This document shows positions 1 to 64,000 of a stretch of DNA of 64,000 nt, piece after piece. The position numbers were made by a program, and so were the translations under genes. Source of the stretch: Elmis aenea (Eukaryota > Arthropoda > Insecta > Coleoptera > Elmidae). The stretch covers positions 51,280,970 through 51,344,969 of the forward strand of contig OX393579.1 in NCBI GenBank assembly GCA_947652605.1, in the 5' to 3' direction. A model generated the notes under the pieces. That model searched no databases and had not been told where the DNA came from. It saw nothing but the letters and a program-made list of their open reading frames with translations. The first letter of the stretch is position 1; each line of letters opens with the position of its first letter.

Positions 1-640
1 ATATTTAAAAATTGCTAGTTATTCACATTCATAACATCAGCTTCATTACTTATTCTGTGTATTAATTCGTGTTTGAATCCGTGAAACAATATCTCAATCC
101 CCAAGAGATATAGCTAAGCTACCGCGGTTGTAGTAATTGTGTGACACCTTCATCAGATTTACGAGTATCTAGAAAGGTCTATAGGAACACGACAACAACA
201 AAAAAACACATATTGTGGCTATCCACGCTTCCAGCGTTTGTAACAATGACATAAAGCGAAATGACGTACGCCTAGCGCGTGTCCGCCTCAACTTCTGCCG
301 GAGGTTACCCGTGGGAAAAACGCTCCCCGCTTCATAGATCGGGCACCCCAATAAATTACAATAAACAGATACAGACCCTTATTACTGGCCAAGTACCGTG
401 AACAATATGTTAACTCATTGTTAAGAGGGCATAAAGTTAGAATATTACCCCCGTGGGACTTGTTATTATACAAGTTGTGTTTGGTTTAAGAATAATGCGT
501 GAATGGCACTGCAAAACCCAGTGCCTTATCGAGTTGTATAGTGAACAATAATTGTTTACCCCAGAAAATTGATTACTAAAGTTACAAATAATTATAATTT
601 TGTAAAGTTCGACTAATCTGTATGTTTATGTATGTGGTTA
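1..640. other. Unrecognised stretch with a GC-rich island
   Basis: No gene or repeat end recognised. Bases 240-345 are clearly richer in G+C than their surroundings and give short overlapping minus-strand frames of about 60 codons without recognisable motifs. It could be the relic of an old element. Confidence 0.4.
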
Positions 641-644
641 TAAC

Positions 645-1188
645 TTGATTAAAAGCCTTCTTAACTTGTACCAAATGAGTTTTAAAAGGTTTTACACCTT
701 GTTTTGTTTTTGTTTTCACAGCCTACTATAATTTTCTTTAAAATAAAAAACTAAAATACCTTCGTAACTTATGTATTATTGAAAATAACTATATCAACCC
801 TTATATATTTAAAATGGTAAAAAAATTAGGAATGTAAATAGCCATAGTCATAGCCAACTATAGCTTCCATTGAAACAAATGTAAGTTGGTCATAGCTTTT
901 TAACGGCGCCTTTTTTTTGTATAATTGAAGGCTACATAAAAATATCTAGAAATAATCTTTTAATTTTTTTTTGATATTTACAACAATAACGGAGATATGA
1001 CACCTTATTATTATGACAAAAAAAAACACTTTTTTCTTAAAACTCAAAAACCGTAAATGATAAAATATTTTTGAAAACGGTTCTGAGTTTGTCTCAAAAA
1101 ACTGCACACTTTTGATACTTTAACCGTTTCTCTATCTTGAATATTAAACGATATACCCATGTAATCCCATCGAATTTGGACCACCCTC
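645..1188 (-). mobile_element. Half copy of the 31.8-33.1 kb palindromic element
   Basis: Matches the right arm of the element at 31839-33054 for over 500 bp, including the AGTTTTAAAAGGTTTTACA stretch, the run CTGAGTTTGTCTCAAAAAAC and the terminal ATCGAATTTGGACCACCCT. The terminus has decayed from CCCTGTA to CCCTCTA. The opposite arm is missing, so this is one arm only. Directly after the end, GGGTATCTCGGTTA repeats a piece of the missing arm, which suggests a rearranged copy and not a clean truncation. Confidence 0.75.
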
Positions 1189-1189
1189 T

Positions 1190-1878
1190 AAGGGGTATCT
1201 CGGTTACCCTAATAGTTAGCAAAAATCTGATATCGGTCTCTTTGGCTGTTTAAAAAAGAAGACAAACGCCTGTGCTATCAGATGTTTTATATTGCTCTCC
1301 ATTTTGGTGCTACAGACGAAAAATTAAATTTAATCGTTTTTTAAAATTAAAATAGAACAAAATGTTATTAAGGTTTTCTATACATACAGATTTTTTTGCT
1401 TAATTTTGAAACAAAATTAAACAATTTTTAGCGACCTTGACTTTCAAGATATGAAGTAAACTTTAATTATTTTAAATGAAACCCTAGCTGGCCATGACTT
1501 TATATGAAAGAGCATTTTTTAGCTCTTCAAAAATGTATAGTTTTATATATTTGTTGTAAAAAATAACCAAGATATGACTGATTCTGTAAAAATTGCATCA
1601 TCAAGTGATGTTTGCAGTTAATAAACAACTAAGTATTTTTTTATTACCAATCATATTTATAAAGTACATAAAGAATTCATAAATTCATCAGTAGATTTTC
1701 AAATATAAGTATACGGAATTTATATAGCGCGTTTCATATTAAAGTTTATTCATGTGTTAAATCATTGTCATTAATAAAAATCAAGAAGCCTTCGGATGTT
1801 TCACTTTGATGTAAATTTTTTAAAGTTATGGTAAATTGGAGGTATATAAAGAAGCATATCCATCATTATGCCATTTTC
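1190..1878. other. AT-rich stretch, possibly old transposon arm
   Basis: Contains phrases such as AACCAAGATATGACTGATTC that resemble the low-complexity arms of the palindromic elements, but no terminus or partner copy was found in the window. Confidence 0.25.
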
Positions 1879-1880
1879 AA

Positions 1881-2015
1881 AATGAATGTATTTGCACTTC
1901 TGCTTAACAATAACATTTCTATTGACGTAAATAGTGTTGATTTTGAAAGAAATTGCTACTAAGATGTTTTTAAAGATCAAATACTAAACAGTTTTGTAGT
2001 CGTAAACAGCTTTAA
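1881..2015 (+). repeat. Dispersed repeat D, copy 1
   Basis: About 135 bp resembling 17522-17650 in the same orientation, including ATGTATTTGCA, TTTCTATTGACG and TTTTGAAAGAAATTGC. No inverted ends or coding content. Unclassified. Confidence 0.6.
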
Positions 2016-4130
2016 AATAAGCGGCTCATACCACAACTTCGTTCTTTAACTAAAAATATAAATACACTGACATTATTATTATAGAAATAAACTCGGTAAC
2101 ATTAAGGAACTTTAAATAAATATTGATCCAGTTACAAAAAACTTTTAATTATGTTATAAATTAACTCTCGAATTTTACAAAAAAAAGTCATAATATATTG
2201 AAACAGTACGTATGGAGAAAGCAAACAGCATCTCAAACGAACCCCGACTAATAACAGGTCGTCGAACAAACATAAAAAAGTTAATTCCAAAATCAAACAT
2301 TTCTAATATAAATCAATATTTTATGTGGCATTCACAGACTTGTCCCGGTTGCGATAATAAAATTTTAATGAAGAACCGATTCCAAGATCAATATTTAATC
2401 AGTTGGTGTCCATACTTAATTAAGTCAACCGTTAGCTAATAAATCAGATCAATTAATTCGCAGTCATTTCGAACTAACATTGTTCGAATATTTCACACTT
2501 TCTAACTCTGACAGAACAGTAAATATATCAAATGCACATTCACTTAAGACAACATGAAGATAAAAACATAGTGAGCCTGAGAAATACCGCAAACCTTTGT
2601 TTAAATGTGAAGTATGTTATTTTTAAGTACTCATTTTTTAAGACTATGATAAGGAAATAATTACATGAGGTAGTGGTAAAATATGTCGAGCAACTTTTCA
2701 AGTCGATTCAATTTATACAATAGCACAAAAAATCAAAGTTTCATAAAAAAATATTTACGTTTTTCTTCGAAAAATTGTAAATGTTTGGAAAATTAAATAC
2801 TGATTTGTTTTGCAAAGTTTTATTTCCATTACTAAACCCCTTGATCCCCGGAAACCCCATAACCAAGATGATCGTCTTATTTGCCTCTGTGGCAGGTTAG
2901 TATCTGCCTGTCATTTAAAGAATATCTGCTCCTTGTATTTATTTTAAAACTGCAACCACTACACAACAGACCACCTGACTACCGTAAACACTTGAGGAAG
3001 GGGATGCTTGAAGTCAGCCTTGCAGAAATAAGGGAATTTTAGGGGTTGTAAACTTCGAGCCAGAAGCCAAACGCTATATTTTACAGCGTTCGGCAACCTG
3101 CAGTTTGTATTTTTAGTTCGTGGGAATATTAAAAAAGTCTAGCGACACTTGTGTACATTCGAGAGCTTCGGAGCGTATGGTAATGCATCTGTCCTTACTT
3201 CTTCCGTATAAGGTTGCGTTTGTAAAAAAGGATACAAGTAATAAGCCTACTTAAGAAATTAATGAAGTTTTTAAGTCGGGTCTGCTATGAAAAACGTAGG
3301 CCTACGGTTGTTTATTTTCAGTCGACTGCGTCTTTGTATTTCAGTAGCGCTACTGTGGATTGTTAATAATTAACTTGAAATGTTTTCAACACTTATGCTG
3401 TTGGTGAAGTAATGTTTTTATAGATCAGAACACAGGAAATAAGTTGTGTACTTTAAGATTTTTATTTACATGATTATGTATCAAGCTAATAAAGACATTA
3501 AAAAGCTTTCGACTGAATGAATTGTGCAAAGAGTGTCTCGTTTTAGAAGAGAAAGAACATCTAGGTTATTGTCACTGACAAAAAAAATGTACATAATCTT
3601 TTGCTAATTTGTCAGACAAATTTGATATCATTTTTGTTAGCCAAACAAAAATGTTTCAAATTCCAAAGATCTATCTATCGTGCATAATTATAAGGCATAA
3701 TAAGTGTATTAGAATTTTTTGCTTATTTCTAATCTCTAATTGATTCAAAAATTGTATTTTGAATTATCCATTTTAACATGAATTACAGACTTTTACAAAT
3801 GTCATTGTATGTAGAGGGTTTCAAAATGACAACGATATTGCGACTAAAATACTAGTCAAAATTGTGTTAATACTATTGCTTGTATTCATAATTTTTGTTT
3901 CCCCTGCATAAGACATTTTTTAAACTGTTTTTTTTATGTCTATTTAAGCCCTTATAGAGTTTATAACAATGCAATCTGGTCTTTGTTACCAATGAGCAGT
4001 TTGATTCTAGCCTAAATTAATAATGTTCAAACTTGGTCTTAGTTTTATCCAATAGCAGTCCTTAGTTTGCCAACATATGAGAACACTAATTATTAACGTG
4101 CACCTACCGCACAGTCTCTGCTTTTAAACT
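2016..4130. other. Unrecognised intergenic or intronic sequence
   Basis: The longest frame is 2212-2439 (+), 75 codons, containing a CPGC motif but no recognisable domain and no coding-like base composition. No repeat ends seen. Confidence 0.4.
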
Positions 4131-4139
4131 TTTGCTTAA

Positions 4140-5175
4140 ACTAACCCAAAAGGTTTAACCCTTTTAAGTCTTCTCACTAATCCTGTAGTGTCCAGGAGCT
4201 GGATCGCCTCGACGTTTACGTGTTGATGGAGCCTTTCTTCATGGCTCTTGGCAAACGTTTTAATGGTGTTGAATACAGTGTCCATGTTGAGGTCCCGATG
4301 TATGTCACTATTTCTGCAATACCAAGGTGCTTGTATAGAAAAAGTTTATTATGTAGGGACAGAGAGGAATGAATGCCTTCCGGTTAGCCAGCACGTTTTT
4401 TGTATTTGATATCTATTTTTTCCCTTTTTTTCTTGACATGAGCCTTCCAGCGTAGCTTAGCGTCCAGTGTAATACCTAAGTATTTTGCTGTGTTGGAGTA
4501 TGGAATTTGTTTATTATTTAAGTTGATTGGTACATGTTCAATTCTCTTATTGGTAAAATTGATATGTACTGACTTAGTTTCATTTAACTTTATACGCCAT
4601 GTTTTTGTCCAGTTGTTGATCTGATTGGCAGCTGCTTGTAATTTCGCAGATGATTCTATATTGTTTCTTCCTACCGCTAAAATAGCCGTGTCGTCTGCAA
4701 AGGTCGCTATAGTATTGTTTTGTAACTCTGGAATATCACAAGTATACAATAAATATAGGACCGGACCTAGTACGCTTCCTTGTGGAACCCCTACTTTAAT
4801 TTTTTAAAGTTCTGAATAAGATTCTTCTTGCTTTATTCTGAAGTGTCTCTTTGAGATGTAGGATTGAAGAATTTGGGAGTATTGTTTTGGGAGGAGCGGT
4901 CATACTTTATAATTTAAACCATCATGCCACACTTTTTCGAAAGCCTTCGCTACGTCTAGAAAGATAGCAGAACAAACTTTCTTTTCTTCTAGGGCTTTTT
5001 CTATGACATTCGTACTTCTATGTACTTGGTCAATAGGTGAATGTTCTAAATCCCAATTGATCAGGGGGAATTAGTTCTTAATCTTCTATTATCGGTTTCA
5101 TTCTTTTGAGCAACAGCTTTTCGAACAGTTTCGATATAACAGGCAATAATGAGATTGGCCGGTAAGTTCTTACCG
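4140..5175 (-). pseudogene. Jockey-like LINE reverse transcriptase remnant
   Basis: Minus-strand pieces follow the order of a Jockey-type reverse transcriptase: YRPISLLPVISKLFEKLLL near 5100-5165; a frameshifted block giving HRSTNVIEKALEEKKVCSAI and then FLDVAKAFEKVWHDGL near 4890-5030; PQGSVLGPVLYLLYTCDIPE near 4730-4790; the catalytic box TFADDTAILA near 4700; and the thumb region KYLGITLDAKLRWKAH near 4440-4500. The C-terminal part continues down to about 4140 in broken frames. The catalytic aspartates of motif A (FLDV) and of FADD survive, but several frameshifts and stops make it non-functional. The endonuclease half is absent, as usual for 5'-truncated LINE copies. A short TIR repeat (5233 onward) lies at its truncated end. 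Confidence 0.88.
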
Positions 5176-5232
5176 GCCAAACTAGAATTTGAGATTTTGT
5201 TTCTACTAGTTTTATAAATCTTTGTAGATAAT

Positions 5233-5490
5233 TCGTCGCCTGAGAGTTATTTGTTCCATACGCCATTTTGGGGCAAACTGACCCATTCATACCAAGATTA
5301 TGTTGAAAATGTTCCATATCCTTTAACATAACTAAAATTTAAATTCGTTCGGTATTGACAAAGTTATCAGTGTTAACTTTGTTCCATATTCAAAAATCTG
5401 AAGATGAATTGCGGCTTTATTTGTTCCATATCCATACATTACATGTTTTGCGTTTTATTTGTTCCATATCCAAAAAATAACCTTAATTGT
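5233..5490 (+). repeat. TCGTCGCC repeat, copy 1
   Basis: Begins TCGTCGCCTGAGAGTTATTTG and repeats the motif TTTGTTCCATA several times. It matches the complete TIR element at 23004-23348 but lacks the inverted right end. Confidence 0.7.
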
Positions 5491-5512
5491 TGTGTTATGA
5501 TATCGTCGCCTT

Positions 5513-5660
5513 AGAGTTATTTTGTGCCATACGACATTTTGGGGCATATTGACTTATTTATTAATACCAAGATTATGTTGGAACTATTCCATATCCTTCA
5601 ACATACCTAAAATTTAAATTCCTTCGGTATTGACAAAGTTGTGTGTTAACTATGTTTCAA
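5513..5660 (+). repeat. TCGTCGCC repeat, copy 2 (tandem, truncated)
   Basis: A second start of the same unit, TCGTCGCCTTAGAGTTATTTT, follows copy 1 directly and runs for about 150 bp before homology ends. The two copies form a head-to-tail pair. Confidence 0.7.
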
Positions 5661-7036
5661 ATGAGATTGTGGTGTTTTTTCTCTCTAAAAAAAGATTATA
5701 GTTCCTTCGAAGATTTTTTTAATTAAACTTTGTTATATTTAAGTGTATTCCTTTCAAAGTTTTGTGTTTTCTGAATTGAGATAGCTTAATATTGTACCTA
5801 AAACAAGTAAAAAAATAGGCGTTTCCGATGCAGTTATCGATAACACCGCGTATACATCTCAAGAATGTTTGCTCATGCTAGAATTTTGAATCTATACGAG
5901 AGGGCGATTTCAGACAAGATTAGAAATACGATATTTTAGGATATCTCTAACAGCCCTCAAAGAGGGTGTATTTGAGTGCCCGTTGGGAACACACGAATGC
6001 TTTTAAGTAGGCTTGGCCCGCAAGTTTGTTGTTTTAATTTGGAAAAGACACACCTTTTTAAAACATTTCTATGCGGTTCCCGCCTTGAGTTTTTTACATA
6101 ATTTTCGGGGAACAATAAACAGTACAGTTTTATTTGAAGCAATAAAGTTACCTTATTTTATTTGGCAATATAACGATAAATATTTCGCGTTAATCAAAAA
6201 AAGTTACTTACAAGGTAAAATTTGTGCAACAAAAGCATCTTTGTTTCGATTTGTCAACATCTTGAGGATAAAGATACGCGATATGTATACGCAGGCAACT
6301 TGATAACAGCGTCTTGGTCATCAAAAAATCTTTCTTGGAAGATAAAGTCGTGGGAACTATAAGGAATCTTATATTTCCCGGATAAACTCGACGAATCTAA
6401 AGATGTTTGTTATCTGAGGGGCCTTTAAAGTGCATACATACGTAAGATTTTAACTAATACGTAGTTAACCTTAGGTACATTATTAAAATTTCTTTAATAT
6501 AATAATAATCTTGTAAAGACGTTTTTACAAGGAAACATCTTAATAAATTACTTAAAGCTATGAAGAAGTTATCTGCTTTTAAGTTTAAGAATATTTTGCT
6601 TGTAGCCTATTATCCTTGGGTTTATTTTGTAGGATATTGAAATAAATTTTGTAATATCTAAGCAAAGTTACTATATTTTAGGTATTGTTGGTGTTGCCCA
6701 ACAGTGAACGTATTTAGTTTTAATATGGCTATAAAAGTAAGTAAGTCAATGAAAATTTTAATATCTTGTCCGCAACTAAATTAAAAATTAATGAGAGTAA
6801 TTTTAAAAGGGATAAAATTTAACTGCGTATGAAAAGTTAATTACATAACCTTTAACATGATTGCATGGACATTGTTGCTTTTGTAGACCTAACAAAATAA
6901 TGAAACACATAATGTAATTACTTATATTATAAAATTTACTCATCAATTTTCTTTAAATACTGTCTTAAGAAACAACACGTTAGCAAAACACATTGGACAA
7001 AATCGACAAGTCCGTGGTTTTTATAAGTTATTAATT
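5661..7036. other. Unrecognised AT-rich stretch
   Basis: Holds a 96-codon frame at 6013-6303 (+) whose product shows no domain, signal or low-complexity pattern that I recognise, and a 61-codon frame opposite. Composition around 5950-6110 is slightly GC-richer than the flanks. No repeat ends found. Confidence 0.35.
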
Positions 7037-7247
7037 TTGAAAGTGACTTAAGTCACTTTACAGTAATAAAAAATGGCGATTCGTTAATGTCTGTGCGAAA
7101 TTATGTATACTGAGGAAAATATAAGTAACCGAGATAACAATTATATATGAAATTTTGTATAGGTAGCATAAATGTTTGTATGCACATCAAAATGCAAAAC
7201 AATTAATATCTCAAAGTAACATGAAAAGCGACTTATGCCACTTTCAA
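7037..7247 (+). mobile_element. Short TIR repeat C, copy 1
   Basis: Begins TTTTGAAAGTGACTTAAGTC and ends GCGACTTATGCCACTTTCAA, imperfect inverted termini. A second, inverted copy is at 34119-34304. No coding content; about 210 bp, the size of a miniature element. Confidence 0.6.
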
Positions 7248-7378
7248 AATAAACGGCTCATTTATAGATTGAGAACGAAGTAGCTATATTCTGATTAATT
7301 TTGTAACTATTGTGGAATACTGCAATGGATTGTTTGCTGTGGCAACAGTGCCCATTTCATTGGACCTTTACTTCTTAC

Positions 7379-9248
7379 TAGGGTTGGGCAAAATTTAATT
7401 TATCTTAAAAAATCAAAAATCATTGATTTAAATTAAAAAAATTAAAAAAAAATAATCACGAAATGTTGATTTGTTTAAGAAACCTAACTATTTTTCCTGT
7501 TTACAACTAGTTTATTTATTATTCACCCTACATTATATCTTCTATACAGCGTCATGCAAAAAAGATCAACAAATAACAAATGAAAAAGTTTTTTTAGTTA
7601 ACATTTCTCAGAAACTTTAATTCCTTATAAAAGTTGGTGGATGACCTAAAACCAATTTAAAATGGAAAAAAATCCCAAAAATGTATACGATACCAAATTT
7701 TAGCGATTTCAGAAATATTCACAAGAGTAAAGTGGCCTTATTTTAAGAGTTACAAAAAAAAAACTTCATAGGGAAAGATTGTTTAAAGCCTCTACACATT
7801 AGCCAACTTGTCGGGGCCGACAGTCGGGAACTCCGAGTTGGGTGTTGTCTACACACCTCCCGATCAGTACAACCAACAGCATAAACGTCATAGCTTTTTA
7901 TTCATTTTGATGTTAAATTTTCGGTTTAATAGTCCTTATCTAAAGGAATGTAGTGAGGAGGTTGGCTTGTTGGATGGTCTGGCCACCCGACCGTTCCAAC
8001 TGTCGTGTTGGTCGGGTGAAACACTACACATTAAACAATTTATCGGAATGGTCGGCCGGTTGTCCCGACAAATTGGTAGGTGTGTAGAGGCCTTTAGAAT
8101 TCAAAAATACGACCAAAGGTGAAATATGACGTTAAAATTTCAATGAAAATTTCAATTAGATATAATTTTTAAAGCTATTTTTACATCCAAAAAGTCTGCA
8201 ACAAATGGAAAAGTTTTTTATTATTGGTTTCTTAAATAATTTTGTTCTTGAGAAAAGTTGGTGCATAGTCCAAAATTAATTTTAAGTTAAAAAAAGGTCA
8301 ATAAAATTTCATATTACACTAGATTTTAACGATTTTAGAAAAATTTGGAAGAGTAAAGTGCCCTTATTTTAGGAATTTAAAAAAAGTTAAAATAATCTTG
8401 TTTAGAATTTAAAAATTTTATTCAATATAAAATATCGTTTTGCCTTGATTTTTTTTTAAACTCTTAAAATAAGGACGCTTTAATCTTGCGAATATTTCTA
8501 AAATCGCTAACAGCTAGTGTATGAATTTTAATCGATTTTTTTTTAATCTTAAAATTAAGTTTTATACCATGCACCAACTTTCCTCAAGAATAAAATTTTC
8601 CGATAAATCGATAATAAAAAACTTTTCAATTAGTTGCAAAAAACTTTTTGAATGTTGAAACTACTATAAAATTGGAAAATAAAATTTTAACGTCAAATTT
8701 CGTATTGTCAAATGTTTGATTTCTAAAAAATGTTTTTTCCACGATTTTTTATTGTAAGTCTTAAAATAGGGGCACTTTACTTTTGCGAATATTTTTAAAA
8801 TCGTTAAAATCTAGCGACAATTTTTTTTTCATCTTTAAAATTAGTTTTAGATTATGCATCAACGTTTATCTTTTATTCTGAAAAATCGATAATAATTCCA
8901 ATTTTTGCAGACTTTTTGAATGAGGCTGTAGATCTTTTGATACTAAACTTAAAAATTATTATGAAAATTTACAAAGTAAATCTACCAGAATGCGTCTCTA
9001 ACAAGAAAATTCCCGAAGATACTTTATTTCTCCCCGATCTATAAGAAGCCAATAGGCAATATTTCCGGAGTAGGTATTTTACTAGCGGTTATTTAAACGG
9101 GTGGAAGTAAAACGTGCATTTAATTTATATTTGACGTGTGACGTTAAATCGTGAAAATAAAGTTTGATTTAAATCATAATTTTAATTAAAAAAATCAGCT
9201 TATTTAAATCATGATTTAAATCAATTTATTTAAATCAGGACAACTCTG
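7379..9248. mobile_element. hAT-type non-autonomous element with AAATCA subterminal repeats
   Basis: The ends are TAGGGTTGGGCAAAA (a decayed CAGGG) and, inverted, CAGAGTTGTCCTGATTT. They are flanked by an 8-bp target duplication, CTTCTTAC at 7371-7378 and CTTTTTAC at 9249-9256, with one mismatch. Subterminal sequence is built of repeats of the GATTTAAATC type, as in the related element at 28110-29339. The interior holds four degenerate copies of a block ending TAAAGTGCCCTTATTTTA, two in each orientation, so it is itself fold-back. A Harbinger-like element (7786-8093) is inserted in it. No transposase sequence remains. Confidence 0.75.
7786..8093 (+). mobile_element. PIF/Harbinger-like miniature element
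   Basis: A 308-bp insert with ends AAGCCTCTACACA and TGTGTAGAGGCCT, flanked by TTA at 7783-7785 and TTA at 8094-8096, the target duplication typical of PIF/Harbinger. It is GC-richer than the surrounding hAT element. The 104-codon open frame across it (7808-8122) has no recognisable domain and is probably fortuitous. A related copy is at 41558-41728, inverted. Confidence 0.75.
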
Positions 9249-9256
9249 CTTTTTAC

Positions 9257-9805
9257 ACGCGTTTCTGTATTGAAAGCAATTTGGTGACCACACTAGTCAG
9301 TATTTACATTTTATGGTCTATTTTGTTCTGGGAGTGTATGCAAAATTGTCTCTCGCAAAAAAAACTCCAACTTGATTGACTAGTTTTTAGTTTTTTGTCG
9401 ACAGTGAAGAAATTGCGTAAAGTTTTTTTGATTAATGCTTTTTCAAAATTAGCCAACGAGTGTAGGAGTTAGGTAACCCGAAGCAATTTAATTTTTAACG
9501 AACGGAAGTTACCAATTATTGTGACACATTCGCCTTTTTGTTCATTTAGCGGGCATGTGAACAACACGATTGCTTTTGATTGTATGCAAAAACAGGGCAA
9601 TCATCTCGAAACATAAAAACCGCAAGTAAAGTAACGCGTTGAGAGCGTTCGTTATTCAAAAATTAAAACAATGTAAGTAAATAACGTTCTCGCGTCATAA
9701 TTCCTAAAATCGCTTAATTAGTGACGCAATGTGATACGACTATTAACCCAGTTAAGTCTCGTGTTGGAAAAAAATGTGCTAATTTTAATGTTTGCATTGT
9801 TTCAG
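9257..9805 (+). other. Intron sequence before the first Fringe exon
   Basis: No repeat ends recognised. It finishes with the pyrimidine-rich acceptor at 9791-9805. A donor-like CAATGTAAGTAA at about 9670 is not preceded by recognisable coding sequence. Confidence 0.5.
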
Positions 9806-9854
9806 ACTTGGTTTTTTACCGACACCGATGATCCAGAATTTCACATCAGTACTT
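9806..9854 (+). CDS. fng: Fringe glycosyltransferase, internal exon (TWFFTDTDDPEF segment)
   Basis: This 49-nt exon encodes TWFFTDTDDPEFHIST plus the first base of the next codon. Fringe proteins are Golgi type II membrane enzymes of family GT31 that add beta-1,3-GlcNAc to O-fucose on Notch EGF repeats and so tune ligand choice. The segment TWFFTDTDDPE is characteristic of insect Fringe and lies upstream of the catalytic DDD motif. The exon is preceded by a pyrimidine-rich acceptor ending in TTTCAG and followed by the consensus donor GTAAGT. The trailing T joins the AT opening the exon at 23553 to make a Tyr codon with the frame kept. No start codon or signal anchor is in the window, so earlier exons must lie to the left. 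The match is to remembered family sequence, not a search. Confidence 0.85.
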
Positions 9855-10219
9855 GTAAGTATACTTAACAGTTTATTATATTCTAAGGTTCTAAGAAAGT
9901 TACAACAGATTTTTAAACAACGGAATTATTTTAAGATTTGAAAATCGGCTCTTTAATAATTTTTAATGTAAGTTAATTTTTTATGAAGCTTAGTTTACTT
10001 TGTGTTTTAATTTTAAAAAGGGCCTTGCCAATAATCGGTAAATATACAAGCTTTACATATTTTACCTGTTAAGCAAGAAACTGAGGATGTTCTTTGTGAT
10101 GCTGATATTCGACTTTTATTGGCGTTTTCGGTCTAACCGGAAGTGATAACATTTTTGTTGAGGAGTGCTATAAAATTTACTCTTTCTACGACCACTAATG
10201 TAAAAGACTCTTACCGTAC

Positions 10220-10412
10220 AGCCTGCACGCATAGTAAGTGGTTCCTTACGCACGTTAAGCAAAAAGCACAGTTTTTTACTAGAAATGATCAAAGTAGACT
10301 CACGTCAAATACTTCCTGCATGCCTAGTGAGTGAGTTATAACGCACGGTAAGCAAAACGCACACTTGTGTAGCAATGTCAAAGCAGGCTTACGTCAAAAT
10401 TGACAAGACAAC
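10220..10412 (+). repeat. Two-unit tandem duplication, about 95 bp each
   Basis: The block from GCCTGCACGCATAGTAAGTG to CTCACGTCAAAT is followed by a diverged second copy, from TCCTGCATGCCTAGTGAGTG to CTTACGTCAAAA. Both contain AACGCACG/TACGCACG followed by TTAAGCAAAA or GTAAGCAAAA. Confidence 0.6.
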
Positions 10413-10485
10413 GTAATTACATGTTTATATTAGCCAAAAAGCCGTTAAAATCGTAGGTATTACGTGATCGTAGAAAAAGTTAGCT

Positions 10486-10570
10486 ACATAACACGAGTTG
10501 TAAAGCCATTACGCACCCGTGGAAATTTTTCCACTCGTGTGTAATATGCTTCTTACAACTTTTTTTATGT
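10486..10570. repeat. Short fold-back hairpin
   Basis: An imperfect palindrome whose arms read ACATAACACGAGTTGTAA and, inverted, ACATAAAAAAAGTTGTAA. It closes on GTGGAAATTTTTCCAC. Probably a miniature element relic. Confidence 0.55.
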
Positions 10571-11184
10571 AATATACTATTTCATCATTTTTTTAAATTA
10601 AGTATTGTTCTAAAACAAAATGAAGATATTTTTTAAAACTATTTCTTAAGGTAAAATAGTGTTTCATTGTACCCCTTGAGAAAAGTGTGAGTGTTTCAAT
10701 CAACCCCAGTCATGGGGCATTTTAAAACATTTAGTTTTCGTTATAAAATAGCTGCTTACTTCTTAAATTCGGTTTTCTAACAAGAATTTATTAATTCAAC
10801 TACTTATTAGGTACATTAATAAGTGCCATCTTTTATCTGTAATTTTTTGTTTTAATATATACTAAAAACGTTCTGTGAAAAAACAATTTATGTGTTTCAA
10901 CGTGCCCATCGTTACCCTATTTTGTGGAACATATTTTTTTACTAGTTGGAGTAATAGGTCATTTTCGTTCGACCATTTTTTTTTAACTAGTAAAATATTT
11001 GAATATTATTTATCGAAATTGAAGCTGGGATGATTTTTGGAACAAGTGGTACAGGCAAGATTGATGCAGTTCTTGTGGATAAACAAAAAAAAAGGTTTTG
11101 AATTTTAAATTCGTATTAAGCGGACCATTTTTACTTGTTTAAAACTCATTTTGAAAAAATGTCGTAATTTTTCAAATCTACTGC
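10571..11184. other. Unrecognised AT-rich stretch
   Basis: Intronic. Nothing beyond homopolymer runs and one GT-rich phrase; no frame over 60 codons. Confidence 0.4.
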
Positions 11185-11187
11185 TTA

Positions 11188-11800
11188 CCAGGGAAGGTCA
11201 CGATACGTTGTCGCTAGAATTTGATTAAGGCTGTGTTTATTGCTTCAACTACATCAGAATTAAATGTTTTGCAGAGTTATACGTGCCACTAGCCATTTTC
11301 TTTGGAAAAAATAGGGGAAAAACTGAAAAGCTGAATAATAAAAGTAATTTTTGCGATCGCGTTGGCAATGAAACCGTCCGAGACAAAATCGAAATTCTTC
11401 TATTTACCAATGCGCGCATCCTTTGCAAGGAAAATGGTGCAAAGTTTTCTCAAAAATCTTAAACGGTTCCGAAGAAAAACGCAAAAAACGAGGGGGTTTC
11501 GTTTTTGACGTTTTTCTCCGGAACCGTTCAAGATTTTTTTAAAAACTTTGCACCATTTTACTTGCAAAGGATGCGCGCATTGGTAAATAGAAGAATTTAG
11601 ATTTTGTCTCTGACGGTTTCATGGTCAACGCGATCGCAAAAATGACCTTTTTATACAAATTTTTCAGTTTTTCTCCTATTTTTCCGAAGGAAATCGCCAG
11701 TGGCTGTATAACTTTGAAGAAAACATGGTTTTGATGTCCTTGATGCAATAAACACAACCTTAATCAAATTCTAGCGACAACGTATCGTGACCCTCCCTTG
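11188..11800. mobile_element. Fold-back element family A, complete copy
   Basis: A 613-bp palindrome. The left arm starts CCAGGGAAGGTCACGATACG and the right arm ends CGTATCGTGACCCTCCCTTG, flanked by TTA at 11185-11187 and TTA at 11801-11803. Arm homology extends almost to the centre near 11495 and includes GCGATCGCGTTGG, AATGCGCGCATCCTTTGCAA and AACGGTTCCG. The TTA duplication suggests PIF/Harbinger mobilisation, but there is no coding sequence to test this. Partial copies are at 30333, 33262, 34597, 52873 and 57761. Confidence 0.8.
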
Positions 11801-11888
11801 TTAGTAGACGCTTGTCCAGTATCAAGTAAAGTTTCCATTTTATAGAATTTAAGACAAAATATCATTAAAGATTTTAATCTTCAATTCA

Positions 11889-12000
11889 TGTTACAATCTT
11901 CGTTTCCGGGTTTGGAACCGCGTTTTCTTTGGTTACGTGTTGACGTTTCGACCATACTGTCTTGGTCTTTTCCCATCCCAAGAACGAAGATTGTAACATC
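11889..12000 (-). mobile_element. Possible Penelope-type relic with hammerhead-like motif, in a 17-bp inverted repeat
   Basis: Perfect 17-bp inverted repeats (ATGTTACAATCTTCGTT at 11889-11905 and its complement at 11984-12000) enclose a GC-rich core. Read on the minus strand the core contains GACC...GGTCGAAACGTC, matching the stem II, GAAAC and GTC part of hammerhead ribozymes typical of Penelope-like retroelement terminal repeats. The other core box (CTGATGA) is represented only by a poor match, GGGATGGGA. No Penelope coding sequence is near. The assignment is tentative; the inverted repeat itself is certain. Confidence 0.4.
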
Positions 12001-12140
12001 ATTACAAATGTTTGAATTATTTAGGTGTATCATTATTGATGGAAATTTAATGCTTTGTGATGATAACCCAAAGCTTTTTTTATAAACCTTACCAAAAAGC
12101 TACATAAAATGATACATAAGTATACCAACATGTTACATAA

Positions 12141-12353
12141 TAGGCCGTTTACACACACGGTTTTGCACATGGTTTTGCTGCTTAGGTTTTGCATATGTGC
12201 AAAACCGTGTGTGTAAACGCCAATTTATTGACCTTGGTTTTACACAAGTGAATCTAGCGCTGCTAGATTTCTTGGTTTTTAAAACCAAGCCACAAAAACA
12301 GTGTGTAAAACCACATGAAAACCATCTGCAAAACCGTGTGTGTAAACGGCCTT
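12141..12353. mobile_element. Harbinger-like miniature element, GGCCGTTTACACAC family
   Basis: 213 bp with ends AGGCCGTTTACACACACGG and its complement, flanked by TAA at 12138-12140 and 12354-12356. The interior contains repeated GGTTTTGCACATG-like units in both orientations. The overlapping 101- and 77-codon frames on opposite strands are by-products of the palindromic composition. A second copy is at 22743-22924. Confidence 0.8.
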
Positions 12354-12356
12354 TAA

Positions 12357-13121
12357 GATGTACTGACATTCTACATAAAAAAATATCAAAATGCTGTATA
12401 CAAAATACCAACGCAACTGATAAAAAATAATAATGCAACTCGTAGGACTACAGCTGATAAAGATATACGACTCTTGAAACTGGTGTTACATTTAGACTTA
12501 AACTAAGTATTAATTTAAAATTGAACTGAAACATTTTTTGTCCATCACATTTCTCTTTCCATGAATTATTTCTTGAAGTTGTGTATACAACTCGATGCTG
12601 TTTTATTTTAACAATTTTCCTGTCTTTTTCAAGAACTTTATAAGACCAAGATTAGTCAGTTGTGATGGATGACTCGAGAATAATTTTTTATTGTTCCCTA
12701 CGCTTTATATCCAGTGTTGTATGCAGACGACCATTAATATCTCTTATTCAACATTCACTGCCGACATTTGTCGTTACCATTCTCAACCTTAAAGTATATA
12801 AATTTAAAAGTATTCTGTGCTGTTACACAAACGTCTCTCACGTTTGTCAAATAAGGCGGTTCATTTTTATTCTGATCCACATTCGGCTTATTGATTGACG
12901 GGTGGTTGTCACTGAGAAGGAAAAAATGTAACGAAATTTTGCTTACTGTGTCATGCTACTCTGTGAACAAGGCGGGTTTTATAAAATACCGATATTTTTA
13001 ACTTTAACAAGTTGTTTAAAACTAGTATTTCTTCCAACTGAAACTATTGTTGTCAATGAGATCTAACCTAGATGAGAAAATAATTTATTTCTATAAAATG
13101 CATGGAAATTGTTTTTGAAAA
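12357..13121. other. Unrecognised stretch
   Basis: Contains a 78-codon frame (12662-12898, +) without recognisable features. No repeat termini apart from the 19-bp tail of hairpin H at 13122-13140. Confidence 0.35.
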
Positions 13122-13143
13122 TAATGCACGAGTTATATTTTGT

Positions 13144-14392
13144 GAGTAAATTTCCTTCACCTTACCAACCTTTCAAATTAAATGTATGTTATTTGAAATT
13201 TTACAAGTGCTGTCAGAGTGGTGCGTCAGTGGTGTGGTTTAATCGTTTAATCTATATTAAAGTAACGCTACTGGTCGCCGAAATTCGTCAAAAAAATATC
13301 AAGACCAAAATATTTAATTTCCTCTCCAAATTTATATTTTCGACCAATCACAAACTCAGATTTCTTGGAAACGACCAGTAAACGCATGAAAATCTGTTAA
13401 TAGCGAAAAGTATATTATCAGTAGTAATATAACAAGTGCATTGAAAATTATCGATAATTTTTGGTAAATATGCCCGAATGCAAGTTAAGCTGAAAAAATC
13501 ACGATTTTTTCAGCTTCAACTTGCATGAGTGAAGATTTGTCAAAAATTATAGATTATTTCCAATGCACGAGTTATATTTGTCAGAAAATTTCCTTCACCT
13601 AACCTATCTGTCAAATTAAAATGTTGTTTAATTTAGATAAATTAAAGTATACCTACTACTTACTGCGATTGTTATTATTAATAGATCATTTATAAATAAT
13701 TTTTAATTCAAGAATTATAGTTTAACAAAAATTAATGAACCAAATAGTATTTAGGTACATACATAATCTGTTATGTCAAATTTTACAAGTACCTATTGTC
13801 AGAGTGGTGTGTCAGGGGTGTGGTTTAATCTATATTAAAGTAACGTTATTGGTCGCCGACATCTGTCAAAAAATTATCAAGACCAAAATACCTTATTCCC
13901 TCTCCAAATTTATATTTTCCACCAATCAAAAACTCAGATTTCTTAGAAACGACCAATAAACGCATGAAAATCTGTTAATTGCGAAAAGTAAATTATCAGT
14001 GTATGATAGTGTATGATTATGTTTATTGGCCGTTTAAAGGAAATCTGAGTATGTTATTGTTCGAAAACGCAAATTTGACAGGAGGATCAACTCCTGGCAG
14101 AGGAATGTAAAATTATAACCGTGTAATATTGCTCCTATTGGTAGTCTCTAAGAGATTTAAGATTAGTGATTGGTTGAAAACGCAAATTTGACAGGTGAAG
14201 GGAATTTTCAGTGTGTGATTATGTTTATTGGTCGTTTCTAGGAAATCTGAGTTTGTTATTGGTCGAAAACGCAAATTTGACAGAGGAATGTAAAATTATT
14301 ACCGTGTAATAATGCTCCCATTGGTAGTCTCTAGAAGATTTAAGATTAGTGATTGGCTGAAAACCCAAATTTGACAGGTGAAGGAAATTTTC
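13144..14392. mobile_element. Compound fold-back element B (arms duplicated in tandem)
   Basis: Terminal inverted repeat GTAAATTTCCTTCACCT...AGGTGAAGGAAATTTTC. The left arm unit occurs twice (about 13144-13411 and 13580-13990), recognisable by GTGTGGTTTAAT, ATATTAAAGTAACG, TGGTCGCCGA and CTCTCCAAATTTATATTTTC. The right, inverted arm also occurs twice (about 13997-14211 and 14210-14392), each with TTTATTGG, CGCAAATTTGACAGG and CTAGAAGATTTAAG-like blocks. Hairpin H (13428-13576) sits between the two left units. The 90- and 74-codon frames inside are shadows of the repeat. Truncated copies are at 52194 and 57411. Confidence 0.7.
13428..13576. mobile_element. Hairpin element H, copy 1
   Basis: About 150 bp with ends TATAACAAGTGCATTG and CAATGCACGAGTTATA and an internal inverted repeat around GCTGAAAAAATC/GATTTTTTCAGC. 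It is nested in element B. A second copy at 52037-52186 and a 19-bp tail at 13122 show that it travels with B. Confidence 0.65.
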
Positions 14393-15039
14393 AATATAAT
14401 TGTGTAAGCTTTAATTAAGCACTTTGATTTAACGACAACGCTAGTTTTCTCGTTAAATCACTTTGTGACTCTTAAAAATAAGCGAATTCTAAGTCACGAA
14501 GCTTTAGAAATAAATCACCCTGTATTCTAGTTTAGTGCACATATCGATAAAAATTTATTTCTTACTTTTCATTAACTCTCTTAATCGTTCTGCAGAAATG
14601 AATTTCTCGCAAGTACGACTCGTTAAATAAATGGCACACATTAATTTCAAACCGAACTGAGTTACGCAGGACAAAATTACTTGGAAGCTCATTAATAATT
14701 CTAAATTTAAAAAATTGTTATAACTCTGTCACATACTATTGCTTGCTATCTTGTTTTTCCTATAATAGGTACGATTTCTCCAAGTTATTAATTATACTGC
14801 AGCAAGTTACAGTTAATCGTTATTCAACTTGTCCGTCTATATAACTATTGACAGGAATAAATCAACTTTTACTAGGCTATTTAATCCTGGAAATATATCA
14901 ATATATCAATAATACGTTATTTTTACTGCGTTACTTTTACGTAGAAGTAGACAGCGTTAATAGTTATAAAGTCCTACGCGTTTGGTCGTATTAAATATTT
15001 ATTTGCACATTGCCATTAACCACTAAGGAGCTTGCTAGC
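14393..15039. other. Unrecognised AT-rich stretch
   Basis: Includes an imperfect inverted pair GATTTAACGA/TCGTTAAATC near 14425-14460. No terminus or frame of note. Confidence 0.4.
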
Positions 15040-15700
15040 CTACGCAAATATTTTATTTGGGCATAATAAATTTTTACAAGAATGTATAAACAGAAGAAAT
15101 AAACAATTATTTGAATACCATATTTATATTTTTGTAAATCTGGAAGCTGATCCAGGTTATCTACTGTTTGAGAGACCCTTATTATTAGGCCAAGTTTGGG
15201 CATATAAAAGTTTTACAAGAAAATATAAACAAAAAGAATAACAAAATAACTTGTGTTCTATTTAAGATTTTTATAAATCTTGAACCTGATTTAGGTAATC
15301 AACTATTTCAGCGTCCCTTATTATTAGACCAAGTTTGGGCATATAAAAGTTTTACAAGAAAATATAAACAAAAGGAATAAAAAAATAACTTGTGTTCTAT
15401 GTTAAGAATTTTATAAATCTTGAACCTGATTTAGGTAATCTACTGTCTTAGCGTCCCTTATTATTAGGCCAAGTTTGGGCATATAAAAGTTTTACAAGAA
15501 AATATAAACAAAAAGAATAAAAAAATAACTTTTGGTCTATGTTAAGATTTTTATAAATCTTGAACCTGATTTAGGTAACCTAGTGTCTTAGCGTCCCTTA
15601 TTATTAGGCCAAGTTTGGGCATATTAAAGTTTTGCAAGAATAAATAAACCAAACGAATGAAAAATAACTTGAATATCATATTAGGATTTTTATAACTCTT
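15040..15700 (+). repeat. Tandem array, about 140-bp period, nearly five units
   Basis: The phrase CAAGTTTGGGCATA recurs at 15191, 15330, 15470 and 15610 (spacings 139, 140, 140), with a diverged first unit about 136 bp earlier. Each unit carries GTCCCTTATTATTAGGCC, AAAGTTTTACAAGAAAATAT and TATAAATCTTGAACCTGAT. The middle units are most alike and the outer ones diverged, the usual signature of unequal exchange. Short frames (15032-15241 + and 14991-15203 -) are by-products. Confidence 0.85.
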
Positions 15701-16478
15701 GAAAAAAAAAATGTAACTAACCTTTAACCTAACCCTGTAAGTGGTTAAGTTTAATTAAAATTTATGATTTAATTTTATAGTTAATAGTTTGTAAAAGTGT
15801 TTTTCTTTGCAGATTCAATTCAGTTTAAAACTTTGTAACTTTGTATTAATTAAACTCACTACGTAGCTCTAATGATTCAAACGCCAAGTTTTTTTTAAAG
15901 CGAATCATCTTGCATAACATTACAACTACTACTTCCTTCACATAGTAAAAATAGCAACCAAATGTCAAGTTCGAACAGGCGTAAGAATTGAAGCGTATCA
16001 AATTGCACCTGCATAATCGCGTCCCTCGTTCCAGCAGGATTATTATAGCAGGAAACGGCCTGATTAGAGATCTCCTCCTTTATTGTTGCTATTTTGCATT
16101 TCAAACGCATTTTAAAACATGTATTGTGCTCCGCGAGTAATTGAATTTAAAGCCGATGTAAATCTTGAGTTATGAACTTCTACAATACTTATTAAAATCG
16201 GAATTGACAACAATGGGAACTTGTACGTAATACGAATGGATTTTTTTAAATACCGGTAAGGCGATAATGGTGCAGGTGGAATTGCAAAGAGATAACTTTT
16301 TCGTTTTGTTTGAAGTACTGTGAACTGTAGAATGTACTTAGAAATTCATTAAACCATAAAATATGCAATCGTGCAAACTAAACTTGTAATTTATTTTGTG
16401 GATTTACTCTCTTGCACTTTTGAACACTTGATTTAAGTTTGTCCTCTATGCTCTATGTATTTTAAATAGATAAATTAA
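15701..16478. other. Unrecognised stretch
   Basis: A 71-codon minus frame at 15895-16110 shows no domain. Bases 15900-16110 are slightly GC-richer. No repeat partners seen. Confidence 0.35.
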
Positions 16479-16796
16479 CAGGGTGTTTCTTAAATATTGC
16501 CAAAAACTTCGGGAGGTAATTCCTTATCGAAAATAATGGGGGCTTTTATATAATTTTTTCTTAAGACATCTTTCGAAGTTACACCCTCCTAAAGAGGAGC
16601 GGTAAAATTAGGTTTTTATTTTATTTCTCAAATTTGGATAAATGTAGGAGAATGACATTTGGTAGATGTTGTATGCTTATTGAAAGGTTTCCCATAGTAA
16701 TATTTTTAATTATCTGTCACCTTTACAAGGGGCTGAAAAGTAATTTAAAAGTTTATTCAATTATTTTTTCAATATCATTTCTTTTCATAAATGATA
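16479..16796 (+). mobile_element. One arm of a CAGGGTGTTTC element
   Basis: Starts CAGGGTGTTTCTTAAATATT and is homologous, inverted, to 39640-39925 for about 290 bp (shared ATAAATGTAGGA, CCCATAGTAATATTTTTAAT-like and GGGGCTGAAAAGT). It abuts the next palindrome at 16799 with no second terminus, so it was truncated before or by that insertion. Confidence 0.7.
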
Positions 16797-16798
16797 TA

Positions 16799-17466
16799 CA
16801 GGGTGTAGACTCGGATCACGCAACATAGCGATTTCAATGGTAAAATTTTAAAAGTCGAATTCTTGCTCCGCTAATTATTTTAGAAAAAAAGTGCAACTAC
16901 GTTTTTTGTAGAGAAAAAAATTCTGTATCCATAAATGTAATCAATATTACTTTTTCGTTTTCCAATAACTGAAAATTATGCAAATTAAAAAACGTGTTTG
17001 GACAGAAATCTGTAGTGCCTTGGAATTATGGTATGACAACTGCCCAGCCTAATGTCACTTATACTGTCACTTTGACGCGAAATTCATTCTTAATTATCCT
17101 TTATATTTTATCAAACCTTTATTTTACACAATTAGTTATGTTTTCATTGCAAGATATAATAAAAATGATAATTAAGAATAAACTTCAAACGTCAAAGTGA
17201 CAGTAAGTGTTAGTAAGATGGGCAGTTGTCGTAGCATAATTCCAAGGCACTACAGATTTTCGCGAAAACGCGTTTTTTAATGTGCTTATTTTTCTGTTTT
17301 TGGAAAACAAAAAAGTAATATTGATTACATTTATGGATACAGAATTTTTTTCTCTACAAAAAACGTAGTTGCACTTTTTTTCTAAAATAATTAGCGGAGC
17401 AAGAATTCGACTTTTAAAATTTTACCATTGAAATTGCTATGTTGCGTGATCCGAGTCTACACCCTG
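16799..17466. mobile_element. CAGGGTGTAGAC palindromic element
   Basis: 668 bp, TA-flanked (16797-16798 and 17467-17468). The arms run from CAGGGTGTAGACTCGGATCA inward through CTCCGCTAATTATTTTAGAA, CTGTATCCATAAATG and TAGTGCCTTGGAATTATGGT, all repeated in reverse in the right arm. The central spacer near 17130 is AT-rich. Non-coding; the 68-codon frame at 16994-17200 lies in the hairpin loop region. Confidence 0.85.
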
Positions 17467-17521
17467 TATAAGTAGTAAGTAAATTCAGTAGTACATTTTT
17501 TATTATAAGAAATTTATACAA

Positions 17522-17650
17522 GATAAATGTATTTGCAGTTGTTTAACAATAAAATTTCTATTGACGAAAATAGTAATGATTTTGAAAGAAATTGCAAGTA
17601 ACATGTTTGAACATAAAAATACCATTTTTGAAATCGTTAACAGCTTTAAC
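17522..17650 (+). repeat. Dispersed repeat D, copy 2
   Basis: Partner of 1881-2015, same orientation, diverged by several substitutions and small indels. Confidence 0.6.
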
Positions 17651-19017
17651 TCATTTTTCGCAAAAAGTTACTTATTACTTTCAAAGTGTTACTGGTTCTA
17701 ATGTAGTGGAAAAAAGTGCTTGCTATTATGAATTTAAAATCTTCACAATTGCATCACGTTTATGCTACATAACGTACAATATTAGTAAGCATATAACTGG
17801 TTTAAATTTATTTTTGACAATTTTGCAAAGTGTAAAAAGACGAAATACCAAGTTGAACTAACTGATAACTCGGTAGTTTTTTTGACATTTTTGGTCCACG
17901 TTGAATATTGAATGCCGCTTTGCTGTTACGATTTGTGTTAATAAAAAGTAGTACAATTTTTATCGTTGAACACATGTGTAGACCGATACCAGTTTAAATT
18001 ACATTAGTATCAGATTGGCGGTCCACGGTATTGTCGTGTACATTTCAATAGAGGAACACATTTTAATTTAAATTGTAAAGTTTGCTTGTGCTTTCATTAG
18101 ACAGTTACATTAGTGAGTGTAGTAAACAGAGAATTGTAAAGAAGTTAGTAATAAATAAGAAATAAAAATCCGAGAGAAGTGATTTACCAAACAGCTGAAG
18201 TACTCAATTGGCGCAAGAGGTGACTATTGTGGATATGGAATTACGAAAAATATTAATTACATTTAAGTGAGTTTCTAAAGTTATGTAAGGCGTAAGGCCC
18301 AAGAAAAAGTAAAACTTACCAAACGACTTTTTTAAAAGACAAATAAAGTACCTACCTATTTTGTGTTCATGTAGGTACGTTTTGAAGCATCAGAAAATTT
18401 AGTTGAAAATTTACGAATTATCTAATAATTTACTTCATACAAAATTACTTCATACAACATTAGTTAATTTATATAGCATTTTAATTAATTATTTTGCCTC
18501 TTTATTGACTGTGGATCGTTTTATAAAACTATATAGCACTTGAATTGTGTATAAAGCAATTCCATATAGCATTCAATGTTTCTGTAGAGCAAATAATTTG
18601 TTTCCATTATAAATTAATGAGTGGTTTAATGCAGATTTTACTTTTAATGAAAGACACTTAACGATGCACGAAAATTAACATATGCCTCTTAAATATGGGG
18701 GAACCGTGTTGTGCCTGTTATTTATTTTGTTATGGTTGGTCGTATTGATCGTAAGGTGAGATAGTGCATTTAAATTTTTTTTTATAATTGCTAATTCCAA
18801 ACTTTATAAAGTAATTTTAGTTTAAATACACGCGGCTTGTCAGGTTATATCGTAAATGGGAATCTTAATTAAGTGAAGAAAAAACTGCATAAGTTGCAAG
18901 TTTAATCGAAGAGAATTAAGTATAAACTGTACGTAAATATGTTTTAAACCAATAAGACAGAACTTTTTTAGTTCATGATGTTTTCAGAGTAGTATAAGTT
19001 TTGAATGTCGCCGAATA
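17651..19017. other. Unrecognised intronic sequence
   Basis: Contains an 89-codon frame straddling 17592-17861 with no recognisable motif. The rest is AT-rich without termini; one phrase ACCTACCTATTTTGTGTTCA near 18350 is unremarkable. Confidence 0.35.
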
Positions 19018-19019
19018 TA

Positions 19020-19763
19020 CAGTGTGTCCAAAAGCTATGGAATATGCTATATATCTCAGTAAATATCCACTTTAGGGGAAATTTTTTGAATAAAAGTTGT
19101 TTGGTACTTAGTTTTCCACCATAAGACAAAATTTAAATATTTTTCCTTCGAATAATAAAAGCGCAATGAAAAACAATTGAATTTTTTTAAATGGCAAGGT
19201 ACACCTATATTATACTCATTTGATAGAGATTTTTTTTGGATGGGGTCACCTTAAAAATGAAGTTTATGCTAAGAGGCTGGAGAATATCGAAAATTTAAAT
19301 GATCGTATTAGAAAAATTACACTTAAAATGGTTGGGAATGTTATAAACGGGTTTAAAAACTGAGTTTATCATTGCCAAGCTGTAAATGGTTTACAGTTTA
19401 AACACTTACGGTAAATTTCGTCAAAAAAATTTAGTTCTTATGATGTTTTTGTTGGAAATAAATACTAATCAATTAAAATAATTTTTGCATTTTTCTCAAA
19501 AAGTTGCTTAAGTAAGGGTACTAAAGTTTAGCATCAATGAAAAGAAAAAAAAATTCTCTATCAAATGAGTATAATATAGGGGTATCTTGTCAAAAAAAAA
19601 CAGATGGTTTTCATGGCGCTTTTGTTATTCGAAAAAATAGAAAGCTAGAAATTTGTTTTATGGTGGAAAACTAAGTACCAAACAACTTTTATTCAAAACA
19701 TTTTTCCCTAAAGTTGATATTTACTGGGATATATAGCATATTCCATACCTTTTGGACACACTG
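19020..19763. mobile_element. CAGTGTGTCCAAAAG palindromic element
   Basis: 744 bp flanked by TA. Ends CAGTGTGTCCAAAAGCTATG and CATACCTTTTGGACACACTG. Arm identity includes AGTTGTTTGGTACTTAGTTT. The terminus differs from the others by CAGTGTG in place of CAGGGTG, marking a separate subfamily. No coding sequence. Confidence 0.85.
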
Positions 19764-19765
19764 TA

Positions 19766-20772
19766 TGTGTTTTTGTTATGGAAAACGGAATTTGAAAAGT
19801 AGCATTTTTTTTTCATGTCTTTAGATGGTTTTTTACGCGGTGATCAACTTTTTTACTCTTCATACTTGTTGATACTTTTAGGAACAACAATCTATTGGGT
19901 TGTATAGCGTTGTATTGGGAATTTTATTGCTTACTTATTGGTGTACAATTCTAAAATGTGCCTTGGAAAAACAAATTCTCTATCGTCTAAAAAACATTTG
20001 AATAGGTATTCAAAAAACAAAAGCCACCGTTCGATTCCTCAAATTCCATTTGATTGAATAATTGATTTCTTAAATATGTTTTTAAGTACAGAAGAGAAGG
20101 AAATAAGAAAATAAATTTTCGGATTTTGTCCGATTATTTTTGGAATGTATCGGCTTATCTTAAATCTGAAAAGATTAAAAAAACTAAATTTACTGACTTT
20201 GTTGCTCTTGACTTCCTAGATTATTCATATTTAGAAAATATAGTTAAACACTCCGTAGAAATTAAACATTGTTGTGAAAATGTTTATATTTTTAAAGAAA
20301 AGCGCTTGTAATATGCATTTCTTTTATATTTTTATTTTAATCTGATTTGAACTTGGTAAAATTTCATTAACTGTCTCATGAAATATGATTTTTTTCCGAC
20401 GGTTTGTTTGCCAAATTGCTCTCGTTTCGCGTATTAAAATAACGAAGTTTATTGCTTGTTCAGAAATTTACTTTTGTAACTAAATTCAATTTTGTCGTTC
20501 AACATAATTTTCTCTAATGGGTTCTAAATCACAAACGGGGCTTTCGAGTAAGATGGGGCGGGTCTTCTTGTACAAACAATTATGTCGAATCGTCGACTTC
20601 ATTAGTTTGCATGGAGATTAAACAAATGACTGTATTTTAATGTCAGTCGGATAATTTTAGCAATTTTTACAGGCTTTTAAACTTTGGCTTTTGATGTTGA
20701 GTTAAACGACTGTTTTTGAATTTGACGAGCGTTTGTGGAAGAAATTTAATTTGCTCAACAAGTGAAAACATA
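19766..20772. other. Unrecognised intronic sequence
   Basis: A 61-codon frame at 20126-20311 (+) has no recognisable domain. Nothing else of note. Confidence 0.35.
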
Positions 20773-20898
20773 TACAGGGTGCACCACGACCCTGAGATTC
20801 TTCGATAGCTCCTTTATTAATAAAAATATCAAAAAATGTTTAATACAAATATTGTGCGAACCTATTTTCTACATAACCTAAAATTATTTTCAAATATA

Positions 20899-20958
20899 CA
20901 GGGTGTTTCGTTTGACCGGCACATATAAAAATTTAATTTTTTTAAATAGAACACCCTG
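20899..20958. mobile_element. 60-bp TIR cassette in left arm
   Basis: CAGGGTGTTTCGTTTGACCG to the terminus AACACCCTG, flanked by TA on both sides: a complete pair of termini only 60 bp apart. Its mirror is at 22492-22551. Confidence 0.75.
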
Positions 20959-21199
20959 TATATTTTTACATTTTTGGATTCCTCTTTAAGTTTACTTTAA
21001 AAAATGTATAAGGTTATATGGGTCTTAAGTCAACCGTTTTCGTAAAATTTACATTTTTGTGAAAATTTTGAGCGATACAGCACTTTCAATTTTTTTTTAC
21101 ATTAAAGTTATTTAAAAAAGCAGTAAAATTTCGTTTAAAATTGAGATTGACAATAGATTAATTAACACTTTGCGCTAGCTACATTTTAAAAATATTATA

Positions 21200-21277
21200 C
21201 AGGGTGTTTTTTACGCTTGGTCAAACTTGTGAAACTCTAAACATCGATAAGTCATTTTTCTTAAATGCAACACCCTG
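21200..21277. mobile_element. 78-bp TIR cassette in left arm
   Basis: CAGGGTGTTTTTTACGCTTG to GCAACACCCTG with TA at both sides. Diverged copies of this cassette and its flanks occur at about 46862-46937. Confidence 0.75.
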
Positions 21278-21597
21278 TATATTTTTACATTTCCTTGTAG
21301 AGAATTTAATTGTCTTTCGAAATTATTAAGCATGTCCTATACCTAAAGTTAATATTTTTCGAGCTTTCTCGATTTTTATTAGTATTACTAAGGCAATTAA
21401 AATATTTTAAAGTCGGTCATGGACGTAAGTCGTAATTTTTCAAAGAATTTTTTAACAAAATAATAAAAAGAGCTGCAACTTTAATTTTAGGCTAAAAATG
21501 TACCCCATTTTTCCGAAATTTATCGTATAAATTGTTCAAGAATATGTTCATGTTCTACGCACAGCCGTAGACGTTGTCTGAAAGACTCTAGCACCCT

Positions 21598-21801
21598 TTA
21601 TAACATTTCGGGGGTTATACCATCAAAAGCAACACGAATCCTGTTCTGCACATCGTCAGCAGTTGTTGGGGGGTCTTGATACACTTGTTTTATGGGTCCC
21701 CACAAAAATAAATCTATAGGGGTAAGATCAGGTGACGTAGGTGGCCAGGAGATTGGTCTACCTCGCCCTATCCATCTATTAGGATATTCTGTGTTCGACA
21801 A
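21598..21801 (-). pseudogene. Mariner-like transposase, C-terminal catalytic fragment
   Basis: The minus-strand frame contains GRPISWPPTSPDLTPIDLFL followed by WGPIKQVYQDPP, and ends FDGITPEML. The pattern WPPxSPDLTPxDxFLWG is the third-acidic-residue region of Tc1/mariner DDE transposases as found in many insects. Only about the last 65 residues remain; no N-terminal, HTH or first two catalytic residues are adjacent, so it cannot be active. Part of it is duplicated in inverse orientation across the palindrome centre. Confidence 0.85.
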
Positions 21802-22171
21802 CTACATTACTTGCTGTGTTGCTTTTAATGGTATAACCCCCGAAATGTTATCAAGAGTCTTTGAGACAACATCTGCGGCTGTGCGTAGAACATGAACAAG
21901 GATATAATTTTAAACAATTTATACGATAAATTTCGGGGAAAAGGGGTACATTAATGGACTAAAATTAAAGTTGCAGCTCTTTTTATTATTTTGTTTAAAA
22001 ATTCTTTGAAAAATTACGACTTACGTCCATGGCCAACTTTAAAATATTTTAATTGCCTTAGTAATACTAATAAAAATCGAGATAGCTCGAAAAATATTAA
22101 CTTTAGGTATAGGACATGCTTAATAATTTCGAAAGACAATTAAATTCTCTACAAGAAAATGTAAAAATATA

Positions 22172-22249
22172 CAGGGTGTTGCATTTAAGAAAAATGACTT
22201 ATTGATGTTTAAAGTTTCACAAGTTTGACCAAGCGTAAAAAACACCCTG
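22172..22249. mobile_element. 78-bp TIR cassette in right arm
   Basis: Mirror image of 21200-21277. Confidence 0.75.
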
Positions 22250-22491
22250 TATAATATTTTTAAAATGTAGCTAGCGCAAAGTGTTAATTAATCTATTGTC
22301 AATCTAAATTTTAAACGAAATTTTACCGCTTTTTTAAATAACTTTATTGTAAAAAAAAAATTGAAAGTGCTGTATTGCTCAAAATTTTCACAAAAATGTA
22401 AATTTTACGAAAACGGTTGACTTAAGACCCATATAACCTTATACATTTTTTAAAGTAAACTTAAAGAGGAATCCAAAAATGTAAAAATATA

Positions 22492-22551
22492 CAGGGTGTT
22501 CTATTTAAAAAAATTAAATTTTTATATGTGCCGGTCAAACGAAACACCCTG
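22492..22551. mobile_element. 60-bp TIR cassette in right arm
   Basis: Mirror image of 20899-20958, with near-identical sequence. Confidence 0.75.
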
Positions 22552-22742
22552 TATATTTGAAAATAATTTTAGGTTATGTAGAAAATAGGTTCGCACAATA
22601 TTTGTATTAAACATTTTTTGATATTTTCATTAATAAAGGAGCTATCGAAGAATCTCAGGGTCGTGGTGCACCCTGTATAACTCAACAGATTTTTTTTGCA
22701 ATGATTTTGTGATTTGCTTGATTATATTGTATTAATGTGTAA

Positions 22743-22924
22743 GAGGCCGTTACACACACGGTTTTGCGCATGGTTTTGCACATGGATAAAACCGTGTGTG
22801 TGTGTGCAAAACCAAGGTCAATAAAATCGCTTAGTTTTAGCGTTCACACACACGGTTTTGCACATATGCAAAAGGCAAAACCAAGTCAGCAAAACCTTGT
22901 GCAAACGTGCGTGTAAACGGCCTA
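22743..22924. mobile_element. Harbinger-like miniature element, second copy
   Basis: 182 bp, ends AGGCCGTTACACACACGG and CGTGTAAACGGCCT, flanked by TAA at 22740-22742 and 22925-22927. The same family as 12141-12353, rich in GGTTTTGCACAT units. Confidence 0.8.
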
Positions 22925-23003
22925 TAATGTTCCGAAGATTGTTTTTTGCAAACTAAAAAAACTGGACTTCTTTTATTTCATTGTTAATTGGAAATACTAC
23001 ATA

Positions 23004-23348
23004 TCGTCGCCTGAAAGTTATTTTGTTCCATGTGCCATTTAAGGGCAAATTGATTTATCAAAATCTAGATTATGTTTTAAGTGTTATTATCCTTCCACAT
23101 CACCAAAATTTGAATTCGTTACCTAATAGCGAAGTTCTGAGTGTTAACTTTGTTCCATATCAAAAAATCTATTGACGAATTGCAGGTGTATTTGTTTCAT
23201 GTCCATACATTACATGTTTTACGTGTTATTTGTTCCTTATTTAAAATATAACTTCTATACCTATAAATGTTAGTAGGAAAATAGTTAAGGATCAGTTTTA
23301 AATAATATTTGCGTTGTGATATGGAACAAAACAACTCTAGGACGACGG
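23004..23348. mobile_element. TCGTCGCC TIR element, complete copy
   Basis: 345 bp, TA-flanked. Left end TCGTCGCCTGAAAGTTATTT; the right end inverted reads CCGTCGTCCTAGAGTTGTTT. The interior repeats TTTGTTCC motifs. The size and TA target suggest a mariner-type miniature element. It ends about 200 bp before the second Fringe exon. Confidence 0.7.
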
Positions 23349-23552
23349 TATGTTTTAGCAAATCGACTTTCGTTACTTTTTACCGTTTGCAACCACTTGA
23401 GCTGTTAATTTTTTCGAATGTTAATCGATTGTCCTTGTATATACAACTTCTGCACAAAGCCTAAATCACGGTCGCTGTTTGTGCTTAAACCTCTTAGACA
23501 AACACGACTTGTTTTCTTTTAAGATTACTAAGTGCTAACTGATAAATTGCAG

Positions 23553-23655
23553 ATGGCCATATGATCAACACCAACTGTTCTTCTTCCCACAATCGCAAGG
23601 CCTTGTGCTGCAAGATGTCTGTGGAGTTCGATACGTTCATAGAAACTAACAAAAA
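23553..23655 (+). CDS. fng: Fringe glycosyltransferase, internal exon ([17 protein letters not shown] segment)
   Basis: This 103-nt exon (two bases finishing a codon, 33 full codons, two bases left over) encodes [26 protein letters not shown] and TFIETNK. In Fringe proteins a segment with conserved cysteines of the form NTxCS...ALCCKM directly precedes the WFCHxDDDNYVN catalytic block. The trailing AA would complete a Lys codon before that WFC block. A branch-point-like GTGCTAACTGA lies about 15 nt before the acceptor TTGCAG, and the donor is GTAAGT. GC content is well above the flanks and codon use looks selected. The catalytic exon was looked for to the right and not found, so the next intron probably runs off the window. 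Confidence 0.92.
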
Positions 23656-24428
23656 GTAAGTGCCAAACATTAATTTTTAACTCATGATAAAGCTAGTGAA
23701 GACGGCGAGTACAAAAGTGGAGTATTTAAGCTTAAAAGTTTAAAATGATACTCAATGTCGTAAAGTCTATGTAGTGTTAACTAATAAAGTCTACAAATTT
23801 ATATAAAAACGAAAAATGAATCTGAAAAAAAATTTATTTTTCCGTTGCATCGTTGTTCAGTAACGTGTTTATTAATTACTAATGACGTATAGTAAAAGCA
23901 AATATATCACTACTCGAAATTTAGGGCAAGAAGTATGTGTATTTCAAAGCTATAAAAAGAAATAATAACTATAACTCTATGAGTTATTTATTGATTCTCA
24001 AAAGATTGTTGCGTTTGTAAGACTACTTTTCTTCTTAGTTGGTAATCGTATATCGAGGTTTTATTTTATTTGCTTGAGTTGGAAGTATCTGAACTTGTAA
24101 CTTAAATATTTTATGGCAACAGTGGCGTAGCTAGGGTAATTTGCGCCCGGGGACAAGACACAAAATCTGCGCCCCTTCTCGTATCGAGAGTCTGGAGACT
24201 CACTGGGGCCGGAGTCCCCCAAAAAATTGTTATTTTCAGTTTATATTATGGTTCATAAATAGAATAAAAACTAAAAATTCTTTTTATAGATTGAAACAAT
24301 TTATTTAATAAACACTAAAATACTAAAATAAATACTAATTAATTATTAAAATTACTAAATACTAATAAAAACTAAATTCTATACATATTTATTGTACTGG
24401 TCCGTGAGTGTGTATGTGCTGTAGTATA

Positions 24429-25053
24429 CAGGGTGTGTAAAAATTGGCGGAAGCGCTAAACGTGGCGATGTTCTTCGTAAAATTCTAAGTCGAAAATCTT
24501 AATACGAAAATGTTGTACCATGCTTGCTGTGTCTGCAAGAGGTCCTCAAAGTTTTGGCATTCAGTCCTTTAAAAAGCGTTATTATTTAATACTTGCAAAT
24601 GAAAAAGCTGCAATTTGGAATAAAAATAGATTTCGAATAGTATTTTTTCCTAGATATTATGTTCTTCCTTTCAAAAATTGGTGTTGAAAATATGTAAATC
24701 ACTGATTTGAATGAAAATAATACATATGGCAACATTGTCATTAGCTGTCATCTCTGTTTTTCTCGTAATTATTTCTAGTTTGTGTTTTACGATACCCAAA
24801 AGTTTGCAGCTATGTTTACGAACTGAAGGCTTTCAGTTCAAACAAAAATTGTAAATACCTAAGTAAAAATTGCTGATAAAAAAATGTCCAAACGCAAATC
24901 AATGTATGCAATGTTGCCAATTTTTTTCTTCTTTAAATGGTTCCTGAGGCCATAGGAAAAATGGTACAACATTTTTGTATCAGGATTTTCGACTTAGAAT
25001 TTTACGAAGAACATCGTCACGTGTAGCGCTTCCGCCAATTTATACACACCCTG
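24429..25053. mobile_element. CAGGGTGTGTAAAAATTGGC palindromic element, copy 1
   Basis: 625 bp between TA dinucleotides. The arms contain GGCGGAAGCGCTAAACGTGG and TTCTAAGTCGAAAATC in mirror image. Its twin is at 29356-29979. Insertion into a hAT element dates it as younger than that element. Confidence 0.85.
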
Positions 25054-25072
25054 TATATGAATTGGAATTCTA

Positions 25073-25330
25073 CTATAAATTGATCTTCCTCGATTTGACT
25101 GTCGCAAACTCATCAATTACGTCAAAATTAATAGAATCAAGGGTTTGTCTTTCGATGCTAAGGAGTGCAAGATCACTCAGACGATCTTGTCCCATTGAAG
25201 CACGTAAATATGATAAAATAAGCTTTAGTTTGCTGAAAGACCGCTAACAACTTGCAATTGAAACAGCAATTGTTAAAAGAATTTGCAGTGAAATACGTAT
25301 ATTGGGAAACACGTCATCTCCATATGATAC
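25073..25330 (-). pseudogene. hAT transposase, C-terminal dimerisation domain remnant
   Basis: The minus strand reads DVFPNIRISLQILLTIAVSI, then ASC-stop-RSFSKLKLILSYLRASM, then GQDRLSDLALLSIERQ and INFDVIDEFATVKSRKINL before a terminal stop at 25073. This is the hATC dimerisation domain typical of ZMYM-type insect hAT transposases, in which the residue at the internal stop (25244-25246) is normally Glu of an AER/SER motif. The stop and the missing upstream region make it a pseudogene. Confidence 0.9.
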
Positions 25331-25464
25331 AATAAAACCAAGGTTTTATAAAATTAAAATACAAAAGTTAGTTTAAATCGATCCTCATTTTGGCTCCCCC
25401 TAAGCTGTGGCGCCCAGGGACATATGTACCCCCCTGCCCCCCTAGCTACGTCTCTGTTTGGCAG

Positions 25465-26599
25465 TGTATCCAAAAAAATTGATCGTCACGGTTATATCAA
25501 AAACTAAAGAAATAAAATAGTAAATTGGAAAAAAATTGTATGTATGGATGGACTATAATCACTACATTTCAAAATAAAAGATGGCTTAATACATATAGGC
25601 CAAAAGTTGAAAGGTCAATTTTTAAAAAATTTGAAACATAACGGTTGCTGTAAGACTTGGAAAAAATATTAGAAAAGTTATCAATGAAAATTAAGGCCAT
25701 CCAGATCAAATAACAGTCATGTTTTGGCCCTTTAAACCGGATAAACTGAATTTTGATTACTGTAAGAGATGAAAAAAAAGTTCTTGATGAAAACTTAGTA
25801 CGTCCAGATCGAATGGCCCCTTAATCCCGATAATCTGAATTTTCATCAGTAATGCATTTTTTTTTGGTTTTGTTTTAGTAAGAGTAGCTAAATGCCAAAG
25901 TTATTTGAGTTACTTGTTTATTAAAATAAATCGGATTTATTTATAATTACTTATCTTTTTTATAAAGATTATGTTATGGAAATCCTAAACCAATTTCAGG
26001 ACTCTCACACTCAATCCTATTTATGTAAATAAATCTCCTTTGTAAAAAAATATTTCTGCACTTGTTTTAGAAGATTCTTTTGTAAAAATACTAAACCAGT
26101 ATTAATTAATTATCACTGCCGAAGACAAGAGTCTTGAAACTGGCCCAGAAATGCTTCACCAGTTTCAAGATGTTTTCTTTAATTTCATCAACCTTTCTGC
26201 CATATTTTCTTCATGGTTTGCAAAAGCCCCATATTCACCCAAGTTTCTGTCCAACGTACAAAAATAGGTGTGCCTTGACACCGTAGAATTCCTATTCAAT
26301 AAATAAAAAATTCGCAGCATTTCTTCGTTACTAAAATTCATTTATACGAACTTATTACGATGACAAGTAACAAGATTCCAAATTTTTGAATTTGTTAATT
26401 GGTTGTCATGGTAACGACGTAGAGATTGTTGTCCAAAACGCAATTTTACAACTTTGACAATGAATGTAGAAGTCAAATAAATAAAAAAAAAATTGATATA
26501 TCAATGAATTCAGAAAAAATAGTTCTATTTGATTGTGTAAATAGCAAAAATTATGCCCATGAGAAAAAACAAAGAAGTTTGTTGTCATAAAACAAAAAC
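25465..26599. other. Unrecognised stretch with a local duplication
   Basis: Apart from the tandem duplication at 25646-25850 nothing is recognisable. A 60-codon minus frame at 26406-26588 is rich in Phe and Ile, as expected of AT-rich DNA. Confidence 0.35.
25646..25850 (+). repeat. Two-unit degenerate tandem duplication
   Basis: Two units share CTGTAAGA(C/G), ATCAATGAAAAT/TTGATGAAAAC, GTCCAGATC-like and GATAA(A/T)CTGAATTTT blocks in the same order. Confidence 0.45.
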
Positions 26600-26887
26600 G
26601 AATCGACCTAGAATAAATTAGTGATAACTATCCGATGCGGCTTAAAAAGTTGCTTGAGCAATGTTTTTACACATTTGAAATATTTTATACTCCAAAGAAG
26701 TTATAGCCCGTTTTCAAAAATCGTATTTTCCGGTTTTCCCTAATTTTCTAGGATACCGTTTGAGATATTTCCAATTTCTCTTCGGATTATTAATGAGCAC
26801 CAAATTTAGCACCTTTGCCAAATTTTAACCTATATTCTAGCAATTATAAGAGATCCCCATGCTTCAACTCGAATTTCAATCACCCTG
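26600..26887 (-). mobile_element. Right-end fragment of a CAGGGTG element
   Basis: Ends GAATTTCAATCACCCTG followed by TA. Upstream text (TTTGAGATATTT, AAGAGATCCCCATG) has the style of palindrome arms, but the opposite arm is absent. Confidence 0.5.
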
Positions 26888-26894
26888 TATGTAT

Positions 26895-27310
26895 CAGTTT
26901 ACAATGGTCTCCCCCGTTTTCCGTTTTCCGATTTCTCAGTCATTCCATATATCGTTTTCAAGTTCTCTGACCCTCATGTCTTCGTCTATGCCTTCTCTCC
27001 AACTTCTCGTTAGTCTGCCTGATGTTTTTTTCTGCCTTTGGTTTGCCAGTTTAGTATTCCCTTCAGGATTGTATGTTAGGCCATTCGTTGTACATGCCAA
27101 ACCATATTAATTGTTTATTTCTGATGCCATCCACATTGTAATATCCATAATTGCCTCATACGCTCCTTCGCTATTTTTCCTCTTCTGGATCTTCCGACTG
27201 CTCTGTTCCAAAATTCCATTTCAGTTCCTTTCAGTATTCCTTCTCTTTTATTTTCTTACCGGCCACACTTCGGAATAGTAGGTTATGATCCTTTTCGTGA
27301 TGATGTCATA
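26895..27310 (-). pseudogene. LINE 3' end remnant (WxxHVQRM-type tail)
   Basis: Minus-strand frames give AVGRSRRGKIAKERMRQLW, then WHVQRMA, then LNWQTKGRKKTSGRLTRSW, then REGIDEDMRVRELENDIW. This is the C-terminal tail of a class of insect non-LTR reverse transcriptases (WxGHVxRM ... GRPxxxW). Several stops interrupt it. No RT catalytic core is nearby. Confidence 0.75.
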
Positions 27311-27579
27311 AATTCGTTTTGAAATAGTTCATTGCACTGCCTTAAACTTACGAATATTTCATTTAATTAAACGAAATTTTATCTATGAGATCCCCATGGT
27401 GATCAAACGAATCTGAATGGTCTGTATAAAATATGGAGCCATTATTTTTAATTTCGAGTTTGAATTATAACATCAGTAGTATAAAAACAGTTCGTATTGT
27501 ATATTTTGCGTAATTTAATCGCGTCTTTTATAGTTGAAGTGACTTAATAAAACGAAATAGTATCGTGTGTCGATAAATA
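27311..27579. other. Unique AT-rich stretch before the short reading frame
   Basis: Contains TATAAAAACAG at about 27479-27489, roughly 100 bp before the ATG at 27580. No repeat homology seen. Confidence 0.3.
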
Positions 27580-27714
27580 ATGGCAGATGGCTATCGGGCG
27601 CGGAAGAAGACACCGCACATATTTGTACCTCCCAACGCGAGCATCCAGAATTCCACACCCGATCGACTGGGAATGGTTGGAGATATTAACTTACGTGGGC
27701 AGGGAACCTTGTAG
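27580..27714 (+). CDS. Candidate short reading frame, 44 codons
   Basis: ATG in a favourable context (ATAATGG) opens a 44-codon frame, starting MADGYRARKKTPHIFVPP and ending in a TAG stop at 27712. The frame coincides with a sharp rise in G+C in otherwise AT-rich, repeat-free DNA and has mixed, non-degenerate codons. The product is basic at the N-terminus, with no membrane segment and no recognised domain. It lies inside the presumed downstream Fringe intron on the same strand. It could be a small nested gene, a 5' exon of another transcript, an exapted fragment, or chance. Confidence 0.35.
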   Translation: MADGYRARKKTPHIFVPPNASIQNSTPDRLGMVGDINLRGQGTL

Positions 27715-28101
27715 AAATTAATAATTAGTGTTAGTGTCTTAATTACTTGTGAACAGTGTCGCCTCGAGTTGCGTACCCCGAATGCTGTTCACACGAAATT
27801 GGATTATTTGAATGGTTTTGTAAGGGCTTAGAAATGCAGGTACAATTTTAATTAAACTCAGCTGGTAATTACAAATTTTAATATCGCGCTCTTGATACTA
27901 ATGCGATTAGACTTTTAATAATTTTTTTTTTGGGTAATAATTAAATTTGAAAAGTTTTGCTGATCACATTTCCTGAAAATCCACGATTTCTAAGAGCCTA
28001 ATTGTATCCATAAGAGTTTATAACCGTTTGTTTGTTGAAGTTTGAACGGGAAAAAGTGTAAACGGGAACAAGTTGAGTGCAAAAATAACCCAAGTTTTTT
28101 A
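27715..28101. other. Unrecognised stretch
   Basis: Moderately GC-rich for 60 bp after the short frame, then AT-rich. Nothing identified. Confidence 0.35.
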
Positions 28102-28109
28102 CTCTCAAT

Positions 28110-29339
28110 CAGGGTTGAGCAGATTTAAATCAATTGATTTAAATCGTGATTTAAATCAAGTGATTTTTTTTTTAAATCATTGATTTAAATCAAGTGATTT
28201 TTTTTTAAAGTATCAATTTAAATCACAGATTATATGAGTACAATATAATATTTATAATAAAACAAAATTGTATTACTACATAATAGTAATTAAATACACG
28301 AAATGGTGAATAAACCATATCAATTTGCTCTTGTAAAGTAATATTCATTGTGGAAATGCAATAATTCAAAAAATAAATGACAAGTTTTTGACGTTAGTGA
28401 AGTGAACAGTCAGTTTTTTCAATTTCCACGGCACTCTATTGCTTCGATAACGATTTGAAGAAAAATGTCGAATATCTCGAAAAGTATGAGTTTTGGGTAT
28501 AGGACATACTTAACAAAATATGAAGTTCTTTTAAAGACGAATTCGATGATATAAAAAAATACAGGGGTTTGCATTTGAAAAAATCGAGTTACGAGTTTTT
28601 GAAAATCATGGAAGTTGCCACCTATTTATAAACACCCCTGTATGTGTGATTCAAATTTTTTCATATCGAGCGAACAGTGAAATTTTTTCTGCATGTTCAT
28701 ACCAAATTACAACTCTGTACTTCAAAATAGCTTCAGGAGAATTTTTTAAATAAAGACTTACAACCTTGAATAATTTAGAAAATTAATTTTGTTTACAACG
28801 CCGTATAAAAACCTATAGTATTTTATATTGATGCAAAGCTAAAATTAAGGCGGTCAAAAATATTAAATAAAAATTGGGTGTTGTATTTGAAATATAAAAG
28901 TTGCTGTTAGTTCCAGAAAGGTGACTCACCCTGTATATTTGAAAATATTTTTATTGTGTTGTTTAGAAAAAACTGTATAAAATAGCATTTGAATCAACTT
29001 CATATCTCAAGCCGTTTAGCCACAATCGACCGATCCCGCACTAATGACACCCTGTATATAATTAATTAAACATCATCATTTAGCACTGATTTTTTCAAAA
29101 TTCTTAATCATTATATTTAATTTTTCATTTTGACAAAAATTCACCAATGAATTTAATATATTGGTTATTAAATATATTAGCACAAAACAGAAATAGCATG
29201 TGAATATGTCACTAAATTCGATAATATGGTACATTTGATTTAAATCAAAAAAATCTGATTTAAATCAAAAAAATCTGATTTAAATCAAATAAATCGATTT
29301 TTTTGATTTAAAAAAAAATCATGATTTTTATCCACCCTG
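28110..29339. mobile_element. hAT-type element with ATTTAAATCA subterminal arrays
   Basis: 1230 bp. Ends CAGGGTTGAGCAGATTTAA and, inverted, CAGGGTGGATAAAAATCATG. Perfect 8-bp duplication CTCTCAAT at 28102-28109 and 29340-29347. Both ends carry tandem GATTTAAATCA units, forming self-complementary arrays. The interior is made of CAGGGTG-family fragments, not transposase. Related to 7379-9248. Confidence 0.85.
28440..29054. mobile_element. CAGGGTG-family fragments inside the hAT element
   Basis: A TA-flanked pair, CAGGGGTTTGCATTTG to ACACCCCTG (about 28562-28638), resembles the 78-bp cassette at 21200. The preceding TTTTGGGTATAGGACATACTT matches the arm text near 21330. Further termini, TCACCCTG at 28933 and ACACCCTG at 29054, are unpaired. 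Confidence 0.55.
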
Positions 29340-29355
29340 CTCTCAATAGTCCATA

Positions 29356-29979
29356 TAGGGTGTGTATAAATTGGCGAAAGCGCTACACGTGACGATGTTC
29401 TTCGTAAAATTCTAAGTCGAAAATCTTGATACAAAAATGTTGTACCATGCTTGCTATGGCCTTAGGAACCATTTAAAGAAAAAAAAATTGGCAACATTGC
29501 ATACATTGATTTGCGTTTGGACACTTTTTTATCAGCAATATTTACTTAGGTACTTACAATTTTTGTTCGAACTGAAGGCCTTCAGTTCGTAAACATAGCT
29601 GCAAACTTTTGGGCATCGTAAAACACAAACTAGAAATAATTACGAGAAAAACAGAGGTGACAGCTAATGACAATGTTGCCATATGTATTATTTTCATTCA
29701 AATCAGTGATTTACATATTTTCAACACCAAATTTTGAATGGAAGAACACAATATCTAGGAAAAAATACTATTCGAAATTTATTTTTATTCCAAATTGCAG
29801 CTTTTTCATTTGCAAGTAGTAAATAATAACGCTTATTAAAGAACTAAATGTCAAAACTTTGAGGACCTCTTGCAGACACAGCAAGCATGGTACAACATTT
29901 TCGTATTAAGATTTTCGACTTAGAATTTTACGAAGAACATCGCCACGTGTAGCGCTTCCGCCAATTTTTACACACCCTG
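29356..29979. mobile_element. CAGGGTGTGTAAAAATTGGC palindromic element, copy 2
   Basis: 624 bp, the same family as 24429-25053. The left terminus has mutated to TAGGGTG; the right reads GCCAATTTTTACACACCCTG followed by TA. It starts 8 bp after the target duplication of the hAT element that ends at 29339. Confidence 0.85.
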
Positions 29980-29981
29980 TA

Positions 29982-30332
29982 TACATATAAACATATCAGA
30001 CTACCTGGTTACTAACATGTGTTTTAATTGTCAATTTTTGACATTATGTTTGACATATTAACATGTTCTGTGATATTAACTTCTACGTTGTGTGCTCTGA
30101 CTCCGTGCAGTTTTACATATTCTAGTGATAAAATTGACTGCCGTTGGTAAACAATTAAGGAAAATTTACACGTAGAAAACGACAAAATAACTTTTCTGAG
30201 TACACCAGAAACACTTCTTCTCAATTCATTTTTACCCTGTGATCGGTTGTTCGGAGTTCTTTAAAAAGAATTTTGAACTGGCCAATAAATAAAACACAAA
30301 CACAAAATTCACTATTTTTCATTATGATACTA
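29982..30332. other. Unrecognised stretch
   Basis: A 66-codon minus frame (30024-30224) has no recognisable content. No termini seen. Confidence 0.35.
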
Positions 30333-30483
30333 CTTATTCGACTTTTCAGTTACTCCCCTATGTTTCCGAAGGAAATGGCCAGTGGCACGTATAACTCTGC
30401 AAAACATTTAGTTTTGATGTTCTTGATGAATTAAACAAAGCCTTGATCAGATTCTAGCGACAACATATCGTGACCTTTCCTGG
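30333..30483 (-). mobile_element. Fold-back family A, right-arm fragment
   Basis: Matches the distal 150 bp of the 11.2 kb element, from GACTTTTCAGTTACTCCCC through TGGCCAGTGGCACGTATAAC to TATCGTGACCTTTCCTGG, followed by TAA. The left arm is missing. Confidence 0.8.
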
Positions 30484-31836
30484 TAAGGAAATTAGATTGT
30501 TTCAAAATCCATTTGACTGTGATGTGGCAGAATGTTCTGTGGTGGCAGATGTCAAGGCAAATTCAAATGGAAATTATTGAACTTCAGGAAAATGATCATA
30601 TTAAAGACAAATACAAGGAAAGAAATTAATCAATTTCTTTAAGTTTTTGAACCCTGTACAGTTTCCAAATTTAAAGAAGTTTGCTCGAAAATGTATCTCC
30701 ATTTTTGGGACAACGTATCTTTGCGAAAAAACTTTTTCGCGGATGACTTATCAAATCAAAATACAGGGCAAATTTATTGGATGAATATTTGAAGTCGCTA
30801 CTTGTAAATGGCGTTTCAAAATTTTAACCTCAATTTATTAAGATTTTAAAAACACAAAAACAGTTCCATCATTCTCATTAATGGTTTTAGTCTAATTTAT
30901 AATGAATATATGAGAATTTACTTGTAGTGTTTGTCATCATGATTGTATAATAACTTAATCTCACGTACGTAACTAGTTTACGAAATTTTGTGCTTTCGAT
31001 AAAATTCATATAATTATGTAGCATGTAGGTACTTACATTTTTTTTACCTGCAAAATAATCATTTAAAAAAAAATCATTTTGCAATAATTTTACCACGAAA
31101 AAAGATTTGTTTTAATGATCTTTATTTTTTTAAACCGACAAATGAATTCCAAATATATATAAAAATACTGAAAGAACCAACGAGACGAAGTTAAAAAGTC
31201 TTGGGTTTTCCAAAACTGATGTTTGTTTAAGAGAAATTTAAAAAAAAACGTCAGCTAGATGGCCCGACTTATTAGTTCTAGTTGAACAATTTGGCAGACA
31301 TATTTTTTGACGTTATCATATAACCCGGTACCTAAGCTTTTTGTTATATTTCACTTTGGCGCATTTTTGTGACTGTTATTACCATTATCAGCATAAAATG
31401 GTTTTAAAAATACATAGTAATGCCCCTGCTACTGTCGCATTCTTTTTCCTCCGACAATCTATTCAAAATCCCTTTTTAATTCAAAGCACATCGCGGTTTT
31501 CATTTAAACGTTAAACTTCTATGGCATCTGATCCGATTACAAATAATTTAAATGCATTTTAATTAACGACGGCCAGGCAATGTTTAATTCCAGCTGGTTT
31601 CCACTTTATAAATGTATGTTTCGCTATTTGTGCAAGCTCAGTTATTGAATTATGGTGTCACAAAATGCGCGCCATGTGGTAATAGAATTTCAAATAAATA
31701 TTATCTAATGCGAACATTCCAGAGAAAAACAGCGTCAAATTGACACGAACAAGAATTTTAACATAACTCGTTATTATTAATGTTTTCCTTTGCATATCAC
31801 GAATAACGCAGGAATCAGTTCCTGTGTTGGGATAAG
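30484..31836. other. Mostly unrecognised; degenerate transposon text at 30650-30840
   Basis: Around 30650-30765 the phrases CCCTGTACAG, AAATGTATCTCC and TACAGGGC recall decayed CAGGGTG termini without a usable pair. The remainder to 31836, including the 69-codon minus frame 30887-31096, is unrecognised. Confidence 0.35.
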
Positions 31837-31838
31837 TA

Positions 31839-33054
31839 CAGGGTGGTCCAAATTCGATGGGATTGCATGGGTATCTCGGTTAATATTGAAGATAGAGAAA
31901 CGGTTAAATTACCAAAAATGTGCAGTTTTTTGAGACAAACTCAGAACCGTTTTCAAAAATATTCTATCATTTCCGGTTTTCGAGTTATTGAATAGAAAGT
32001 CTTTTTTTGTCATATTAATAATGTGTCATATCTCCATTATTGTTGTAAATATCAAAAATATTTATGAAGATTATTTTTAGATATTTTTATGTTTAATTTG
32101 ATTATACAAAAAAAATAAATTTACGCTCGCTGTTAAAAAGTTATGACACAAACTTACCTTTTTTTAAATGGGAGTGATAGTTGGCTATGACCTATTTAAA
32201 TTCCTTATTTTTTTTTCATTCCAAATATATATGGGTTGATATATTTATTTTCAAAAATACGCAAGTTACGAAGGTTTTTTAGTTTTTTTTTTTAAGAAAA
32301 TCATAGTAGGCTGTGTAAACAAAAAAAAAACAAGGCGTAAAACCTTAAAAAAACTCATGTAGTACAAGTAACCAAGGTTTTTTAATTTGTTGTTGAGATA
32401 AACATTGTAAATATTTGAACATAAGATAACAACGATATAGTCGAAATCAGTAGTATGGTAGTATTTTGCTGTTCCAAAATTTTTGATGTTTATTACAACA
32501 ACAAATTAAAAAACCTTGGTAGCTTGTACGACATGAGTTTTAAAAGGTTTTACATCTTGTTTTTCTTCTTTGTTTTCACAGCCTACTATGATTCTCTTAA
32601 AAAAAAAAACTAAAAAACCCTCGTAACTTGCGTATTTTTGAAAATAAATATATCGACCCTTATATATTTGGAATGAGAAAAAAATAAGAAATTTAAATAG
32701 GTCATAGCCAACTACCGCTCCCACTTAAAAAAAAGTAAGTTTGTATCATAACTTTTTAACGGCGAGCGTAAATTTTTTTTTTTTAGTATAATCAAATTAA
32801 ACATAATAATATCTAAAAATAATCTCTATAAATATTTTTGATATTTAGAACGATAACGGAGATATGACACATTATTAATATGACAAAAAAACAATTTTTA
32901 TTCGATAACTCGAAAACTGGAAATGATAGAATATTTTTGAAAACGGTTCTGAGTTTGTCTCAAAAAACTGCATATTTTTGGTAATTTAACCATTTCTCTA
33001 TCTTCAATATTAACCGAGATACCCATGCAATCCCATCGAATTTGGACCACCCTG
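31839..33054. mobile_element. CAGGGTGGTCC palindromic element
   Basis: 1216 bp between TA dinucleotides. Ends CAGGGTGGTCCAAATTCGAT and its complement. The arms mirror through GTTTTCAAAAATATTCTATC, CTCCATTATTG/CGATAACGGAG and TTTTTTAATTTGTTGTTG to a centre near 32440. No coding content; the 72-codon minus frame at 32506-32724 is part of the arm. A one-arm copy is at 645-1188. Confidence 0.88.
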
Positions 33055-33056
33055 TA

Positions 33057-33261
33057 CATGAATTCATTGATAAAAAATCATGTAGGTAATTTTGTATGAA
33101 GTGATTTTTAATTAGCTGTATTTTTGATTGTCTTTCCTTTTTCTCCTTTGATAAATTAACGTTTCTTTAAATCAATAGTAACAAAATATGTCACTTGTTT
33201 GTGTTAAAAAAAAATTTACAAAACACACATTTTTATGAGCTATTACTTAGTACCTTAGTAG
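33057..33261. other. Unrecognised spacer
   Basis: About 200 bp of AT-rich sequence between a palindrome end and a family A fragment. Confidence 0.4.
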
Positions 33262-33450
33262 GTAAAGGTAATTTTTGCGATCGCGTTGGCTATGAAACCG
33301 TCAGAGATCAAATCGAATTTTCTTTATTTACCAATGCGCGCATCCTTCGCAAGCAAAATGGTGTAAAGTTTTTGAAAAAATCTTTAACGGTTCCGGAGAA
33401 ACACGTCAAAAACGAAACCTCTGCAAAAGCGCTATGATTTGAGAAGTTGT
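33262..33450 (+). mobile_element. Fold-back family A, internal fragment
   Basis: Central part of one arm: GGTAATTTTTGCGATCGCG, ACCAATGCGCGCATCCTTC, AACGGTTCCGGAGAAACACG. It continues into GCAAAAGCGCTATGATTTGA, a loop segment shared with 34597-35172 but absent from the 11.2 kb copy. Both termini are missing. Confidence 0.75.
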
Positions 33451-33544
33451 GGTATATCTGTTTTGCGCCCCTGTATACCTAGGGGCGCAAATTAACCTTC
33501 CTGTCTCAGGTAAAATAACCTCTAGGCCCGGCTGTGCTAAAAAA

Positions 33545-34117
33545 TATTTTTTGAATACTTATCTATTTTATTAATAAAAGCGCACTTGATCCATTAAAGA
33601 ATGTCCAATTTACTGTTGTCGAAAATTTGCGTGTCTGCAGCAAGTCTAAAATTGAACGAGTCGAGGACCTTTTCAGAGACTGCCGCGTATTGGTATAATA
33701 AAAACGCAATCTCGAAATAACGCTGACTTAACGAAAGTGGGTAATTATCCTGATGAATTTAGTTACATACCCCATTGTGTTAGTATCCGCGTTTCCGCCC
33801 AGTCAGCGTAGCGACTTCCTGGCGTGTAACAATAGATGCCGATGACACGAAAACATATCTTAACAGGTGTGCATTTTATGGTTTGGATGAAGATATTAAA
33901 GTAAATTGAAACGATGGGTCGTTCCGTGTTGAACCTGGGTGAATATTTCGCATCAGTGGATGCGTTAAAAGCAAGTCAAGGGCAACAATAGGGATCTGGC
34001 TTATTATTATTAAAGATCGACTGTGGGTTTTGGGTTTATTAATTTCATGCTGATTTTTACACAAACAATTTTTTCCGTTTTCAAGAACTGTTCATTCATA
34101 CTAATTATGAATCGTTT
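33545..34117. other. Unrecognised stretch with GC-richer island
   Basis: Bases 33770-33860 are GC-richer (GTATCCGCGTTTCCGCCC) with no coding frame of note. A 62-codon minus frame (33876-34064) shows no domain. Confidence 0.35.
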
Positions 34118-34118
34118 C

Positions 34119-34304
34119 TTTTTAAAGTGGCATAAGTCACTTTTATATTATTTTGAGATATTAAATTGCATTATAATGTGCATAAAAATATTTATGCCAA
34201 CTATAGAGAAATTTCAGTTATATTTGTAATCTCGGTTACTTATATTTTTCTCAGTTTACATAATTTCGCACAGGCGTTAACAAATCGCCACTTTTTATTA
34301 CTGT
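34119..34304 (-). mobile_element. Short TIR repeat C, copy 2
   Basis: Inverted copy of 7037-7247, from AAAGTGGCATAAGTCACTTT to TTTTTATTACTGT. Its distal end is cut by the hAT remnant starting at 34309. Confidence 0.65.
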
Positions 34305-34308
34305 ACAG

Positions 34309-34590
34309 CAGGGGTTTCGAAACTACGGCGCGCGGGCCACATTCGGATTGCGATATGATTTTATCCGACCTGCTAAAGAATTGTGCGAAAATGTGTTGGA
34401 AGTTGGCATTTTTTGCAGATCTGGTGTTGCACATGAATAATTTAAATTTAAAGTTGCTGGGTAAAAATAATCTAGTTTGCGATTTATTTGCTCATATAGG
34501 TAAAGACATTTGGAGCAAAGTTGATACTTCTGGAAAACCAAATGAAAGATTGTATTTTTGCTCGTATGTCATACTGTGCAGAATTGCATA
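34309..34590 (+). pseudogene. hAT remnant with transposase fragment (GTF2IRD2/ZBED5-like class)
   Basis: Starts with a typical hAT terminus, CAGGGGTTTCGAAACT, followed by GCGGGCCACATTC. The frame at 34397-34540 reads WKLAFFADLVLHMNNLNLKL, then LGKNNLVCDLFAHIGK. The pattern WLxxLAFLxDxxxHLNxLNLxLQGKN is characteristic of hAT transposases related to GTF2IRD2 and ZBED5. The 5' end is joined straight to an internal coding fragment, so it is an internal-deletion derivative. The 141-codon open frame covering it starts in unrelated repeat C. It is truncated on the right by a family A element. Confidence 0.8.
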
Positions 34591-34596
34591 AAAAAA

Positions 34597-35172
34597 TTCC
34601 TTAGGAAAAATAGGGGAAAAACTGAAAAGTTGAATAATAAAGGTAATTTTTGACATCGCGTTGGCCATGAAATCGTCAGAGATAAAATCAAAATTCTTCT
34701 TTTTACCAATGCGCGCATCCTTTGCAAGTAAAATGGTGCAAAGTTTTTGGAAAAATCTTAAACGGTTCCGGGGAAAAACGCGAAAAACAAGGCCCTTGTA
34801 AAAACAATTTCTCCTATATTGAAACGTCTATGCAAGTCGCGTAGATTTAGTTATGCAACTTCTCAAATCATAGCGCTTTTGCAGGGGTTTCGTTTTTGGC
34901 GTTTTTCTCCGGAACCGTTTAAGATTTTTTCAAAAACTTTGCACCATTTTGCTTGCAAAGGATGCTCGAATTGGTAAATAGAAGAATTTCGATTTTATCT
35001 CTGACGGTTTTAATGGCCAACGCGATCGCAAAAATTACATTTATTATTCACCTTTTGAGTTTTTTCCCTATTTTCCGTAGGAAATGGATAGTGGCACGTA
35101 TAACTCTGCAAAACATTTAGTTTTGATGTTCTTGATGCAATTCTAGCGACAACATATCGTGACCCTCCCCGG
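34597..35172. mobile_element. Fold-back family A, nearly complete copy lacking left terminus
   Basis: The left arm begins internally at TTCCTTAGGAAAAATAGGGG. The right arm is complete to TATCGTGACCCTCCCCGG. The loop is larger than in the 11.2 kb copy and contains CTCAAATCATAGCGCTTTTG. Confidence 0.8.
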
Positions 35173-36752
35173 CCAGAAAAAATATTTTCCCATATGGCGT
35201 CTTTCATTTGCTGCAAAAAATTAGATAATCCTATTAAACGTGAAGCATAATTATAGTTATCGTTTTTGATTGCAAAGCTTTGCTTATTTTATTAACTTCT
35301 TGCAATATTCAATTCCATGTAGATGACGTGCATAAGAATTAAAAAATTATTTGTTTGCTTAAAGCATTTGACGAACATTGGAACATACATCGACTTTTTT
35401 ATTTTGCAATTATTAATTTTCATTTTTCATCAATTTGGCGCCCTTTCTCATTGTTGGCCTAAGGCAAGTGCCGGCTTCTGTTTTTTTATGCTGTTTTAGT
35501 GTAGTAACGTGCATATTGAATCATCTGGTAGAGCATTTCACAAACAAAGATTGTGCTATTCTTACTTAATACCAACTGCAAGTTGATAACAGTTTAAACT
35601 TATTCGAATCAAAGTTTTCAAAAATACAAAAGTAAATCGAACTTTTAATCAGAACTGCGCGTAACTTTTCAACAAAATTGCATAATTCATTCTTTACAAA
35701 TCCAGGCAAATTCCGTAATTCGATCGCTTCACGTATTATATTCATAACAGCAATTTCACCACAGATACCTACAAGTCTTCAAACTTTGCCACAAAATACA
35801 GTCGTCCAAGTTTGAAATTTCAACTTCACAAATACAGTTTTGAAACTTTATACTTCTTTAAGTAAAGAACACTCAACCTCAAGGAGTAGACTTAAAAGCG
35901 AATAATGTTAATAAGCAAATGATTGTAACAGTGAAAAGTAAACCACTTCGTAAAGTAAAAGCTCAAAAGTAAATTTCAAGCATGTTCCTGACATGGAGCA
36001 TGGAGCGGCTTACGAAAAAACTACAATAATAAACCGATTTCTATCAGCTAGATACCAAGAATTCAAAGTGGCATTTACGTACAAAAAAAAAACTGACAAT
36101 ATGCTTAATTAATTTAAAGATTGACGTGGCAAGACTGACGTCTGCATGTAGTCGCTTGGCGTTCAAAGATTAAATAAATTCTATTGTACGTACGTCAAAA
36201 GAATGCTCGAAATATAATCCAACCGAAAGATGGCAGTTCACGTATTAGTAAACGGACATTGACGGATGTTGGCGTGAAATAATCTATTAAGATCACCTTT
36301 TATATAAAGTGTAACTTGCATACGGTTAACGCGCGCGCAATAAGTTCATGAATACCGCGGAACGTTGCCATAAAACTGTCATTTCTTAACAGAAAATATG
36401 TAAGCGAACAGCGGGTAACTGAATTAATACATAATACAGACTTAACATGCTGATGGCGTCAAAAAATATGGCTAGAATTATTAATGTTGCATGAAGCACT
36501 AACATTTGCATTTTCATGACGCTAGAGGGATGGGATTGTAACACCTGGCTTGTACAGTTTTAATTTTATACAAATTTATATTAATTAATTCAATAAAAAC
36601 AACCGGGGTTTGTAGCAAATAAATACCAATAAAATTATAATAGTTGTACCACCAACAGACCTAACATCACAGCTGTTTTGACAAATGCATTTATTGTTTT
36701 GTAAATGTATTAATTATATTAAAGATTTGTTTTCAATAGAAATGTTTTTATA
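35173..36752. other. 1.6 kb free of recognised repeats
   Basis: One of the longest stretches without repeat homology in the window. Slightly higher G+C between 36120 and 36560, including GCGCGCGC near 36332. No frame over 60 codons beyond 35010-35216, which belongs to the preceding repeat. Possibly ancestral intron sequence. Confidence 0.4.
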
Positions 36753-36754
36753 TA

Positions 36755-37488
36755 CAGGGTGGTACACATAGAAGAGGGGATCTCGTAAAAGTATAAATTA
36801 GACAAATTGTTCCCCTTTTTGAGACCAATTCAGTGATGCTTTAATGTTTTAAAAAAGCTTCATGGCACGCTAGATAAATACCAAAAATCAAAATGGGCAT
36901 TTTTTAAATTGTTAATAACTCGTTTATATTTGATGGTACAAAAATATTTTTGGGCAAAAAGTTGTAGATTGTTTTACGTACTGTAAAATACAAAAATTCA
37001 TTTGTTTTAACATTATTTAAATTCATTGTAGCTTCATAGGGACTAACGAATTTTATTTGTTTTGAGCCTAAATATAAAAAAAAATACATTAAACCTTATA
37101 TTATTAATAAAAGGGAAAAAAAAACTTGTTTATGAAGTCATAGCCAACTATGGTTTCCATTAAAAAAATGCAAGTTTGTAATTTATATCAGAATTTAAAC
37201 AATATTGAAACAAATGAATGGTTTCATTTTATAGCGTGTAAAAAAATCTACAACTTTTCCCCGAAAAATATTTTTGTACCATCAAGTATAACTGAGTTAT
37301 TAACGATTTTAAGAAAATACCCATTTTGATTTTTGTTCGTTATCTAGCGTGCCATGGAACTTTTTTAAAACATTCAAGCATCACTGAATAGGTCTCAGGA
37401 ACGAAAACAATTTGTCTAATTTGAACTTGTTTGTAGCTCTTACCGTTTACGAGATCCCAATAGTGGCCCTTTCTTGTGGACCACCCTG
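36755..37488. mobile_element. CAGGGTGGTACACATAG palindromic element
   Basis: 734 bp, TA-flanked. The arms share ATCTCGTAAA/TTTACGAGAT, CATGGCACGCTAGATAA-like and TTTTTGGGCAAAAAGTTGTA-like blocks, and the right end reads GTGGACCACCCTG. The arms are more diverged than in the 31.8 kb element. Confidence 0.82.
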
Positions 37489-37542
37489 TATGAGCTCGTA
37501 GCCGTTAACTTGATTAGGGCTGCAGTGATTGAAACCCCAATA

Positions 37543-38129
37543 CAGTACCGGATTCAGAACCGGTCATAGGGTTTGCGGGGCTGTGTGCGAAAATAAATGC
37601 GGAGCCAAAAAAAAAAACTATCGGCGCATCGCCGGCGGCTCCTCCGGCGAACGACTGTGCATACCAGCCTTAGATTTTTTTATTGGCACACATCATTGAC
37701 ACTTTGAAGAAAGAAAAAAAAAACTACTGACTACTTTAGTATCTAACCAGCGAATGCCTAAAATCTATGTATTTAGTTTACTTGTACCTACCTATAAAGT
37801 AACTTTTTATAACACTAGAAGGGCGGGGTTGTCGAACTAGCGTCTAGCGTATTATGAAAACGACTGATAAACAGCTGACAAGGCCGGACTAGCGGGGCCG
37901 GTCTATCCGCGGGGCCGTGTGCGGTGCACACCCTGCCCTCCCCCTAGGGCCGGCCCTGACCGGATTAAGCTTTTAGCGGGCCCTAGACATAATTTAGTGT
38001 TTGGGCCTCATTTATAGTGCCTTTGGGGGTTTATTATTAATTAAAATTTTTCCCTAGTTCTAACTGGGCCCCTCAGAGTTCCGGGCCCTAGACATTTGTC
38101 TTTTTTGTCTTTTGGATTATCTGGCCCTG
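37543..38129. mobile_element. Outer hAT element of a nested pair
   Basis: Ends CAGTACCGGATT and, inverted, CAGGGCCAGATAATCC, with a perfect 8-bp target duplication CCCCAATA at 37535-37542 and 38130-38137. After removing the inner insert it is only about 175 bp. The interior repeats GGGCCCTAGACAT-like phrases. No coding sequence. Confidence 0.85.
37555..37958. mobile_element. Inner hAT element of a nested pair
   Basis: 404 bp. Ends CAGAACCGGTCATAGGG and, inverted, CAGGGCCGGCCCTAGGG. Perfect 8-bp duplication ACCGGATT at 37547-37554 and 37959-37966. It inserted 12 bp inside the terminus of the outer hAT. GC-rich ends (CGCCGGCGGCTCCTCCGGCG near 37630) suggest strong secondary structure. Confidence 0.88.
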
Positions 38130-38137
38130 CCCCAATA

Positions 38138-39217
38138 GCAAGTATATTACGCTTTGGGATGTCACTCGCCATTTCGTATGTAGGATAATATCGGATTAGG
38201 ATAGTTTTTAATAAACATCGTTGCCAACAAATGAGATTTAAATTTTTAAAACTAGAAAGGGTGTAAAATTAAAGATGGTACTAAAAAATGAGACTTTCAG
38301 ATTGTTCAAAATATTTCAAGAACTTGACAAAACATGCACATTTTCAGTTTAGATTCTTGCTAAGGATATAACACACTTTTCTATTGATTTAAAACTGTCC
38401 TTTTATCTTTAACTGTTTTTAAGCTTCCTATGTTGTTCATGCTAAATCACACACCCTGTATATTTTCATCTAATTTTGCACATCTTTTCACTTATGGTTT
38501 CAACAGAGAACTGTATCAGTATAGTTCCATTTCGTCTATTCTTTTCCCCAGTTGCCAAACTACACATCCACTCTCACAGCTATAATATTTACATTCACTT
38601 GAGCTTTGTAGTTTTCTCTTAATATTTAAAATTGCTCAACGAGTCATTCTAAAACCAACCGCAGATGAATTAAGGAGTTGGTTTTGTCCGAACAAAAGTC
38701 GCAGCTCGGAAGCAATCTCTCCGTAAAATGAGCGTTTTCTAAGCACCTTTTGCATGCTCTTTGTTAAATGGAACAATAGTTCATCGATAATTTAAATTGA
38801 CTTAACTTACTGTTAACCTGCAATGACAAATGAATTCGCAGATCAAGCTATATTTCACGTCTTTGTGAAACTTGGCCCGTTCACTCCTACACAAATACGA
38901 TTGAATATTCGATTATCCCGGTAATACACGTTTAGGAGTATAAACACGGCAATAAATTAAAAATCGTGATAGGTAACAGTAAAATAAAAGTGTTTAGAAC
39001 TTTAAACGATTCTGCAGGATAGGGAATTAAAGTGCCTTTAGGATTGCTAAAACCGATTTCCGGAAGAATGTGTTAGACCGAAAGAAATAACCTGCTATTT
39101 TCATTAAAAATTGTGAAAATTATCTTTGTGTTTAATAAAAGGGGACATATAACAATATGTAACTTAAGTAAACTAATGCAATTTTTAGGTACTATGCCTT
39201 ACTGAAATCGACAAATA
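38138..39217. other. Mostly unrecognised; one unpaired CACCCTG terminus
   Basis: A terminus ACACACCCTG followed by TA lies at 38449-38460. The preceding 250 bp may be its arm, but no mirror was found. The rest is unrecognised. Confidence 0.4.
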
Positions 39218-39219
39218 TA

Positions 39220-39925
39220 CAGGGTGTTTCCGTGACTATGTTTAACGTTTTGGGGTAGATAGAGGAGGTCATTTGTGATATTTTTTGCCCATTAACCAAT
39301 GGTCGGAAATGCATCCCCTTAGAGTTACAGGCGGAAGAAGCGAAAAAATTTTCACTTTTTCATCTTAAATTTTGTTATTAATTTCGAGAAACGAAAAACA
39401 CTAGTACTTCTAACAGCAAATTCATTAAAAAAAAACAACAAATACTACCGAAGCTGCTCAACTTTGCACTATAATCTTTTGCACTCAAAAACCTACAGTT
39501 TTACGAGAAAAGTTATATAATAAAAAAAGTTTCTAAATAAATCAAGCATATAATAAAAAAAGTTTCTAAATAAATCAAGCTATCAAAAAAATATTTTTAT
39601 ATTGCAAAGTTTTAATTCACCAAAAACTTCTGATAAAAAACCAACAGGGGTCGCACTTTTCAGTCCCTTGTGAATGTGGTAGATGATTGAAAATATTACT
39701 ATGGGAAACCTTTTAATACGTATAAAACATCTACCTAATATCATTATCCTACATTTATCCAAATTTAAGAAATAAAATAACCCTATATTTTCGCTCCCCT
39801 TTAGGGTGGGGGGGTGTAACTCCGAAAGGAGACGTCTAAGGAAAAAAAATTATCGGAAAGATACCCCTTAATTTTCGATAAGGAATCACCTTCCGATTTT
39901 TTTCGCATTTTTACGAAACACCATG
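39220..39925. mobile_element. CAGGGTGTTTC element with unlike arms
   Basis: 706 bp between TA dinucleotides. Left end CAGGGTGTTTCCGTGACTAT; the right end inverted reads CATGGTGTTTCGTAAAAATG. The right 290 bp match the arm at 16479-16796, while the left arm does not mirror the right. It appears to be a hybrid of two subfamilies or a non-palindromic progenitor. It contains a direct duplication at 39516-39583. Confidence 0.65.
39516..39583 (+). repeat. 34-bp direct duplication
   Basis: ATAAAAAAAGTTTCTAAATA plus AATCAAGC occurs twice back to back inside the 39.2 kb element. Confidence 0.75.
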
Positions 39926-39927
39926 TA

Positions 39928-41340
39928 TAAAAGAAATTTTGTTTTCCATGGCTGGGTGTGAAGTTCCATAACAACTTGAAAAAAGTAGCGATCGCTCAAG
40001 AAACATTTGATGAGTGAAGAACAATTATTGCTACCAATCCATTGATCGCATTATATTAATATTCTCCCAAAAACAAAAGAGATATCAAGGAAAATATAAT
40101 TTTTGTTGTACCAATTTTAGAAACGATTCCAGTTATCTATATTTTGAAAAGAGATTTGGATTCAGCTCAGAATTCTGCGCGTTTTCGCTGCTAAACTGAC
40201 GGTTGCTCTCTTGTTTTTTGATATCCCCATAGTGCTAAGTCGTTTTAAACAGATTTCATAATATTCTACGCCAATACCTCAAAAAATGTCAAAAGATACG
40301 TTATTAAGAATCGGAGAAATTCCAAAATAAAAAATCCTCTTAAACCCTAGGTAGCCTGCTTGATTTTAATTCGGCTTGGATAGGAATTTAGTTGTATTAC
40401 CAGCCGTAACCGGTAGGATTAAAGATTAGTTTCAAATAATTCCACAGCACCTGTTTAATCATTTCCCAATAGGTAATCTTCCAGATTGCGTATCGTAATT
40501 TTTAAAAGACCGTACGAAAGCGATTTTGTAGTGTCGTAGGTAGCTCGTTCTGATGGGCTGGTACGTCGGCGTAGGCTGTAATTATTTTGTTTCTTAAAGC
40601 TACTTGATTTAATAACCTGCAGGCAGCGCGCGGAGATGTAACCTCGAGTTACAATTTGTTGTTTGAATATTTCATAATTGTGTAACGACTCTTTAAAATT
40701 GCGATACTGAACTGCTAACTGCATTGCCCCGCAGACTTTTGTTACGGTTTTACATATTACTTGAGGCAGTGTAAAGTTCAAAGTAGGTGAATGCAGTAAC
40801 TGGCAACTGTTGTAAAATATTCTGTTTAAACTTGTGGTAGTATAGCGTATAATACAAAAGGTGTGGACTCGATTTTTGTGCAAAAACTAGGCGAGGTTCT
40901 GTTTTAAAAGTTGTTTGGTTCGTGCTGAACTTGGATGATTTTGCATGTTGCGTTTTTTTTCATCGTCAGCAGAGCATTACATTTTGCATTTTTACTGAAC
41001 AATATGGCTTATAGCAATTGTTATCCATTACCCTAGTATGTGTAGGTTTTTTTACACCTTTTATTAGACATTCAATAGTCTGCGTTCACTTAGGGAGTGA
41101 TAACGAAAAATCGCGAATTTTTAACTTATCTGTTTTTTAAGATAATTAAACAAAATTAAGCGGTTTTTTAATGTGTGGCAAAATCTAGGACCATACAAGC
41201 TTAAATTTTGTTGTCGTTTATATGAAACTTAATAGGAGTAATGTTTTTGTACGTGTTAGATAATTTATTTTTATTTTATTTAGTCATGAGTCCTTCTACT
41301 GTTAAGTGTTGTGCTGACTTTTTAAAATATTTTTCCTTCG
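39928..41340. other. Unrecognised stretch containing the longest anonymous frame
   Basis: A minus-strand frame of 142 codons (40455-40883) is the longest in the window. Its product has scattered Cys and Lys/Arg and no domain, signal or repeat that I recognise, and its base composition is only slightly raised. I do not call it a gene. No repeat termini. Confidence 0.35.
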
Positions 41341-41359
41341 TGTGCTAGCTTTTTTTTTT

Positions 41360-41557
41360 TGTCTTTCTGTCCGTTGCTGCTTTTTTAACTTCGTCTTGCT
41401 AGGCTATTCTCGGTCTACCCCTTGTTTTTCTGTGATCTTGCTTCATAGACTTTTCTGGTTAACCTTTCTTCTTTCATCCTATAAATGTGACCCAACCATC
41501 CCAGCTGTCTTTCTTGTATTTTTGTTTCAACTGATTTTTTCTTTAATTGTTCTCTAA
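41360..41557 (-). pseudogene. LINE 3' end remnant (WLGHIYRM tail)
   Basis: The minus strand reads GWLGHIYRMKEERLTRKVYE, then ARSQKNKG-stop, then a shifted EVKKAATDRKTKKKS. The same C-terminal pattern as at 26.9 and 63 kb. The Harbinger-like element at 41558 separates it from the next fragment. Confidence 0.7.
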
Positions 41558-41728
41558 AGGCCTCTACTCACCTACCAATTTGTCGGTACAACCGACCGAC
41601 CGTTCCGATAAATTGTTTAATGTGTAGTCTGTCACCCGACCAACCCGACAGTTGGACAAGTTGGAACGGTCGGGTGGCCAGACCATCCAACAAGCCAACC
41701 GCCCCACCACATTCCTCTAGATGAGGAC
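41558..41728 (-). mobile_element. PIF/Harbinger-like miniature element, truncated
   Basis: Starts AGGCCTCTACTCACCTACCA after TAA (41555-41557) and matches 7786-8093 in inverse orientation down to CATTCCTCTAGATGAGGAC. The distal terminus is not seen. Confidence 0.7.
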
Positions 41729-41929
41729 AAACAGTTATGTTTAGCACAAAGAATATTTTTACTTACAATCTGTCTAAAACATTAAACAACAGTTTTTAAA
41801 AGTAAAAAAATCTTAATCAAAAATAGTTCTTGCCATAAGTATGTTAATTGAGCTTTTAAACATGTCTTCACTTTTTACTGTGATACATATTTATTTTAAA
41901 TCTTAAATAATAATTATATTATCTTCTTC

Positions 41930-42190
41930 ATTCTAACAATCCTTATGCTTCTCGGCGCTGAAGTTTTGATGACTTCATCAACTTTCTCCATTCTTGGCAG
42001 TTCTGTACCAGACGACTTATTTCTTTTGGAGTTTTACCTCGTTCTGCACTCATTTCAGTTATTTTATTTTCTAAACTTATTCTACGTCTTTCTTTTATTC
42101 AATTTGCTCACTCCTATAATTAGTTTTGTTATACTTTCTATGTTTATCCTTTGAACATTCCCCAACCATTTTAACTGTTTTTGGCCCATA
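41930..42190 (-). pseudogene. LINE 3' end remnant (WLGNVQRI tail)
   Basis: The minus strand gives WLGNVQRINIESITKLIIGV and, in another frame, MSAERGKTPKEISRLVQNC followed by QEWRKLMKSSKLQRREA and a stop. The same tail class as 41360-41557 but a different copy. Confidence 0.65.
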
Positions 42191-43285
42191 TTTTAGCTTT
42201 TTTTTACCAATTTCTCTTGTATTGCTTTGGTTTTTTATCTGCAATTTTTTATTTTACCTAAAACCTTCCTTACCAATCTTGTATTGATCACTATAATTGT
42301 ACATTCTAGCATCTAGCTAATTAGAACTGAAACAGTTTAATTTCCATTAAAATCATTGGGACTGGAATCATATGGTAGACCTGCATTTTTGTGTTTTTTT
42401 TTAAATTTTCCGATTTTCATAATTGCTTTGTTTATTGCTGGTTTGTTTTTCTTGGCTTCTCTACTCTGTGGGCAAGCCAATCTTACCGTTTCCCAAATTA
42501 ATAAACTTCTAGTTAACGACCCAGCAACTTAGATCATTTTCGCGTGTTATAATTCTAGTCGGCTGCAGTGCGAATTTTAGGCTTTGATCCTTTAAGTTTA
42601 ATATTTGAACGAATACTCAAATAGTAATAAATCTTCCAGATGTCAAAAATATTTCAAACTACACCTGATATTATATATGCAAAGTCGGAGATGACTTCAC
42701 TGTTTTAATTAACAAGTCAGCTGCGCAAATGAAGCGAAGTGTTTCAATATTTTCACAGAAGTTATGGCAAATACACATTAATTTTTATCGTCCACTTAAG
42801 AAACAAAATAACACAGTAGATTTGTTTAACGGCAATTGCGAAAGTGTTTATTTTGCCCGAGATGCTGTGCGCTGTGAGAAGTTTCAATTGTTTATTCAGC
42901 CATTGTCAACAGTGTTTATAAACAGCTTGCATGCAAATGAAGAGTAATACATGGCGATGATGAATTTTTAATCGTTATTTATTTGGTCGTTGAGCTTACA
43001 AAGTTTATGGCAAATATTTAAGATAAAGTACTAATTTACTTATGTTAATTAATAAAGCATAAAAACACTCTTTGCCCCATGGGTAATCCCGCTATTCCTT
43101 CTTGCCTTTTGTAACAATCAATTTCTAATTTCATTTTTTTTTTTAAATTTAAATATTGTTACTAGTCTAGGGAGACTAACCTACAATTTTATTCTAAAAT
43201 TTTTAGAGACTAGGTATTTTTCCAAGATGTCCCGAATAGTGTTTCTTGGTTTCTAACATAAAACACAAGTTTGTCGTGTTACGCA
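42191..43285. other. Unrecognised stretch
   Basis: A 72-codon frame (42729-42947, +) lies in a slightly GC-richer patch; no domain recognised. Nothing else identified. Confidence 0.35.
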
Positions 43286-43289
43286 CAGG

Positions 43290-44275
43290 TTCACTATGCT
43301 CTGCTTTAGCACTATATCACGATATACACTACACCAGTTGAAAACGTTTAATTCTCTTAAGTCTTCTTGTCAAACCAGCATTATCTAGGAGCTGCAGCAC
43401 CTCGGTGTTGCCATGGGAGTGAAGTCTTCTCTCGTGCTTTTCTGCGAACATTTTGATCTCTTCTCTGACGGTTGTGATCTTCAGGTCTCTGTGTAGGTGG
43501 TCATTCCGATAGCACCATGGAGCACTCTATTTTGAAAGACCTGGATCTTATCTATGTTGCTTTTGGCTGCACATCCCAAGAGCTGAACCCCATAAGTCCC
43601 GTCTGGCTTAAGGATTTGTTTGTACAGTAGTAACTTATTATGCACAGACAATTGTGATTTTCTTCCAATCAGAAAGTACATGTTTTTGTATTTAAGGTCT
43701 CCTTTTCTTTTTTTCTTTATGTGTTCTTGCCATCAAAGATGAATATCCAGATTCATTCCCAAGTATTTTGCTGTATCGCAATGTGGGATTTTGGCATTGT
43801 TTATTGATATCGGGAATTGTTCATTTTGCTTGTAGGCAAGGTCAATATGCGCTGATTTACTCTCGTTGATTCTTACTCCTCACCTCCAATCATGTACTTT
43901 GTTGTATGCTTTTGGAAGTTAAGCAGCTGTTTCTATATTGTCATTATCATTACCAATTGCCAAGATGGCTGTTTCGTTAGAAAAAGTTGTAATTGTGGCG
44001 TTTTGAATCTGTGGAATGTCGCAAGTGTACAGCAAGTATAAAATAGGTCCCAAAACAATGCCTTGGGGTACCCTGCATTTACATTTCTCATGTTCGAGTA
44101 CTCTCTCTTGCTTGACACGAAATATTTGATCGGATATGTAAGGTTTTAATATTTTGGCATATTGTTTTGGCAACATGTTCCTTAGCTTATACTCTAGTCC
44201 TTCATGCCAGACTTTGTCAAACGCCTGGGCTACTTCTAGGAATATAGCAGAGCATATTTTACAAACAAATGTTTT
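43290..44275 (-). pseudogene. Jockey-like LINE reverse transcriptase remnant, second copy
   Basis: Minus-strand order: CSAIFLEVAQAFDKVWHEGL (44200-44260), MLPKQYAKILKPYISDQIF, VPQGIVLGPILYLLYTCDIP, then TFSNETAILAIG in place of FADD (near 43970), then QILKPDGTYGVQLLGCAAKS, and finally HERRLHSHGNTEVLQLLD near 43400. Two catalytic positions are changed: motif A FLDV to FLEV, and the FADD box to FSNE. It is related to but distinct from the 4-5 kb copy. 5' truncated at about 44275. Confidence 0.88.
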
Positions 44276-44279
44276 GTAA

Positions 44280-45617
44280 TTTTTTTTTATTAGGAACTAA
44301 ACTGTTTTTCAAAAAGTTTTAATTGTAAGTTTCAAATAAAAGCTCATTGTTTTGACTTCAGTTGTAGTCAAAAATTGCAAAAATTGAAAGCGAAGCAAGC
44401 ATTTAAAAGCAGTATAAAAAATATTTTTTTAGACCATGTAGGTGCAGTATTTTTTAACATGTCTAGCAGGAAATGTTTTTTAAATTGAAGGTTTGCGTCC
44501 TGTGTTATACAATTAAATAAAATGAAGCACGATCGTTGTAACAAAGCTCATTTTGTTTCAAATTTCGTGCAACATTCTCCAACTTGTTGTGGTAATTCAA
44601 GCGAAAAATAATTTTGTTGTATTATTTTATGCTAGGAACATAAAAGAATGACGTACGGGCAGCGAAGCAGAAATATGTAGCACCTGCCAAGGTAGATTGA
44701 TTATGAAGTTGTTTTAAACGAAATAAAGAAAACTTGAACTACTAAATTGTGAGAGATAGGTGTTGCAGGAACGCTCTAAAATTACCTATAATTTGATAGT
44801 GAGATAAATTACAGTAGTATTGCTTTGTATACATAAATTAAGACGGCTTCTGAAAGCGAATTTCGCTGTTGTGGGCTGTAAATAACACCGCGAAAGATAA
44901 TTTTAGGGCGTCCATCAATGGAGATTATAATTTTGTAGCGGACAGTGAAAATACACGGTGTCATTATCATCAGATTTTAGTGTGCAAGGATTAAGGCTTC
45001 TTATATTTTAATAGCTAATTAAATACAGATCTAGATAATAAATTATGTAATGCCCCGTAAATTTTGAGTTATTTATAGCACTGGCAGTTGAGAACTGGTT
45101 TATTGGAAAAAATTCCTGCTAAAGGAACTTTAATTGGATTGACAGGTCTTATATTTTAATAATTTTTGTGGAGTTAATTTGAAAGTGCTTGAAGAAGTAA
45201 CTGAGATTTGCCCCACAAAAAAAAACACACAGCTGAGGTGTTCAATTTTGTAAATTAAGCTCAATTTTGGGCTTAATTTTTGTAAAAATTTGCGCGGAAA
45301 ATTAATTAAAGTCGAGACAAACCGGCCTTCGTTATGATCGAGATTTGTCGCAATTTAGTGATTGAATCGTGTAATTGACGTTTTAAACGCGTTTCATGGT
45401 TGTTAACTTTTTCACGCACGTATTTAAGTAGTTCTTCTGAAAAAAATTAACCAGTTTATTTCAAGTTATTTACGAGTTTGTTCTGAACAATCTCTTCGAA
45501 TTGGTAAAAGCGTTTTTTTAACACCGTTCGACTGTTTGCTCGTACATGCTAGCGACGTCTCGACGATTAAAAGGAGTTTTTGCACAACATTAACGTTTGA
45601 CTTGGTTTGACTTAATA
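44280..45617. other. Unrecognised 1.3 kb stretch
   Basis: No frames over 60 codons and no repeat partners seen. Bases 45290-45560 are GC-richer and include TTAATTAAAGTCGAGACAAA. Possibly ancestral intron. Confidence 0.4.
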
Positions 45618-45619
45618 TA

Positions 45620-46080
45620 CAGGGTGTCCCCGTTATCGGCGCAAATATTTTAAGTGGTGATAGAGGACCTTTTTCTAAGAAAAATGTTTCAGTAAAATTT
45701 TCCTAAAATCAAATGCTAAGCAGATATCAACACTTACACTTTTTTTTACACTTCTGCATTTAAAAGGTTCTGTCGCCGAAAATATCAATTTTATCGTAAA
45801 ATACCTTTAAGCTTTTTAATAGAGCATGAAATTCTCTACAAAATTGGTTACAATCATTTTTTGTCTACAGGCAATGGTTTAAGAGTTATAAAGCAGTTTG
45901 TACAAAAAACAAATGTTAAAAATTTAAAAGCTTTAATTGTTTCGAGACTCTGCAACCGCTGTATCTTTAAAACGAAAGGTTTTACAAAAAAAAAACGAAC
46001 GGCCCATTCCGGATGGAAAATTTTATGTGCTACAACTTTGGTCCAGTGAAAGTTTTCGGAAAATCAAACCGATTTTTCGG
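45620..46080 (+). mobile_element. Left-end fragment of a CAGGGTGTCCCC element
   Basis: Starts TA-CAGGGTGTCCCCGTTATCGG. Arm-like text follows to about 46080 (the right limit is a guess). No mirrored right end was found. The 62-codon frame 45861-46049 lies inside it. Confidence 0.5.
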
Positions 46081-46689
46081 AAAAGCTGAAAATAAGGAAC
46101 CGAGTGGAAAAATGAAATTTTGAGAAATACTGTTTTGCACTTAAAATTGCCATAGCATCGGGACTATTCATATTATGTACCTATATCGTCATCAGTTCCA
46201 AGGGTTTCTATGAAGTATGACATTTTTTAGAAAACTACCCCTAATAATTTTTTTTAAGGAGCCAGTCAGCTACCACTTGGACACTATTGTCAATTAAATT
46301 TCTAAAGGTATTTACACCAAAATTGTTGTTAAATTGATTAACAGTAACATATTCCAAAGTTCTGCATTATCAATGTGTGAAAAAACATATTAAACTCCTG
46401 AACGATTGATGTTAGCTACAACAATCTCTACATGCTTTTGATATAAAATTTGATTTACAATACAAAAATTACAAATGTACAGGTTGGCCTATTTACAGTT
46501 GAAATGTTGCGTATCATTAGGCATAATCAAAATAAGCTAATAATGTTTAGGTTATGTAGTTAATAACTAAAAAAAAAAATATGTTAAACACACAGTACTG
46601 CGCTAAAGTATAGAAACAGTCAAATATCAAGAACAATATTTAAGATAAAACTAACAATGAAATTCAATGAAAATGTTGAGGTTGAGGTT

Positions 46690-47060
46690 GCAATTAAATT
46701 ACCGGTTAAACCGGAAACAGACTCAGATTTTGTAAATTTTTAGCAATACAGTGTTTTCAAAATATTGCAACCTTTAAAAATTTTGATAGGCAGTCGTCTG
46801 AAATTTAGATTGCGAATAGATTAATTAACGCTTTGCACCACCTACATTTTTAAAATATTATACAGGGCGTTTTTTACGCTTGGTCAAACTTGTGAAACTT
46901 TAAACATCGATAACTTATTTTTCTTTAATACCCAGCCCTATAGAAAATTTAATTGTCCATTAAAAGCAATCAGCACGTTTTATACCTAAAAATATTTTTC
47001 AAGAAATAGCGATTTTATCTATTGGAACATCGTAATATTTTCAAGTAGGCTTAAAAGGTA
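46690..47060. mobile_element. Fragment related to the arm of the 20.8 kb palindrome
   Basis: GATTAATTAACGCTTTGCAC, TTTAAAATATTATACAGGGC and ACGCTTGGTCAAACTTGTGA match 21150-21240. The cassette ends CCCAGCCCTATA, a decayed terminus. It is more diverged than the two arms of the 20.8 kb element are from each other. Confidence 0.65.
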
Positions 47061-47594
47061 GACAGCGGTAATTTTGGAGCAATTTTTGGTATAACTATAA
47101 TAAAATAGCCTATTGTTTTGTCATAGAATGATGATTGCATTTGTTTAATCACATCTTTAAATGTTTTTTGAGTGATAGTAATCTTTTTCCATTCTCATAA
47201 TTTTAAAATTTAATTAAAATCATGCAAAATTTCTCTCAAAAGTAGAAAGAAACAAAAGAACATAATTTTAGACATTTTTAATATCAAAAAAGTGTGCTAT
47301 TATATTTGTTTGTATTGAAAGTTTAATTTATATTTAATATGATCAGCAATAAGCAAATTGACAATCCCTTAAAAAACAGTTGAAGAAATATCAACAGACA
47401 AATGCCAACCTGCGATTGTTCGCATTTTATAGCATTAAAATACTCATTTTTGTAATTTTTTCCTAACACAAAAAAATATATATCAATATTTTTTTTTTTG
47501 CTATACATATACATAACAGATTTAAATTTTGCCTAAAGATTACAAATTTTTGCTCATTTAACTGACTCCTATAGCTCTTATGGTGATACACCCT
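47061..47594. mobile_element. AT-rich stretch ending in an unpaired CACCCTG terminus
   Basis: The terminus GATACACCCTGTA at 47585-47596 has no mirrored partner nearby. Upstream TGACTCCTATAGCTCTTATG may be its arm. The left limit is uncertain. Confidence 0.35.
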
Positions 47595-47596
47595 GT

Positions 47597-48246
47597 AAAT
47601 GGCTTAGTGTATATTATTTCTTTTTGTCTTTGCTTCAAAATGACGAAGCTGACTCACTTTAATCCAACGCCAACATTTTCCATGCTTGACAAGATGCAAG
47701 TCACTTTTCCATGTAAACGTTTGAGCAAGGTTTGCCTCGTGTTTTATTTTTGTCGTTCCTGAAACACGAGAAATCGCAAATAATATCACGCGCCCCTTTT
47801 TTCCCCGTTTCCTGTCCCTAATAACAGTAATAACCCAACTCGTCGCAATTCGTCAGTCATCGGCGATATAATTAATTGATTACTTTGTTTTGATTTGCAT
47901 CAGCTCGCGTCGTGGGTGGTCCGGAGTAATTGGAATTCGTATAACAATCTATGTGTTAATTTTTTTTTGAGAGTGTTACAAATTCGTGCGTGTTCGTCTC
48001 TTGATTATTCGATTATTGACGGAACTGTTCCTGTCATTTTGGGAATTTTTTGCTAGTGATTGCTTTGTTTATTTGGTACAGTTAGATAACTTCTTATATT
48101 TACGAAGTATTTCGCAAGTATCACGAATTGCTTTTGTATGTAGTTATGCCCGAGAAGTAAACAATAAATTTTCGGTTAAAAAAGCAATGTTTTAAAAAAA
48201 TAACGCTTAAAAAAATTAAAATCTATTGAAAAATGACGTTAATAAG
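47597..48246. other. Non-repetitive stretch with a motif cluster
   Basis: No repeat homology. GC-richer from 47770 to 47950. It contains the regulatory candidate listed at 47866-47900. Short frames of 60-69 codons are unremarkable. Confidence 0.4.
47866..47900 (+). promoter_or_regulatory. Candidate homeodomain/Sox/POU binding cluster
   Basis: Within 35 bp lie TAATTAATTGATTA (tandem homeodomain-type ATTA/TAAT cores), CTTTGTT (Sox-type) and ATTTGCAT (exact POU octamer). The segment sits in repeat-free DNA inside the presumed Fringe intron. Sites this short occur by chance in AT-rich DNA; the octamer and the tight spacing are what make it stand out. Confidence 0.3.
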
Positions 48247-48764
48247 CAGGGGTTTGGAGCAGTCTAATTTTTTAGTTGCTCCGCTCCAGCTCCGCTCCGG
48301 CATCAAGATGCCTGCTCCAGCTCCGCTCCCGCTCCGCTCCGCTCTCCAAATATTAATAAAATAAGTTTTTTATTTAAAAGTTTGTTTTTAAAAACAAAGC
48401 TTAAATTTTATGAGATATGTGGAAATGGACCAAAAATTACAATATTTGACCCTAAGAAACAAGTGAAGTTGAATAAATAAACAAATTATTGATCTTCAGT
48501 TAAAAAAGTTAAAAAAAGAAAAAACAGTTCTTTAAAATTTTTCAAATTCAAAAACAAAATAATGAAAATTAATATTCAGAAAAGTTACATTATAATAATT
48601 TTACTTCAAAAAAATCAAATTTAGTTTATTTATAATTTTATTAAATACTATACCCATGAGAATAATTCATAAAAAAAATAATTGTAGTTTATAATAGTAA
48701 AGTGGAGCAGTGGAGCAATCAAAATTCTTTGCTCCACTGCTCCGCGCTCCGCTCCAAACCCCTG
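48247..48764. mobile_element. hAT miniature element rich in GCTCC repeats
   Basis: 518 bp with perfect 14-bp termini CAGGGGTTTGGAGC and complement. Subterminal sequence is an array of GCTCC/GGAGC units (CTCCGCTCCAGCTCCGCTCC near 48280). Flanks TTAATAAG and TATAATAAG are compatible with an 8-bp duplication with a small indel. The interior is AT-rich and non-coding. Confidence 0.8.
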
Positions 48765-48765
48765 T

Positions 48766-49492
48766 ATAATAAGGTTTTTTTCCTATTTTGTAATTCGTTA
48801 AAAAGACTGTTTTATATTTACAAAGATTACAATTGAATATATGCAATTGTGCTCATTTCCTGCAATGTCCCGAAAAAAACTGACATTTTTCTTACATTTT
48901 TCTAAATCGCAGGAAAATCTCTGTCAAATGTTTTTTCTACGATTTTAGACTGGTGATAGTCGACTTTTTTTTTAAAATTATATAGTAAACTGTTTTTTAT
49001 TGATTCTGATATAGAATTTAATTTAATTATAATATTGCTGGAAAAATTTATTTTAAGATTACGACATTGATATATTTATATTTTATAATGATCTTTGCAA
49101 AATAACTCACAGTTGAAACACTATATTTAGATAATATGGGAAATGTTACAATGAATATTCCACTCATAACATAAGTAACCAATCAAAACATACTATTCAG
49201 CCAATAAGACACGACTCTCGCTGAAGACACCGCAAGTTGAGGTGTCTCAGCGAAAACATTATGACTGGGTCTATTTTTCACAGTAGGCCTCCTTAGTTAC
49301 GCTTAGTTACACATAAACATGTCAATTAAATTTGTCAAAATGACTACAAGCGTACAAGCGGTCGTTTTTCTTCGTTTAATTAAAAAATAATGTTAAAATA
49401 AATATAATACCTAACTTATTTACCTATCTGTGATTTAATAAATTAATTAACAAATATATATATTTTTTTAATTCGCGGAATATTCATTCGAA
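48766..49492. other. Unrecognised AT-rich stretch
   Basis: Contains GTGTCTTCAGCGAGAGTC-like text near 49205-49250 that forms a weak inverted pair (CTCGCTGAAGACACC / GGTGTCTCAGCGA). Nothing else. Confidence 0.35.
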
Positions 49493-49494
49493 TA

Positions 49495-49698
49495 CCACTC
49501 GTGGTAAAGATTTTTTTAAGAAAATACTTCCGTTTTCCATGTAAACTTGTTCCAAAATTTCATCTAAAAATACCCCTCCAGCTGCGCTGTCGGGGTATTT
49601 TTGATTTTTTGATGCAATTTGCTTTCGTGATATTTCAACTGGAACAAGTTTCCATGGAAACCCAAAAGTATTTTCAAAAAAATCTTCACCACTAGTGG
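49495..49698. mobile_element. Miniature TIR element with self-palindromic tips
   Basis: 204 bp between TA dinucleotides. The arms, about 70 bp, include GGTAAAGATTTTTTTAAGAA and its diverged complement. The tips CCACTCGTGG and CCACTAGTGG are themselves palindromes. A central hairpin AAAAATACCCC...GGGGTATTTTT closes the structure. The frames of 91 and 64 codons on opposite strands derive from it. Confidence 0.7.
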
Positions 49699-49700
49699 TA

Positions 49701-51790
49701 TTACATATGATAATTTCGTTGCCTGAAAATTCAATTTTTAGACTTGAACAGTTCTCCAACAGACCAATTTTATATTAGCACCATTGTATTTACGTAGCAT
49801 AAATATCTGCATTGCGCCTTTTAGGATTACACCTTTAATCTGTTTCAAATGTACTTCTGCTACTGCTACTCTTTTAATATTGTATCTTTGTATTAACTTT
49901 ACTACTAAATTAAAACGCTGTATCTAGGCTTTGTTGTGAATACAGCAATTTTTTTAATACCAGTTCATAAGCTTCGATGTAAAAAAAATAGAAATTATTT
50001 TGCACACTGCCCTCAGATTTTCCAATCATTATTATGAACTACCAAAGCGAAATGATTTTTCGTGTTTTTTTTTGTGTGCTTAGAAATATTAATTAGCCCG
50101 AGTTTTTTGCGTTTCAAGCCAAGCGGAAAAGAATAAAATTGATCTGACGCTCGCATGAAAATCTTTTTGGGAATTATGTCGTTCTTCGGTAGCCAACCTG
50201 TTCGGCTCCGCTTTTCGGTGGCTGACTCTGTCAGATAATAAAACGAAAAAGTAATTTCGATTAATTCGTTGGTTGGGACGTGCTTGCATTTATAATTTTA
50301 TTGCTGCCTTAAGAGCCAAGTGCTTATTATATATTTCATTATAACTGTAACAGTACTTCTTACCTGGTAGGCGTTTGCTTTTATTTTTGATTCAGTCGTA
50401 TATAATGACTAGTTATTTTGTCCAGTTCCTGTGCTGTGTTTTAAGGCTTGTAGTGGCCGGTGGGCGTGAATACATCCTATAATTATTGCTTTCATTTAAA
50501 ATACTTGTTTTTGTTATTACTCCTGGCTGTAGAATATCAGAACAAAATAAATTGATGCTTCGAATTGAAAGTGTATTAATTAAAATAGTGGATAGTACAG
50601 ATTTAACGTGGCAATCCAGTGATTAGTTATTTGCTGTTGGATTCGAGATGCCTTAAAGGATATTCACGATGTAAAAAATTAACAAAAGCAATAAGTACTT
50701 ATACAAGCGAAATACGATGAATTAAAAAAAAAATCCGAGATCCCAAGTTCCTTATATTGAAACACACACCTGTATATTCATGTACCTATGCAAAAAATGT
50801 ATTTTTACATATTCGCTTTGACAACTGAATAATCTCATTAAGTCATAATTCTAGAAAAATGTAGGTATGGAATATCATTAAATCATTAACTTGTGCAACG
50901 ATCCAAGAATTTTAAAAAAACGCCGCTATGGTCCAGTCACTAACAACTTCAAATGCGAAAAACAAGTCGAACATAAAAATAAACTGCATTGCAAATAAGT
51001 TTAACGAGCGTCAAATCAATATTTAATTAGAAGAAAGAGATTCTTAAAGGTGATTCCATAAATCTACTGATAAAAATCACCACAAAAAAAAAACAAGGGC
51101 CTTTGGGCTGTTGTGTAAACCAAAGCCGACGTATTGAATAACAAGACGCATGCGGGTACATTTAAAATCGTCCAAATAAATCTCCCTTGAATGGTAGTAA
51201 GCCTTTTTGGAGGTGGTAATGTAAACTCCCCCACACCTTAGTTGTGCACTAAGAAATCTAATCCTTTGTAGCGCTGTCAGAACTCGTATTCGGCGTAAGC
51301 AGCTGCCGGTTTGATAAAATGTCCAAGGTGCTTGGAAGAATTATGAAAATGAAGTTATGAGTGGCCCGGTTTTAGTACAATAGCCACAATCGTGTGCTTA
51401 TTATTAGCAAGTACAGACATTGTAAGGGGTTTAACGAAACAGACACATAGCGAAGGGGGTCGGATGGCGAATTTTCGCAACGGTGTGATGAAGTTTGTGT
51501 ATAAAAAGAATAATTGAAATGTTTTAAATGAAGTAATACTCATTTTATTTCGAAAAGGTGCAGTAAACGTTATCTTTTATAATGACCGAAGGGTGTTGAT
51601 GATTTCGCAATAATTTTGTCTTGTCACAAAAACGTGTTGCTTGGTAAGGGCTAGAGCGTAAAGCTTCTACAGGGGATATGTGTCAAATGCCCTGAAAAAT
51701 TTATTTGTGGAAAGCAAGAATCCACAATTTTTGCTCTAAATATTTTTTACACTGTATGTTCTATGCATAAATATTTGAAATGGACTAACT
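49701..51790. other. 2 kb without recognised repeats or genes
   Basis: GC-richer at 50090-50290, where a 66-codon minus frame shows no domain. A degenerate terminus, CACACACCTGTATA near 50764, may be an old CAGGGTG end. The 62-codon minus frame 51355-51543 is unremarkable. Confidence 0.35.
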
Positions 51791-51794
51791 GACA

Positions 51795-51890
51795 AGGGGT
51801 TCATGACGCTTCACAGTGAGGCCAAGACGTACATCGATGAAAACTGCTTCAGAACCGCTGCATTAGATGGCTAGGTCATTTTCAGCGTAT
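51795..51890 (+). pseudogene. Possible LINE tail fragment (RWLGHFQR)
   Basis: One + frame reads KLLQNRCIRWLGHFQR, matching the WLGH motif of LINE C-terminal tails, in a locally GC-rich 95-bp patch. The fragment is too short to assign. Confidence 0.4.
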
Positions 51891-52036
51891 AATTTTTTTG
51901 CAAGTGTGCTATTAAATCTTAGTTTTAAATGAAATCTTAAAATTGTACTGTCAAGCTGACAATCTTGTTTATTTATTATTTCTTGGCAACAATATAACAT
52001 AGGTGATAATTACCCTAGGGTAGTTATCAGTAGTAC

Positions 52037-52186
52037 TATAACAAGTGCATTGAAAATTATCGATAATTTTTGGTAAATATGCCCGAATGCAAGTTGAGCT
52101 GAAAAAAACACGAGTTTTTTTAAATTCAACTTGCATGAGTGAAGATTTGTCAAAAATTATAAATTATTTGTAATGCTCGAGTTATA
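52037..52186. mobile_element. Hairpin element H, copy 2
   Basis: Ends TATAACAAGTGCATTG and TAATGCTCGAGTTATA. About 150 bp, the same internal hairpin as 13428-13576, directly preceding element B as at 13.4 kb. Confidence 0.65.
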
Positions 52187-52193
52187 TTTTGTC

Positions 52194-52860
52194 AGAAAAT
52201 TTCCTTCGCCTAACCTACCTGTCAAATTAAATCTACGTTATGTCAAATTTTACAAGTACTGTCAGAGTGGTGCGTAAGGGGTGTGGTTTAATCTATATTA
52301 AAGTAACGCTACTGGTCGCCGAAATTCGTCAAAAAATTATCAAGACCAAAATAATTAATTCCCTCTCCAAATTTTTATTTTCGATCACAAACTCAGATTT
52401 ATTAGAAACGACCTATAAACGTATAAAAATCTGTTAATTGCGAAAAGGATATTATCAGTGTGTGATTATGTTTATTGGTCTTTTGTAGAAAATCTGAGTT
52501 TTTTATTGGTCGAAAACGCAAATAGGATCAACGTCTGACAGGGGAATGTAAAATTATTACCGTGTAGTTATGCTCCTATTGGTAGTCTCTAGAACAGTGG
52601 TTCTCAAAGTGTGGTCCGCGGACCCCTGTGGGTCCCTGAATCCTTCTGAAGGGGTCCCCAGAGCCTTTATAATATTCGAAAGTCATCCAAATTTTGCCAC
52701 GCTATATTGAAAAAAAACAAACTATTGTCTAAAAACAATTTATTGGGGTCCTCTGTAAGCTTTTGTTTTTGGAAGGGGTCTTCAGAGTAAACAGTTTGAG
52801 AAACACTGCCCTAGAAGATTTAAGATTAGTGATTGGTTGAAAACGCAAATTTGACAGGTG
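52194..52860. mobile_element. Fold-back element B, copy 2 (right end lost)
   Basis: Left arm unit 52194-52448 followed by an inverted arm 52455-52860, one of each (compare two of each at 13.1 kb). A hAT miniature element (52595-52808) interrupts the right arm at CTCTAGAA. The outermost part is cut off next to a family A fragment. The 65-codon frame 52240-52437 is a repeat shadow. Confidence 0.7.
52595..52808. mobile_element. hAT (Charlie-like) miniature element
   Basis: 214 bp. Ends CAGTGGTTCTCAAAGTGTGG and, inverted, CAGTGTTTCTCAAACTG. The 8-bp duplication is CTCTAGAA (52587-52594) and CCCTAGAA (52809-52816). Uninterrupted copies of the host repeat at 14.3 kb show the empty site, CTCTAGAAGATTTAAG, confirming the insertion. 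Confidence 0.9.
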
Positions 52861-52872
52861 TATTTGTTATAC

Positions 52873-53017
52873 CAATTTTTCAGTTTTTACCCTATTTTTC
52901 CGAAGGAAATGGCCATTGGCACGTGTAACTCTGCTAAACATTTAGTTTTGATGTTCTTGATGCAATAAACACAGCCTTGGTCAGATTCTAGCGACAACAT
53001 ATCGTGACTTTTGCTGG
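52873..53017 (-). mobile_element. Fold-back family A, right-arm fragment
   Basis: From TTTTTCAGTTTTTACCC through GGCCATTGGCACGTGTAACT to TATCGTGACTTTTGCTGG. It abuts the truncated element B. Confidence 0.75.
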
Positions 53018-54720
53018 TGAGCTAAGTCCAGTTTGTTTATAATAATTATAATTATAATCTTTATTGTTAACCATTCATTAGGATAAATGAAGTTTTAATA
53101 CTTACCTTATCGAAGTTTATTTAAAATTAAGAGTGACACACAACCACACCATGTTTAGCAAGTCAGATTGCTGATGCAAACTTTGAAATGTAGCGAATTA
53201 TTCTTAAACCAAACTTAACAAAAGTGATGCATAATGATAAATTAATAAAACTAAATCTAATTTGTATATGTAAAATAACATATTTTGTTCAAATATTTTT
53301 CCTGTTATAATAAGTTTAATAAACGTTTTGGTACGAAATTTCCAATTCTTTTAATTTGCACGGTTGATTACCAACTCTGTTGGTTTAAATAAGCTTTAAT
53401 TCTAAAAATGTCTTTTACTAAATAAATATACTTACTTATATTAAGTAACTGTGCGTTAAACTGGCCGAGTTTAAATTGAACTGCAACGATAAAAAAACAA
53501 AACGAATTAAATACAGCATGAAATAACGAATTTCTGTCCACATAACAATCAGATAAATTAAATTACATCAGCCTACAGCGATGGTCTATTTACAAAAATT
53601 ACAAGACCCTTTAAAAACCGGGCAAAAAGTTAAATGACATTAAATTACATAGTACAGACGTATTATTACGAACGGCAAGCCGTGAACCAGCTTGTTCTTG
53701 TCCCTTTTTCGTCAACATGATCGGAGAGCATCAAAAATAAATGTAAACATCAAACAACTTCAGCACCTGTTTGTTCGGGCTTACTGTGAATGGGCATCTA
53801 AACTTGCCGATTATTACGAAGTGGTTTTTTGCTACGCTCAAATCAGTTTTGTCAGCAATTACTCATTGCTTCACAAGCAGTTGAGTGTACGCGTTGAACT
53901 GAATTGAAAAATTAATCATAGGTATGCTAAATATTAAATTTGAGTTAAACCAGGTGTCCGCAAATCAAGGCACGACATAAGTCTGGACCAAAAAAATAAG
54001 CGATTTCAAATCTTTAATATTTATTACTAACTTTAATATGCGTGAAAGGAAAATATTTGAAGTAAATATGAAACAAATGCAATAGCTTTTAATTGTATAT
54101 TTAAAACGTTGTAAAGGTTTGAACACTAAACTCCTAGGTGATATCGAGTTCGCTGCAGTTTTTAAGTTAAACTTGACTGAAAGTTCCGTCGAGATAACCA
54201 GCCCGCATTTATTACCTCAAATTGGCAGAGGGTTAGATTAAATTTTACGTTAAAGCACACAATATTTTAACCGTTGTATGCAAAAAGAGCCTTGTGTTTT
54301 AGTTATAAAGTTATCAGTACTCTCCAGCAAAATATCATTAATTTCAGACTAGAAGCACAAAGGGTGTCCAAAAAATGTATCTCCTTTTTACTTATCAAAC
54401 ATTTATTAGTGGCGTAGTAAAATTGGGTCACTGTAGCTATTCTGTTAATCAGATATTCTTCCAATTTGCCTATTTCTATAATAGTTCTTCCCTAATATTT
54501 AAAACTTACCATCTGCTGTATGATTTGTTGTTTGAATAGAAGAATGGATTAAAAATATCAAATGTTGCATGTTGCTAAATGCTTTTAGAAAGATATTTTT
54601 AAGGATAGTCCTAATCGGTCAAAAATAGAGTACTTTTGCAAAGATAGTGAGCTTACAGAACGTCCCAAGAGTGGAATTCATAGGAAAATTTCAATTTTTC
54701 CTAGTATAATGCGTTTTAAA
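53018..54720. other. Unrecognised 1.7 kb stretch
   Basis: A 71-codon frame (53692-53907, +) with slightly better composition has no recognised domain. At 54359-54380, AGGGTGTCCAAAAAATGTAT resembles a CAGGGTG terminus without a partner. Confidence 0.35.
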
Positions 54721-55483
54721 TACAGGGTGATTGATTGAGACCGGGCATTAAAAATATATGAAGAATGAAAAAGGGTATGGATCTGAAATTTTGGTTATGA
54801 CCATAATGGCATCTGATATGTTTAATGAAAATATTTTCAAGATGGCGACACTTCCGTAATTACCGAAAGTTGACGTCTACTTTCTTATTTCAAATACAAT
54901 GGTCTATTTTTTATTGCGTATTTGGATTCAAAACGTTATTTTAGAGGGACTTTTATTAGCATTTCCTATACCTAAGTGCAGCAATTTTTGAGATTTTTGG
55001 ACTTTTTTGAAAATTTTTCGATTTTCATCGTGATGCTTAATAATATCTACCACCGCCATTTTTGAAGAAAACACGCTTAAATTTAGACCATGCCTAGAAG
55101 AAACCTTGGACTACATCCTGGATATTTTGCAATCGATGCATTACTTACAGGGTGTCCAAAATTTAATTTTCTTTTAATACAACTTCAGACCACCAAAACT
55201 CGTTTTTTTCAAATACAATGCCCAAACTTTTTTTTCATTTTTTAATGCAAAATTTCATTCTGCATCAATCTGTATTAGCGTTTCCTATACCTATCTGCAA
55301 CAATTTTCGAGTTATTAAGAATTTTTGATAAAGTTAAGAGAAATTGCAACATTTTTAAATAGTAGGCCTTGGAAATGACAACAATTGCCAATACTTAATA
55401 ACCGTCAACCACTTTTATCGCGTTTGTCTGAAGTATCCATGAAAATGGATTACCAAGAGTATTCAAACACGGATATTTTGAAT

Positions 55484-55705
55484 TTATTTTACATTCTTGG
55501 ACAAATTCAGAAGATTATTGAAAGTGTGAACGAATAGTTGTGTATTTTTAATGTAGCTTGTACAGCATAAGTAGTATGTTAAACCCGAGTCTTGCGCTAC
55601 CAATCGAATTGATCGCTGAGGATGGTCATTAAAATATCTCAGGATGTTAACTTTGTTAGTTTCAGCATTTGTCACACGCTTAGGTCGAATACAAGCAGAT
55701 TTCAC
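55484..55705 (-). pseudogene. Transposase helix-turn-helix remnant
   Basis: The frame contains NKVNILRYFNDHPQRSIRLV followed by AQDSGLT, the pattern of the HTH (NPxxSxRxxAxxxGVS) that follows DUF4817 in insect mariner-like transposases. The following text is palindrome arm, so the gene stops here. Confidence 0.65.
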
Positions 55706-55738
55706 TCTTCTAAATTGAAAAAAAATTGATTCTATTCA

Positions 55739-55957
55739 TTAAAATTTCTGTCTGGTCATTACAGTCAAATAAGGATAACTCTCACTGACCACGCGGCAAG
55801 TTCTTTCAATAATCTTGTTACATTCTTCATGAATATAAAATAAGTTCAAAATATTCGTGTTTGAATACTCCTGATTATACATTTTCATGGATGCTTCAGA
55901 CAAACGCAATAAAAGTGGTTTACAGTTATTAATATTGGCATTTGTTGTCATTTCCAA
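55739..55957 (-). pseudogene. DUF4817-like domain remnant
   Basis: The frame contains EYSNTNILNLFYIHEECNK, then RTCRVVSESYPYLTVMTRQK. This resembles the DUF4817 domain (YxxxExxxIxFxxGExxxNxxxAxRxYxxxFPxRxxPxxxxF) found at the N-terminus of mariner-like transposases in arthropods. It lies directly upstream (minus strand) of the HTH at 55484-55705, in the expected order. Confidence 0.65.
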
Positions 55958-56605
55958 GGCTTACTATTTAAAAATGTTGCAATTTCTCTTAACTTTATCA
56001 AAAATTCTTAATAACTCGAAAACTGTTGCAGATAGGTATAGGAAACGCTAATACAGGTTGATGCAGAATGTAATTTTGCATTAGAAAATGAAAAAAAAGT
56101 TTGGGCATTGTATTTGAAAAAAACGAGTTTTAGTGGTCTGAAGTTGCATCAAAAGAAAATTAAATTTTGGACACCCTGTAAATAACGCATTGATTGCAAA
56201 AATTCCAGGATGTAGTCCAAGGTTTCTTCTAGGCATGGTCTAAATTTAAGCGTTTTTTCTTTAAAAATGGCCATGTTCGATAATATTAAGCATCACGGTG
56301 AAAATCAAAAAATTTTCAAAAAAGTCCAAAAATCTAAAAAATGACTGCACTTAGGTATAGGGAATGCTAATAAAAGTCCCTCTAAAATAACGTTTTGAAT
56401 CCAAAAATGCACTAAAAAATAGACCATTTTATTGAAAATAAAAAAGTAGACGCCAACTTCCGGTATTTGCGGAAGTGTCGCCATCTTGAAAATATTTTCA
56501 ATAAACAGATCAGATGCCATTATGGTCATAACCAAAATTTCAGATCCATACCCTTTTTCATTCTTCATATATTTTTAATGCCCGGTCTCAATCAATCACC
56601 CTGTA

Positions 56606-57410
56606 TATAATTTAACCGAATTATATAGATCGTGAACACTTTCGTCTAAGTTTAAGTCATGTAGACTGGAAAACCTTGTGTTTACGTGTAGCATCGTGTC
56701 AATTTATTAACAACGGCTTTTCAGATATAATCGTTTGTTTCTGTTTAATGTGCCAACTTACTAATTATTCGTCTTATTATGTTCCTCACCTGCTGTTCGC
56801 CTATCTCATGCCTTTTATTGAAATAAACAAGTCTGTACACGCGATTGCTTGTCTAAACAATAAAAAAAATCATCGAAATTAATGGTTAACAATTAAACTT
56901 CTTTTCTATAATCATAAACACGATTAATCAGAATCCGATGCAATATCCAGCAGAACTTAAAACTAATCAATAGGAAGGTACATAGATAAATAATCTAGCA
57001 AACAGCAACCTACACGCTCTCTACGGCCGCATTATTAATTACAATCTCTGTTCTTGTAACCGATCTACACAACTGTTATTTTTCAACCTTTGAGATGACT
57101 CCTTAGCTGCTGGGGGGCCGTGTTACTTGTTTTAACTTGCGGAAGAATTAGAGACAGCAAACATAAGTAATAGAAACGCAATAAAATTAATCTAACGCGG
57201 TAGGAATTTGTAGGAAATTATTGATAGAGGAAGGAGTTAATCGGTTGGCACGGAAAATATACATTTTGCTGTCAATATTGGGTGTGTCTTAAGTTAATGT
57301 TAGATGTAATTTCCTTAATAATATGGCTTGGATGTGTTTTCAGAAGCATGTTTCGAGTTTTTAAAACGTTGTTTGTTAAAGAGTAGCTACTTTCCTTTAG
57401 ATGTTTTAGT
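56606..57410. other. Unrecognised stretch
   Basis: A 68-codon frame (56676-56882) is unremarkable. Bases 57000-57130 are GC-richer. No repeat partners. Confidence 0.35.
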
Positions 57411-57760
57411 GAAAATTTCCTTCACCTGCCAAATTTGCGTTTTCAACCAATCACTAATCTTAAATTTTCTAGAGTGTACCAATAGGAGCATTACACTGTC
57501 AGATGTTGATTTTCCTGTCAAATTTGCGTTTTTGACCAATAACAAACTCAGATTTTCTAGAAACGACCAATAAACATAATCATACACTGATAATATCCTT
57601 TTCGCACTTAACAGATTTTCAGGCGTTTATTGGTCGTTTCAAAGAAATTTGAGTTTGTGATTGGTCGAAAATATAAATTTGGAGAGGGAATTAAATATTT
57701 TGGTCTTGATAATTTTTTGACGAATTTCGGCGACTAGTAGCGTTACTTTAATATAGATTA
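57411..57760 (-). mobile_element. Fold-back element B, copy 3 (inverse, truncated)
   Basis: Runs from GAAAATTTCCTTCACCTGCC through CCAATAAACATAATCATACA to TACTTTAATATAGATTA, the reverse complement of the 52 kb copy without hairpin H. It ends at the TTA where a family A element is inserted. The two opposing frames of 81 and 66 codons are repeat shadows. Confidence 0.75.
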
Positions 57761-58000
57761 ACAGGAAGGGTCACGATATGTTGTCGCTAGAATCTGATCA
57801 AGGCTGTGTTTATTGACCCCGTTTAAGATTTTTTTAAAAACTTTGCACCGTTTTACTTGCAAAGGATGCGCGAATTGGTAAATAAAAGAATTTCGATTTT
57901 ATCTCTGACGGTTTCATGGCCAACGCGATCGCAAAAATTACTTTCATTATTCAACTTTTTCCCCATTTTTCCGGGGCAAATGGCCAGTGGCGCGTATAAC
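57761..58000 (+). mobile_element. Fold-back family A, internally deleted copy
   Basis: The left terminus ACAGGAAGGGTCACGATATG runs 50 bp, then jumps at TTTATTGACCCCGTTTAAG into the right arm, which continues to CCAGTGGCGCGTATAAC. The left terminus follows TTA of element B. Confidence 0.75.
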
Positions 58001-58779
58001 TTGTTAGACCACAATATTACTTAGAATAAAGATAGGGCTTTATTTTCACACGCGTTAATCCATTCTTTGATGGATAACTTTTGGCTCATTACATTGTTTT
58101 GTAAGAAATTTCAATACACTTCGATACTCGAGTTTCACTCATTTTTGTTCAGAGAAAATGGTAGAGAACTCTTCAGGCCCAATATATTTTGATGAAACTT
58201 TTCTCTTCAGATTTTTGGCAGGTAGATTCCATAAAAGTACTCCCTCGCATTATCATGCTCTACGGATGCTAGTGTATTATTATTTAATTAAATTTTTGCC
58301 ATATATCAATTAAATTACAAATCCTTCGTCTATACGTTGAAGTTTTTTTGGACAAGCAATGGCTTGTTTATGATTGTGAGAGAGTTCGACCGTTATGGAC
58401 TGATTAATGTATCATGGAAGTTATTAAGTACTCGAATACTTTTTCAACACAATAAGTACGTGATCAAAATATTACTTCTTTTATAATGAATCAATTAAAC
58501 TAATATAGACGTGCATTGCTTATAAACGTATATAAATAATATAATATATAGACTGTTGTATGAAAATTACTCTGTAGTAAGTATTTATTTCTTCCCATAA
58601 ATATTTTTTTTTAGTCTTAAGCAGTACTTATACAGTTGTGTCTTATTTTTGACGGAAATGTATTGTATCTTGGTTGTTATCGGGAGAGATTTTTTTTCGA
58701 ACTGCATTAGTATAGATTTAAGTCAAAAGTGGTACAAGTTGAAGTTTCTTGTCCAGGGATTCCGGAAAGAATTGGTCTA
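58001..58779. other. Unrecognised stretch
   Basis: AT-rich, with no frame over 60 codons and no termini recognised. Confidence 0.4.
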
Positions 58780-58787
58780 CTTCTAGG

Positions 58788-59950
58788 CAGGGACTGAGAA
58801 CGGAACGAAAACGAAAACGTTAAACGAAATTAACCGAAATTTTTTTAAGAACGAAAACGAAACAGAAAACGAAATTATTATTTTTCGTTCAAGAACGAAA
58901 ACGAAATAAATGTTTTCCAAAACCGGTTTTAACCGGTTTTGTCGCTATTTCAATTGTATTTGTTAAACACAAACCTTCTGTGCTGGGGAGACTGCACGAG
59001 GCAGTAAAAAATCTCACTTGAAATAAATGAGCTTCATTTTTCTCCATATATTTACGTGAATATGTATTAGCAACTTTATTGTTTATACTTGCAATTTCGT
59101 GTAACACAATTAACGGTACAGATATTCTCTATTTCTAATTTGTTTTTTAGATCATCAATATATAGTAGAATATACATTTGATTGGATATATATTATCAAT
59201 GTGTATGTTTTATTTGCGTTTAGACATAATAATAGTAAAATTTATTCTTACTTCGAAAAGGACTAATGTAAAAGAAGATTTATTAGAAGATGTGTTGCTA
59301 GTAAGATTTAACGGAATGTGAAAATGTATATTGTATGGTATGTACAAACTATAAAGTTAAAGTTTATTTCAAGTTAAAATAAGTTTTTTTTTAATATCTT
59401 TTTTATTTATAACATTTAGTAAATTATCCACTTGAATTCATTCTTTTGTCTTTTTAAATAATTACAGCAGGATCTTATTTAATTCAAATGCATAGATTTT
59501 TAGTACTAAAACAAATTTAAAACAGCACTTGCTATATTTTCATATTTTTAGATAAAGATCGTGTGTCTAATTTAACCTAATCACGTTGTGTTTTTGCACC
59601 TTACGGGTAAAATGGTTAAATGTTAATGTGTTTAACGATTTGGTAAATTTAATATGGCGACGGTTCGCCAGTCTAAAATATGCTGTCCGTGAGCATCAAA
59701 CCCCATCGTCATCGTTTATATTTTAGTTGGGACGCAAATATTTTTATCGTATTTATGGAGGGTTGTGGTGACTAGAAAAAAAATTGATTTTTTGACGACA
59801 AAAAAAAATATTGTAAAACCGGTTTTAACCGTTATTATTTCGGTTCACGAAAACGAAAAAAGAATTGTTTTCGGTTAGAACGAAAAGAACGAAAACGATA
59901 TATTTCGTTTTCGTTCCAACGAACGGAATTTTTTTCGTTTTTAGTCCCTG
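58788..59950. mobile_element. hAT element with CGAAAACGAAA subterminal repeats
   Basis: 1163 bp. Ends CAGGGACTGAGAACGG and, inverted, CAGGGACTAAAAACG. The 8-bp duplication is CTTCTAGG (58780-58787) and CTTTCAGG (59951-59958), two differences. Subterminal arrays of GAACGAAAACGAAA in opposite orientation, plus AAAACCGGTTTTAACCG blocks at both sides (58919 and 59815). The interior is AT-rich; a 72-codon minus frame (58889-59107) has no recognisable transposase motif. Confidence 0.82.
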
Positions 59951-59958
59951 CTTTCAGG

Positions 59959-60500
59959 AATCCCGAGATGTAATAAATTGTCTCAATATTTTGAAATAAA
60001 TAACACGAAAAAGTAAAGGAGTTGTTTATTTCTTAAAAACAACTAGTCATACATTATAGTAAATACATTTTACTCCATGAATATTATTAATAATAAAATA
60101 ATATTGGTGAGAGAAACCTACATTTTAAAATATTACCTTTTTATAGCAATTTTACCTTAATGAACCCAACAACTTAATTATTGCAATGAATTTTTGTAAG
60201 ATGATTTGTTGCGTAAGAACAGAAATCAGTCAAACTAACGAAGGTCCATTTATTGAATTCAAGTCAAAAAACGAAAAGCTTGGGTTCAGTTACCAGTTGG
60301 ATGCACATAAACGGCACATGGGTAAATTGCGACTCTTCACTTCTTGTCCGAAGAGGGGCTTTTGTGGCGGGCATGCACGAAAATAGCACTTTTAAATATC
60401 CTGAATTTCCCGGGACAATAAGTATTTCCCAGAAAATATAAAATAGATAAAATCAGCCAAGTTAAGTATTAATAGGTCATGAAACAACCTCTGGGTAAGA
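59959..60500. other. Unrecognised stretch
   Basis: Two overlapping + frames (60186-60386 and 60253-60441, 66 and 62 codons) fall in a GC-richer patch at 60240-60420. Neither product is recognised. Confidence 0.35.
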
Positions 60501-60690
60501 TTCTTTTGAATTTCAAAATTCCAGATTTGAGCTTTCCAGCGATGAACAATTCCCGTGTTGCGTGGTTTCATCGTTGCATGATTCCTGCGTTGAGTGATTT
60601 CAGCGTTGAACGATTAAAGATTTGAATGATTCCACCTGTGCTTTTTCCTGATTTGAACATTCCATATTGGAATATTTCAGTTGTTAATGG
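60501..60690 (+). repeat. Degenerate minisatellite, 15-16 bp period
   Basis: About eleven units of the form TTCCxGCGTTGAATGA follow one another, for example TTCCCGTGTTGCGTGG, TTTCATCGTTGCATGA, TTCCTGCGTTGAGTGA and TTTCAGCGTTGAACGA. The middle units are clearest and both ends decay. The period is not a multiple of three and there is no open frame. Confidence 0.75.
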
Positions 60691-61590
60691 CTTACCGACG
60701 GACGGATGCCATAGCAAAAATGACACAATTTCTATACTTCCTTATGTTTACACAAACCTACATTGCCTTTTTTTTGTACTAGTTTACCTTAAGAAAATTA
60801 ATTAATTAGGCAAATTTTTCTGCTCATCATTTGGAATTAAACATTTGCCGGTCAAAAACCGGATAATTTATAACTACTTAAATTCAGAGAGCATCGTAAA
60901 GGTAACGATGCAATAAAATAATTCCACATTACAAGCGACGGTTCTTAAAACTTCCGGGGCAATTAAAAGATTGAAAACTAATTAAGAATACGTAAAATAT
61001 CGATTTTATTTTCTTTAATATAAAAGTCAGTCGTGTGTTGAGGCAGGATAAGACCTCGCTTGCGGAATAACTTTAATAATAATAACCAGAACCCGTTCAG
61101 GTTAATTACATTGCTGTCTGCATCTGCTGAGGTTTGCCCGATCGTATATTATAAATCACAAGTGCAGGTACGCAATAATCAGATAATTGGTGGCCTCCTG
61201 TAGCGATTTCATAATTTATTCAAGAAAAATGTGCACACTTCATCATATTTTATAGTCCTTCTGTTTTTCTTCTTATGCGAAGCCATAAAGTACGCGCAAT
61301 ACCTTTAAGGGAAGCGAACAAACGTCACGTTGTAGCTGGAGGCAATTCACTGCACTGGCTCTTGTGTTAAGGATAATTAATTAGCAACTGGCGAAGTTGT
61401 AACAGTTCTTCTACTAAATAATTTGCAGTAACAAGGAAAACAACCGCGACTTTTAAGTTTCGCTAATTAAGGTGACATGAAAAACTTCCATTTCAAACGC
61501 AGCATCATTCTTGCATCAACGCGAAGAAAACGCATTTACAACGCTACTAAAATCACAGATTTTATTTTCATTATATTTTTTTCATCAAAT
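60691..61590. other. Unrecognised stretch
   Basis: Some GC-richer parts (61100-61150, 61310-61360) but no frame of note before the LINE remnant. No termini. Confidence 0.35.
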
Positions 61591-61900
61591 CAAGAATTGG
61601 AACATTGGAAAATCCTACCATTATACAAGAAGGGGACAAAAGGGATTGTTATAACTAGAAAGAAGTAACATTAAAGAGTGTACCAAGGAAAATACTGGCA
61701 AGCGTAATGGAAGGCAGATTTAAAAAAATAAGAAAGCACACTAGAAGAATCCCAATACGGTTTCAGACAACCTTAATAGACCAAAGTGCTGAGGAACATC
61801 ATAGATGCACCTGGTGTTCCAGAAACATTTATATTCCCAAGGACCAAGGAACGAACATTGTTGTAGAAAAATATGAAACTTTGCCCAGTAGTATAGGCTT
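61591..61900 (+). pseudogene. LINE reverse transcriptase remnant, N-terminal RT region
   Basis: Broken + frames give ELEHWKILPLYKKGTKG, then KILASVMEGRFKKI, then ESTLEESQYGFRQ, then LRNIIDAPGVPETFIF. This follows the order of non-LTR reverse transcriptases (W...I.PL.KKG... , then ...QxGFRxxxST...). At least three frameshifts or stops. The catalytic boxes are absent. Confidence 0.7.
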
Positions 61901-62934
61901 CATGAAAATGTAAACTTCGAAGTCCTCCAATTCTTCGACAATACAGAACTGGTGAGAACGCTCGAGGAGAAAAAACCATCCGTGCTAGCGTGAACTGACA
62001 GTTGAAAAAGCGGAACCAAACGGAAGTGCTAACTCGTGAAAATATTGCTCCAGGATACAAGAACTGAGAGGACACCAATGGGTGAAATCTAAATAAATTT
62101 AGAAAAATATTTGTACACACACATACTCACATGTATGGATAAAGTCATTAGGTAATAACTAGCTAATAGGTAGATACATTAGCCAGTATGATTCGATTGT
62201 AATATTCGCCGTTTGAAATGTCGTTAGTGCTTTTCGTGTTAAAAAATTAATCCAGGGCTGATTAATTACCCAAATAGGATACAATGTTTGTCAATTTAGC
62301 GGTACATTACGACGTGGCGATTATGTTTTTGCCGCTAAGGGTTGGTTAATTCTCATTTCACCAGCTGTAAATTAGTGAGTCTTATCTAACAGAACGATAG
62401 TGGTGGCCAACACAATTATATATACAGGATAGCAGCCGATATTGTCACAGTTTATATCGGTGTAATTAATTAATAAAGCTGTGAAATGAATAGCACGTAA
62501 CATAAGCAAATGTCGCATAATTTTCGTTGAAATTGGAAGCAAATGTAGAATTATACATGGGGGAATAATAACTTACTGCACAATATATGTAGTTAGTGGA
62601 CAGTACGGTAGCGATAATGGGTTGATTATATCGGGTCCAATTTAATCTATTTGTTGAAAATGATTTAATGAGTAATATGAGTAATTGTTCCATTTTTGTG
62701 AAGAAGTGCGATGAAACTTTGAATCTTTTTAATAATAACTGGCACTAAAATTTTTCCTACAGTGTGATTCCTTTTTTTTTTATGTAACTACTCACCACGA
62801 GCGGCGTATGGATTTATGAAGATGAGCAAACTCCGAAATGACCAGCAATTTTCTAGTTATTGGCTAAAAATAAGTAATAAAACATCCACTGTGCTCACCT
62901 GACTTGGCGGTGTGCGACTTTTGATTATTTTCTT
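61901..62934. other. Unrecognised stretch
   Basis: Minus frames of 115 (61773-62120) and 75 codons (62466-62693) are antisense to LINE debris or anonymous. No domain or repeat terminus recognised. Confidence 0.35.
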
Positions 62935-63402
62935 CTTCTTAATCGGTTCCTCTTTTACCTTTCGGTGTCGAGGTATGCTTTTCTACTTCTGTGTTATGTT
63001 TCTCCACTCCTGCCTATCGTAAGCTAATTGTGGCACATCTCTCCACCTGACTCCTTTTTCTTCTAGTATCTGCCTCAGTTTTGTTTCCATTTCATTCTTG
63101 GTCTTCCTCTATTTCTTTTTCCCTCCATCTTCATTTTCCATCCTAATTTCTCATATCTACTTTCTGGCATGCGTAGTTGATGTCCAAGCCATCTTAATTG
63201 ATTTGTCTCCATCTTTGGCACATCTATCCAGCTGACTCCTTTTTCTTCTAGTCTCTGCCTCACTTTTATCCCTATTTGATTCTTTCTGTTCCTCTATTTC
63301 TTTTTTCCTCCATCTGCATTTTCCATCCCATTTTCTCGTATCTACTTTCTGGCATGCGTAGTAGTTGTACAAGCCATCTTAATTGGTTCGTCTCCATCTT
63401 TG
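62935..63402 (-). pseudogene. LINE 3' end with tandemly duplicated tail
   Basis: Two copies of a 185-187 bp block (63031-63215 and 63216-63402) encode, on the minus strand, PKMETNQLRWLGHQLRM followed by RNRGRPRMKW. The block nearer 63400 is more damaged (GH changed, frameshifted). Further minus-strand text AYDRQEWRNITQK at 62990-63030 continues the normal C-terminus. The duplication would repeat the WLGH...GRPR zinc-finger-like tail within one reading frame if intact. Confidence 0.75.
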
Positions 63403-64000
63403 GTAGTGGCATATGCTCCGAATGAGAATGCGGCGGAAGAGGATATGGATATGTTTTTTTTTTTTTTTTTTTTTTTTTAATTGAGTGTTTAAGGACGCTT
63501 CGACTGCTATGGCCATTAGCGTCCGGGAGGAGGGGGCGGGGAACAAGGAAAGGTTGGGTAAGGGTAGAGGGTAGGTGGAAGTACTGTCACAGCATTTGCC
63601 TATAGTAGGTAGAGGAAACCACCTGAAACCTCTACGATGACAGACGGCCGTGGGATTCGAACCCACGACCTCCCGATTAACTCGGAAGGTTGCGTACCAA
63701 CCAGCCACGGAGCTCGGTATGGATATGTTTTATAAACAACTATAAGAAACAGTGGATGAAATGCGAGGAAGAACAATTATAGTAGGAGATTTTAATGGAC
63801 GAGTTGAGAATGACGTCAAAAAGTATGGCACAGTGCTAAGAAGATATGGGGAAGAAGTACTAAAATAACAATGGAAGGCAATTAATAGAATTTTGCTTTG
63901 AAAATAATATGTCAATAATAAATAACAGATTTAAACTCAAAAATATCCATGAATACACAAGAGTGGTAAAAAGTAGGGATGAAAAGTCAATAATCGATTA
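63403..64000 (+). pseudogene. LINE endonuclease domain fragment, split by a SINE
   Basis: The + strand reads VVAYAPNENAAEEDMDM, is interrupted by the SINE, and resumes FYKQL-stop-ETVDEMRGRTIIVGDFNG, RVENDVKKYGTVLRRYGEEV, and after a frameshift NNGRQLIEFCFENNMSII and IHEYTRVVKSRDEKSIIDY. YAP, GDFN and NNGRxLIEFC are landmarks of the APE-type endonuclease of non-LTR retrotransposons. It runs off the right edge. A stop and a frameshift show it is dead. Confidence 0.85.
63454..63717 (-). mobile_element. tRNA-derived SINE in minus orientation
   Basis: The minus strand starts with a tRNA-like head whose A box lies in TGGCTGGTTGGTACG and whose B box is a perfect GGTTCGAATCC (63645-63717). An unrelated GC-rich body follows, then a poly(A) tail (poly(T) on +, 63454-63478). 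It is flanked by the target duplication TATGGATATG at 63444-63453 and 63718-63727. The long clean poly(A) and intact duplication indicate a recent insertion. Confidence 0.9.

What the first reader, a model, noticed from the sequence alone, without database searches (positions are those of the whole stretch)
20775..22675. Mirror-symmetric concentric termini in a giant palindromic transposon
Seen: outer TA-CAGGGTG ends and at least two inner CAGGGTG pairs sit at equal distances from both ends (for example 124 bp), so a stack of nested insertions is present in both arms. Independent insertions could not hit mirrored positions. The simplest explanation is that a composite element was copied into an inverted duplication afterwards. 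The outer ends still look competent to mobilise the whole.
Basis: partly seen in the sequence, partly recalled or inferred. Interest (0 to 1): 0.8.

Follow-up and report, generated by a model that had tools for sequence, protein, structure and literature searches.

The report
Palindromic jumping gene with repeated ends
A broken, almost mirror-image copy of a jumping gene carries extra copies of its own end signal at the same places in both halves, and comparison with relatives suggests these are old built-in parts of its ends rather than a pile-up of later insertions.

Summary
At 20771-22679 two arms of about 865 bp are 95% complementary around a 180-bp spacer. Each has TA-CAGGGTG at the tip and inner CAGGGTG/CACCCTG pairs at +124/+177 and +425/+496 (right arm +426/+497).

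A stack of nested insertions is not supported. A second palindrome (P2, 54721-56605) and two one-armed relatives (r28 near 28.3-29.06 kb, r46 near 46.5-47.1 kb) have related arms, and all keep an end-like site near +425. Two tandem modules 319 bp apart are clear in this element (P1) and in P2. The inner sites therefore look like old parts of a long, modular terminal inverted repeat (TIR).

P1's centre holds the last ~100 codons of a Tc1/mariner-type transposase, P2's centre the first ~120; each is partly mirrored in both arms. One full-length 356-aa transposase matches both.

Best reading: foldback-like, non-autonomous derivatives of a DD41D-type long-TIR transposon, made when both ends of an excision gap copied inward from the same element end (mechanism inferred). 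Galileo (P superfamily) is the published precedent. The host genome could not be searched, so copy number, intact parents and empty sites are untested.

The parts
20771..21635 (+). P1 left arm (offset 0 = 20775): long TIR to about offset 716, then mirrored transposase C-terminal end
   Evidence: Inverted-repeat alignment, 95.2% over 872 columns
21816..22679 (-). P1 right arm, reverse complement of the left arm
21636..21815 (-). 180-bp spacer, present once: transposase coding sequence with YPNRWIGRG and SPDLTPID motifs, minus strand
   Evidence: Translation and tblastn
21523..21815 (-). C-terminal ~97 codons of a transposase in one frame with two internal stops; the last ~37 codons lie in the left arm
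   Evidence: matches P0015 to its last residue region
21818..21926 (+). mirrored copy of the C-terminal coding end in the right arm (frame broken)
   Evidence: VAFNGITPEMLSRVFE at 21818-21865 and QFIR at 21915-21926
20897..20960 (.). inner unit A, left arm: TA-CAGGGTG (+124) to CACCCTG-TA (+177)
   Evidence: same in right arm 22490-22553
21198..21279 (.). inner unit B, left arm: TA-CAGGGTG (+425) to CACCCTG-TA (+496)
   Evidence: same in right arm 22170-22251
54716..56610 (.). P2, second palindrome (arms 54716-55524 and 55803-56610, spacer 278 bp) with inner CAGGGTG at +425 in both arms
55525..55888 (-). N-terminal ~120 codons of a transposase in one frame with two adjacent stops; the first ~28 codons are mirrored at 55439-55524 (+)
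28301..29056 (-). r28, one-armed relative: tip at 29056, inner TACAGGGTG at +121, TACAGGGGT at +414; no second arm found in the window
46478..47105 (+). r46, one-armed relative (tip inferred, TACAGGTTG at 46478): TACAGGGCG at +383; the matching stretch is 46728-47105

Best explanation
P1 is a non-autonomous, foldback-like derivative of a Tc1/mariner-type (DD41D clade) transposon whose ends were long modular TIRs of about 700 bp. Each TIR held the terminal CAGGGTG plus two tandem modules about 319 bp apart with further end-like sites, probably extra transposase-binding sites (function inferred). Shown: inner sites shared with relatives, module duplication in P1 and P2, transposase C-terminus mirrored in P1 and N-terminus mirrored in P2. 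Inferred: the ancestor had this TIR at both ends. Inferred: in repair of an excision gap both broken ends paired with the same element end, because long TIRs are interchangeable, copied inward into the ORF by unequal lengths and were joined. A 3'-end event gave P1, a 5'-end event gave P2. The product could still be moved in trans by a transposase that recognises TA-CAGGGTG (inferred).
For: Arms of P1, P2 and r28 match each other above all 200 resampled controls, and so does P1 against r46. P1 and P2 match at the same offsets, 165-297 and about 461-651, and each repeats a ~135-bp stretch 319 bp further in. P1's centre is the C-terminal end and P2's the N-terminal end of a transposase, each partly mirrored. 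P0015 (356 aa, DDE_3) matches P2 with residues 1-129 and P1 with 252-356. A C-terminal profile matches Sleeping Beauty and Mos1. P1 arms differ by 12/720 up to offset 716 and by 14/137 beyond it (0 of 500 permutations as strong); in P2's left arm the MKM start of the ORF is at offset 716. Unequal inner ends (spacers 180 and 278 bp) fit unequal copying. Galileo shows ORF ends recruited into both TIRs (PMC4168063).
Against: No full-length parent with both TIRs was seen and the genome could not be searched. P1 and P2 are different families: P0015 is 58% identical to P2's piece but only 38% to P1's. Direct P1-P2 similarity covers the modules, not the outer ~155 bp. In P2 the strongest changepoint is at offset 95, not 716, although divergence does rise beyond 717 (44/719 vs 14/85). 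P2 lacks the +124 site and intact CACCCTG partners. The module repeat is weak within r28 (29 bp, E 0.15). Faster change near a palindrome centre would also explain the P1 step.
Confidence: 0.62

Rival explanations
1. Whole-arm inverted duplication: a one-armed 3' fragment was duplicated tail to tail (hairpin or template switch), creating the entire palindrome at once; the inner sites were already in the single arm, and the parent had no long TIR at its other end.
For: Coding sequence is mirrored in P1; one-armed relatives r28 and r46 exist in the window.
Against: Arms derived from a 3' end (P1) and from a 5' end (P2) are homologous at the same offsets, which implies that both ends of the ancestor had the repeat. 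The step in divergence at 716 in P1 is not expected from one event.
Confidence: 0.2
2. The inner units are very old mini-elements (60 and 78 bp with TA flanks) that inserted into the TIR before P1, P2, r28 and r46 split, and were kept since.
For: Each unit in P1 is a CAGGGTG...CACCCTG inverted pair with TA on both sides.
Against: Units A and B share sequence beyond their borders and lie in a module repeat, so at least one arose by duplication; the CACCCTG partners are intact only in P1.
Confidence: 0.12
3. One reading: recent stack of nested insertions in one arm, then inverted duplication of the composite.
For: Inner sites are mirrored and look like element ends; TEs carried in both TIRs are known in Galileo (PMC4168063).
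Against: The +425-type site is in four of the four related copies examined (P1, P2, r28, r46), in altered form in two.
Confidence: 0.04
4. Assembly artefact.
For: P1 itself is seen at one locus only.
Against: 26 substitutions plus indels between the arms, unequal inner ends, different outer flanks and a second palindrome of the same plan.
Confidence: 0.02

Closest known systems
LTIR-like Tc1/mariner elements, DD40D/DD41D, Apismar5.1 and 5.2 of the pea aphid (PMC5490172; passages seen)
   Same: D-type third catalytic residue with 40-41 spacing; TIRs much longer than in mariner (466 and 460 bp); non-autonomous short derivatives.
   Different: Aphid TIR sequences printed there do not begin CAGGGTG; the MITEs there are explained by internal deletion; the paper says TIRs show no palindromic motifs. 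Here TIR-like arms reach about 700 bp, hold repeated end-like sites, and coding ends are mirrored.
Galileo, P superfamily (PMC4168063; passages and section 10)
   Same: Long, dynamic TIRs; ORF end recruited into both TIRs in inverted copy; tandem repeats inside TIRs; TIR-to-TIR transfer.
   Different: Different transposase superfamily; 7-8-bp target duplications; here the transposase is Tc1/mariner-like and the ends carry TA.
Tetris, a foldback element of Drosophila virilis (PMC4079207; passages)
   Same: Long TIRs with internal tandem repeats; suggested extra transposase-binding sites (it cites Galileo work for this).
   Different: No coding remnant; target duplications 8-10 bp; unclassified transposase.
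Tc3 / Sleeping Beauty IR/DR ends (recalled, not read)
   Same: More than one transposase-binding site inside a long TIR.
   Different: Two direct sites per TIR; here up to five end-like sites in both orientations.
Tc1-like MITE_83.0 of Rhodnius prolixus (PMC4678618; passages)
   Same: Termini begin TACAGGGTG.
   Different: 489-1073 bp, marked doubtful ('Tc1-like ?') and without partner there; sequence after the tip differs.

Membership tests
Tc1/mariner superfamily | DDE/D transposase of the Tc1/mariner type | tested here: met
   C-terminal profile A1 matches Sleeping Beauty (8.8e-10) and Mos1 (4.5e-7); P0015 has DDE_3 above the cut-off; P1's piece matches P0001 at 1.6e-25. Pfam on the window's own short pieces gave nothing above cut-off.
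Tc1/mariner superfamily | TA target-site duplication | tested here: inconclusive
   TA stands outside CAGGGTG at both ends; without an empty site the duplication is not proved.
DD41D (rosa/LTIR) clade | 41 residues between second and third catalytic Asp | tested here: inconclusive
   P1 has lost the second Asp. Of 15 relatives, 9 have both motifs: 8 with spacing 41 (one of them with Gly for Asp), one with 42.
LTIR-like elements | long TIRs at both ends of a full-length transposase gene | not testable with these tools
   Inferred from homologous P1 (3') and P2 (5') arms; no full-length copy seen.
Foldback-like element | very long inverted repeats making up most of the element | tested here: met
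   Arms 865 + 864 of 1909 bp.
Galileo (P superfamily) | P-type transposase | tested here: not met
   Transposase remnant is Tc1/mariner-like. It may work like Galileo TIR growth but is not a Galileo.
MITE | many copies of uniform size | not testable with these tools
   Genome search unanswered (seven calls).

The most novel reading that the evidence does not exclude
Interchangeable long TIRs make palindromes. In a Tc1/mariner long-TIR lineage, excision-gap repair that uses one element end for both broken ends repeatedly yields one-ended palindromes from either end of the gene (P1 from 3', P2 from 5'), and continued copying between TIRs keeps the arms alike up to the ORF border, where divergence jumps.
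Probability: 0.33. Interest if true: 0.6.

Novelty: new variant of a known kind. Interest (0 to 1): 0.45.

Why it matters
How long palindromic, non-autonomous transposons arise is not settled. Two elements in one window, one holding only the back and one only the front of the same kind of transposase gene, each partly mirrored, are what a one-ended gap-repair origin predicts. They extend to Tc1/mariner a trait that a 2014 paper called so far unique to Galileo (PMC4168063). Counting 5'- and 3'-derived palindromes across a genome would test the mechanism directly.

Tried and rejected
Viral-contig pattern scan: 13 stretches, with matches to the element pieces of at most 35 bp. Scans with protein alignment A1: 3 viral stretches and 12 genome stretches matched a pattern, none encoded a relative by tblastn; the second allowed genome-contig scan was not used. 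Pfam on the window's short peptides: nothing above cut-off. P1's arm shows no clear relation to the arms of 16.8k (z 0.2), 19.0k (z 1.2) or 31.8k (z 2.7, below the control maximum). The idea that the outer 100 bp are always the most alike: P2 p 0.013, 16.8k p 0.003, 31.8k p 0.09, P1 p 1.0, so it is not general. The ten paper searches listed no paper that I recognised as describing palindromes from both ends of a Tc1/mariner gene; I saw listings and passages only, and most subscription papers are not held.

Full report
What is there. The window is AT-rich and has two reverse-transcriptase fragments; the host was not identified. The palindrome P1 spans 20771-22679: arms of 865 and 864 bp, 95.2% complementary, around a 180-bp spacer. 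Each arm has TA-CAGGGTG at its tip and inner pairs at +124/+177 and +425/+496, mirrored with a 1-bp shift in the second pair. CAGGGTG is far above chance in the window (34 vs 1.56), because several elements here end in it.

Neighbours. Other long inverted-repeat elements with this tip or one change in it are 16795-17470, 19017-19766, 24425-25057, 29353-29982, 31836-33057, about 36753-37490, and 54716-56610. Of these seven only the last (P2) has CAGGGTG sites inside its arms. Two further stretches related to P1's arm, r28 (28301-29056, minus strand) and r46 (about 46478-47105), have no second arm that I could find in the window.

Are the inner sites nested insertions? P1 and r28 align over offsets 93-608 at 61%; P1 and P2 align at the same offsets, 165-297 (60%) and about 461-651 (63-65%); P2 and r28 align over 104-694 at 58%. 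The outer ~155 bp of P1 and P2 do not match significantly. r46 matches P1 best, at 73-76% over the part that aligns by blastn. All these pairs tested score above the best of 200 resampled controls. Within P1, offsets 158-295 repeat at 477-614, and within P2, 165-296 repeat at 484-615: 319 bp in both; both exceed controls. In r28 the internal repeat is weak (29 bp, 312 bp apart, E 0.15), but its second module matches P1's first (66%, E 1e-10). An end-like site near +425 is present in all four: exact in P1 and P2, TACAGGGGT at +414 in r28, TACAGGGCG at +383 in r46, whose own tip is inferred. The +124 site is in P1 and r28 (+121), not in P2 or r46. Intact CACCCTG partners are in P1 only. In P1 the right-hand flanks of units A and B are alike beyond the units. 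So the inner sites came with an old, duplicated TIR module rather than with insertions into this element. Insertion before all four split is not excluded.

What the centres are. P1's centre reads on the minus strand, in one frame with two internal stops, as the last ~97 codons of a transposase; about 37 of these lie in the left arm and recur in mirror, frame broken, in the right arm. P2's centre reads on the minus strand, in one frame with two adjacent stops, as an N-terminus of ~120 codons; the first ~28 recur in mirror in the left arm. Two short database proteins match the P2 piece at 76% and 74%. P0015, 356 aa, found with a query that held both pieces, matches P2 with residues 1-129 (58%) and P1 with residues 252-356 (38%). 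It has DDE_3 above its cut-off and 41 residues between the last two Asp; of 15 relatives 9 have both motifs, 8 with 41 and one with 42. P1 and P2 therefore come from different families of one clade.

What follows. P1 derives from the 3' end and P2 from the 5' end of the same kind of gene, yet their arms are homologous at the same offsets. The ancestor most likely had the same ~700-bp TIR at both ends (inference). The mirrored inner sites then need no later duplication; only the mirrored coding does (about 113 bp in P1, about 85 bp in P2). P1 arms differ by 12/720 up to offset 716 and by 14/137 beyond (0 of 500 permutations as strong). In P2's left arm the first M of the ORF is at offset 716, and P0015's start aligns six bases further in. 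P2 is also more diverged beyond 717 (44/719 vs 14/85, p 0.0016), but its best changepoint is at 95 (2 of 500 permutations). TIRs kept alike by copying while the inner repeat drifted would explain this; faster change near a palindrome centre is an alternative.

Mechanism (inferred). Excision leaves a gap; each broken end normally pairs with its own TIR in the sister copy. With long interchangeable TIRs both can pair with the same end and copy inward to different depths; joining gives a palindrome with one ORF end at its centre and an unequal spacer. P1 and P2 fit. At P1's join a few bases (up to AGCAACAC) could have been shared, which cannot be verified without the parent.

Known kinds. Aphid LTIR elements (PMC5490172, passages) are DD40D/DD41D with 460-466-bp TIRs. 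Galileo (PMC4168063, passages and section 10) has ORF ends recruited into both TIRs, TIR tandem repeats, and TEs carried in both TIRs. Tetris (PMC4079207, passages) has internal repeats in foldback TIRs. A Rhodnius MITE begins TACAGGGTG (PMC4678618, passages). IR/DR ends of Tc3 and Sleeping Beauty are recalled. Verdict: a new variant, a foldback-like Tc1/mariner derivative.

Noticed in passing
16795-17470, 31836-33057: Two near-perfect palindromes without spacer, tips TA-CAGGGTG, 88% and 91% self-complementary; no transposase recognised in them by tblastn with P0001-P0012.
   Followed up: partly
19017-19766: Element with CAGTGTG tips; its centre (19232-19408, +) matches the same type of transposase C-terminus.
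   Followed up: partly
24425-25057 and 29353-29982: Two copies with the same tip sequence, in opposite orientation of their centres as far as the translations show, ~100-bp terminal inverted repeats.
   Followed up: no
11181-11807, 34596-35085: Further palindromes of 627 and 490 bp without CAGGGTG tips.
   Followed up: no
22752-22875: Just right of P1, a cluster of short imperfect inverted repeats built on ACACACGGTTTTGCRCAT, possibly another small inverted-repeat element.
   Followed up: partly
4384-4803 and 43919-44296: Two reverse-transcriptase fragments (RVT_1) on the minus strand.
   Followed up: no
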